Source: Tomocerus qinae (taxonomy: Eukaryota; Arthropoda; Collembola; Entomobryomorpha; Tomoceridae). From it: a DNA stretch of 64,000 nucleotides. The DNA lies in assembly GCA_020055645.1 (NCBI GenBank), contig CM034549.1, forward strand, positions 25,751,930 through 25,815,929, written 5' to 3'. How positions within the stretch are numbered: position 1 is the first letter of the stretch; the number at the start of each line of letters is the position of its first letter. Position numbers and translations under genes: made by a program. The notes under the pieces were generated by a model. It made no database searches, was not told the DNA's origin, and was given only the letters and a program-made list of their open reading frames with translations. Below, in pieces: positions 1-64,000 of this stretch.

Positions 1-1111
1 ATGCCCGCGAAGGCCAAGAAAGGTAAACCTGCATTTCCTACAAGTCCCAGTATATTATGCCATTTTATTAGTCCTGTCAATGGAACTATCGTACAGAGAA
101 CCCCAGAAACTGAAACAACAGGGAGAAACAAATGTCGGAAGCAGTCATGGAACCCTATATTCAGGATCTGCAATTGTCTGAAGAGTTTTGCTTGCTTTTC
201 CAATTCCACATGACAATTTGGATTTCTCAGAGGCTGTCTAATTGGTATTAAAAGGAAATCTTGTGTTAACATGTAATTGAAACATGGAAAATCAAGAAAA
301 AACTTTTCTTACTTAATCATATACTTGACTGTATCAGTCAGAGCAAACTGGACCAATGGAACCGAAAATACGAGGCTGTAGGCCGCAAAGACAGCATGTG
401 CGAAAAAATAAACTTCGACCAAATAAAATAATGTCATTTCTGTAAATGACATTTCTTTGCAATTGCTGTAGAGAACAGAGGAGAAGAAACGAGGGCTGCA
501 AGGGGCTAGAATAAATATACAAGAAGTTGCGAAAGGATTCACATAAATGCTTGCAAAGGAAAGATTGAAAAACGGTCGGAGAATATCCGCGGAGCTTTTA
601 TATCCGTTTTTCTTCATTTCCTCTGAAAATAATCCGAATTAAGAATTAGTAATTATCATAATTCAATATATGATTTATTCTGCCGAAAAGGCCATATCTT
701 ACTCCACCCGTGAAATCCCGATTGATTAAAAATACTGAACTTACCAATCAAGCGATTGTTGAACAGTAAAAGTGAGTTTATCAACTCGAGCAATTGTTTT
801 CTTTTGATGCAGTAAGTTAGATCGACAAATGAGACACACGTGAACATAACTCCCCACATGAAATGGACGATTAGAGTGATTAAGTTGCCTTTTGTTTCGC
901 CGTATGCAACTGCCTGGACAAATCTGAAATATATGAAACCAGTATAAAACCAAAACCAAAAAACGTTGAATTTCCAAAACAGTTTCCTAAATCGTCCCTT
1001 TTCTTCATGTAACATTTTCGTTTTCTTATCATAGTAAATCGGAATGTAGCCCATTATGTGAGCTAAATTAATTTCCCTGAAATACAATTTAAATGCTTCT
1101 TTTGTTATCAT
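1..1111 (-). CDS. Gustatory-receptor-like 7TM chemoreceptor, 5' part (runs off left edge)
   Basis: Three exons are seen: 1111..745, 622..313 and 237..1. Phases agree (1 nt, then 2 nt carried over), with donors GTAAGT and GTAAGA and acceptors TTTTCAG and AATTAG. About 305 residues lie in the window and the gene continues beyond base 1. The N-terminus is short and cytosolic-looking (GYIPIYYDKKT). Hydrophobic segments follow, for example FWFWFYTGFIYFRFV, LITLIVHFMWGVMFTCVSF, and a segment around VEVYFFAHAVFAAYSLVF. The third exon contains a loop (KLFRQLQILNIGFHDCFR) and a further membrane segment. Length, repeated membrane segments and the exon-3 loop style resemble the large gustatory-receptor expansions of springtails. 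I recognise the family by style rather than by a defining motif, and the TYhxxxxxQF end lies outside the window. The start ATG at 1111 is the first in the open frame. The plus-strand ORF over 1-213 is antisense to exon 3. Confidence 0.7.
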
Positions 1112-3031
1112 GTTTGAAAATTATGGAGAAGATTTTAAAATGATGCAGAAGATTTGAACAGAGTAAACAGAAGGTGTAGAATGAATTCGCTCGTTGAAAT
1201 GCCATCGCTTAAATCCAGGCAGATTGAGGAACAATGAAAAGCAGCAGTAAAGGAATAATGGGAATTAGACACTTATCTTGATAGTTTTCTTATGTTTTAT
1301 TGATTTGTCGTGTGGTTCTTCTTGTACCTTCGCTCCTTGGAGTTTACGGAACACAATATTCCACACTGTATTGTACATTCCTTCCTTATGCTTAAATGCT
1401 TATTAGATACAAAGTTACTATTCTGTAGAATAACTAGGTAGGCACGATAAAGTATTTTGCTCAACACTTTTCATCAATAATATACAGCTCATTGAGAAAG
1501 TTCCCTGCGTATTTTCTACGTAGTTTCTAACACCGTATGCATAAGATTGCATTCAAATGTCACGCCATGAAAATGCATGTTAAAACCTAGAAGTTGAAGC
1601 ATTTATTGAACGAACAATATTACTTTCCCATCCATGTCCTATATATATGTCCTCATTTTTACAATCTTCCAGGCATCGGAAAAATTATCTGATGCAACAG
1701 AGTAACAGCCGGGCCCGCTTCCCAAATTCCAAGCTTAACTCCGCCTTCAAGCCACACCCCCTTAGAGGCAGGGCTATAAAGCCAGTTAATTGCTCATTAC
1801 ATCTTCCCGATGTAAACATCCTTTAAGTGTCTGTAAATAAAATCAATATTGAATGTTGACCTTTTCAAGAGTGTTAATTAAAGGTTCATCCTGATTAGAC
1901 ACCAAAATAAATGAAGAAAAGCAAACTGTTTATCCAAGATTTCTGGAAATGTTATTTCTTTCGCCAAAATTATATTAGAAATCATTAGTGCTCCAAAAAT
2001 ACGCTATCGTCAATAAATTCGATTCATAGCTCAATGAAATCACATAGTGCAATTATTTTTGCTAGTGGCATTTTATGGTAGCAATTTTCCTCATTTCCAT
2101 ATAGTTCTTCTGTAATAATATAGTAATTAAGAATAATATATACGTATTATATTATTACTACTACCTCCTTCAATCCTACACCTGCGACACTTACTATATT
2201 CATAGAGGTAAGCAGAATCTGTTTTTACTAAATATGAACTATGTTCTGTTATCCAAACAGAAGGACAAGTAGTAGGCCATTTAAGGTCCTCATAAATTAT
2301 ATAGACCTTTCCAATAATTTGACCTTTTATTATTGCCATAAACAAGTTCCGCAGAATTATAGCAACCTGGTTAGAATTATTGCTCAATTCCAGATGTGGC
2401 GACAATATTAAGTAAATTATAATGACTATAATGAGCTCCTGATATCCCGATGAGAGGATTGGCTCAGGAATTTCACAATAATGATCATTCATTATGTATC
2501 TCCAGACACAAGAGTGTGGCGGTAAACTGCTGGAATATTCATTGTCTTACTTACAGTGAAGTTACATTTTTATTATACTCCTCGACAACTACCAAGTGTT
2601 TAGTTTACTTAGGATAGCTTATGATCGAATAGTTGAATTCGGTTGAATTCTTCCTTATTTTCCCTATTTTGCGTGCTTATACTCCCGGATGATTTTCTCA
2701 ATATATTTTTGCTATTCACAATGCTTCCAATAAATTCGCTTTCAATATTTTCCAGGAAAATTGAGAATATTCTCACCCACTCCCAAGTTTCCCGCTTCCA
2801 GAGAAAGGGGAAAATCATACAGAATATACAGAAGCAAACATTTTTATTAGTTCAATATCAAATTTTTATTCCAGCTGATGATTTTTTTCAAAAGTTGTGT
2901 GGCAGTCTTTAGTGTGTGTACTATTAACCAATTGTTAAGCAAGTTGAAAGTAGAACAAGGACGTATCCAGAGGGGGCCTTGATTTTGAAAAACCCAGAAC
3001 CTTAATGACATTTATATAATTAGAAACGTAT
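1112..3031. other. Intergenic region between chemoreceptor and ABCA gene
   Basis: Divided between the upstream side of the chemoreceptor (left) and the 3' side of the ABCA gene (right). An AATAAA signal on the minus strand at 2848..2843 could serve the ABCA mRNA. A GC-richer patch around 1700-1850 carries TATAAAG followed about 50 bp later by AATAAA, reminiscent of a solo LTR but without clear ends. The 121-codon minus-strand ORF at 2127-2492 has no recognisable family and is AT-repeat-rich; I do not call it a gene. Confidence 0.5.
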
Positions 3032-6000
3032 TCAAGCCACACGAGATCCATGTTGCTGACGGGCAAATGTTAAAAAGACTTGTTCCAGAGTTGTTTCACC
3101 AATCGAATAATGGTCTATGATGTTATGTTTTTCTTTAATTTCTTCCATGATTTTGAACACAACATCCCAGGTCATTGAGCCATCCTGCAATTGATATTGC
3201 ATGATGTTAGTGTGGACCTCCTTCAAAAACACTTTTTGGTACTTGCTTAATATTTCATCCTGTAAATCTGTAACGGCCTTGAAATTGTCCAGGACTTTTC
3301 CTGTATCTTCTTCTGGGTTGTCCAAGGGAATGTTGAATTTCAGCTTGATAGTTAAACTGTATCCTTCTCCGAATTTCTTTTTTATATGAGGAGCTCCTCC
3401 GAGGCATTGAAACTGGCCATTGACCATGATACCCAAACGAGAGCACAGAGCTTCACACTCGTCCATGCTGTGTGAAGTGAATATCACGGCTTGACCCGCG
3501 TCCTTCACAGACGAAATGATCTTCCAAAACTGCCGTCGACAGACTGGATCAACTCCAGAAGTTGGTTCATCCAAGAGAATTATCGGAGGATTTCCAATCA
3601 GGCCTAACCCCGCACTCAGTCTTCTTTTCATCCCTCCGCTGTAGGTTTTACACTGTACATTACCAGCATCAGTCAACCCCAATTTATCCAACCACTTGCT
3701 GGTTTCTCTTTTAAGGGATGCAGGTGGAACGCCCCTCAGTCGTCCGTAGAAGTTCAACATTTCTCTTCCGGTCATAAATGGTATTAAAGGATCGAACTGT
3801 GGACAATAGCCAAACTGTCTTATGAAATTATTCTTATCGTCCTTTAGACTGATATTTCCAATATACGCATTCCCTTCACTAGAAAATTCATCTCCGATTA
3901 GCATTCGAAAACACGTAGTTTTTCCAGCTCCGTTGACTCCGAGCAATCCGAAACATTCTCCGTGCTTTACACCAAAGCTGATATTTGAAACTGCAGCAAA
4001 GCTCTTGTAACATTTACATAAATTCTGTACAACAATTGAATCCACTTCAATTTGTATTTTCACGGCATCTTCTGTATCGTTTACTGCTAAATCACTCTGT
4101 AGTTCATAGCTTTTTGGAGCGTCGTAATTCTGGTCTTCAGTATTAAGCCCTTCTGTATTGTCGGGGGAAATCTCTTCAGGTGCCAAATTGGCAAGATCAG
4201 TATTTGGACGTCTGTTACCAAGTAAATGTGATTTGGGTCTAAAGACTGTAGCATGAACTCTTTCGGCCTCCGCAATGACATCTTCGTCGGTAGGATAATT
4301 CGCTTGAAATTCAACTAAATATTTCTGAGGACGAATTTTTTCCTTGATTTTTTCTATTAGACCATACTCCACCATAAACAATAAAATGTAGTAAATCACA
4401 CCGAAAAAAAACATCCAGAACAACTCTTGACCAATTCCTAACATCTTGGCTTCATCATGACATGATAAGTCAGACCTTTTAAGTAAAGAAGATTCATGTT
4501 TCCAAGTTAAGAATGGTATCTTTCCTTCACAACTAAAAATACTACCACATTTGGCAATGCCCTCATGGCAAGGTTCTGCAAATATAGGCAATAATATCAT
4601 ATTAACTATTTAAGTAGTTAGTACTATTTCACGAAATTTCACGAACACGAGTAATACAATAAGTTGTAGTAATGATAGCACTTAACTGCAACAACCCTTA
4701 AGACTAGTGAAGGCTGTCGGATGCTTTCTGCACATTAGATTTTTGTCAGGTCCGAGTAACTTGCATCGGTTGTTTTCTATTGCAATGCTTGGAAACTTAA
4801 TGAAACACATAGCGAGCCCAAGTGTAGGATTGGCTATGGACACGACTCGGAAGACAATTCCCAAATGATAAAGAAAAATGTAGATGTTTCTTTCAAATTC
4901 CTTCATAGGGTCTGTACTCATTCTAGTATCATAAGATATATCGCTGATGTATTCCAAAAGAAATGTAAAGTTCGCCAAAATAAGTGCTTAATAAAAGATT
5001 CAATTTAATTGTTTCAGTTAATAATGCCCATTTGCCCATGCAGTAATGATTACTAAAGTTATACTAAAGATGAATGAATGGATGAATAATTGGATTGGAT
5101 GAATAAGGTTTACCTGTGAAAGAATGCAGATTAACAAGGGTAGAAAACCCTTTGGATGGGACCGAAACGAAATTGCTTTTCAAATACGATAGTGGCATTA
5201 CGGAGAAAGCATACACCATAAATATAAGAAAAATGACACCTGTAATGTTACCGCACAAAATTCATCATACTGCTTATATTTGTGATTTCATACGTGTTAA
5301 CTATTGAAATTTGAAAGTGTCTATTACCTGCACCATACCCTGCTGTGTATAATTCAAGAGGTTGGACTATCAAGAAGCATATTAACATCAGGCAGGTTAC
5401 CAAAATCATCATAAGAAAATCGCTCAGAAATGTAGTTAACCAGTAGAGGAGAGGACGGACTCCTGTCATCATTTGCAAATGCTTTCCCTAATGGCAGGTA
5501 AGTATAAAATCAAAGCCTTAGGCTAGAGATAATGACGTTATGTAATTCAAACTATTTTAAACTGAAGTGTATATACTATCATTCCCTATGCCGCAGCGAG
5601 GGGGGGCACCGGGGCACATGCCCCCCCGAAATAGAGAAAAATAAGGAAAATTTTGTCTAAAATCGCAAAAAATCGATAAAATTTTTTTCTCGGTGCCCCT
5701 CCCGAAATGTTCCACCTCAATTGTATTATTGATAAAGCATGAGATTAGAATACCTAAAAGGCCGAACTGGGAATTTTTCCCATCTTCTAGCTTGTTTCCC
5801 AGCCCCAGGTTAATAGAAATCTACCACTACAGAGTCATTTTAAGCTATACCTGCTGATTTACGCTAATTAACCAAAGAGAGGCTACTCAATAATTAATTT
5901 AATTAAGATTTCGAGGAGCAATTCATAAGTTACCCAAAAAATTCAACTGATATAAATTTGCAATCAGCATCCTAAAATTAACTAATCAGTCTATCAGCTT

Positions 6001-9000
6001 ACTCAGTGTACTTTTCCGGTTACAGTAAGCACATTTACCTTGCATACCCTCTCCTCCGAGGGAAACATCAGATAACTTGCTGCCAGCATGGCAAAAGGAA
6101 GAGGTAGCATCATATCAAACATGACTACTATTTCCCAGGAATTATCGAATCTAGTTTCAGCTGTCTCAATGATATCGGTAGGGGTTTTCGTTCTCAAAGG
6201 ATGGTTTGTTATTTCAATTTTCCGTGCAACTTTGGTATTTAGAGGTCTATTTTTATCGTTGGCGATTATTTTGAGAATAGTATTAGATGCTGCATTCAAT
6301 GCTAAAGGCTCCGAGTGGGCATAACTCCCTGAATACAAAACCTTAATGGTCATATCGGCGATGTTCGTTCCCTTTTTCTCCATTTCTGCAGCGATGACAT
6401 ATTTGAATTCATACTTTTCAGCATTTTTATCTTTTTCGGACAGAAGATACGTGTACATGTTAGGGGAATAGGGTCCTGGACGAATAATTTCTGTAGTTCC
6501 TATTCCCTCTGTAGTCTGGAAAAAGTATTTGCACATATCATCTGCTGCAGTTGTCCCTGGCATGCATAGAGTGATTGGGTCTCCGTAAGAACGTAAAGAT
6601 ATCTTCAGTGGAGGATAGTCAGAAATATCAGAAGCAAATGAACTTCTGGATAACCAAGAAACAAGTAGTACACCGCAGATTGGGGGTAGTAACTGGATGA
6701 CTACCAACCTTATATTCCGAAAATTTCGAACAAATAATTTTATCATTAATCCCCAGAACATCAGCCAGAAGAGGGAGGCTCCCTTTAAACTGTCAAAATT
6801 GTCTGCATCTGTTTTTTCTACTTCATTAGCAAGAGTATCCATATCATCAGCTGGGTGACTTAATTCCCCAACTCGTACAAATACATCGTCCATACTGGGA
6901 ATAGTGAGTCCTATCGTCAAAATTCCAAGTTTTTGTTGGCTCTTAGTCAAATCCGAAAACATATCTGGAAATATAGACGTTTCAGTCGATTCTTCTGGGA
7001 GAGTGATCGCCACTTCGGAGACACTCTTAGTTTCACCTTTCTTGAAGGAAGCAGAGGAGATATATTTTTGGACAACAGAAAGAATTGAATTCCTATCCGC
7101 CTTGTCTGTGAGTGTCACCGTTAAAGTATATCCATCCCCGAAACACTTTTTGAGGAACAAAGGAGTCCCCGCACACTGAAGCTTCCCATCCGCCATGATC
7201 ATAATACGATCTCCCAAAACATCCGCCTCTTCCATGAAATGTGTCGTCAGTACAATTGTTCGTTCTTCTGTTCGCAATGCCAATAACATATCCCAAACTT
7301 CTCTCCGAGCTTCAGGATCCAAACCTGATGTGGGTTCGTCCAAAAAGAGAATTGACGCTTTTCCGACAATTGAATTTGCAAGAGAAAGTCGTCTTTTCTG
7401 ACCTCCTGACAAAGTGGACGCTAAATTAGTCGACTTTTCTCCCAACTTCAAATGATACAGAATATGTTGGGATTCCTTCTTCACCGTGGATGAACTTAGT
7501 CCTTTAAGCATTCCAAAAAATTGTAGATGTTGTGCTACAGTCAATTCGTCAAAAAGTAGATCGTGTTGAGGACAGAGTCCAACAGACTTCCTAACTTCAC
7601 CTATTTGATTAACAATGTTGTATCCATTAACGTAAGCAGTTCCACTTGAGGGTTTGTAAAGTCCGGTCAAAATAGACAATGCCGTCGTTTTTCCCGCTCC
7701 ATTGTGTCCCAACAAAGCTGTAATTTCTCCAGCATACATTTTTGCAGAAAGTCCATCTACGGCAACTTTTTTATTTCCAAACCTTTTCCTGAGATTGCAA
7801 ATTTCTATTCCAACTTTTAAACCTGTCGGTTCTTCTTCAAAGCCTGTTTTGGCATTGTCAGCTGCATCTTCTGAATTTTTTTCAGTGTTTTTCGATTCCA
7901 GTGGCATAACTCTTATTGGTGAGTACCAGGTAGACAACAAGAATGGGTAATACCATGGCTTCCTCAGACCAAATTCGGAAGGAATCACACTCTCGAAGTA
8001 CACAGTGAGAACCATGTAGAGGAAAATGTCAAAAACTAGCATTCCACAAACAGCCAATAAATTTATTTTATCGATTACACTAAAAGGCTCGGTTATGGAA
8101 GACCATCCGATATAGGCTCCTTTGAATTCACGGTCAAGCATAATTTTCAATGCCCAATGGAGGGCCATATTAGGAAATAATGAAGTTGCCAATTTCTCTG
8201 TTAAAGTTGAAGAAAAAATAGATCCACTGTCCACGAAAAAAATGGGCCCATAATAACTGACAATATAAAAGCAAATTCCCACTTCTATTGCAATAGTGGG
8301 TTTGCCGAAAAACGTTGAAATGAAGAAAATGGATGCCACGGTCGCTGTTAAATACAGCATGAGCACAACTATGAACAACGGAATATTTATGTATATTATT
8401 GCTCCTACACCAAAAAAAGGCACAAATATGAAGAAAACCATCAATAAAAGACTAATTGTTAAAAGGGATAAAGAATCGATCATCCATCCAGTCCAGTGCA
8501 TCCAATTAGCTAATCCCATCATCTTCATTAATTCTTTGATTCCTGATTGCTTTTCTTGTATAATCCCGCGGATAATATTTGGAACACATAATGTGAAACT
8601 CAGGATGAAGAGATTTATTAAAATAAGTTTTGCACCAGTAGTATCCAATTTACCCTTTACCTCGACAGGTAACTTTTGTATAGATACTCTCGGAACTGGT
8701 ATGACGGCTCTTTCTACCTTTTTTTGAACAATAATTTTGTCTAGAAGAACTTGTAAAGTTCTGAAGCCTGATTTTTGATATTGTATTTGAGGGGCTGAAA
8801 CTGAGGCACCATTGTTGGTGCGTACTGGTGAATTAAAATTATAAATGAGTAAATCCGTATAAAAGTCAATCCCCTTCATTCTTATTTTGTAGCTGTAAAC
8901 TCCATTCACAGTCAATTTGTCAGGGAAAACAATTGCGGCCTTGAAATTAGGTGGGTTATTCTTCCAAGAATGCATATCCTTTTCAAGCACCATTTCACTT

Positions 9001-9422
9001 TGGTAGTTAACTAACTTGACGAAAAAGTTTGTTGTTGGAGACGTCTTGTTAATTTCTTCAAGTGTAGTTTGAAGTGTTTTCATAATTGGCTGAGTTATAT
9101 AAGTATCTGGTGCATATGCTATTTCTATCCCGCCATTACTGCCAATTAAAGGTTCTAAAAAAGAAGGAAGATAATCTCTGTCTTCTGGAATTTCGAACAA
9201 TTCCTCGGATTCCGGACCTGCCATCCTAGGGCCACCACCGCCAGCCTTTTTGATCTGTTTCAATTTTTTGTCAATTTCGGATCGAATGTATCCAAAGGCC
9301 AGTCCAAATACCATTGATACAAATGTTGGCAAAATAATTAGCCAAGCCGTCGCACAGGGATGTTTCTTTCGGAATAAAAAGTTTTTCCACACGAGCAAGT
9401 AAATTCTCTTGAACAGAATCAT
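3032..9422 (-). CDS. ABCA-subfamily full-length ATP-binding cassette transporter
   Basis: Complete model of five exons: 9422..6039, 5487..5328, 5239..5114, 4986..4687 and 4575..3032. This totals 5514 nt, or 1837 aa, close to the usual 1600-1900 aa of ABCA3-like lipid transporters. Order is TMD1, NBD1, TMD2, NBD2. TMD1 starts with a helix at about residues 20-45, then a large extracellular loop, then helices at about 255-480. NBD1 has Walker A GHNGAGKTT (about 571), signature LSGGQKRR (about 671) and Walker B ILFLDEPTSGLD (about 689) with TTH after it. NBD2 has Walker A GVNGAGKTT (about 1535), signature YSGGMKRRLS (about 1632) and IILLDEPTSGVDP (about 1651). All catalytic motifs are intact, so it should be an active ATPase. 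The family usually exports or flips lipids across plasma or lysosomal membranes; the substrate here is unknown. The start is MILFKRIYLLVWKNF, matching the short cytosolic N-terminus before TM1; the open frame upstream to 9560 is unlike the family. The third splice donor is GTTAAG. Confidence 0.95.
5580..5715. repeat. GC-rich insertion in ABCA intron 1, possible transposon remnant
   Basis: Inside the 551-bp intron 1 of the ABCA gene sits a block starting with a run of G and C (GGGGGGGCACCGGGGCAC, then ATGCCCCCCCGAAA) and ending with GGTGCCCCTCCCGAAATG. The two C-rich ends are direct, not inverted, similarities around an A-rich core. The base composition differs sharply from its surroundings. 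It may be a degraded hAT-like or other miniature element; I see no clear target-site duplication. Confidence 0.3.
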
Positions 9423-9718
9423 TTTGATACTAATTGAAACATACACTTGAGAAAGATAAAGTAATCTTAAACTGCCAAAAGAAATAATAAGAATAGAAAT
9501 CTGGTAGCCTTTAGGTATGAATCTGAAATAGTTCCTCCAAGTCCCAGTCCCACTCCACACCTCAAGTCAAGGTCAAGAATAGGCAAGATGCTTGTAAACA
9601 AATTTGCAATTTCTGGCCTTAGCAACCATATTGTACAACTATATGGGCAACAAAATAAAGCTAAAGGGCTGTCTCTTCGTACTTTATAAAGACGGTTCAG
9701 CCAGTTGGGCATTTTGTG
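9423..9718. other. Region upstream of the ABCA start (promoter/5'UTR side)
   Basis: Lies between the ABCA start codon and the foldback element and should hold the 5' UTR and promoter of that minus-strand gene. No TATA box or initiator can be assigned with confidence. The open frame running upstream from the start to 9560 is probably untranslated. Confidence 0.35.
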
Positions 9719-10187
9719 TATTGTTCCATTACGCTAACATGTCCGTACAGAAAGGATAGGAGATTTATACTTGCTATCCTTCTAATACTAACAAAGTTTC
9801 CATAGGGTTAGATTTGTCGCCAAGTCAGTCTGTGTTAAAATTGATTTAAACCTGTGAAAGCTATGTCACAACGTCCTGCCCCGTACGAAAGTCATTTTGG
9901 ATATGATCTCTACGCTGTTTCCATAGGGCTGTAAAATAACAGATCAAATTGGTCAATCTCCATTTAAGTTTACAAATTTGATCTGTTTTTTACAGCCCTA
10001 TGGAAACAGCTTAGAGATCATACGGGGCAGGACGTTGTGACATAGCTTTCACAGGTTTAAATCAATTTTAACACAGACTGACTTGGCGACAAATCTAACC
10101 CTATGAAAACTTTGTTAGTATTAGAAGGAAAGCAAGTATAAATCTCCTATCCTTTCTGTACGGACATGTTAGCGTAATGGAACAATA
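9719..10187. mobile_element. Foldback inverted-repeat element (MITE-like) with TA target duplication
   Basis: A 465-bp element at 9721-10185 that is almost one long palindrome. It begins TTGTTCCATTACGCTAACAT and ends with the reverse complement. The left arm (9721 to about 9949) and right arm (about 9974 to 10185) pair almost throughout. There are a few substitutions (for example CTATCC against CTTTCC in the complementary arm) and one 18-nt stretch present only in the left arm. About 24 nt in the middle form the loop. TA dinucleotides flank both sides (9719-9720 and 10186-10187), as expected for a Tc1/mariner-type target duplication. There is no coding capacity. It sits about 300 bp upstream of the ABCA start codon. 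The transcribed strand would fold into a very long hairpin, a possible source of small RNAs (inference). Confidence 0.9.
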
Positions 10188-13100
10188 ATCATAATGGAGA
10201 AATCCCGTCAACTGTTTTGGCAAAAAACTGACAATGGGTGAAAATGAAAAAGCTTTCTTGACTACTGTAGTCTACACGAGAAAGAGCCACTACAAAACTA
10301 GTCAAGATTCTTGTATTACCATTACTATGAATTTATTTCATAATAATGGTTTAAGACTCGTCAAGAGTTGATCTGAAATTGCATGGAGTATATAACTTAG
10401 AATGGCGGGCCAGGATCAAAAAAGATATATAACAGATTGGTAAGATAATAATTGTAATAATTATTATTGAATCCCTAGTGTAGTAAATAGCTGGAAAATG
10501 ACCTGTCGGTTGAGCGTGAAAGTAAAGGGTTTTGGATGGTGAATCGGCATGCCAAGTACACACGTTGTGTTGTGTCCTTGGATAATACTTGCAACAGCAT
10601 GCCTTTAGTTCCATTCAAGCGTTGCGTTGACTCAACTGAATGCAGCAAAGTAAACCTGAATGGAATTTGGGGCTTTAGATTATGTCTAACAAAGCAACAT
10701 AGAAAATCAAGCAGCTATTGCATGAGATGCTTAAGGAAAACTGCTAAGTTTCATTCCACTCCAGTTTTCCAGAGTTACATTTCGGTCGGAGAAGGGAGGC
10801 TCGACCTTGGTCCTACTTCGGCTAGATTTGATTTTTCTCCTCGTTGTTCCACGACCTATTTTCTCCTTTTCTCTCCCTCTATTTCCTATTCCCACTATTC
10901 AGTCCAGTTCTCGGTGCAAAGCCAATCGACACTACATTGTGGTTTCCCTTTCCAACCTCGTTTTCTCGACTTTGTACTGTGAATTCCAAAATTTTGAAGC
11001 AAATTACTGTCACAGGTAATTCATCTCATACATTTCTCATATTTACTCCGTTAGAGTTACTAAATTTATAACTGATCATCCTATACTCAAAAATAATATT
11101 GAATTAAGCCAATAAATAAGTTCTTTGTGTCGATTTTCTGTGATAAAAACCTCGATTAATATTTTTACACATATTCTTCGAGGGAATATTGTGTACATTA
11201 ATCTGTACCTTAGTATCTGTATTAATTCAGTGAAAAACAACTTCGAACAGTAGAAAAGCAAGTTAATCAGTTGAGAGTTGTTGTGAGACTGTAAGAGGGA
11301 CTGTTAGTCTGTGACTGCATTGCAGCTACCAAGCAGGAATAGGCGTATTTCTGCGGACCGACTCATTTGCTCACAGTGTAGGAGTGTCTAAAGCACGTGA
11401 TTTCGTTTGTCCAGGAATACAGGAATGAAAAAAACAACTTACGTTCAGTATAGATAAAATACAAACCGAGACATAATCAGTATTCAGAAGTGTTTTATTA
11501 TTCTTTATTTCATTTCATTTCATATACATGCACGCTGTAGAGGATCTTAACAGAAATTGTGAATTCTGCATGTGATGCTTAGGTAGGAAGGATAAGTAGA
11601 AAAATGTTTAAACTTTAGATAAAAGTTTGTTTGCTCGGTTGGATTTTGGATGTGGTAATGAAACATTTCAGAAAACAGGTTTGCTGCATCATCAAAGCAC
11701 GTGCATTTATTACATATCCAGCATTGGATTACAGACCAGGCGAGACTAGCGTAGCGAGATTCCAGACTTTATCAAAACCTATCTACGATCTTTCTTTTCC
11801 AGATCATTGCTTTAAACATTATGATGTAACTTTCGCTTATCTTTCAGTACCACAGAATATAGCCTTCCCCATTTACTTTACATAACTATTATCTACATTG
11901 ACCTTTGACATTTGCATTGGGTCGACAAAGCACGTGAGGACGAAAGGATTATATACATAAATACCAATTCCAACGATTTATGCATTTTTCACTTGTATAA
12001 AACATCTACATATAATTTTCCAGTAGAAAATTTTCTTTCATTGCCATTTTTATTCGATTTTTATCTGAAAATCGCTTAGATTTGAATCTTGTTTTGTGAT
12101 CTATTTTTTGAGTGTGGCAGTGTAGTTTACAGAGTCAAATAGCAATGTTAATCAAAGTGGCACATCTCATAATCTCATTTATTATTTGAGGGTGAGTCAT
12201 TCAGTATAGATGAATATTCTATGTTCAATACTTTTCCTCTGTCTGTAAGCAAATGCCTTCTCACTTTGCAGAGAGATGATCGTACTCTACGTGGTGTTAA
12301 AAATCCCCATTCGCTGCCAACTTGCCAAGTACATTCAGAGTCAGTAGGTATTAATAATAATACGTGTTCACATCTCTAATTACCGTCACAAGGTCAACTT
12401 ACTCCTTTGCGTTTAAACTAAAGCGCAGCAGAGGCAGGTCGAATTTCAAGCTTACGGATATCATGAAGAATATTTCTATATTATTATTTCAATTTCCATA
12501 TAGTCGATTTCAGTAATGGTAACAAAATTAAATTTAAATAATACACTACTATAAATAGCTAGGCATCACATAAGCCTTAAAAAACGCTGTAGTAAAAAAA
12601 ATAAGGGTTGCTAGTTAAAAGTAAAGTAAAAATTATTTTTACTCAGGTCAAAGGTCCCATGTAATCCAACTGAAAGTTCCAACGTGTGTATAAAAACTAT
12701 TTGGAAGGTTTACTTCAATCCATTAGCGAATTTGTGTCAGAATGACAGACGGCAGGAGTAAACGCACACACATGCAGCTGCCGCTATTCATGTACCTGGA
12801 TGGAAGTAGAGTAGATGAGTAGAATGATACTTAGCTAAAACTTATCTACCTTCTTAGCTACCGACATGCCGACGTAACCTTGCATGAAACATCGGAAAAT
12901 TGGGAATGGGAGAGCGTCCGTGTTAACTGAAAACGGTTATGAGTTTTCTGTTGAAAATTATTTTCAACAGAATACTAATAACCTATTCATGTGCTGGCAG
13001 GGATATTGCGGTTTTTGACTTTTCTATTGTTTAGTATTTAAGGATGAATTATATATGCGTAAGATAGGACTTTTTATAATCGGTAATCTTTCTGCGTTTT

Positions 13101-14107
13101 AGACGCGACCTTGAGAGAATACACAATAAACTTAAAGACCAATAACCATGCACCAACGGGAGCATCACACCACCTTTTTTATACAGGGTATTACTAATCA
13201 TAAATCAACATCCTGAAACATGCAGTAAATAATAGAATATAATATAGTAACATTATATCATTCCATGTCCAGTATTATTATTTAACTCTCAATTACTTGC
13301 GTGGTTGTTTACCCGTTAAGTTCTGTTGTGGTTACATACATTGCATTGCTATCGCCGTTTCTGTTCTCACACACGCATATGCAAAAATATAGTTATTTTA
13401 ACATATATTGCACCTATTTCTATGATAATGTACCTAAATTTGCGTCATGCGAGAATTTGCAAGCATCAACAGTGGTCTAGTTTTTCAGGTACTACTAGAA
13501 TAAGGAAATTTTAAATGGAAACTCAAGAATCAAATTACGCAGCAGTTAATTCTGAATATTTCATGTAAAATACAATCCTACATTATTTAGGATAATACTT
13601 TTAAATTTTGTAATGTAATTGGTTGGTAATATGCTACCGTTGATGAAGCTTGAGTTCAGAAGTATTAGTGTAGAGTAAATAACACGTCTGAGACCTTGCA
13701 ATGTTCAATGCTCTCGTGTATATTAATAAGTAGTAGAAAATATATTTAGGAATACGGACGTAACCCAGTATATAGTATGAAATTTATATGCCACAAGAGA
13801 TTACGAGTGTGTATGAAAATGTTAGTTTATGTGTTGGGAGTTGGGATCTTGATGTGTAACATATATTATAATAGAGGATGTATGGAATGCAAAGCTTGCG
13901 CTTGGATGGAAGTAAATACGTATGGTAGTATGTATGTATGTAGTAAAAAGTTTTAGGATTATGACAGCGTATATAGAATGCAGAAGTCTGAGCTCCTCTG
14001 TCTTTTCTCTCGTAGCTCTTGCAAGGACAACACGTGGAAGCCGTGAGTCTTTCAGCAACTACTATTTTCCAGCAGAATCTTGGGCTAAGCTCATTCTAGG
14101 AATCACC
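10188..14107. other. Intergenic region upstream of phosphoglycerate dehydrogenase
   Basis: No supported gene. The longest ORF, 148 codons on the plus strand at 10536-10982, has no recognisable domain and a skewed composition. A perfect 13-bp inverted repeat with a 1-nt spacer lies at 12946-12972. Around 13176-13195 there is TTTTTTATACAGGGTATTAC, resembling the ends of some arthropod mobile elements. The promoter of the dehydrogenase gene should lie near the right end, but no core element is clear. Confidence 0.4.
12946..12972. repeat. Perfect 13-bp inverted repeat
   Basis: TTCTGTTGAAAAT, one T, then the exact reverse complement. Short AT-rich hairpin in an intergenic region; may be chance or a small element remnant. 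Confidence 0.6.
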
Positions 14108-17100
14108 ATGCCTGCACCAAAAATCCTTATTTCAGATCCAGTCGATCAAGTCTGTGCCAATATTTTGAAGAAAAATGGATTTGAAGTCGACCAGATCAAA
14201 CTTACGAAAGAAGAACTCCTCCAAAAGATCAAGGTTATTAGAATTTTATATAAAATCACCTTAATCTATAAGTTAAAGTATACACCTACATCAAATTAAT
14301 ATTTTTTTCTTACTAGGACTATGAAGGACTTATTGTTCGTTCAGAAACAAAGGTGACAGCAGATGTTTTGGAAGCAGCTACCAATTTAAAAATAGTAGGA
14401 AGAGCTGGAACAGGTGTCGACAATGTTGACTGCGATACGGCAACCAAGCGAGGAATCCTTGTGATGAAGTGAGCAATTAACAATAAATTGGCTTATATGT
14501 AGCTTAGCTCTAAAAGGAATCCTTTATTCTTAAGCTTACCGTATTCGTTAAAATGGTATTTCTATACGTACGCTTTTGTGTATGTAATCATTTACATTGC
14601 CTTTTCACACATAAACCCCAAGAATTTTGTATTATTATTACGGAACCTTCTAAATAGCAAATTCGATAAAATTCCCCATTTTCAATTAGTTTTAGTTGGT
14701 CCGGTTTAACACAAATAGCCTTATTATGACGAATATGATGTGGGCTTAGGGATAGTATGGCCTGACTATGTAATTAATTCCAGTAAGATTGTGTAATGTT
14801 TTTACTAGTTTTGGGATTCCGTTTTTGTGGTTCTACCTGTATTTCTGTTTTATTCCGGATTTAATTAAGCGTGTATAGATACAGGAATATGAAAGAATGA
14901 GAATTGATTAGTTTCTATTCTGTGTTTATGATAGCACCCCAGGCGGCAATACTCTGAGCGCTGCTGAACACACATGTGCCTTGATTGCTTCCATGGCCCG
15001 GTAAGTATTCCTTTTATTTCTCACTACGATTCCCGGATTTATTGCTCCCTGCTCTGGTATTGTTTTAGTTTCTCGTATCAATCTGGGAGACTGCTGTTGA
15101 GAAGCATTCTCTAATATGCATAACGTTGCAAACGAAAGCAGCTTTAAAGAAAATACCTGCTGTTCTATTCTACACTTGTACTATTTCCATATCTAGTTCG
15201 ATTTTCTCTGGGTGTATGCACAGCATAAATACGAACAAAACATTTAATTTTGTTAATAAGAATGACGAAATAGTCTGTGATAGGCAACCACTGAATTGTT
15301 ACACAAGATACCCAATGGGCTACGAATTAATTACATTTTAGATTTAAAAGATCTACGTATAGGATTAGGAGAAATATTGGGAAATTCTTAATTCCAGGAG
15401 GGCTAATACCACGAAACAAAATTATTCATTAGATTTTCCCGTTGGAATCTCAACATTTATTTGCCGTAAATAAATCCCACAGCCCAGAATTAATTAACTA
15501 CATACCTTCTTCGATGAATGAGAACAATTAAAACCAGCAGAGTATGTGGTAACTTTTAGGGGAAGGTTTTATTACTATTGTAGAAAGTGTTTAGACATGT
15601 TTTTAGTGTGGATTTTATTGTTTTCTGATGCGCGTAAATATATTCATGAGAAAATGAAGAACTATTTAAAGGGAAGGCAAAATAGTTTGAGTTTCAGTCT
15701 GAGAATTTTGTTAATCTGAACAGAAACATTCCCCAAGCTTGTGCCTCCCTAAAGAATGGAGCCTGGGATAGAAAGTTATACTCTGGAAATGAGCTTTACG
15801 GAAAAACATTGGCCATCCTTGGACTTGGACGCATTGGAAAAGAAGTTGCTCTTAGAATGCAATCTTACGGAATGACGGTGAGCAAATTTCAGTTTCAAAT
15901 CAAAGTTTCTACCTGAAAAATTTTAAAGTGATTTTAATTATGTTTCTTATCATTTTAGACAATCGGTTTCGATCCAATCATTCCTGGAGAAGTCACCCGT
16001 GAATTTGGCGTTGAAAGCATGTCCTTAGAAGAGATTTGGCCTCAGGCTGATTACATCACTGTCCATACACCTTTGATTCCTCAAACTAAACGTAAGTGTT
16101 TGATAGAAATGATCTAGTTTTATGTAATCACTTTATTTGACGTGGGTATTGTTTATTTTCCATCTTTATTGATGTAGACTAGTAAACTGAGGTAATACTT
16201 AATTCTAATAGAAGTTTTTATCGAAATTTTCAGATTTGTTAAATGATACTGTATTCGCTAAGTGTAAAAAGGGAGTAAGACTTGTAAATGTTGCTCGAGG
16301 TGGCATCATCGATGAAGAATCTTTGTTAAGAAATTTAAAATCAGGCCAGTGTGGAGGTGCAGGACTTGACGTATTTGTTGAAGAACCACCCAAGAGTGAA
16401 TACTACAAGTAAGTATTTTGCATCTAAGATATTTTTATTACATGTGTTTGTTAATGTCTTATGATTATGTTTTCAGAGAGCTCCTGAATCATCCCAAAAT
16501 GGTATGTACCCCTCATTTGGGAGCTAGTACATCCGAAGCTCAACTTCGAGTTGCTGAAGAAATCGGAGATCAATTTGTGTCTTTCTTCAATGTAAGATAA
16601 TGTTTTGAAATTATTTTTTAATCAGCACTGAATACAAAAAAGAACAGAGTAACATTTTATTATTTTAACTAGGGTACTTCACTTATTGGAGCTGTGAACG
16701 CCGGTAGTCTTGCCTCTGCAATGGCTGGCTCAAACAAGCCTTGGTTGACCTTGGGACGGTCGTTAGGCCTGGTTGTTTCAGTTTTAGGATCAGCAAGTAG
16801 CATTGATATAACTGCTTTGGGTAATTCGTTTAATTTTGTTGTTTTTAATTCAGCATTCTTTAGTTTGCGTACATACACAAGTACTCATGCTTATCTTTTG
16901 AATATTTGCATTTCACAGTGAGTTGAGTACAGATGAAAAGATTAGCAGGTTTAATAACCTATTAATTTAGAGTTTGTATCGCACTAATGTTTAATGGAAT
17001 ATGTTATTTACATTATCCCACTGTTTGCAAAAGATTACTGATTGAAAATGCTTTGAATTGGGATCCTGTATAAAATAGACTTTGTACGAGTATATCATCT

Positions 17101-18205
17101 CAGCTGTTGATTAGATCAATATAAAATCAAATTGAATTTTCAGATTCGGATTTGAGTGATGTGAGCTTCCTTCCCTCCGCTGTTGTAAGTGGATATCTGT
17201 CGGGAACGACACAAGACGCTAATATTAATATGATTAATGGACCTGCTCTAGCTAAGGAAAAAGGAATAGCTCTAACTGTAAAGAAGGCTCAACCTGAAGG
17301 AGAAACTAAAAAAACTCTTCTTGTTACTGCATTAGTTGGATCCAATAAAATCAATATTGAAGGTAGGTTCATCTACTAAAACTTTTATCACACGATTATG
17401 CAACCTCCTTTTAATAGGTCAACAAGAAGTTAGCCCATAAATCCTTTTCTATTTAAGAATTCCGTCTTGGTTGCATATCTTGAAGACGAAAGTTTAAATT
17501 AATATCATTCTGTGCGATGGATTCTCTAAACTTTGCCGCACCTCATGAATGATCAGTAAATTAAAATGTAGAAAATGCCTTGTACAAGAAGTTGAAATGT
17601 TATTGCATGCTACATTTACATAAGGTTCTAAGAAAAAGTCCATCTCTCCTGACGATGATCTTTTTCTGCATTTAATGAAACATGTTCATGAAAATGAAAA
17701 ATGGACTACTTTTTTTATTGCAAAACTTGCCAAGAGCTACAAACCTTGAACTTTTCTGACAATATGCTGATATATGGTTGAAATTGTGTATGAACAGGAA
17801 CTTTGGTAGGAGATATAGCAGTTCTTAAGACGATCAATGGAAGCGCCTTTTCCGACGGACTTCCTCTTACTGGCACTTTGGCCTTTTTGACAGGAAGTGA
17901 AAGTAGCAACGCTTATAGTTCTGTTGAAGGTAAAAATCAGAAAGACTATAATAAAATAGTGTCTTAATCCTTGAATGAAGTGAAAGCAATGAGCAATTGG
18001 ATCACATTTATTTGATTATTCTGTGTGCTAAGATGTTTGGTGTTTTGTAGGTGCTCTAGCTAAGCAAAGTCTGTCGGCCTCAGCCATATACCGATCGAAT
18101 TCCGGGGAAACAACTTGGTTTGCAGCGCGTGTACCTGGAGCCGATAGTAAACTAGATCTTTCAGGAGCAGCTGGACTTAAGTTTATTGCTGCAAGAAGCT
18201 TCTAA
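14108..18205 (+). CDS. PHGDH: D-3-phosphoglycerate dehydrogenase
   Basis: Oxidises 3-phosphoglycerate to 3-phosphohydroxypyruvate with NAD+, the first step of serine synthesis, in the cytosol. Eleven exons: 14108-14233, 14317-14468, 14935-15000, 15724-15877, 15959-16091, 16234-16408, 16477-16591, 16673-16820, 17144-17362, 17798-17929 and 18051-18205. They total 1575 nt, or 524 aa, near the 533 aa of the human type I enzyme. The N-terminal substrate-domain half has [11 protein letters not shown]. The Rossmann dinucleotide site is GLGRIG at residues 148-153. The catalytic set is Arg232 in VARGGIID, an acidic residue in VFVEEP (260-261) and His282 in CTPHLGAS. The C-terminal part (from about 305) covers the ASB-like and regulatory region of the long form. 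All junctions are GT-AG and in phase. The context AATCACCATG is a reasonable start. AATAAA at 18670-18675 is a candidate polyadenylation signal. Confidence 0.97.
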
Positions 18206-20500
18206 ATCCCAAATCACATTTATTTGCACTTAAACTCTCTGTATAGCTAAGCTAAAAAGAGTACTGATATCTATATAAACTCATCTAAAAGAGAGTGTAT
18301 AGTGTAAGTGGAAGAAACTTCTTCCTATTCGCCAACTTCCATGTTTTCTTAGTAATATAACATACTCGTCACAACTATAAATAACACTTTCCATACTAGA
18401 ATACTAATCAAACCTTAATGAATAGAGTGTGAGGTACTAAAGGAGAAATAGCTAAACGGCTGCTCCAATCAAAACCAATGAGATTGCTCCTTTGCTCCAA
18501 ATTTGTGTATGCAAAATATTTCCAAGCTTTACTTAACCTTGTTAGTTATTTTCTATTGAACTGCCGTGCCATAATCCTAAAGTGCTTGCGCTTTTAATGT
18601 TCACTGCACTTTGTAATCCGCTGCTTCCAATGTGCGTGTTTGTGAAATTATTCTAACAATAAGTAGACCAATAAACCAAATCCGTCAACAGGAGAGAGTT
18701 TATTCATTAAAATCCACTTTCATGAATGTATCTAAACTTTCTTTGTAGTTCTCTACTTCACAAGGCTTCTACTATTCCGTCGACACACTTTAGGTGTTAA
18801 TACTTTAATGTTCCTTTTCGAAACAAAGTTTGTTTTACTACATATGTTGTTCAGTTAATTAATAAGTTTCCTTTGTAATCTTAGCGTAAACAGTTTTAGA
18901 TAAGATGTTCATCGTTATTTCTATATCCATTTAAGTAGCAATAGTTTCAAGAACGTGTGAAATCCATTTACATGTATTACTTACCATTTGGTAATGATGG
19001 AGTAACCGGAATACTGACATATCGAAATGTACATAGAATTTGAATACTACCTAATACATATCAAATAAAGTCCAATAGTAATTAATAAGTATCTATACAA
19101 CTTCAGGTGCTAAACCAAACGACTACGTCATTGCCTTCGAAGTAAGTTTAACTACGATAAAGCAATATAGTAGCTATTAATATCTGTAAATTATGCATCG
19201 CATTTAAAAAACCAAAATACGCACCTTTACAGGAATGTATATTTTTTTCCATTTCATTCCTATGTAAAGCTGAAGAAGAAAACTGGAATAGTGAATCAAA
19301 CTTTACATGACCATAATCAGATTATCAAGTGTTATGTAGTATGAAGGCTGCTTATATGATTATTTTGTGCATATGTATTAGAGATTCTAAAATTTAATTT
19401 CTTCTTAAATAAGTTATCGCTCACAATTCTGCAATATGTGAGTACGCACACACAAGCTTCATCTACGGTGTAAATTGTTTATTACATCATTATCATTTAC
19501 ATCACCATATTTAATATAAATCATCACAACTAAACGAAACAACATATAAAGAATTATTTTGTGCTCAAAAAGAAGCCAACACAAACGATATTAAACTAAA
19601 CTAGGTCAAAGTTTACAGGTACACAAGATACACACTCTCGCGACATCATCCTAATAATTACGCTGAATTAGCTGTTTACTACATGCGCGACATACAATAG
19701 CATACACATCTCTATACTATATAGCACAATCCACTAATGCCTGTTAATAATCATCATAATGATTTTAGAGTTAAGTGAAAGGGGAAAAATTATGCACTAG
19801 ATACTATTTATCATATACTTTTAACGTTTTTGAAATCTAAACTTTTATTTGTCACAAATGGATTAACAACTATCGTATCAAACGGTTTAGTTTAGTACTA
19901 ACGTCCTACCTTTAAGTATAATATTATTACGATTTTAGTACAAAGTGTAAACAGTAGGATTCCAAATCTTAAAATATTTATCCCTGCATAGCAAATAACA
20001 AGAATAGAATATTTTAGAGTAGAAGTATATTTTACAGTTTCTCAGATCCTATTGAGATAAATATCACTTAATTTCACTGGTACTTACAGTACATTACATT
20101 GTAAGTAATTGATTGGCAATTGACACTAACTATATTGTTTAAATTTTCTATAAATCGAAATAGCAGACATAGCGTGTGGATTCATATAATGTTTGAGTAC
20201 ATTGTTTCATGTACATTGAGTACTTTGGTTTAAAAATTGGAAGTAGATTTTTAGTAACGTAGAACAACATTTATATTCAGTCATGATCAGCATCTTCCTG
20301 GATGGAAACGCCTAATTTATAAAGCTTCTCTCTGAATCTACACAAAACGGTAAGTACAGTTTAAAGTTTAGCTTCTTAGATTCTTAGATAAATGTAACAC
20401 GCACTGCATTAAATCGTACGAAGTCGGAGTGTGCCTTCTGGAAGTAAATAATTTTTTGATTCGACTCAGAATTTGTAGAATGTTGTACATGATTGTACTT
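18206..20500. other. 3' flank of PHGDH and convergent intergenic region
   Basis: Holds the 3' UTR of the dehydrogenase (AATAAA at 18670-18675, another candidate near 19060) and, from the other side, the 3' UTR of the minus-strand small membrane protein. The two genes converge. No ORF or RNA gene is supported. Confidence 0.45.
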
Positions 20501-21026
20501 TTAAATTCGTTCATAAGTAAGCTCTGGTTGACAACCATTCAAGGTAAAAACGATTCCATCCTGGCAAAAAAATAAAAATAATAAATTAGTAAAACATTTC
20601 AAATCATACACTGAATCATTTACATTACTTAGTGTGTGTACATCGGGTACATTACATAATGTACATTGCAGACTGAAAAATTGGAGAAAATACATCGATT
20701 ACATACAAATATTAAAGCCCGAAGAAAATGCTATGAAGGTGCTACTACCGAAATTTTCAAAGCTAAGACTTAACAAATGAGATTGTTACACTTACCCGGA
20801 TCAAATTAGGCAAATCAGACCAGAATTCGTAATGAGGAATCATTTCTTGCCCTTCTGCACCTCGAAGATATTTGCGGACGACAATACCACCCCCAAAGTA
20901 CACCAAACATAGTGTAAAGAAAAGGATACAGAAGATAGTTCCTCCAGAGTAGCCAGTATCAATCACAGCTGGGGCAAGAGTTGTCAATGCCGCAGGAACA
21001 GCAGTAGAAGTAGTAGGAGTACTCAT
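20501..21026 (-). CDS. Small single-pass membrane protein with CD-MPR-like cytosolic tail
   Basis: Two coding exons, 21026..20796 and 20560..20501, give 96 aa. A Thr/Ala/Pro-rich N-terminus (about residues 1-27) precedes a single helix (FCILFFTLCLVYFGGGIVV, about 32-50). The tail runs RKYLRGAEGQEMIPHYEFW, then SDLPNLIRDGIVFTLNGC, and ends LTYERI. The spacing of GA-G-E-x-x-P-H-x-x-F-W-x-D-L-x-N-L-x-x-D-G matches the tail of the vertebrate cation-dependent mannose-6-phosphate receptor as I remember it. The lumenal lectin domain is absent, so it cannot bind mannose-6-phosphate in the known way. A role in endosome or Golgi trafficking is inference. A GTAAGAG donor just after 21546 and an acceptor at about 21036 suggest a 5' UTR exon upstream. 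The exon joint is phase 0 (IR|DG). Confidence 0.8.
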
Positions 21027-24000
21027 TGCTCTATTCTTCAAAAAAATACGTTTTTAATTTTTTATAATAAGTAACTTCATATTATATACTTTTGTAACGA
21101 GAAAGATTTTCTCTCTTCTCATAATAATCTGACGCGAATAGTAAATGCCATGTTTCCAATATTCAATATTTTATAATTTAACTGCCCTCGCAAAGAAAGC
21201 TATTTGTTTGTAGGTATCTAATAAATAGGCACCATCAAACGTAGTTTACTATAATTTAGTATCCAAAATCCAAATACTTTTATTTCAAAAATGCGAATAA
21301 CCACCTGTAGCCTAGAATCAAGGTATGCAATTAATTTCTATTTAGAGATGCTCATTATAATTAATATCTGCATACAAACCATCAATTTAGTTAACTTTTA
21401 ACTATATCTAATACTGCGATGTGTTTCTTTTGCTGTAATTAGCATATCTAACAACACGTAATTTGTTTTATGTACAGTTCTCAGTTTAGTTTGATTTGAA
21501 CTAGCAAAAACTACTAGCGATTATAGAAATTGTTTTGACTCTTACCTTTAGATCGTTAGTTTTTATGAACAATATGCCTAGATTCCTGTAACTTTTCTTT
21601 TCAAAAATTATCTTTGTACTAAATGTCAACTACTTACAACTTACTACGCAAAACTTTAGTACGCAAATTACAATTTCTCTATTCTACTACACTAATACGA
21701 TACGAGGAGCGGAGCTATGTAACAAAGCATTTCAAATCTCGTGTCAGGCTACTCATATGATTTACTCGTTTCTCACCATAGATCACAAAATATTGGCAAA
21801 TATCTTCAAAATTCATGAAAATTTATTGCTATATATTTCGCATGAAAATAGGAATTTATTATTCAGAAATCGATGTAAGTAAATGTATGTGTACATACTG
21901 ACATGGCATAAGCGAACTAGAATAGACATACAGGCTAAAACTTTGCCTTTCCAAAAAGTTTACCCAAAATGTACCAGCATTTCTCTGAACTGTCTCAGTA
22001 ATGAAATTCAGCGTATTATTTTAAGCAAATTTTGTAAGCAATTCCATTTAGCTAGTCACATCCAATAAATGTCTAATAACTGATAACAAATCAATCAAGA
22101 TAAAAGCTGTATTATTTCATATGTGCGCTATGCTATGTTAGGTTGAATCTCAAAGGATATACATGTATTTAAATTTATTCATCGACATACCTCCAGTCAT
22201 ATCGAGAATAGAATATGAATTTATTTAACTTAACTCATTTTGCACGAAATAATTAAATATGAAGACTAGTAAGCTACAGCTTTTAAGCTAAAGATGCAAA
22301 TAATCGTTTTGGTGGATGTCTTTATAATTTTTTTGGAGAATGCAAACTTCTTTCGATTCGATACACATACAATCATACAATACATGGTGCTATGAGACAA
22401 AATCACGACAAAATAAAAATACCATTACAAACTTGTAGCATATAATATATGATATGATTACACATATGCCCATCAAGCTTATTTGTTAAATGGTATTAAA
22501 AAAAAGACAGGATTGAAATAGAAACTATTAACATAACATAAATATTAATAAAAATATATCATATGTAAAAATGCTGAATACGCCATTTATATTTGAGATA
22601 TTAGTTGTACATAGCATGAGCGAATAGTTTACGCTTTTGTTTTGGGTATCGTATAGTATAAATATAAATTGAAGCTCTCTATTTACAAAGAAAAGAGGCA
22701 AGTATGCTGTATTAATGAACCAGAGTACCATTTGAAATAATTCAACATTTGTTTTGCCATAAACAGTACCGTACCAATTGAGACAAAATCAAAATGTGAT
22801 GGAATGAAATGTAACTAAATTATTGTGTGACCGAAGACGACTACCCGACTAGTAATTACTACAGCCTCTTACTGTGTACGTAGTTTGTTGGTAAATCTGG
22901 CAAACAATAACAAAATATGAATTTACGGAATTCGCATGAATAAATATACAAACATCACATGGAAATGATTGACACATTTCTTATCAAAACTTTAAGCAGT
23001 TTAAACTGGATTCCAATCAAAGTAATACGACTTGGGTAAGGATCAATGTGTATTCTGGTACTTCGTTAATATACATTTACTACGTTTGATAGCCTAGAAG
23101 GTATTGAATGAAAGATGTATGTAACAAAAATAGTCAGAGTTATGCCGAATGTCAAATGTCAAGCAGTAGCATATCTGCATGAACTTTATAATGAAAGGTG
23201 ATTAACCGTAAATAAGCCACTTAATAACGTTTCCCAAGACTATTTGTATAAGAAAGTAAAAATTAATTTCATGCTTTTCCAACTTCAACTATATGAAAAA
23301 AGTGAGCTGAAACTGATGCATCTTCTGATTTTTACATAGTACAAGCAGACATATTACATCATACATGTGTGTACAAGAAAATAATCGTAAAATATACATA
23401 TTGTAGAGTAGACTGAATTTCCTTGGGAAAAAATCATGGACTAGTTCGGTTTTATTCATAAAAATGAATTTAATCTTATGGCCCATAGAAAAAGGTAAAT
23501 TAAGATTTACATTGACAAAGTTTCAGACTTGTGTCGTCAAAAATAAAAATATCTGGGCAGCGGCAGCGATTACATGCAATACATATATAATATCGTACAT
23601 GTATATTTACAAACCTATAAGACGAAGAGTGACATTCAATGAAATCCGCATTTTGTAAAGTCTTATTTCACTGCTTTCCACCTCCACATAAACTTGGAAA
23701 CGTCATTTGCCATAGCTGTATTATTTACAAATGACTATAGTGCGAACAATAAACATTTTCAGCATATCACACACATAATTACATAATTTGTGACCCTGGA
23801 AAAGATATTTTATGTAACCAAAATCTGTTCACAGACTTTAAGTAGTTGTAGTTAATATTCTAGGACATTATTGCTTTTCGACAAAAGCTGAACCACATTT
23901 GTAATTCCAGACTGTACGTGAGAAGATAGGGATGGGGAATAACATTTCATTGTACTAGATAAACCTTAACTTATGCTTGCCTCGATATGTGAATGTAGAA

Positions 24001-27000
24001 GTTGTCAATGTGCAACTGAAACGAGTGATCAACTCTATACTGGTTCTCAAATGAAATTGACATTAAATATTAATGAATAATTTATTATAGAAATGATAAT
24101 ATATACAGTAGTAGAGCTAGAAATAGTTACCATTAAAATGTAACAATACAACAGTTTAAAATGAATATGCTATAAATACGTCACTTCAGTTGGTATTGAA
24201 ATAAACAAGACTAACGTTATAGTGGTACAGGTTTTTAAAATAAAACAAGACATGCAACTTTGAAAATGAAATAAAACTTTCTATGAAATTAGCCCCTGTT
24301 TGTACTACGATTCCATCTTGATAATTTTCTACAAAGTCAAGGCTGGAAAGTTGCATCTTCTTAATCAATCATTCACAATCAAATAGCATTTTGCATTTAA
24401 GAAGGTATAATAATATAAGGAAGGTATACTTAGTGAAACATTTCCACTGATTATAATTTAATGAAAAAATGCAATATAACGTCACTAAAAGAGTGAAGGT
24501 TAAAAATTAAATTTTGACTAGTTTGTTTCGATCCATTCTGAAATTTTAATACAATCGATAATAGCATAGTGCATAATTCATGACTGCATATAATGGTCTA
24601 AATGGAAGATTATTTCAACCTATTCAATTGTTAAATGGGCTAAATCTAGTTTAAGAGCATAATTCAAACTCCTGTTATCGACAAGAGGTGAGAGTTACTC
24701 TGTTACTTGTGCGTAGAAGTTGCGACTTTAAATAGTGATACTTGTGCAGTTTGTTCACGCTATATTGTCATTAATCCGACTCGTGTATCTCTATATTTTC
24801 ACAGCCAGCGATATTGAAATTGAACAGGTAAGAGATTTATGTTAGCCTAACATCATCAATAACCGATTAGAATTCATTATTCACTTGAGTATCTATGTAC
24901 AAGCACAGAATGTATAAGTACCTATATCCATTAAGTTTTCCAGATTTTACTGAAAAAGAGTGAAATAAATTCTGTTGACTCATCTTGCTTACTAATTATT
25001 GTAATTCACATTTCTGTAATTTTCTCTTTTAAAACCCTATTTCGGCTGTTACAAATTTTAAAAGTTATATATATCGAAACTTTAATAGTTTATAGCACAA
25101 AACAGATCTATAAAAACTATCTGATACCTTTGTTACCGAAATTGAAATGTTACTGAAACCTCAATTCATGTTGGTCCCATAAAGATGCAAGAAACGAAAT
25201 TCGGGTTATTTTTATAAGTACTTTTCGGGTCTCTTTCAAATGTCAAAGCACGCGTGTTTATAGGGTATGTTTTATATTTATAACAATACAATATACATCA
25301 ACTGAACTATTTGCTTATAAAATCTCCACAATTCCCAACTGTAAGATTAGTTAAGTCTAAAAATAATCTAGGATTTTGGTGACAGTTCATGGTTATTATC
25401 AGTATTCTGATTTGGAATGGAAGATGTCAAGGTGTTTGACACCTTGATACTTATCAAGGAATTGTATGCCCGACTTCTGCTATATCATAAACATTGTGTA
25501 TTATAATAGTGATAATCTAATAGTGATTAATCATTAAATTAGATTAATACTCTCGGTTCAGAACGGTTGAAAAAGTGCCGACGCACGTAGCTTCATATAG
25601 GAACCTTACAAATAAGTTTGGTGCATTGGCTTACATAATAATATGAGGATTAGAAAATAATTGTCGAACTAATTATTAGTGTTATGCTTAGAAAAAACCT
25701 CATTGTTGATAGATGAACACTTGCAATAAAACTGTGATTAAAAGAAATAGGGAATCGATGTAAATTCTTCAAATCCCTATACGGCGAATTACATGATATG
25801 AAACCATACCCCTATATAGCTACCAATGATGATAAAATGGATGCAAATGCCCCGTAAAATTGAACCGTGAACTTTTGCCGCAAAATGTGCTTACACGGTT
25901 ACAAGTACCAACAATTGACAATTACAAAAGCAGCATAAGTAATGTCAGCATATTTTTATCTTCTCCTGGCAGGCAAACTTAAATATTAGTACTTATCTGT
26001 GCATGCAATGAATTGTGGAGATTACCGACTTTGACATAACTGCTTATTGTGTGTTAGGACTATCAAACTAAACAAGCTCCTTTTCACATATTCCTACAGA
26101 AGAATTTTCTCCCCTGAGTAGATAAAAGCCTAATGGACATTATTATGGCATCCACAATGGTTACAAATCCAAATAATGTAGTGAGATTGCTTATTGCCTA
26201 CCTATGAATCCGTCCCTCCTCAAGTTTCTAATGCTTCTGGCTACAAATAAAAGAAATTACGGAAATATTGAAGTCGAAGGAGATTGAATGTTAGTATTTG
26301 TTCTGCTTACGTACTTACAGGAAGCACTAAATATACAATCTTCGGTATACATCTTCTGTATTATGAAGGCACATACAAATACATTTACATGATATCAAAA
26401 AATTGTTTTTCAAAACCAAATATTAGTAGTTAAACTCAGAATTTGTATTTATGTTTACATTTTAAACAATTTATTGTGTATAGTGAGTACATCGTTTAAA
26501 GGTGAGGAATACTGCAATGATTTTCCGTAACCATAAACATGATAGATTACTAGTACATGAATACAGTAATAAACCTAGGTTAATAATTGAACATTTACAT
26601 AATGGTGATAGTTAGTCAGGATTTTTTTCATTATTTTAACTTTTCCCTTGACACCGTGATTAGAAAATAGTTCACATTTCCATTTGTAATTGAGTATGAA
26701 AGTGAATGAAGACGACGGTAGGAAAAGTGGAGAGATTATCATATTGGGTTCCTATCTGTCGATTATAAAACATATGATAATAGGTATTCAGCGAGATTAC
26801 TGGCGTTTGCAGCCCCTTGTGTTGTGCTTGTCCACGTGGGTATGAACTGAAACGAAAAGAATCATAAAACGTCCACTTTTCCCATAGTGTTTCGTTTTTG
26901 TGGGATTTTGATGAATCTGTCGTGGCTCTCTGTTAATGTGATATGGTTATTATCGTACCTCAACTTAATAGGTACATATAAAGAGACACTTATGGTTACG

Positions 27001-28060
27001 AACTTGCGTTTTTGCGTTATATCAGTCTTGTTTTCGCATACACAGCGGAAATGTTCAGTTTGAGTTGAATACATAAAAAGTTCTGGCGATTTTTGCTGAC
27101 AAATATATTTTGCATGTATTTATCTAGATTAACTAATTGGTTTAAGCCCTACCTTGGTATTTCTCTTACGCACGTATTGTTATTATAGTATTGACCTGTT
27201 TAAAAACATTCAAGGAGTATCAGGGTGATTATTAATGAGCCTAGGAGTGCCTACTCATTCCTTACATAGATAGTAATTGGTAGTGACATTGGGATTGTGT
27301 CTGGTTTTAATTTGAGCTAAAAATTATTATTCTGTGTATGCTATTAGATGACAAATATAGGGAATGACATAACAGAATGTCCGAATCATAAAATGGGAGA
27401 ATTAGATCACATCACTAATCACGAATGAAGTGAGATCAATTTGTAAATATCTAAGTAGAATGCTCTAATTAGATTAGGGTTATGGTAGCTGGATTGCCTA
27501 TAGTATTAAAATTATTACAGGTAAATTACGTATGGAGAGTTGATACTGAGAAAGAAATTATATGAATATTTCATTGGATAATAATCTTTTATGATAAACA
27601 GTAACAGAAACAGCGTGACCATGGACTGCGACTGATAAATCCATCAAACGTCCGTTCTGTATATATAGTAATTCAAATTCAACCACAGTACCATAGCCTC
27701 AAGTATTTACAGACTTTACCTGGACTCTGTATTCATATTTATACTTTGTCAAACAACAAAACCTCAGCGTCTCAGTCAATGCGCACTTTTCTCCCCTGCT
27801 CGACCATATGCAGCCTACTAGTAATGGTTAATAGTTTCTCAAAATCTTCACTGTGCTAAAAAATCTAGGTTTATGTCAGACAAAGGCCGATGTGAGACTT
27901 TTGTGGAGAATTTGTGCTGCGTGGATCGTGTGTGCGTGTTATGTCATTAATCAGAAATAGCGTTACATAGTGTCTGAAAAGTATTAAGAAAGTTTTGCAA
28001 ACTTTCTTGACTCGCAAACTTGTTGCTTACCAGATTGAGCATTTAGTTATCAATTTCAAT
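21027..28060. other. Large intergenic region, gene-poor
   Basis: Between the divergent small membrane protein and exchanger A. The first 0.5 kb probably contains the 5' UTR exon and intron of the minus-strand gene. The rest shows only short AT-rich ORFs with no recognisable domain. A 9-bp-arm inverted repeat lies near 25427-25447. The segment just before 28061 should hold the promoter and 5' UTR of exchanger A. Confidence 0.45.
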
Positions 28061-30970
28061 ATGGAAAATGAGATTTTTGAATCCTCTGCTCTCAAGAGAA
28101 GATACTGTAGGGAAACTGGATCTAACAAAAACTCACGAAGAAGTTTCAAAATAAGGAGGAATTTTTTATTTATCGTATGGACAATACTTTTCGCCTATTA
28201 TAGTGTAAATGCTGAAGATACGGGTGCTTCCGGTGGAGCTGCACAAGTTAACTTAAGTAACTTTAACCAACATCAGCATCAGGAGCCTGAGGAATTAGGT
28301 GATTATAGTATAGTTACTATTCAACAGTATCTACAAGAGCAATCTAGCAAATAATAAAAATCCTAGTTTAGATTTGTATGGACTAATTTTCACAACTTTT
28401 TTACAGATGTGGATGAAAACATTAATTCTCCAGCTGACACAGCATATAACAGTAAATATGCAAGATGGGAAGTTCCAGGTGTAAATTGTACTCCTCCTGG
28501 AATCGATGACTTTCCTCCTGACCTTTTTACCCAACAACAAAGACAAAATGGATGGGTTATTTTCCACTTTTTGGTGTCTCTGTACATTTTCTACGCACTT
28601 GCTCTTGCCTGTGATGATTATTTTGTTCCTTCCATCGAGAGAATTTGTGAAGGTATGTATTTCGTGGAAGTAAGTATAATTTTTATATTCTGTTTCATTA
28701 GTTTAATATACCTATTTTTGTATATAGAATTAAAAATCCCTTCAGATGTAGCTGGAGCTACTTTAATGGTAATTGACACTCACAATTTTGAATTAATTTT
28801 AATCGTTCATTGTGGTACATTAGAATTAATTGGTTTTATTTTTTAACCATAGGCAATTGGAACTTCTGCAGTAAGTATAAAAAACATGTTACGTCACATG
28901 AATATAATATTTTATGTAAATGTAATTCTTACATGTTCTAAAAATTTCAGCCTGAGCTTTTCACAAATATAATTGGAACATTTATTACGCATGGAGATAT
29001 AGGAATCGGAACCATTTTAGGTTAGTTCATTTTGGTATTCCTAATTACCACACTAGTGATTAGTTACTGATGCGTGAAACATTTCTGCATGTATGATATG
29101 TACTAGGTTTTGTTTTTGACAATCCAAAATATTTTGTTTTCTGAGAACAGTACAGCAAACGTCATGCGTATAAATGTTTTCGCTGTAATATCCATTGAGA
29201 TTTAACTGTATATAGGCAGTAATTTCAATACCAAACAAACTTGGTTCAATGTAGTATGTTCAAGAAACTAAATTCGTATTCCAAAACGAACTCACAAACG
29301 AATTTGTAGTTTAAATAGTTAATGCATGGAATTTTTATGATTTCAGGCTCAGCAGTATTTAATATTTTAGCTGTAGCAGCTGTCTGTGGCATTGGTGCTG
29401 GAATGGTAGTTATCCTATTTTGTCCTTGGACAAATATTTAAACTTTTATTTACATTTGCAGATTAGGTTGTTTGCAAATGCTTATTTTGCATGCAAAAAT
29501 GCTGGAGTAAATTGAAAACATGAGGATTATTTTCAGGTAGTTCCACTGGAATGGTGGTCGGTGACAAGAGATTGCATTTGTTATTCAATAACTGTTGTCT
29601 TACTCCTATTTGTTCTGAGGGATGAAAAGATTTATTGGTATGAGGCACTTACCCTTGTCCTAGTCTACAGTTTGTATATCCTTGGTATGACACGATTTCA
29701 ATCTGATATTTATTTTCTTTGTCCCATGCATGGCTTACAATTGCAATTGCATTTTTATTTGCATAGTGATGTACAAAAATTCATTCCTGAAGAAGGGTGC
29801 CGAAAAACTCGTGATGAAAGCAGAACGAAGACTTCGAAAAGATGACAAGGTTGAAACAACTTACACTGCAAAGCCAGTAGACACTAGCTTGGGTGAAACT
29901 CCAATGAACGGTTATCGCAATGGAAATGGTTCAAATGGATTAGCACTTCAAGGTCCTGATTGTGTGGAAACTCGAGACGAAATGCTTATTGAACAAGCTG
30001 TAAGGCAAACACAGGATGCTGCAGAAGACGGAAAAGGTAGCCGTTTTTTTATTTTCCTACCAGGTAATTTGCAAATTGATTTCTTCAAATAACACTTTTG
30101 AAATTAGATGATGGTGGATTGTGTCATTTACCATGGGATGAAGGATGGAAAGCGTGGGTGGAGTTCGTTGTAAGTTGGCCCATTAAATTGATGTTCACAA
30201 TCACAATTCCCGACTGCAGAAAGGTTCGTTGGAGAAAATGGCACGGTGTCACATTCACAATGTGTATTGTTTGGATCGGAGGTATGTTATCACTTAATAA
30301 ACAATTTTAACTGGAAAATCAAATTTTAACTATTTTTTTCTTGTTTTTTTCAGTGTTGGCTTACATTGTGAACTTTCAAATGACTGTAATAGGTAAATCT
30401 TACGAAAATTCTCTATCTTCAATGCTTTTCTAGTTTCAAGTTAGTAATAATTGTTTTTCTCAGGGCACACTTTAAAAATTCCCGATTCCGTCATGGGACT
30501 GACAATAATCGCTGCGGGTACATCTGTTCCTGAAGTAGTTTCGTCCGTAATTGTAGCAAGACAAGGTAAAATTGAAATGAAACAAAGAAATGTTAACAAT
30601 ATCTAATTTTGTTTTCTAATTTTCTATAGGGTTGGGAACAATGGCTGTTAGTAATTCAATCGGATCAAATACATTCGATATTCTCATGTGTCTTGGAATT
30701 CCGTGGTTGATTCGGGCTTCTTTGATTGCTAATGAGTCTGTTAATTACGTACAGATAAATTCTACAGGACTGGAATATTCTACCATAATGTTGATATCTT
30801 CACTGGTAGTGTTATACATAATTCTTGCATTTAACAAATTTAAATTAGATCGAAAAGTTGGATTTCTTGCTCTGATCCTCTACGCTGTATTCTTAATAAT
30901 GGCATCTCTCTTTGAGTTAAACGTTTTCTTTACTGTAAACCTCCCCACTTGTCAGTATCATATGGATTAA
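28061..30970 (+). CDS. NCKX-type Na+/Ca2+-K+ exchanger, paralogue A (SLC24, zydeco-like)
   Basis: Twelve exons: 28061-28298, 28407-28652, 28728-28768, 28853-28870, 28951-29020, 29347-29405, 29537-29684, 29767-30036, 30108-30281, 30354-30392, 30464-30565 and 30630-30970. They total 1746 nt, or 581 aa. The family swaps Na+ for Ca2+ plus K+ across the plasma membrane. Exon 1 encodes a signal-like helix ([20 protein letters not shown]). Alpha-1 is [19 protein letters not shown], with Glu183. Alpha-2 is [17 protein letters not shown] (Glu458) and [16 protein letters not shown] (Asp485), the positions of human NCKX2 Asp548 and Asp575. A hydrophilic loop (about 275-370) separates the halves. The SVPE..SS form of alpha-2 matches the insect zydeco group from memory. 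Exon 4 is only 18 nt (AIGTSA). AATAAA at 31408-31413 is a possible polyadenylation signal. Confidence 0.95.
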
Positions 30971-32678
30971 TTCATTTCTTCTCTTTTATGCATTTTACCT
31001 GAGGTTTACATCGTGCACACACCGGTATATTAAATAATATTTCTATTGTTAATATTTATGAGTTTATGCATTATGAACTGTAATATTATAGGCATTTATG
31101 CAAAGATTCTTGTATATATTATTGCCATGCATGGTCTACAAATATTTTAATGTGAGTAGTGAGTCAAATGTGTCTAGGTCTACAAGTACATTTATAAAAT
31201 ACGTACAACAAAAGTTCCTAAAGAATCAGAACGTATAATTGTGTCTGTATTCTATATAATATGCTTGTTACAGTTATTATATTGCTAAATGGGCGATTTA
31301 GTATTGTGTATATAATACTTAATGTATGAATGTGTGGATTTTAATGAATAGTTTTATTTTATAGTTTCATTTACTCATAAGTGCATTCCCTGGATATAAT
31401 TGTTTTTAATAAATTGTAAATTACACTACTAAATTCCTATATTGCACTTTTATTGCAACTCGTTTAGTCTAGAAAAATGGTTTTTGTCAATGTTCAGTGC
31501 AAAATCATGACTGCATTCCCATTTTAATTTCTGAATGAGTGCAAATCGTATCTTCACTTTAAAAGCATACTGACTATGCATTGTAATTACAGTATAATGG
31601 GTTTAGTGTAAGTGAACTGCCAAGTACGTACTCTGCAATTTTATAAAAATAAATAAACAGATAATTATGCTGGAGTGAAATGTTCTCTTTGTATTTTTAA
31701 ACCCTTCGGGAATCAAAAGCACCTTTCAACCAACCTTATAGTGCTGCTGTTATAATATAAACACGATGAGATACCTTGGCGGTATATATTCATAAGTTTA
31801 TCGATTGGAAAATGATATATTTATTGAAGATATAGATAATAAACAATCCTGTTAGGCAAACATTTACATTCATCCAGGTACGGAGGTGTCAAAGTTCTCG
31901 TACACCCAAAATAACTGCACTTTTATATGGATTTGATGCCTATAGTGATAGCATTTCATATCAATACTCTATCTGTCTCAAAGGAACGTGTAATGGATTG
32001 ATGCGTATAAAATTTATAATCCATTATGTGCTGACTGAGGCTAAAAAACTGTCAAATATCATTTTGAGTGTCATTATAAGCCCATGTTATTTTTACAGAC
32101 AAGCCAACTCCATACATACTCTCAATTCAAAGCGGTGGCACACCAAACCTTGTGCTTATCTATCTTGATAGGTCTTGCTTAAAATAATAAACATGTATAC
32201 CTCTCGTGAAACAACGCACAAGGTGTACCTACCATTGCATAAAACTGCTATTAAGTGTAAATAGGTACGTAGAACTTCAATATCTGTATAATATCGCACA
32301 CAGGAATTGTTTTACAGGCGTAAAGGATTACACTATACTGGTATTTAGTGGTTAAACACTCGCCAAACTGCACATTCGATAAGATAATGAATAGGATAGT
32401 ATACTTTACCGGTATTTGGAAAGACAACACCTGGTTTACCAAAATGGAGCACGGAAATCTTAGACTAGATAAGTAGATAAACCCGCGTTTCTTACATCTT
32501 TTCTCCTTCGCTGTCTTGAAAGTGTATCCTGTACTTCAAATAGGTAATTATTCGCTAATACTATTAAACTTTAAAGCAAACAATGAAAAATTATTTACAT
32601 GTAGGAAATTTCCAAGATTTCCAATTAGTTAACTAAAAGAAATAATTTAAAATTCAGTACCTTACGGCTACAATTGAC
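30971..32678. other. 3' flank of exchanger A / upstream of first Orai-like gene
   Basis: Carries the 3' UTR of exchanger A, with AATAAA motifs at 31408-31413 and in the tandem AAATAAATAAAC near 31650. No other gene is visible. A CAG just before 32659 (AAATTCAG) could be the acceptor of a 5' UTR intron of the following channel gene. Confidence 0.4.
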
Positions 32679-33804
32679 ATGGGACTGACATTCCAGTTGG
32701 ATGACTTAATTCAGAATCAAGACTTTAGAGAAACTTCCGAATTTCGATCATGGAGACGGCTACATATCTGCCAATCAAAATTAACAAGTGTGGGAGAAAT
32801 GGCAACTTTAATGGCATTTTTCTCTGTGGTAATGTTTTTGCAATGTTTTTGTTTTCAATTTAAATGAAAAATTAAATAATTAAGTGTATACTATACCAGA
32901 GCCGACCTTAGACCGTTAGACCGTAAAATAAATGACCACTAAGAATTCGATACGTTTTCCTATATATTCGTATTGCTATTTTTGATTTTCGTACTAAAAT
33001 GGCAAAATTTTTAACGCTTAGGGCAAATATTATTAATTTTTTTATAGAAAATAGCAAAATGTTTAATTTTAAGGATTATTACTAGTTTCTCAGAATTACT
33101 GTCGATGATACAATTACTATTTGCTTTCCGCATTATGGAAAAAATGTCAATGAATGAATCACGGTGAATGATACTATTTGTTTTAGATATCCGCAGTAGA
33201 ATTACAAATCGCCGACGGAGATGCAAGTCCAAATCTCATAATAGCCTTTGTCTGTGTAACGTCTCTTCAAGTAGCAACTACAATCATAGTGAAAGTCATC
33301 ACTGCTAGTATTCTTCCGTCAATGCAAACTGTAGCTGAGACTTCGGACTTTACAGACTCAATTAGATCTCCTCATGACCAATTAATAAATATAATTGACA
33401 TTACGTGTGTCCTCGGACACACTTTTGCGCCGTTTTTATTCTGCCTTGATATAATTTTACTAGCTTGGATAAAATTTAAGCATTTTTCATTTGAAGCCCC
33501 TGTTGCAGTGACAGCTATAATGGCGCCTGTCCAAGTGATAATAATTGTATTCGGGGTGGTTATGTACAAACAAATTATTGAATTTAGACGAGTTGAATGT
33601 CTAGTCCCTAACCGAAGATATTCTGAAATCGCTGAGACTTGGGATGAAGATGATAGTAGCTTCTCTTCAAGGAGATCTTCTCGTTCAGAGAACTCTGGAC
33701 TACTCAGCTCTTACAATTCTGTCTCTTACGGAGCAACATTTCAAAATGAACATGTATTTTATTATAATATGTCCCAGAAAGCATACTCTGATGTTTTCCG
33801 ATAG
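32679..33804 (+). CDS. Orai-type calcium channel, paralogue 1 (divergent pore)
   Basis: Two exons, 32679-32828 and 33187-33804, joined in phase 0, give 255 aa. Four membrane segments and the Orai layout are clear. The N-terminal SWRRL box (24-28) is followed by SKLTSVGEMATLMAFFSV and, after the intron, ISAVELQIADGDASP. An ungapped match to human Orai1 from Lys85 to Glu106 puts Glu55 at the selectivity-filter position. TM3 ends LFCLDIILLAWIKF (Asp138 at the Glu190 position). TM4 keeps the proline in AIMAPVQVIIIVF. Orai forms the plasma-membrane pore opened by STIM when the ER store empties. Oddities: Glu40 sits where Arg91 is, Phe47 where Gly98 is, Ile51 where Val102 is, and Gln/Thr replace the inner basic Arg83/Lys87. 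The C-terminus is Ser-rich, without an obvious STIM-coupling coiled coil. Gating and conduction are therefore uncertain. Confidence 0.9.
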
Positions 33805-34286
33805 TTATACAGTTACAATCAAACATGTTTTTACGATTTGTAAAGAAAAAAAATATTAAATTGTCTTTGTTTTTTTGTTATTTCTAATCAAGACTTGCGT
33901 CATTAAATTCTATCTCTTGAACTGCGTTATCTACAGCTGTCAATAGAAGAATGCTATATAGGTTCTGCATAATATATTTAAATGATTATTTGTACATCGT
34001 AAAAAATAGATTCTGAAAATATTTGCTACAAGGAAATAACGTCAACAGATTTTACAGACTAATCAGCTCATTGAATAGTATAGGGAATTCTATTAATCTC
34101 TATATAACAATTAAAATAAATTCATACTAAATTCTGAAACCAAAACAGGATTAGTCTCTTAACGTGAAAAATGTAGCAATAAAACGAGCATTGATAGCGG
34201 GATGTTGTTATCATTGATATCTCCCTCAATTACTTATCAAATGCTAAAGTCTCAATGTCAGTTAATGATAAAGTTTTAAAAAATAC
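33805..34286. other. Short gap between the two Orai-like genes
   Basis: 482 bp holding the 3' UTR of the first and the promoter side of the second channel gene. No clear polyadenylation hexamer or TATA box; an AAAAAAAATATTAAATTG tract lies near 33846. Confidence 0.4.
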
Positions 34287-35196
34287 ATGGTCATGTGTGA
34301 CAGACTCATTAATTCTGCGAGTTTGCAATACCTACAGAAATGTGTAGGCGTTCCTACAACGCAGTTTTCTTTGGGATACGTAAACAAATTAGGAAAAATG
34401 AAAGTTAAACCAATTTTTCAGCAGCCGATTTCAGAACAATATCGTTTGCAACAAAGGCTTATGAGAAGCAATGCAAAATTATCTAGTGCCTGCAGAATAG
34501 CGACAGTTTTGTCATTTTTTACCCTTGTGAGTTTTCCAATCTGGATCAAATTCAAATTTTTATGTTACCAATACTATATAAATATAATAAAGCGTAGTAA
34601 ATTATAAATAACTGTTTTATAATGTACAGACTGCTGCTGTTGAAATGAATATTCATGATGGCGATGCACGTCCAGAGTTGATAGTAGCTTTCGTCATTTG
34701 TGCATCTCTTCTCATCTCTACAACGGTATTTGTACGACTTGCTTTCTTGTGGATAATTCCTCGTTTTGAGACAGCAGCTTTGATGTCGCAGTACTCATTA
34801 GAAGAATTGGACAGAGTTCCCCATGAAAATCTCTTACTGTTCATGGACATTGTTTGGATACTAGCCACCACTGTCGGTTATTTCCTTTTTGTACTAGAAT
34901 TTATTCTTTTATCGTGGATTAAATTTCAACATTTTACAGTGGGTGCACCATACAGTGCAACTCTAATTATGACACCTGTTCTTATTGGAATTACCATACT
35001 TGCTCTAACTTTCTATAAGAAATTACTAACAAGAACCAAAGTCATTCGGGAGGCTAACAAAAGACGAAGATCATCGTTGGCACTGGGAAGTATACATAGC
35101 AGCTCCCACAAAGACACTTTTGTTTGTGATTGTGATCTTCAGGTGAAGCAGCTACAAAATATTTATGACGTACAAATAGGAGCATCTTCAGTGTGA
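34287..35196 (+). CDS. Orai-type calcium channel, paralogue 2
   Basis: Two exons, 34287-34526 and 34630-35196, phase 0, 268 aa. The intron falls at exactly the same codon boundary of TM1 as in the neighbouring paralogue, supporting tandem duplication. TM1 region: NAKLSSACRIATVLSFFTL, then TAAVEMNIHDGDARP. Relative to human Orai1, Arg70 matches Arg91 and Glu85 matches the filter Glu106, both kept. Gly98 is Phe77 and Val102 is Thr81. Trp156 and Glu170 in TM3 (DIVWILATTVGYFLFVLEF) match Trp176 and Glu190, and the TM4 proline is kept (LIMTPVLIGITIL). It is thus closer to canonical Orai than its neighbour. The basic C-terminal tail (KKLLTRTKVIREANKRRR) is unlike the Orai1 coiled coil. The N-terminal 50 residues are unrecognised, and the start could instead be Met38. 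AATAAA at 35380-35385 is a good polyadenylation candidate. Confidence 0.9.
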
Positions 35197-37714
35197 AATG
35201 GTGCGAATGCTTTAAACCAATTCGAATATGTGTATGTTACCCTATAGCCTATAGTAAACCATTAAAAAATTACCATATGATAGTATTTAACAAAACGACT
35301 GAAAACATTTGTCATAATTAATTCCAAAGTCCTAATTTTATTGTTGCATTATTTATTTATATTGTACAAATGTAAACACAATAAATTAAGGTCAAACGAT
35401 GCAATAAACCTGAAACATGTTTTTCCACCCGATTCAGGAGTAGGAGCAGTGTATTAAAAGATTAAAACCAACTGCAGAATATGCAGAATTTACTTCAAAA
35501 ATTTTCTTTTGGTCTGGCCATTGACAAGTTTGTTAGGCTGTAAAATTGTTAGACCTACAATTTAGGATTACCTACACTAGTTTACTAGTATATTCTAGAT
35601 AAAAGTATTTCTAAATGTTTATTTTTCGACAATAATAATAAAAAATATTCCATCAATAATATTTGATAATACTTTTATACTTTAGCAAGCACAAACACAA
35701 TTGTATGTTTGAAGTGTATTCAACATTACAATTGAAGTGATAATCTGCTTATTGCCTGATTGTAATGATGAATATCAATTTGGCACATTATTTCATTCTA
35801 CGAACATCGTATAAGTAGTATTATGTGTGCTTGGTTTATGTTATGCTACACGGAAATTAGCATTGCTTAAAAACGCTAGTGTAGTAAATAACAAACATCG
35901 AACTTGAACTCGAATGAACTTATTTTCATTATATGGTAAACCTTGATGCTTTTTCTGGGCTGCATTCTATACTAATACACAAAGAAAATTAGCCTTTCAC
36001 TAATTGAAACAACGCACAACTGCATATATTGCAGAGGTTCAGTCACATTCACATCAGAAAAAGGACTAATATCATATCACAGCGTATCGTGATTGCAAAC
36101 AAAGTAGGTTGGCATTACATCTTTCATTATTTTTGTTATGATGTTGGCATAAGCAAATCAACGACCGTGTTTGGAACAAAATGAGTATAGCTAAGTATAT
36201 TATGTTTGTTTGTAGTTTGCACAATAAGCTTGTCAACCTGTCATCGTGACAATTGTGACATACAAGCCTGCAGAAGTATATACAGTCTTGCTTTGATTGC
36301 TTGTACATAAGTTACACTTTAGATATGGATTTAATAGGATCAAAGAGATGTACACTTCCACTGGTTAGTATTAATTCCACCAGTCCCATACTAAGCCAGT
36401 TACCAGAACATCACTTGCAGGCATACCACACATAAAAATAGGTTTAAATATAGACTGACTCTACTACATGAATGTAACTGGTTAATTTCTTAACTATTTA
36501 TTTAACGATTTTATTACACAAATAGCTTAAACTTAGATTGATTGGGCATTTCATTTCCGCTGATAACGACTCTGTAGGTATTTCCGTTGTTTCCAATCTA
36601 AATATATCTGCCCATAGGAATATTGAATTTGAAATTCATGGCACAGGTAAATTAATGGAAAGTCATTGCATCCAAATCTATAACATGGCCTTCTAAATGC
36701 GTCTCTGATATGATATATATATATAGCAGAGTAAAATAATATCAGACAAATATTCACTTTGGCTGCATTTGCGATTTGAAATCATTGTCTGATTACATAA
36801 GCAGTACAATAATGACGACCAAATAGAGGCATAATTCTAAATGCTGCTTTTTGGACAAGGGCATGTTGGTATTTCATATATTATGCTACATTTTTGCTGA
36901 ATTATGTTTTTTTTCAATATTTATTCCTTTTGTACACAACCAACCTTTCACTTGGCATTAGCAAGATTATATGATCTATTATTCATCAGCCAAGTGGGAT
37001 AATATGATGATTGAATGCATACTTTTATAATGCAAACGCAACTATTGCATAAGGTGGTACCTAACAAAACTACGTGAAACTAGAAACGTTCACAACGATC
37101 TTCGCATATTTTATGCATACCTAGCTTGAACTTTACATATGCACACATTTTGCAATTAGTATAGTGCCACGTAGAGCATTGGTATAATAATGCAAATATA
37201 AATATTTAGCAGCTTAACATATTGCTGCTATCACTGTATAATTAATTGCTAAGTAAGTATAATAAAATAATTTACATCTATTACTGCTTACTTGGAAATG
37301 TTATCTCCATTGAATTTTGCTACGAATGATCTGCAATTTCGCCGTATTAAGCATTAACAGGATCAGATAAACTAATACCAAAAGTAAAAGGAAGATTTCC
37401 GCATAATGTCACTTCGATTTTTGGTCTAGGGCACAGAACAGTGAACATTTCAATCATAATGCATCCAATTTCCTTGCAACACGGGGGTGCTAGTATGGAA
37501 TGCTAGTACGTATTGAATCAAAGCTATTACATAACAGAGCTTTAACCCTAGTAAACTCATCCGAAATCTAAAATATCAAAATTTTTAATTAGTGCCAGTT
37601 ACAACCTATGGAAATAATAATATGATATAGTATAATAGTAAGCAGTAACAGCAAGAAAACCTAATTCAAGCAAGACGCACTTGACTTTCTCTTTGTGCGT
37701 TGTCCAGCAGAAAA
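35197..37714. other. Intergenic region between second Orai-like gene and exchanger B
   Basis: Contains the 3' UTR of the channel gene and the promoter side of exchanger B. There is a TA-repeat tract near 36711-36723. A pyrimidine-rich stretch ending CAG just before the B start codon could be a 3' splice site, so an upstream B exon is possible, but I found none. No other gene is supported. Confidence 0.4.
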
Positions 37715-40329
37715 ATGTTTGACCAATTTTTCACACGTTCCATCACAATAGTTAGCGAAGACGAAAATTGCACAGAATCCAGTCTAAGTGAATTTCCCCC
37801 AGATCTTTTCACCCAAGAACAAAGACAATCAGGATTTGTTGCACTTCACTTCATTGCAGCTTTCTACACATTCTATTTTCTAGCCGTTGTCTGTGATGAG
37901 TATTTCGTCCCTTCGGTTGAACGAATTGCAAAAGGTAAGTTACATTCTCACATTCATGGTCGTTTCTCTTGCCATTTACTGGAATCGAGTTTTCTACAAA
38001 ATTGCCCCATCTAAAGTTATTTTTATCACAATACACATGCATCTATTTGTGAATGACACATTCGAGAAAACCTAATTTATTTATGATCCACATTTAGAAT
38101 TCCAAATTCCCAGTGAAATAGCAGGATGCACTGTTCTTGGAATTGCAAATAGTTCACCAGAACTATTTACCAATATCATCGGGACGTTTGTAACAAAAGG
38201 AGATCTTGGATTGGGAACGTAAGACTCAAATCATTTTCTGAAACGATGATCTACCAATTTTACGGAATCATCTAAAATGCATAAAACTGCTAAATTATAG
38301 GGTTTTAGGGGCCAGTGTGTTCAATATATTTGCTGTCGCAGCCTGCATTGGTCTTGGTACATCTAAGGTTCGTTAAATTTTTAAACATAAAGCTAAATAA
38401 TTCCATACGTGCTAAATGTAGATTGTGAATATTGATTTCGGCTTCATTTTAGGCTGTAAGTATTCAATGGTGGCCAATTTCGAGAGACTGTTTTTTCTAT
38501 GTGGTAGCTATACTGTGTCTATTTCAAATGCTCATTGATCATGAAGTAATGTGGTGGGACGGGATGACCTTGGTGTTACTCTACTGCATCTATATCTTGA
38601 GTAATCAGAATTAGTTTGAGAAATTATTTCTAATTATTGTGATAAAGATGGTAGCCAGAGGTAGAGAGGGATAGTCGGGAGAAGCATGAATCAGGTGAAG
38701 ATGCCACGGAATAATAGACGGACAATCTGCAGTACTTCTTAACTGTCTCTCTTTATTTCTGCCATCTTGGTGCAGACTTACTTCGCAGACCGAGACCAAA
38801 CGACTGATCAACTGATCGAGTAGAAAGCCAATCCTCTACTGATCGACCTGATCGAGTAGACTGCCAATCCTCTACTCCTCCCTACTACTGACTTTACAAT
38901 CTCTTTTCTGCTTTCTGTTTCGCTACCGCTCAACAGTTACAATCAGCCAGTCTCCCCCGTGCGCATGTCGCACCTTATATTATTATAGTACAATAGTATC
39001 CCCTTATAGATAGTACATTAACACTACAAATACTACATTATACATACTATGCTAAATAATTAACTTTTTTGTTTTTCTTAGTAATTTACTTCAACACTCG
39101 GCTTCGTTCATTTTTTAAGCGTGTGATTTTCAAATCTGAGAGACGCTATACATTCAACAAAGCAAATCGAGACAAAGGAGTTACTCGGTCGAATGATAGC
39201 ACAAACACTTTTAGTCTTAGTATAGATGACACTACAACCATTTCTTCTGTAAATGAAGACGATCTTGAGCAAATACCTGACATAATAGATCAAGAAGACG
39301 AAGATCGTTAGTATCTCTTTTTAAATATAAATTGGTTTCAGTTTCAGCATGATTTAAAACTAATTAGTTTTGAAATTATTATCTCTCAGAGACTCTAGGT
39401 CTATTTAAACTTCCATATGGAGAGGGATGGACTGTTTGGGCACATTGGGCAGTTGGCTGGCCAATTCGTGTCATTCTTAGGTTTACTGTTCCTGACTGCA
39501 AAAAAGCTAGATGGAAACGTTGGTATCCGGTGACATTTGTCATGTGTATTGCATGGAACACTGCACTTTGCTATTTTGTGTCATTTATGGTCACTTGCAT
39601 TGGTGAGTTTCTTCAAAGGGATGTTTTCACTTACTCATGAGATGTTTTTGTCGTTTGTCGTATCTAATTGTTCCGGTGTTTTTCTCTCAACTTGCAGGCT
39701 ACACATTTAACCTACCCGACAGTGTCTTAGGCTTAACTGTGATAGCTGCTGGCACAAGGTACCCATTACACTTTCTGTCTTATCCTACTGATAACAGTTT
39801 TTTTACCATTTTTATTCTTAAACCTTTCTCTAATTTATTTTCCAGTGTCCCACAGGCAGTCAGCTCCATAATAGTAGCACGAAAAGGTATTTTTACTCTA
39901 TATCTCTGACTCTGTACAAATAATCTTGATTTACAAGCACTATATAGCAATTAGCACACAATTATGGCTGTATAATAATTCTACACGTGTTTAATTTTTT
40001 TAGGACTCGGTACAATGGCAATGAACAATGCGATTGGCTCAAACATTTTTAATTGTCTTATTTGTCTCGGTTTTCCATGGCTAATCCAGATTCTCATACG
40101 TTTGAAAACGTCCAACCCTTACATACAGATCTATTCTGAAGCTTTGTATTATACGACTCTTATGCTAATAGGCTCCGTCGCTATCCTTTACATTATGATT
40201 GCACTAAATAAGTTTACCATTGATAGGAAAATTGGATGGATCTCTTTGGTTTCATATATACTTTTCTTAGTAATTGGATCTTTGTTTGAACTTAATGTTT
40301 TCTTCCATGTGAATCCTCCCCAGTGTTGA
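37715..40329 (+). CDS. NCKX-type cation exchanger, paralogue B (altered ion-binding residues)
   Basis: Nine exons: 37715-37934, 38098-38218, 38301-38367, 38453-38600, 39082-39306, 39390-39602, 39698-39758, 39845-39885 and 40004-40329. They total 1422 nt, or 473 aa. The fold matches its neighbours: [15 protein letters not shown], alpha-1 (EIAGCTVLGIANSSPELFT, Glu95), a central loop (about 200-270) and alpha-2. Alpha-2 reads [17 protein letters not shown] and NNAIGSNIFNCLICLG, so Gln355 and Asn382 stand where A and C have Glu and Asp. In human NCKX2 these positions (Asp548, Asp575) bind Ca2+ and set K+ dependence. Alpha-1 has also lost the GTS motif. Frames are open and all splice joints valid, so it is not a pseudogene by sequence. 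The model has no signal-like first exon. It could be a K+-independent exchanger, a different cation carrier or a regulatory subunit. AATAAA at 40663-40668. Confidence 0.9.
38812..38876. repeat. Short tandem duplication inside exchanger B intron
   Basis: Two 29-bp copies (38812-38840 and 38848-38876) of a unit starting CTGATCGAGTAGA and ending GCCAATCCTCTACT, period 36 bp, with two mismatches. They lie in a GC-richer, pyrimidine-rich block (about 38640-38960) within the 481-bp intron between exons 4 and 5. The block looks like an inserted element, possibly a solo LTR; its ends are not certain. Confidence 0.6.
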
Positions 40330-42323
40330 CATTATCACACTGAATGACTACAAATGAACTGTAACTTGATGTTGAATGCTCATAGTTTGTTTAATCCATA
40401 TTTTCTCACCCTTACAGAATAATACTGTACGATGTACGATGTAATTGCACAGGGATATGGCTAACCTAACCATGTTGGATTAGCAAATGTATTTATGTAC
40501 CTATATAGGGCTTTATTAGCCACCGACTTTACATTTAAGGTTTGTTATATAACTGACCGTAATAAGTTTCGTTAACTAATAATAATTAATACTTGTACAT
40601 TCATGTTAAATATCTAACACTATAATTTCTAACCCTCAGTTGAAGAGGTACAAATAACAAAAAATAAAACTTGTTCCAAACTGATGTATGCTATGCTTGA
40701 CGTTACCTGCGAACAATGAGCATAAGTTGTATACATTTACTTGACTACGTTTATCGTATAGATACCATAGGAAGACACTTGAGCTTAACATATTGCAAAC
40801 ACTTTTTTATGCCCTTTACTTACAAATTGTCTAAATAGAAAATATACAACAGAAGGTAGACAGCGTAGAAGATATCTCAATAGTGTATGTGTACGTGCTT
40901 ATACTTACGACGAAATGTATATTATGCTAGATTCTAACATCTTTATGCTATACAGCTTATATTTGTATTCGTTTTATTCCAGGAGAAGATAGAATTAAGA
41001 TAAAAAATGTCTTGGAATCACTACATGTGCTCATACATTAACGTGTTGTAGTTCAAGGACAAAGTAATGCTACACTAGAAGATATGCTACTTACTCACAT
41101 AGGTAGTATGGTCCTGGTCAGTGTTGAAGAGAATATCATTGGTAGTTGTCCAGAAAAAGTATCTGAGAGTGCCGGTTACATCTAAAAGGAACGTAATTCT
41201 GGCCAGTACATAGTCGTAATCATCTGCATTAATTTTATTTTAAATACAAAAGCATAGCAATTAAACCATGTTAAGTAATCTTCGAAGTTTACAATTTGTG
41301 ATACACTCTTGTGATGTGCTATTTAGTTGATAATCATATCTACGCTTACTGCAATCAAGTGAACTAGTTTACATTTCAAACAGTACAGATTTAAGTTATA
41401 TTAAATCTTTAGTCCTATTAAAGTGAAATCCTCTTGCAGAACCTAGTTCGTCTTGCCTATTATTGCTAATTTGACAGCATGTAACGGGAATCATTTACAA
41501 GTGTACACGCACGCTGCTGGTTTGATATTATGTTGAGTGTGGCATGTACCTATAATGTAACTGACATTACTATCATTATAGGTTATTATACATATAGCTA
41601 TAATGATTAGTAATGCACAGTGAACATGCATTGTTAAGAAATGTAGAAACCCGTAAATAATAACACTAATTTCGATTTCTATCGCTATTTTGAGATCTAT
41701 CAAACTGCACATAACTAGATCGAACTGCACAGATTCTCTATCCTGTTCAATGAATAATTCAGCTGAAGGATTTATCTGTGTTTGTTCAAAAACTGTATTC
41801 AATATGTAAAATGTCACCACAATAAATCTGGACTGGTACTCAAAGAGCTACGAAGACTACTCACATTCACATGATAACATAAATGCAAAGGTTGTGGACT
41901 GCGATGTAGAATAAATAAATCCTTGCTATCAGACTGAACAAATAATAATGGGTGAATAAACAGAAGTACATATACTGATGACGCTTATGCATGGGTACGG
42001 AAGGTGAAAGTGATAAGATTCGAGTTTTAACATGTGACCGAAATTGAATAGAATCTTACAATTAACTCAATTAGATTGTTCATTGTATTTACTTACATAC
42101 TACAAGCACTCTAACTTAATGCAATAATTACCTCTACTAAATACTAGTTCAGTTCGGTTGTAATTACTTTTTAATTTTTGGCAATATCAGTTCATTAATT
42201 CACAACTTCATGGAGCACAATTAAAGAAGTTAAAGAAAGCCTAAAAGATCAAACGGACAAATTTAATCCACTCAAAACCTGCAGTTCTTTTGTGACAGTT
42301 TTATTTTTATTTTCCTAAGAATC
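40330..42323. other. Intergenic region between exchangers B and C
   Basis: Holds the 3' UTR of B (AATAAA 40663-40668) and the promoter side of C. A 109-codon minus-strand ORF at 41491-41820 is hydrophobic but shows no family features or splice context, and I do not accept it. Confidence 0.4.
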
Positions 42324-45300
42324 ATGATTACAGCTAAGGAATTGGAAAACGGCGAACAAAGACGGCTAGAGCGTCGGCGTTTTCTCAAGCGTAAAATAAG
42401 AACGAAGAGAAATATTCTCATTTTCACTTTCTCGGTATTTTTTGCCTACTTGAGTTTATCCGCCGAAGAAGTTGATTCTGCATCAGTTGCTTTCGATTCC
42501 CCCCATAACATGATGCCTCCGTTTTTTGGCTATGGAGATGAAACTGGATCATATAATGCAGGTATTTTACCCATACATAATATTACGAGTATAGTTTTTA
42601 TTTAGGAAGAATTTTTCTAAAACTCCGAAACGATACTTACTACCCATACAAATCAACAACTCAAGCTCAATGCATTCGTTACTCTCAAATCCCAAGAAAT
42701 GATTTGGAATTCTATAGAGTTCACGAAAGAAAGAAAATAATTTATTTTACCATCAGACAAAAATTAAAATTAAAAAATGATTCTCTGCTAGTAAAATAGT
42801 TTTTCAAACAGTATTAAATCTCATCAATGATGATTTCTACTTAGTTTTATTGCTGTAAGGTGCAAAGTTCAAACAGTATTACAATCGTACCTAGCTGTCT
42901 AGTCTTTAAAAAACTTAAAAATTCATTCTAGTATTTAGCCTGAGAACTGCAGGCCACGGGGAATACTTTGGATGCATTACACAATGCTTGTTATAATGAT
43001 AAATATTTTATGTAACGCAGTGTAGAACATGGTTGTATAATTTAGTGCAGAAATTTCTTAATGTTAATAAGTATACGGAAGTATAGGAGATATATTGAAG
43101 TAAGTTGATGTTGACAGGTGGAAGGTTGTTAAGAGCGTCTGCTGTAGATTCTTCCGGTGTTTCTCAAAGTGCCTCTTCAAATAATAATGGGAATAATGCG
43201 GACAAAGTTCGTAGAGACACTAATGGACGGGATAAAAATGAGCTCGAAGCTGTTCTTCGAGTTCCAGGAATAAATTGCACTCCGCCAGGAATTGACGACT
43301 TCCCTTCAGATCTTTTCACTCCTGAGCAAAGACGACAAGGGGCAGTTGTAATACATTTTATTGTTTCCATATACGTTTTCTATGCCTTAGCTCTAGCCTG
43401 TGATGACTACTTCGTCCCGTCTATCGAGTGCATATGCGAAGGTTACTAATTTTATTTACTACTTCCACTTTACTTCCGTTTTAAAAAAACCCGGAACATG
43501 ATTTATCATTTAGTGGTACCCCAATGCTTTAGGACAATGCCCAGACTGATTCGTTTGTACCTCCCGTGTCCTATTCCTAACGGTCGCTTCTGGTCAGCTT
43601 GAAAATGCCATAATTTTGTAAATAGTGGCCAAAAATGTTCTAAATATTTCATATTATTATGCCCATGGTATTTTATATAGAGATATGGACAAAACTAAAA
43701 GTTCTGGCTCGTAGCTACAGAGTATCTATCTTTTAAATAAGCCATCATGTGTATAAAAATCTAGTACTTTTTTTACCATTTTCCCCTTTCTTTTACCAAT
43801 AAACCTATTTGCAAAATGATTTTACACCTCTTTCCACTGAAATACATTTTAATTCTAGGAAAACTGAAAAAAAGCTTGAGAATTCCATTTTTAAATTCCT
43901 GCAATATTTTTATATTTTTGCATTTTTTGCATTTTTGCACTGCATGCAAATTCTTGAGATTTTAACTAAACGATTCATTACAGGAAACGTACCCTTACAA
44001 TATTTATGCGTAAACCAATTTAAAATGCATTACAATTTCCGTATTCATTTTTTAAATATTATTTCTATTCCAGAACTCCATTTAAGCTCCGATGTAGCCG
44101 GAGCTTCATTCATGGCTATTGGGACTTCAGCACCAGAGTATGGCTATGAAATATTAAATTACCTCATTTCTCATTTTATTCTTGAAACAGGATTTTCCTG
44201 TTTAAATTAAAGTGTTTCTAAAATGAAACAAAGAAATATCATTTGCCTTATTGAGGTGTAGTAACATATTAGCTTCTAAATTCGTAATGATTTTGATATC
44301 CGCAGGTTGTTCACAAATATAATAGGTACCTTTGTTACAAAAACAGACTTGGGAGTGGGAGCAATTGTCGGTACGTTTTTTGTTATTTTTTATTTATTTA
44401 TATGTATTATTTGTTGTTATATACTTTGACTGGTCTGTGGTTTTAGGATCCGCTGTGTTCAATATTTTGGCAGTTGGAGCTTGTTGTGGCATAGCAGCTC
44501 ACTCGGTAAGACTAAAAAAACGATAACAGATTTCGTCTCGATGAAACATTTCCGAATGTTTACTAAGTGTGTTATTTAATCTAAACCACTAAACATTTGG
44601 GAATTTTCCATGTAGGCCTTGCCCCTGGATTGGTATCCACTGACACGTGATTGTATTTTCTACTCTGTATCAGTCGTGCTTCTCATCTTTGTGCTGAATA
44701 ACCGACAGGTGTTTTGGTACGAAGGACTGGTGCTTGTCTTGGCGTATCTTGTGTACTTAGGAGGTAATTCAACTTATACCACTTGTAAAATGAGATTTGG
44801 GTGCAGTTGTATTGACTTTGGGAAATGGCTATTGATATTGAGTGGAATCTGCAGTTTTATGAAGGTTAAGTGAAATCGGTTAGACGTGTGAATGTGGGCA
44901 GTGCAGAGTTTGGTATTATGGATTGCTACAGCTCAGTTGTTAAGCTCGTACTAATTGTTGCAGTCAGAGAGTGATGTGACATGGAGTGATGTGACTATCA
45001 GAGCTAGCAATTTGGGAAAGTGGACAGAGTGAGCTATTTGTGGGTTGGTTCGTTCAGTGATGTAATGAGTGGAAAGTGAGTTCCTTCTTCTGGTTTATTA
45101 CCATGTTGTTAACAGGCATGTAATTTGCTGCTTTAATATGGCTTTTGGTTCCACGCCTTCCTTTCTCCGTCTCAACCGCACTGATGATTGTAAATGGTGA
45201 AAATCCCCTTCGAGTACTATACGTGTTGTACCCGAGTGGATTGCATAGATGCTTTTCATTTCATTAGTGCGACGGAGACAATGTCGACAATTAATCTTCT

Positions 45301-48300
45301 CTGTCAGCTTTTCCATCTCCTGACATCATACTGAATACGTGTACCATAATGTGCTTTTTACCATTTTCCTGTATTGATTTTAAACACTCGATGCTATTCC
45401 TAAAGCGTTCTTCAACATAGTTGTATAATATTACTAGGAAATTGTGTACCATCAGGCATAATACGTATTTACTTTTGTAGTCGCTTATACACATTGTTAA
45501 AATGTTGTTAGTTGATGCAGATATCATTATTACAGTATATAATTAGCATTTGTATACTAATTCTTGTAAAGCTTATGATGACTATATAAATGTCTTCCAC
45601 TAATGGCAACGCACTCTCGTTTCCCTCTGTTTTTCTTTCGGAGACGTTGTTTTAATGAGCAAATGAGAAGAAAGCAACTGTAGACATAGAAATTAAGTAG
45701 CAATGATGAATAGGTATGAACGATGTATAATATAATTGTAGTGCTTGATGAAGAAAGATTTCTTCAATTTTTATAAATCTTTTAAGCTTAAGTAGTTCAA
45801 ACTAGTTTAATTGGTGTTGCGAAAATCAACGAAACTATTTCTTTTTTACAGTCATGTATAAAAACGTAGCATTCAAAAGAGGAGCGGAGAACTTGGTACA
45901 TAAAATTGGGAAGAAGTTTGGATGGAGTAGTTGGATGTTGACATCGTCAAGAAGAGGATCTCTTGTCTCTAGCCGTCGTGTATCTATCAAGGAGAAAGTA
46001 ACCTCGGAGCAAACACCACTCTTGGGTAAATAAAATGCAATTCCTTTAAACAAATGAAAGGTTGTGTGAGGATGTCTGAAAATCTAGAGCAATTCTCTAG
46101 CGCTGTATAAATTCTGTTCCAGATTTACATAATAAGAAATTTTTCTCTTCAATAAAGGTTTTAATGATAAAAAGATGTGGAGTTGGATATGAACATAAGC
46201 ACGCTCAGTTCAGGTGTTAGATAATGTTTGCCATCACGGCTTTCGTCTATTTATCCTTGTCAAGACTGCACTGTGACACTCGTAAAGTGCATGCAATCAC
46301 CAACGGCCAAAAATAAAGTGAAAGTCATGGAGAAAGGCAATTTTCTATGGAGAAATATGACTTTCTTAAAGCCCTCGTAAGCTATCTTTTACAAAGCGTT
46401 TCCTGTAGACCTAGAAATACAAACATAGGTAACTGCGTACTATTTTTATGTTTGTGCATTGCACAATCCAAAGACACAAAGCAAGATAACTTTTATTTAA
46501 TCTGACTTATGAATCCGTCGTTATTTGCCATCTCAAACTTGAAAATTACCTTTTAACTTACTTTTTATTGCACTCCGCCATATTTCTATGCATTTAAATG
46601 TTAGTTGTCCAATTTTTCTACAGAACAATTCTGTTTTACTGCTTTTCTGCAATTGGAAACATCTTTTTTTACTTTCAAAATTAGACGAATTTCGCTATTA
46701 ACACAAGAAGCTATTTACTAAATAGATTTTCACTAGTTTGTGTTGATTACATGACAAATTCTATCATTGAACAAAGAATTATCAAAAAACTCAATAGAGA
46801 CGTAAAATTGAAATGAATTTCCGTTCCCCTTTTGTTTTTGCAACTCATCTGCAGCAATAGACGACTCTCCTCTTTATTGAACAGGCTTACTTCTTTGTCG
46901 ATCAGTTCTTCTCATTTTTCATGGATGACAAATGAGGGAGTTTGGCCAACGTTTTCGCCTTTTTTATCATACCCTTTTGTAGACTGTGTAACTCACCTAA
47001 GTCTTTTTTTGCTTTCGTTTGGAGAATGATCTATCCTTTATACTTTCTTTTGTCGTTTCCTTATGCAGTTCGTTTCACCCACCACTAGTTGGTTAGTAGA
47101 AGCTGTAAATCCCCTATTTTAGTGATAGTACAACCTACAACGTAGATGCAATGTACTTAGAGATAAATATGAGTGAAAGAATATGAGTACTTAACTCAAC
47201 TATAGGTATATTAATATGATATGAAATATTAAAGTATGTCTCCTATAAGGTTTATTTGTGTAGTAATGTATTATCCTGTAATAGCTTTAATGGCTATCTT
47301 CTTAGAATGTAGTAATTTTTCAAGAGTTTCTTGATCTTGCACAGTGGTGAATTGAAGTGAAGGGAAGGGGAGATAAAGAGAAAGCACATTATGTAAGCCT
47401 AGCATAAGAGGCACACATGCTACACAATTCAGAAGGCTAAAGCAGCTGTTTTTTATCTTTATTTCTTGACAGACGGCAAAGGTCGGAGTGGGAGGACAAG
47501 TCTAAGTCAGAGTTACGACGCTACTGTCCCAGTTACACTGGGGCATGATGATGACATAAATGACAATGAAGATATGACTACCGAAGCCATGGACGAGATC
47601 CTCATTGCAAAAGCATTGCATAAATCGGAAAGTCATTTGGAAGAAGAAAAAGGTACTTTTTCTCTTTTCTTACCTCACTAACCAACAATAAGTTAAAATC
47701 GAATCAGATTTTATCATATAACCTTACTGCACTAATATTAATACAATTACAGTGCAGTAGTAACTATTATATGAAGTGAAAGTTTAACTAATTATACTGA
47801 AAACTTTCGGAGAAAGTAGAAACTCAAATGAAACCATTTATTCATAGCTTATGGTTATTAATTCTGTATATTTAATTGAATCAGAAGACTATGCTTCGGC
47901 ATCTTATCTCATTTTATTAATAGTTCATTGCCATCGGCATGAGAAAAGTGCTCTTAGAGGAGAAAAGGAAACAGTTGTTTCTAATATACCTTTCCTTGTG
48001 GTCTGGGATACCTAAGTATAATATAGATTGTATATAGCAAGGAGTATTAAACTGTTTCTTAAATATAAAGTGTTGACTGTGTTATTATTACGTGGTTGGG
48101 AAATCTAAGGAACACTTTGCTCCGAGCCATAAAGAACATCCTACCGAAGTAGACAGCCTCCTACTGAGAGGTGAATGTTGAAATTTTAATGAGCAAACTG
48201 TCGACGGATGCGAGTTGAGCACAAAAGTAAAGGTAGCCAGAAACAGACTTGTCTGTCTGCAGATGCATAAGAAAAGTTCTTATACCTACACAGACTTGAA

Positions 48301-51300
48301 TAAACTACTAAGGTATTTTAGAAAAGCTATAGGTAGTTATTTTGAGTTGTTACTGAACTGCAGATGCGAGTTTCACTTACATAAACCTACTATATGCTAC
48401 ATAGACAAATCCAAGACTCGCCCAAGCTGAAATCTAAGGGATCAAGTACTTTACTTTTACTCATATTATTATTGGCTCTGTTTCACGTGCAATAATACAG
48501 ATAACAATATTTCGCCAAGATTTCTCCAAGTTACACTCTCACAAAAAAGAAATCAAAGGTTAACAATCTAACTACAATTGTCAGCTACCTACTACACTAG
48601 TAATTCTAACTTTATGGAAGGGCAACTACCTTTTATCAGAGATAACACGGTCCTCCAGGAAATTTAATACTCTAATCAAATTTGTCATTATGGTTGATAT
48701 AATTCTACGTCTCACCTCGAGGAGTTACAATGAAACGGAAGCAAAGTTTATTGTACTTTTCATACAGCTCGAATTTCAAGGTACAATCTAGGGAATTCTA
48801 ACGAAGACTGCCCTGAAGATAAGGAAAAGTCTTCTAGGTTTAGTATCACTAAGATAAAATATGCGTACAGTTTTACTTTTACCGACGTAAGTAGCAGGAA
48901 GTACTATCGTCGACGTTTATTATAAGTGTGTACTACAAAAACGTACAAAATGGTAGTGCTTGCTACTTAAGTGTCTTTATTGTAGTGTTTCATTTGTACA
49001 AGTATCGTGTCCTCATTTCGCCAGAGTGATTTTGTTTACCTTGAACTTTGAGATGTACATTTTATGAAGCCTTTGGCTTTTTTCACTTTGAATTGGAAAA
49101 TATTAATGTTTTACTATGTACAGCTCGGAGATTCTTTTGTTATTAAGTTGTTGGCTGATACTGTACAAAGTACAAATACAGAATGATATTTCTTAAGTAC
49201 ACGTGTAAAACTGAATATAGAAGTTTTCGTCACTATACACGTCTTTTCTCGAAACATCAATTAGAATTCCTTTACGACCGACGACTTCCATGTTCAAGGA
49301 TTAGTGTAGCAAAGTTCTGTTGTTTAGCAAGATGGTAAAGCCTTATTTAATGGCCATAAAATAATTAATATCACTAGAACGCATTGAGGGCATGGGATTT
49401 GAGACTTGCATCATCTACTTGACTATACCTGTAATTTAATGGTGTAATAAACTTGGATAAATATGCCTAAAGATTGTGTGGTTGATTGTCATTATCAATA
49501 GGTACTTGGAGTAGACTCGTAGTTTCGGTAGTAAAATTCTTATTATCCAATAATGACTCCAGAATACTGGCATTGAATCCATGTGAGGTAAGTAAGCATC
49601 TTTCAAAATGAGAATCTCTGCTTAAGATACGAATACGAACGGTTGGTGTAAGTGACACAATAGTTAGCACTATCAGGAAACTTTTTATTGTAGCCTTATT
49701 TTGCCCGAAAAAGCAATTTAGTATGGTGATCATGAAAGCGTGTACTTGAAGTTATGTGATCTGGCATTGGCTTCTAGTCTCCGAGGTCTCATACTTTATC
49801 GTGACTGGATTTTCCTATTTGAATTTATTACTCTTCAGACGCACCATTTGTGCTGAAAGTCAAAGAAGCTTGCATTTGAAGAAATTATACATCCAGGTTT
49901 TTTAAACCAAAAAATAAATGCAATAACAGATGGGGTGTCTAGTACGTTACATCATTCACAAGTCCATAAATTAGATCAAGTAAAGCATACAGTATCTAAT
50001 TAACAATGTTAAGGAATTTTAATTCTACGAAAGTTCTTTTTACATGTGCGTAAAGTTGCAAATAAATTACGAATAAAAAATGAATTTGGAATATGATGTA
50101 TTTCGTAGGTGTGGCATAAACATAAAATTCAACCTTAAATTATTACTTCGCACCAGATGTGCACACTATACATCAGTTTGTATAAGGCTTGATTATTTTT
50201 ACCAAAGATTCGAATCGAAGGTGAATTGAACACTACCTTCAGTGCCAGAGAAATTAGTCCTTATCACTTTATTGCTTTGAATAACGAAAGCAAACATGAC
50301 ATATTAGTTCTTATGCATGTTATTTCGATAATTTATAATTTTATTTTATCAAACTGAGGTACTAAATCTTTCATTAACAATTAAATTGAAATCAATTTCC
50401 ATTTAACAAGGATACAATGAAGTGCTTCTTTTGTGAAACGGAAATTCCATTTCTTTCTTGTATTTCAAAGCATTGTATCTCAAGCGTTGACGGTGACATT
50501 GAAGAAAAAAGATGAGCTTTTGCTTTTAGATCACATCTCGAGTAGGCTAAGGCTTCAAGTATTGTATGTTTTGTAAAAGCTTAAAAGCTACGCCAAACCT
50601 TGTTTACTCAGAACTGTTGTGGTAGAATATTTCAACGAGTTGAGGGGAGGGAACAAAAGCTAGTCTCTTTAAATTTGCTTCTTGTAAAGGTTAGTTGATA
50701 CAGAGTGGCTGTTGTGTCGCGAACAACATCGTGAACAAAGGACGACGGTGAGAGTATATAGTAAATAAAATAAAAAGGACTTTTGGTGTACTTTGTATTT
50801 TATTCCTTGTACTCGTTGTATTAAGTTGTTTGCTATGCACAAACAGAAATTGCTCTGTAGAAGAATTACAGCTTCATCTTGAGACGTTTTGTGGTGAAGT
50901 TTTCTATTGAACTCATTTTTTAACCCGCATGTTTGGTTTTTGTTGACTTAGCAAAGTTTTCTTTCGTTATTCTTTCCCGAATGCTTTGCCTTATTACTAC
51001 CTATCATACTTTATTTTTGTGAATATGTGTCCCAGGTCATTACATATTATGCAGGTCGATGCTGTCACCCTTTGTAAGTTAGTACAAGGTGCAATTTCTA
51101 AAATGTCCCTATATATTTAGCATGGAGGTCGGATCAAGATGGGAGATTGCACCCTAGCCTTTTTAAGGCGTACAATGATTGCTGAACTTGTGTATAATTT
51201 TGGGATATAGTAAATCGAAGAAGTGTTATGGTTTCATGGTCGTCTCCAATAAATATCACAACAGAAGAAAGTGACAGATTTAGTCAGACGGAGTGACTGA

Positions 51301-54300
51301 GTAAGTCTAGATTAACCTCAAAGTGTCACTGCTGTCACGCAAGATGCATTCAACTCTGTTGTCTGTCTCCCGCAGAATAGTTGTAAGTTATTGTCAGTAC
51401 AATGCCCTATGCCAATACTGCTTTGTCGTGCCTCCTTGACAAGATTTACCTATTTAAAACAGTCAGTGAAAGTTTCTCTCATTATTCTCTTCTTCTACAA
51501 ACCTTGATTCTGACGGAAACTTTCAGTGGCCTTTGAGGCGTATAAGAAAATGTCATTCAGTTCACTCCACTGACTTGGCTTAAGTCAACGTCTATTCAAA
51601 AGATCTTCTTTGTACTAATGAGCAGGTTAGGCTTGCAAATTAAAGGCGAAATTAGCCTTACTCAAGATATTACAATATTTCTTGCCCCTTAATAACAATC
51701 CTGCTACAATAATTACACAATGAATGTACTGTGTACACTCTGAAATCCGGGAATTCAAATAATGTACACTAAGCCAAAGTTACCTAGTTCCGAGTTGATC
51801 TTTGTTCTTTGTGTATAATTACTGTAACATTTGTTGTAAAGTTATAGTTACAACTACTAGACTTTATCAACGTTGATAGAATTCAAGGAATTACTGAGTA
51901 ATCATTTATTTTTGAAATTTCAGAAGAATGGGGATTATTTAAACTTCCCCGAGGACAAAGTTGCCTCGTTTGGTTCGAATGGATTGTTGGCTGGCCAGTT
52001 AGATTTGTTTTTACGTGCACAGTACCTGATTGTCGGGAGAAGAAGCTAAGAAAACTCTACCCGCTTACTTTCATCATGTGTATTACGTGGATTGCTTGTA
52101 AGGAAAACTTTTGTAAATGTTTCTAGCTATTTTGGATCAATTTAATTAAAATGGTATCACAATTTAGCCTGAATGCTCTCTTAATGTTTTTAAGTATGTC
52201 TATTTATTTTATAACTTTGGTTTCAGTGTTAACCTACGTCGTTTCGTGGATGATGACAACAATTGGTAAGCTTTACAAGAAATTATTGTGCAATTTTACT
52301 TAAGGGTAGATTGAAGATTAGATAGAATTAGTTAAATGAGTGTGCAAGTGACAAAAACCACGCTCTTCAGGTTTCCCTTCTGAGAATAAACAAATCCATG
52401 GTTTAGCAATTGTAATTCCAATTTGGATTTGTTTGGTTATAGCGAAATAATAGGGCTACCCACGCATGGATTTGAATAAAATCCATGCTCAGAGTTCTCT
52501 TCACGTTCACGCTTTCACTTAGCTGTGCGAAGTATTATTAAGTAGTAGCAAGGAAAGTATTTGCGTGTGGTGGTGTAAGATAGAACTTTGTAGAAAGCTA
52601 TAATTAAGAAACTTGTACAATTGGCTTGAAGGAATGTTCTCGCTGAGAAATGTGTCACAGTGCTTTACTTTCAGAAAGAACGGACATCGATAAAATTAAT
52701 TATGGTTTCATCTGAGGCCGTCTGTATGAAGTAAAATATTTTCTTTAACTTTCCCATAAGACTGCAATGCAAGACTATCTAGATTGTCCTCGTTATGTCC
52801 TTACTTTCACCTTTCACAATGTAAACAATTTTTGGATGAGTGGAGCTGAAAAAGATTTATTTCCCTGAGAAGTCAAGTCAAGCCAGGAGAAATTAATTCC
52901 CCTTGTATAGCTATCTGCCACGGAATATACAAATTCAAATGCTATAGGTAAAAGAGACTCTTGAGGACGGAAATTCTATGATCACTATCCTACTATATGC
53001 AATTGGTTCTATGTCTAATGAAAAAGTGTCTGTATGTGCCTGGCTTAAAGTGAAATCAATATTCACGGAAAATCAACTTTGAAAAAGGACGGGGGTGTAG
53101 TTGTAATGAATGGCTTAGGTAAATAATATAAATGGCACAATTACAAACCGGGAGTTCTATACATACTAAGTCAGAGAAAGTGCTAACGTAGTTGAAAATG
53201 CACATCATGAAAAACATTACACAAGTGAACTGGTAGTTAAGTATTCCGTTTAGTATTGACTTTACCAAGTTACGAGGTGCCATTTATTACGAGAAGGAAA
53301 CCCAATGTTATCATAAGCCAAAATGCTATCTCTAATGAAAGTCCAATTATAATTATTACTACTGAAGGAGAGCTGAATGCATTTGTTCATACAATTCAAG
53401 TGAACTAAACTTTTCCTTAATTATTCATTAAATTTTACATCAACAGTGTTTGTTATAATATCTCTTACAACGTTACAAGTACATTAATGCTCTACCAAAG
53501 TTTCATTGCAGGGGGTATAGAAGGGCAATATATAGGATTAGAGTAGCTTCCTTAATGTACCGACTACAATTACTCCGATTGTTAAGGAAATTCGATTTTA
53601 TGTAAGGACCGGAAGAATCATGGCGCTAGAAATTTCACCTGAGCAGAAGAAAGTGGAATTCCCCAGTTATCTGCTATATGGACTAGTTAGACTCGATGAT
53701 ATCTCTTATAGGAGCAATGAAGACGGAAGAAAGATCGAGTGATTGGCTGACATGACAGTTAAACTAATTGGTTTCTTAAGTCTTTCTCAACGTGAAAAAC
53801 AAATCCGTCTTGTCTACTATGGGATGTGCGCTATTTAGGATAGATTTTTCCAAGTATATTCCATATAGGTAACCATGTTTCTCCGAAAAACGAGAGTTTT
53901 CCTAAGAATTACACAATTCTATTGTATGTATGTAAGCTAAAAATACGCATGGCTTGATCAAACCCTATTATGATGAGTATTGTATTGCCCGTTATCATTA
54001 TTGCAGCTTATTGTTTTAGAAGAATCTTCAGGAATTATAAGTTTCCGACTGTTGTCGAGTTTTGACACGTGTCTGTAGTTCTGATTTCCTAAATGCACAT
54101 TAGAATCTAGAAATCACCTGATAAATATTTTTCTTCTGATCAAAATTCTTTTCAGGCGTTTCTACAGCTGAACTTTATTATAATTGCATCAGTGATGCTG
54201 CAGAGTATACCGAGTCTAGTCAGTAGATAAAAAAATGTGGTATAGATATGCATAGCTGTAGACACAACAGATTTTGCAAACAAAAGTTATTGTTTGAGAA

Positions 54301-57300
54301 AAGCTAGTTCTATTGAATACCTGTTCTTAAATTGAAAAGAAATATTTTTGGTAGCTGAAGCTTCTTCTCGTTTAATACGATGTTATAATATCGAAGTAAG
54401 GAAGAAATATGGCAATACAGTCAGCGTGGCAAGATATTTACGTAACTTTTCATCAATTTTCTCCTGTCACGCTCCTATTACAGCTTTTGTATTTTGTTTT
54501 TTTGCCATAAAGCCGGGAAAGTTTATCAGGAACACGAACAGGCTTCCATGACGCACCTGTACAATATTGGAAAGGCTAGCCCAAAGTTGGGAGATAATGT
54601 GGTATCTACCATCAATGCATGTAGATACTTATTTCGGAGGAGTACTAAGAGCATTGTACAACATTCTGAAGGAAAAAGAAGAAAAGATGAGATCGGGCCA
54701 TCTGATCGATAATTCTATTTTTCAGGGAGGAAACTCCCGTTAGCTTTGTTCATTGTGACTCTGACGTGACATATTTCCGTCCTGTCTACTCCATTACTAT
54801 GCAAATATTGTGAATGACAAACTAGTACGTGATATTAAGTTCAAGATGTAGTTGTAGTAAATAAGTGTGTATATGTAGGTGATGGAGAACAACCAAATGA
54901 GATGTGCAAATACATCTGCCTCCTCTCCCATAAAATAGAATTATCTAATACTATTTCTATTCTAAACCATGCACAGGAAATAACATTCGGGCAGCTATTC
55001 ACACGTGCGTTATCCTTGACATGTCCTTACAATTCTGTGATATATAACCAAAGATAAGTACCAACAGTTAAATAATCCATCACGTTTGTGTGTACTCCAT
55101 AAGTATCTATACATGACAGCGTGTCTTATTAATCTTTGTCTTCCCTTTACTCCTCACACTATTCTTTCTAGTAGTAACCACTACTCTTTGAGACCCACGT
55201 CCTTATCGGATGTCATCTTCTTCCACTAAAACTCAAAGTCCACAATATTAGAAAGTGGAAAATGATCACATACGCTTTTCATCTCTTCCGAAATATCAAT
55301 ATACGTCTTGAGACTCTTTCTTGCACTATCTTATTAGCACTATGCTAGTCAAAATTAATTTAAAATAATTTACTAGTAGATTTTACAGCCCTAAGTTCAA
55401 ACGTAAGCGTTTTCAGTTTTCCTAGAAAAATATCTTGATGTTTACCTTGTTTTCTTCTGATTTCATCCAATATTACATGCTGGCGTTTTGCATTCATATG
55501 GATTTATTTCAAAAATGAGGTCAAAATCAAAATTAAGCTTAATTCCTCCCACAAGTTCATGTCTGTAATAATTTCAGTATGCTTGCAGATGTTTCGCACA
55601 TGTCCCGTTAGTAATATTGTACTTTCAACTTTGGTACTATACAAAGCAAATTATGTGCATCAATAGCGCAGAATTCCAATTACTTGTATTGTATTAATAA
55701 CTTTACATGTAAACCAAGTAGCCGAAGCCCTTGTAGTTGTTAAATTGTTTTTCGGGTAAGTAGGCCAAGTACAAAGTACAGCTTCCTTTGTGGCGGCTTT
55801 ATTTCAGAAGATATATCAACAATATTTGTTATGCTGGAATTTTAGCCAACTTTGACTGTTCCACCTACTTATTCAAATAACATTTATATTCCAATGTAGT
55901 AAGTAGCAATAATGCATAGTTTACGGTCTACTTAGCAAGATGTAATACAAAAAGTACAGTACAGACTGTAGAAACTGATTATTAGAACTTTCTTTGCATG
56001 CCAGTTCAGTGTCAGAGGAAAAGAAATAAGAAAAAGATTTTTGAAATCACCTGAATCATTTCGTACCTATGAGAAAAGAGCTGAAAACAATCCAATCGTT
56101 GCTAATATATTTTTTACAGTAGAATGGATTATATTGGTTGAGACTTTGAGACTAACATTTTGCTTCATCTCCGTATTTCTTTTGCCTTTGCCCCTTGAGA
56201 TTTTTCTAGACATTTAGTTTTTCGTCAGTGAACCTAAGCACATTTTTGAATAAAACCAAGAATGGTTCAGAAAGAGCGATATTCGTTTTCTCGAGGTGAA
56301 AATGGCTAGTGTTGGTGTTGATTTGACTAGATTTGCTACTTTCCTTATGCAAGTTCAGTGAAGGATTTATAAAATGAAAACAAACGATAGACAGTTCCAT
56401 TCTGCGAATTCAAAGTTTAAACCTATGTTGATTTTTTTGGGCAAGGTATTTTCTCACAGGTAGTATTATGTTGAACAATGGAAAGTCTGTGTGTAGGTGT
56501 GTTATAACTTTTTATTCTTGAAAGTTAGTGTCAATATTATCGCAACACTTTATCTTGAATTTTTGGTTTTCATCAACCTTGCTATGATAATAAAAATATT
56601 AGAGCTGTATTCTTACTCTTGGTGGATCTCAATTCTTTGACATGATGGGATTGTGTAGCTATGTTAATTTCAAGGACCGGAGTGTGAGTGTATTTCTAAA
56701 CGGAGGAGCGAGGAAAGCCAACAATATTATCACGGAATACTATCGACAGATACGCAAGCAAATCCTGTGAATATTTTTACCCTGGAGAATTTCCAGATGA
56801 AAACGGAAATATTTGCATTAAATTATGCAACTGCGTCTTGTATGTCTTGTCAGAGCATTTGGATCTAGCTCAACGATAGTTTCTAGGCGTAAATTTAAAA
56901 TCCTAAAATATAAGGAGAAAATTCTGATTTAATGTTTCGTGTAAGCGTGACGGGAAAAGCATTTCTTTAATATGCATTTGAATTTGTAGGCCACACGCTC
57001 AGTATTCCTGATTCTGTGATGGGACTCACCTTTATTGCCGCCGGAACTTCAGTGCCTGAAGCCGTTTCTTCAATCATAGTTGCTCGTCAAGGTAAGCTAT
57101 AAAAGTTTATTAATTCCTTTTCTTTCTCCAGATCAAGTTCATAAAAACTATAACGTAATAAAATAAGATCCTTGATATGGGATTCTGAATAATGGAGATC
57201 ATTATCTTGTTAGTATAGCCTATATGGGGAAGGGATAAGGAAAATTGTTTTGACACATAAATATTTACCATTTCAACTTGGACCATTCCCAACCTTATGC

Positions 57301-58735
57301 GAGCATTAAGTGTTTTCTTTGTTCTATGCTAAACCTCTTATTTTTTACCAAAGGGAATAAACAGATAGCGCAACTCCCACTATTTCCTTCTATCACCAAT
57401 ATGTTTTTTTCATTAGTGTGTATATCACAATTTATTATTATTGTCATTTTCACTGTCCTTGGACACTCTGATGTGAAAGTCCTTGTAGTAAGTGCAGCAA
57501 GAAGGTCTAGAGTAAATCTAATAACGTTTTCTCCATCTCTGTTGCATATTTACACAAGTTATATCCTATATAATGGTAGATTTAGCTTAGGCATCGCTTT
57601 TTCTTGAGCGGAAACCCAGAATTGGTAAATGTAAATGTCATAGACCAATCGAGTTTGCAAATAATTGTCTCCAAATGTTTTCTACCAATAGTAATAGATT
57701 CCCGTAATAAACAACGTATCAATATAATAAGAATTGCCTTACTTGATTTGATATTTGGTCGATATTTCATCTAATTTTACTCAATTTGAAATGTTTATAT
57801 GCTGTCTCGATACAGAATTAGAAATAAATTACTAAATGCTTGAGCCGCAACTGGTAAAACATATTTTATGAGAAACTAGAGCCCCCAAAATCTCAGAGAA
57901 TGAAGAATTTTTGTATTTGAATTGTAATCAGCCTGAATTTTTGACAGACCTACTACATATATACCTTGTTGATTCTTGCAAACACAATATTATTACACAA
58001 ATATTTGTGATAGCGCCAGGCTTTCTACAAACCAAATACCAAATGGGCTGTTTAAATCACCAGTACTGTAGTATTGCCGTTTTGCCAAAAATTGTTTTCC
58101 ACATCCAGATATCCCACCAACCTGCTCAAATGCAATCTAATTTTAGCAGGGAATCGTATTTTATTGACTTGATTTTCTGAATATGCTGACGTACGCAATA
58201 CCTGCCTTACATGATGAGTAAATAAGCACGAGAACTCGAGTATGTATAAATTGCTCTGAAGGAAATGTACACAATAATCTGTCTATAAGTAATCTATCTG
58301 TATAAATTCGGATTTGTTTCTGAATGAAAATAGAATGTTATTGGTGGTAAGTTACATCTATGAATTGCTACAAATCTTAATTAGCAAAAATTGTTTTTTT
58401 CAGGTTTGGGATCTATGAGCATAAGTAATTCAATTGGGTCGAACACGTTTGACATCTTGATCTGTTTGGGTTTACCCTGGCTAATTCGTGGCTCGATGTT
58501 GGCCAACGACGAAATTAATTATATTCAAATTAATTCCGGCGGTTTGGAATACTCAGCAATGATCCTGATGGTCTCTCTCGTGGCATTCTACCTACTGTTG
58601 GCGTGCAACAGATTCGTTTTAACTAACAGAATTGGATATACTTTCTTATCCATGTATGCTGCCTTCCTGATATTCGCATCGTTATTCGAGCTAAATGTAT
58701 TCTATCCTATTAATGCACCTACCTGTGAACTGTAA
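42324..58735 (+). CDS. NCKX-type Na+/Ca2+-K+ exchanger, paralogue C (SLC24, zydeco-like)
   Basis: Twelve exons: 42324-42561, 43118-43441, 44074-44137, 44306-44370, 44447-44505, 44616-44763, 45852-46025, 47473-47652, 51924-52097, 52227-52265, 56990-57091 and 58404-58735. They total 1899 nt, or 632 aa. It is the longest of the three exchangers, through a longer lumenal N-terminal part and loop. Exon 1 encodes a signal-like helix ([20 protein letters not shown]) and is 238 nt, exactly as in A. Alpha-1 is [18 protein letters not shown] (Glu209). Alpha-2 is [21 protein letters not shown] (Glu512) with [16 protein letters not shown] (Asp539), so canonical K+-dependent Ca2+ exchange is expected. Exon 7 ([12 protein letters not shown]) adds a basic Ser-rich loop segment that could be phosphorylated (inference). 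Exon 2's donor is GTTACT, weaker than the others. The gene is 16.4 kb against 2.9 kb for A because of introns of up to 4.7 kb. Confidence 0.94.
44764..45851. other. Intron 6 of exchanger C
   Basis: 1.1-kb intron, G/T-richer than its surroundings around 44880-45100. No exon with valid phase is seen. ORFs on the minus strand at 45098-45316 and 45291-45527 lack recognisable features. Confidence 0.6.
46026..47472. other. Intron 7 of exchanger C
   Basis: 1.4-kb intron with only short open frames. Nothing beyond the splice sites is recognisable. Confidence 0.6.
47653..51923. other. Intron 8 of exchanger C (4.3 kb)
   Basis: Large intron before the exon encoding the start of the second membrane half. 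It contains an imperfect inverted repeat near 47724-47764 (TACTGCACT / AGTGCAGTA). There is a 71-codon plus ORF at 48215-48430 and an 88-codon minus ORF at 49467-49733; neither has a domain or supporting splice context. Cell-type enhancers would fit here, but nothing in the sequence proves that. Confidence 0.55.
52266..56989. other. Intron 10 of exchanger C (4.7 kb)
   Basis: Largest intron of the window. A 10-bp-arm hairpin (GCATGGATTT / AAATCCATGC) lies near 52462-52486. Short ORFs such as 54348-54551 and 54494-54712 are not recognisable genes. No nested gene is supported. Confidence 0.55.
57092..58403. other. Intron 11 of exchanger C
   Basis: 1.3-kb intron splitting alpha-2 at the same place as in exchanger A. 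A 109-codon plus ORF at 57278-57607 has no recognisable features. Confidence 0.6.
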
Positions 58736-61700
58736 ATAATAAATATTTAGAAATTCACATACAATGTGCAAATTGACAAAATAATAGGGTAATTTTAATT
58801 AGTTTTTGCAACTATAATGTACAAAATATCTAATATTAAGGGCCATATTATTCAAATGTATAAGGAATAGTCAAGTTAGATTTGATAAGTGTCAAAGACA
58901 ATTTTAAGTATATATTATCAAATGGACAATGTAACTCGATGTACTTATTAAATGTAAATGTTTGATAATAGCTGAAATTGTACCTATGAAATGTGTGATG
59001 ATGAAATTAAATCAAACAAACGAAACCTTCTCATCTTTTCCATGCTTATTATTTTGCGAAATGCAACTACATACACTTCTATAAGCCAGAGTCATAAATA
59101 ATAACATGTAATCCATAGATTTTGTGGTTCCTAGATATTTCTTACCGCAATTCCCGTTTAATGACTGCGATTCGGAATAATTTATAGTAATTTTATTACG
59201 CATTGAATTTATTCACAGAAGGAAAAATTGCGAATAGATAGAGTGGGGTTTTATTTATATTTCAAGAATTGCCAATATTCCAAGAGGGCATTGATGGCAA
59301 TTGCAATGAGCATATAATATCTGCATCTCATAATCATATCATCTGCAATATTTCATTTGCTCTACTTTATCATCACGTATCCAGAGCAGATGCCACGTGA
59401 GAAGTAATGCAAACAGTCATACAATAAGTTTAAGGACGGTTATTCTGGTCCGGATTCATTGTCTTTGAAGTATACTTGTTTTGCTCTACTATTTACATTA
59501 ACGAAGGACAATATTAACCGATAGGCTTTATTATGGAATTTAAATCATTACATGATGCAGGTAATACTGCTTAGCAGGTTGTTTAGCTAAGTGCCTACGT
59601 GTTCTCCAAAAGTCTCAAAAACGAGGGATATCTAGAATAATTAATTAAAGTTGACGTTTCCTTACAGCGACATCAAAATATTCGTCCATGGATGATTGCT
59701 GCTATGTTTACATTTCTGTGTTGACATTTGGAGGTTAAAATAATGATGTTTATTTTCTTTCGGAGGAGCCGGCTAGAGTCTATACGATTAGATTGCAAGT
59801 GTACATTCCGAAGTGGTACTATATTGAATAGAGATGATAAATACGCAGTTCCATATCAGTTTGTCGCATTTCGCTCACTTCTCTGGAATATTTCCCCTAG
59901 AGATGAGATGAGAATACCTACTACGCAGTACTAATAAAAGATCATCCACAAAACTTGCAGACTCTTAAAGTATAGTAGACAAGTTATTACAAGTATGTAC
60001 TTATGTACATCCTTGACATCTGCTTTTTGTTAACCAATTTCGACATGACTTTGGGACTCTTGAAGTAAATATCTGTTTTAAGCCTTGCAACGATATAATC
60101 ATCCATTTTTAACAAGTTTACCTAGGACCTGAAGTTACAAGGTTACTGCTCTGTTGCTATTACCTAGGCCCACATAATGTGGGCCTAGGTAATACATACA
60201 TCATTGTTGCAAAATATAATCCGGCTATCTGCCTTAAATTAAAGGATGATTTAGCTCCTTATTGCTGTAATGATACATAATACATACAACATTAGATGCT
60301 ATTAATTATTTCCTGTAAGACTAAAAGTAGAAATTCTCAAGATGATTAACAATTCACAAATTCTGGAGAAACAGCGAAGCGGAAAGAAGAGTCACCTTAA
60401 CTGAACGTTCATTAAGATCATTATGAAATATTCACCACTTGCTGCGCTTGCTGAGCTACACCTGTAATACTCCATTGCATTAGTCCAAACATTAGTAGAT
60501 AGAGAATGTTAATAGAGGTGCTAATTAATTGATTAAGTCGAGTCACAATTATAATTAAGTGCAAAACTGCGTCTCTAAGAATGCAGCTGACTGAAAGCAT
60601 TCCCAAGAATTTATCCTGGAAAATTAAATTTCCGCTAGTTCTACAAATCAAGCTGTATGTAGTATATAGAATTAGTTGCGTAACTGCATAATGATTATAT
60701 GGTTTTTCGACTTGTCTCTGACAATCTAGTTCCGATTAGCAAACAGTCCCAGTCCTTAACACAAATTAATAAATTGAACTCATTTGCACTCGCTTTTGAA
60801 TGTTGTATACCTACTTATACCTTTTACATTGTCAATTATGGATTTCAATCATACATGTAAAACATTATGTTGTTTATGGACTGTAAGCTGTAACACTAAC
60901 ACGATAAGAGCCGTAGATAGCCTTTTTTCTTTTAACTTGTGTACACACAGTATTTAGGACTAACTGCGGATGTGCGGATTGTGTTTCGGCAATGAATTCT
61001 TAGTACTTATATGTTGTTAAAATTACCTGTAATAAAACTGGCCTACTTTTTGGTAACTGTTAAGGGAAGATCAACAAATTCTGAGCAGCAATTAAAAAAT
61101 CTCGGAATTTGCGTAATTTGTAGTGTATCTCGAAGCATACTGCGAGCCTATAGGACTTTGTTTTCTTTGAAAAAGAAATTAGGTATTCTACGTAAGTTTG
61201 TTTCAGTGTGGGCCTAGGTTTGGTTTTAATGAGTAGGTATTGAATGCCAGAAAAGCAATTTGTACTAGACGTGCGGACATGAAGGGAAATTGTAATATTG
61301 TGTACATCCGAACAAGAGTTAAAAAATTTCGTGGTACATAAAAGCGTGTGCCTTTTGTTCTCCGACTTTATTATCAGATAGAAAGTTTTTCTCGGCAACT
61401 CTCTCCCGAATATTTTCTACATTTCAACTTTGTTGATTACTTTCTTCTCTATTGATGTTGGCGCTTTGCATGACTCAGGTATTAAGTAATGTGCATACCA
61501 GTTTGGCTGTTCAGATAAGAAGCGGATGTAACTTCTGAAAGAAGCATTATCTAGATAGCTTGAAAGAATTACAATTGGGCAGAATGACGTAAAGAGTGGT
61601 CATGTTGCTACTCCTTTTATTACCGACTTTTGTGTGTGGGCCAAACAAATATGGATGAAAGTCTTCAATGTTCAAAGCACCAGCTAATGGTAAATACACT

Positions 61701-64000
61701 ATCTCTTTACTCCCTCTGAATTTAATATTTGCAAGTTTTACCACTCTAAGTGAGCTTTTATTATGCTCTCTATAGGGAATGCTCTATTTTTATTATTAGT
61801 GCAAATGAATCTTCAAAACGTTGCATAAATACCTACTTTTCTGAGATGTAGTTACTACGGAATAACCAATAGAATAGCACATGAAATTAAACTTGGCTAG
61901 TTCAGTAGCAGGTAAACATCATGTTTATTATAACTCTACGATGACATTGACAAGTCTTCTAAGTCTAACCTCTAGGGGGAATCTTGACACTATAAAGCTA
62001 AAAATGTGCCCACAGACTAGTAATGTAATTTTTATGTAACTATACATAGGTAAATATCCGTAATAAATACTTAGTACAGACCTGATACCTACATTTCTCT
62101 TGTAATTATGTATAATTATTATTGGGTAGGGTAATGAATTAATGAACAAGGGTTTTCATATTGTTTCAATGTAGATTTGTAATTAGCCAAACAATAGGAG
62201 ACAGTAGGCTGTTGCTTCCGCGAGGAAAATTAATGGATTTTCTTAAAACAAGATCGGAGATGCTAGTTTGTTAAGAACAAGTATTGAATTTCAATGGCAT
62301 TATAGTACAAAACTCCATTTAGCTCTTTAACAACGGTCACGGCTCCATAGATATAAATGTACTACATAGATATACATTTATTGTCTAGCTGCATTTGTGG
62401 ATACCAAACCGTTAGGGAAATACATTGTACTACTTAATATTCTGCATGAATCTGTAATCTGTACTCTAATGCATATTTAATATGATAAATGCTTTACTTC
62501 TCATTATCAATGTATTCGTATTGTATATGACATAAAAGAAATGAAAGGCTAGTTTCGTATTTGCATAGGTAATTGGAAAATCTTTTACACCATTTACATT
62601 TATACAATTGTGATGAAATCCCTTAGAATATCAAAAAGTGTATCTGTGAATCTGTCATGAGACAATTGTTAGCAGTCGCAACACATACTATTTTGATCTT
62701 GCCCTAAAGTAGTACATGAACAATGGTCTATCTCCATTCTAATACTTTTAACATTTCGGTTTATTCTGAAATCATATTATATGTATTGCCTAGGGCCAAA
62801 AATCAACTGAAGTAGGTATTAAGCATTTGCAAATGTGTTCAAGCTGAAAATATGCTATTTTCCATAGTTTCCAGCCTTATAATAATATATAAAAATCCCA
62901 AGTAGTTCCTAAACGCATTAGATGTCTACGATTTTGTCCATTGAGAAATGTCCATCAAGGTTCAATATCATATTATGGGTTTTAGCAGCAAATTCCTTAA
63001 AATGTCCTCACCTTGGAGTACATCTACCATCAGACAAGGGAATGGCGTTGTTTCGTTTGAAGTCAACTACCCAAACTCATTTATAAGTTTGAATTCTATC
63101 TACTAACTAACCTTTGCTATTATTAGATTGAATATCTGATGTCTATTGGGGAGTTATCGGTCATTTTTTCGATGAAGAATCATAATTAGTTCTGTAGCAG
63201 GATCATTAAAGCCGTCGGAAGTAATTGATATCTACAAAAAAGTATTCGTGGAGACAGAGGAAAGAAATACAATATATGTCATTGCGTCGGAAAGCGTTAT
63301 TATCGATAAAAACAACTTATCTTGGGTATTATTATTTGGTAGTTTGCACATAGCCTCCTCCCGGTGAGATAGGTGTCCTTACTAACAGTAGCATTGTCTT
63401 ATCCTTCTAGTACTGGGCTGATAGCATTACATCGACAAGGGAAGAGGAAAGTAGTAAACAGACGAGACAAGGCACGAAAGGTTGAAGGATTGTATTCTGT
63501 GAATACCTAGACAGCAGGGCAGATGAGATAGTTTGTTAGTAGGAGAGAATGATAAAATGTTTATTCTCATTCTGCTGTGTGCAAGTTTGGAGTTGTATTT
63601 CTATCCCACTATTGCACCGTCAACATTGGAGAATACTAACATGTTGGTACATATGACGGATATTTATCGGAGAGAAAAGATGTTTTCCAGCAGAAGAAAG
63701 TGTTAGTAAGTTGAGTGATCCAGTCTATTATTTCTAGCCGTGTTATTCAAGCAGTCGTACTATTTGGAGTAGAGTGCGAGTCGATGGCCGAGCGAGCTCT
63801 AATTTTTTCTAAGTGGTTGGATGCTCCCGATTCATCACAACAACGTAGGAATAGGAAACACAATGCAATATTACACTAGGTAAGTAAAGGTAAGCAATAT
63901 TGTTTGGTTACATCTAGAATATCCTCCGCACGATATATATTTAGACAATATATACGCAACAGAATATCGTATAACATATCTACCGACCTTATTTCCTTCC
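58736..64000. other. Gene-poor right flank
   Basis: 3' side of exchanger C. AATAAA occurs two bases after its stop, probably too near to act as its polyadenylation signal. No supported gene up to the end. A 37-bp palindrome lies at 60158-60194. A 49-codon ORF with a hydrophobic start lies at 63557-63706. Longer ORFs such as the minus-strand one at 61060-61398 are AT-rich and unrecognised. Confidence 0.45.
60158..60194. repeat. Perfect 18-bp inverted repeat with 1-nt spacer
   Basis: TATTACCTAGGCCCACAT, one A, then its exact reverse complement. The GC-rich core (CCTAGGCCCAC) stands out in AT-rich surroundings. Part of it (TGTGGGCCTAGGT) recurs nearly intact near 61207-61219. It could be a foldback remnant or a hairpin in a transcript; function unknown. 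Confidence 0.8.

Follow-up and report, generated by a model that had tools for sequence, protein, structure and literature searches.

Can an exchanger of the NCKX (SLC24) type be maintained once most of the acids in its ion-binding pocket have been replaced? Acids in the alpha repeats count as hallmarks of Ca2+/cation exchangers, and exchanger B of the collembolan Tomocerus qinae carries neutral residues in place of two of them. The gene lies at 37715..40329 on the plus strand of the window, the 64,000-nucleotide stretch analyzed here (G000:C4:25751930-25815929 of a 334 Mb assembly), and encodes an SLC24/NCKX-type protein of 473 aa in nine coding exons (37715-37934, 38098-38218, 38301-38367, 38453-38600, 39082-39306, 39390-39602, 39698-39758, 39846-39886, and 40004-40329). 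Exons 2-3 (38098..38367) encode the alpha-1 repeat, which ends in LGASVFN, and exons 7-9 (39698..40329) encode the alpha-2 repeat and the C-terminal helices. The whole protein matches the Pfam family Na_Ca_ex (PF01699) in two stretches with E=1.4e-57 and 194.4 bits, above the curated cut-off of 24.9 bits. As the earlier note on this DNA had stated, the frame is fully open over the nine exons. All eight introns have GT-AG borders, and no stop, frameshift, or broken splice site is found in the 473 codons and 8 introns. Three of the donor sites look weak (gttcgt, gttagt, gtaatc).

The models of the neighboring exchangers A and C have a hydrophobic N-terminal exon, while the adopted model of B is without one. 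An acceptor-like site right before the ATG of B makes a further upstream coding exon possible. Between 35250 and 37714, scanning turned up a single hydrophobic ATG frame (36863-36958), which lacks a clear charged start and was not taken into the model. An alternative exon that restores an acid was rejected as well: in the introns flanking exon 8 (39759-39845 and 39887-40003), searched by eye, no second VPE/VPD exon is apparent, and SNIFN is internal to the last exon.

Of the three pocket carboxylates, B retains a single one. Alignment to PDB structures places residue 95 of B on NCX_Mj residue 54, residue 355 on 213, and residue 382 on 240, ungapped between the latter two. The NCKX2 numbering rests on offsets from the available text of PMC12150658 and not on an NCKX2 sequence alignment: +93 from NCX_Mj reproduces the S185, E188, and S211 named there, and +193 reproduces S545, D548, S571, and D575. 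Glu95 (38160..38162, plus strand as are all codons given here; E54 of NCX_Mj, E188 of NCKX2) is the sole carboxylate left. Gln355 (CAG, 39853..39855; E213, D548) is the last residue of SVPQ, and Asn382 (AAT, 40051..40053; D240, D575) is the last residue of SNIFN, so that E, Q, and N stand where the NCKX set has E188, D548, and D575. The earlier note had pointed out both motifs at their spacing of 27 residues, the altered alpha-1 motif of B (IANSSPE), and the SVPE and SNTFD of A and C; all are present as described, those of A and C in both spliced models, and its equation of Gln355 and Asn382 with Asp548 and Asp575 of NCKX2 is borne out by the NCX_Mj alignment together with the offsets. Ala118 (38311..38313; S77, S211) is a further pocket change beyond those in that note, at a position where 6/6 other NCKX-type paralogues have Ser. 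Asn91 (38148..38150) occupies the position of NCX_Mj T50 and NCKX2 G184, which varies in the paralogues too (T, S, G). Read across the 12 coordinating positions, B carries G, N, S, E, A, N, A, T, S, Q, S, and N.

Exon-wise protein searches of the whole genome find seven NCKX-type genes (A, B, C, D, G, H, and EF). B is flanked by A (28061..30970, plus strand, 12 exons, 581 aa) and C (42324..58735, plus strand, 12 exons, 632 aa), both with intact acids and SAPE as their alpha-1 motif. D (C4:25.40 Mb), G (C2:1.96 Mb), H (C3:36.9 Mb), and EF (C4:25.94-26.02 Mb) are spliced-alignment models; EF, which we take to be the Nckx30C-like gene by its resemblance, was joined by hand from two partial matches ~60 kb apart. 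All three pocket acids are kept in 6/6 other NCKX-type paralogues, as E/E/D in A, C, D, and G and as E/D/D in H and EF, and B alone among the paralogues found has lost two of them. Non-acid ligands change elsewhere too, with Ser at T50 and Val at T209 in H, Gly at T50 in EF, and Gly at A47 in G, the last in common with B (Gly88). Over the core, B is 33-55% identical to the other six.

A search of the assembly with B returns at least 38 matches, those listed all lying in the seven NCKX-type genes and not in NCX genes, and a hidden second copy of B was rejected on these matches and on those with the core of A. The core of A returns at least 39 matches, in the seven genes and at two weak places outside them (C2:63.48 Mb and the NCX cluster at C1:107.7 Mb). 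NCX-type motifs of the genome keep their acids: a motif scan of eight loci, with a match in three (L029, L030, L034), gives four GSSAPE alpha-1 motifs and three GTS(V/L)PD alpha-2 motifs followed by SNSVN. The statement that acids are kept covers the six NCKX-type genes, these four alpha-1 motifs, and these three alpha-2 motifs; it does not extend to the PF01699 matches without gene models at C1:139.6 Mb, C2:63.47 Mb, C81, and C55. The NCX genes seem to be multiplied too, with three tandem alpha-1/alpha-2 motif pairs on the minus strand at C1:107.725-107.745 Mb. Seven NCKX-type genes are many, given that Drosophila has two and that SLC24 is among the stable families in arthropods, according to excerpts of PMC12889452 and PMC7487162, respectively.

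Two Orai-type (CRAC channel) ORFs lie side by side between A and B on the plus strand, at 33187-33804 and 34612-35196 (PF07856, E=7.6e-19 and 3.4e-20, respectively), which puts genes for Ca2+ entry and for Ca2+ exchange in one cluster. The first has Asp (FCLDIILLAW) where the second has Glu (FVLEFILLSW). Elsewhere in the window, an ABCA-type transporter (3032-9566, minus strand) shows ABC_tran in both large ORFs and an ABCA1-like R1 domain in the ORF 3032-4609, and the ORF 20763-21053 (minus strand) has a mannose-6-phosphate-receptor/ATG27-like match. Two ORFs first called gustatory-receptor-like and phosphoglycerate-dehydrogenase-like match no Pfam family, and these names were dropped. The assembly also holds a full-length COI frame (TGA as Trp) in a chromosome-sized contig (G000:C1:36670928-36672268) and partial COI copies at C1:139.1-139.8 Mb and in C81 and C11; these represent either mitochondrial insertions or mis-scaffolding. 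The COI sequence points to an arthropod.

In a protein tree of 374 columns, which contains no NCX outgroup, B groups with G as its sister (UFBoot 90). B is a multi-exon duplicate and no retrocopy: A and C have introns at the positions of five of its eight. Two further introns (near residues 114 and 352) are found in B only, and the remaining one, in the loop, is outside the comparison. As judged from its sequence, B is an SLC24 member by descent and not a normal NCKX by pocket chemistry. A, C, G, and H have a 102-nt alpha-2 exon, which an intron interrupts in B after 61 nt (39759-39845) and in D after 40 nt (G000:C4:25399644-25399717); the different places suggest separate intron gains beside the ion-binding motif. 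The core of the alpha-1 ion motif, AIGTSA, comes from an 18-nt microexon (28853-28870, plus strand) in the model of A.

As a whole, B is not in decay, and its frame has been under long constraint. Its terminal protein branch is 0.486, compared with 0.485 in its sister G. In a codon model of 378 codons and five paralogues, the omega of B equals that of the other branches, and the lnL drops by 10.0 when it is set to 1. This rejection of neutrality averages over the whole branch of B and leaves room for relaxation within the most recent ~0.01-0.03 neutral substitutions per site. Fourfold sites differ by 60-76% and second positions by 16-24% in five paralogue pairs, the fourfold sites being saturated. 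Because of the saturated synonymous divergence the omega values are not taken as measurements, and the one result used is that omega=1 is rejected on the B branch; some branches stand at the optimizer bound, and a three-omega run ended ~0.4 lnL units below the simpler runs and is not converged. The earlier note had proposed that selection maintains B with a new role. The first half of this proposal holds, as omega=1 is rejected and the branch equals that of G, and the new role finds partial support at most.

What the pocket of B can still do is best judged from mutants of its relatives, cited here from the accessible portions of each paper. In NCKX2, the activity of G184C, E188C, S211C, S545C, D548C, and S571C is <1%, and D575C is active enough for inhibition by MTSET (PMC12150658). 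Of these positions, B departs from NCKX2 at 184, 211, and 548; residue 184 varies among the paralogues as well. In NCX_Mj, E213A causes a 25-50-fold loss, S77A and D240A keep 10-25%, and T50A has little effect (PMC4753433). In YfkE, a Gln at either key Glu (E72Q or E255Q) abolishes Ca2+ transport (PMC10227063). In NCLX, transport is lowered by D153N and by the double exchange D153A-D471A; D471N, the closest NCLX mutant, was excluded from analysis for low expression (PMC12571890). The mutants compared carry Cys or Ala in place of the native residue, or Gln in the case of a CAX. They uphold the view of the earlier note that Asp548 and Asp575 are functionally key, and no natural NCKX with a neutral Asp548 position was found among the listed titles and abstract openings of the open-access literature. 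On this analysis, B is very likely incapable of the K+-dependent Na+/Ca2+ exchange of NCKX, in which 4Na+ are exchanged for 1Ca2+ and 1K+, and canonical Ca2+ exchange by B would be unlikely.

B shares with NCKX/SLC24 (human NCKX2, Drosophila Nckx30C, zydeco) the two alpha repeats and the GTSxP and GSNxF motifs, whereas it has Gln at Asp548, Asn at Asp575, and Ala at Ser211, with one pocket acid instead of three. With the K+-independent NCX/SLC8 it shares Asn at the D240 position (SNSVN in the NCX of this genome), but NCX keeps the alpha-2 acid (GTSVPD or GTSLPD) where B has Gln. Eukaryotic NCX has only two carboxylates, E54 and D213, in the available part of PMC8366772, and of the NCX-type pocket (carboxylates at E54 and E213, Asn at D240) B has the Asn382 and lacks the acid at 355. 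Human NCLX/SLC8B1 has the same residues as B at the T50, S77, and D240 positions in the alignment (Asn, Ala, and Asn); NCLX, in contrast, keeps Asp153 and Asp471, described in the accessible NCLX text as its Ca2+ clamp, where B has Glu95 and Gln355 (GNSIGD in NCLX, GTSVPQ in B).

These likenesses leave room for a tentative and somewhat improbable reading in which B transports with changed ions, either K+-independently or with monovalent ions only (Na+, Li+, K+, H+), through Glu95 and the neutral oxygens of Gln355 and Asn382. By the title of Kang 2005, substitution of Asp575 reportedly makes NCKX2 K+-independent, and the Asn shared with NCX and NCLX and the overall constraint agree with this reading. 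A single carboxylate would suit one monovalent charge; that B was converted to monovalent-only transport (e.g., Na+/H+ or Na+/K+) by its single-carboxylate pocket, amid expanded NCKX genes, seems distinctly unlikely. Acid loss at the E54 or E213 position stops or strongly lowers transport in the mutated exchangers, NCLX retains its two Asp, and, with the <1% activity of D548C, a K+-independent exchanger is not the simplest prediction for B, as far as the excerpted papers go. Changes in B are not enriched at ligand positions either (4/11 versus 26/133 other invariant positions, Fisher p=0.24); the 0/7 ligand changes in A, C, D, and G form an asymmetrical contrast, their invariant sites being defined with B included. 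The pocket of B evolves like any conserved part of the fold, as expected if the ligand constraint was lost and the fold constraint kept. A pocket tuned to a new specificity would explain the lack of enrichment less well.

It is unlikely that B is a recently released duplicate in decay that is still free of stops. Such decay would account for the changes at 13/74 of the sites invariant in the other six paralogues, but G, with all its acids kept, changes 11/72 such sites (H 10/71, EF 25/86, D 2/63, A 1/62, and C 1/62). The weak-looking donors and the missing hydrophobic N-terminal exon point the same way, as does the alpha-repeat branch (100 columns), which at 0.269 is ~1.5x the 0.181 of G in a descriptive comparison; over the rest of the protein (278 columns) the branches are 0.569 and 0.618, respectively. 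After 0.03 neutral substitutions per site, the frame and all splice sites of the eight introns would still be intact with a probability of 0.07 without indels and 0.004 with indels. For E213, D240, and S77 to be lost together over the same time, the probability is ~3e-4. These bounds take kappa from the codon model and assume an indel rate of 0.1 per substitution and the ancestral codons. These low values suggest that the pocket was probably altered while the rest of B was still selected. That B is an ordinary Ca2+ exchanger is highly improbable: Gln, standing in for the acid, would keep its length and an oxygen ligand in a conserved fold, but YfkE E255Q is dead and NCKX2 D548C is below 1% in the portions cited above, and B has also lost the Ser at 118 and the Asp at 382.

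The preferred reading, on which we stand about evenly between acceptance and doubt, is that B is a constrained, non-canonical, probably transport-dead paralogue that perhaps acts through partners. B would be an old, intact NCKX (SLC24)-type paralogue with a largely neutralized cation pocket, in which Glu95 alone is left and the Ser at 118 is lost. The alpha repeats keep their prolines and most of their glycines as part of a fold that is otherwise conserved, and retention as a non-canonical or pseudo-exchanger is therefore proposed. NCKX homodimers are described in the available text of PMC9820825, where dimer cross-inhibition is cited by title, and on these grounds a partner role would be the most economical guess: B may pair with transport-competent paralogues and set their amount, placement, or activity. 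Several findings count against the preferred reading, namely the unenriched ligand changes, the variation of other paralogues at non-acid ligands, the mild effect of T50A in NCX_Mj, the Asn that is normal at the D240 position in K+-independent NCX and in NCLX, and the activity of NCKX2 D575C in the excerpt cited.

A long-constrained paralogue without two of the acids, standing beside intact copies, separates the retention of the fold from ion exchange. The Asp548/Asp575 mutant literature can thereby be tested on a natural case, B being either a pseudo-exchanger or an exchanger with switched ion specificity.
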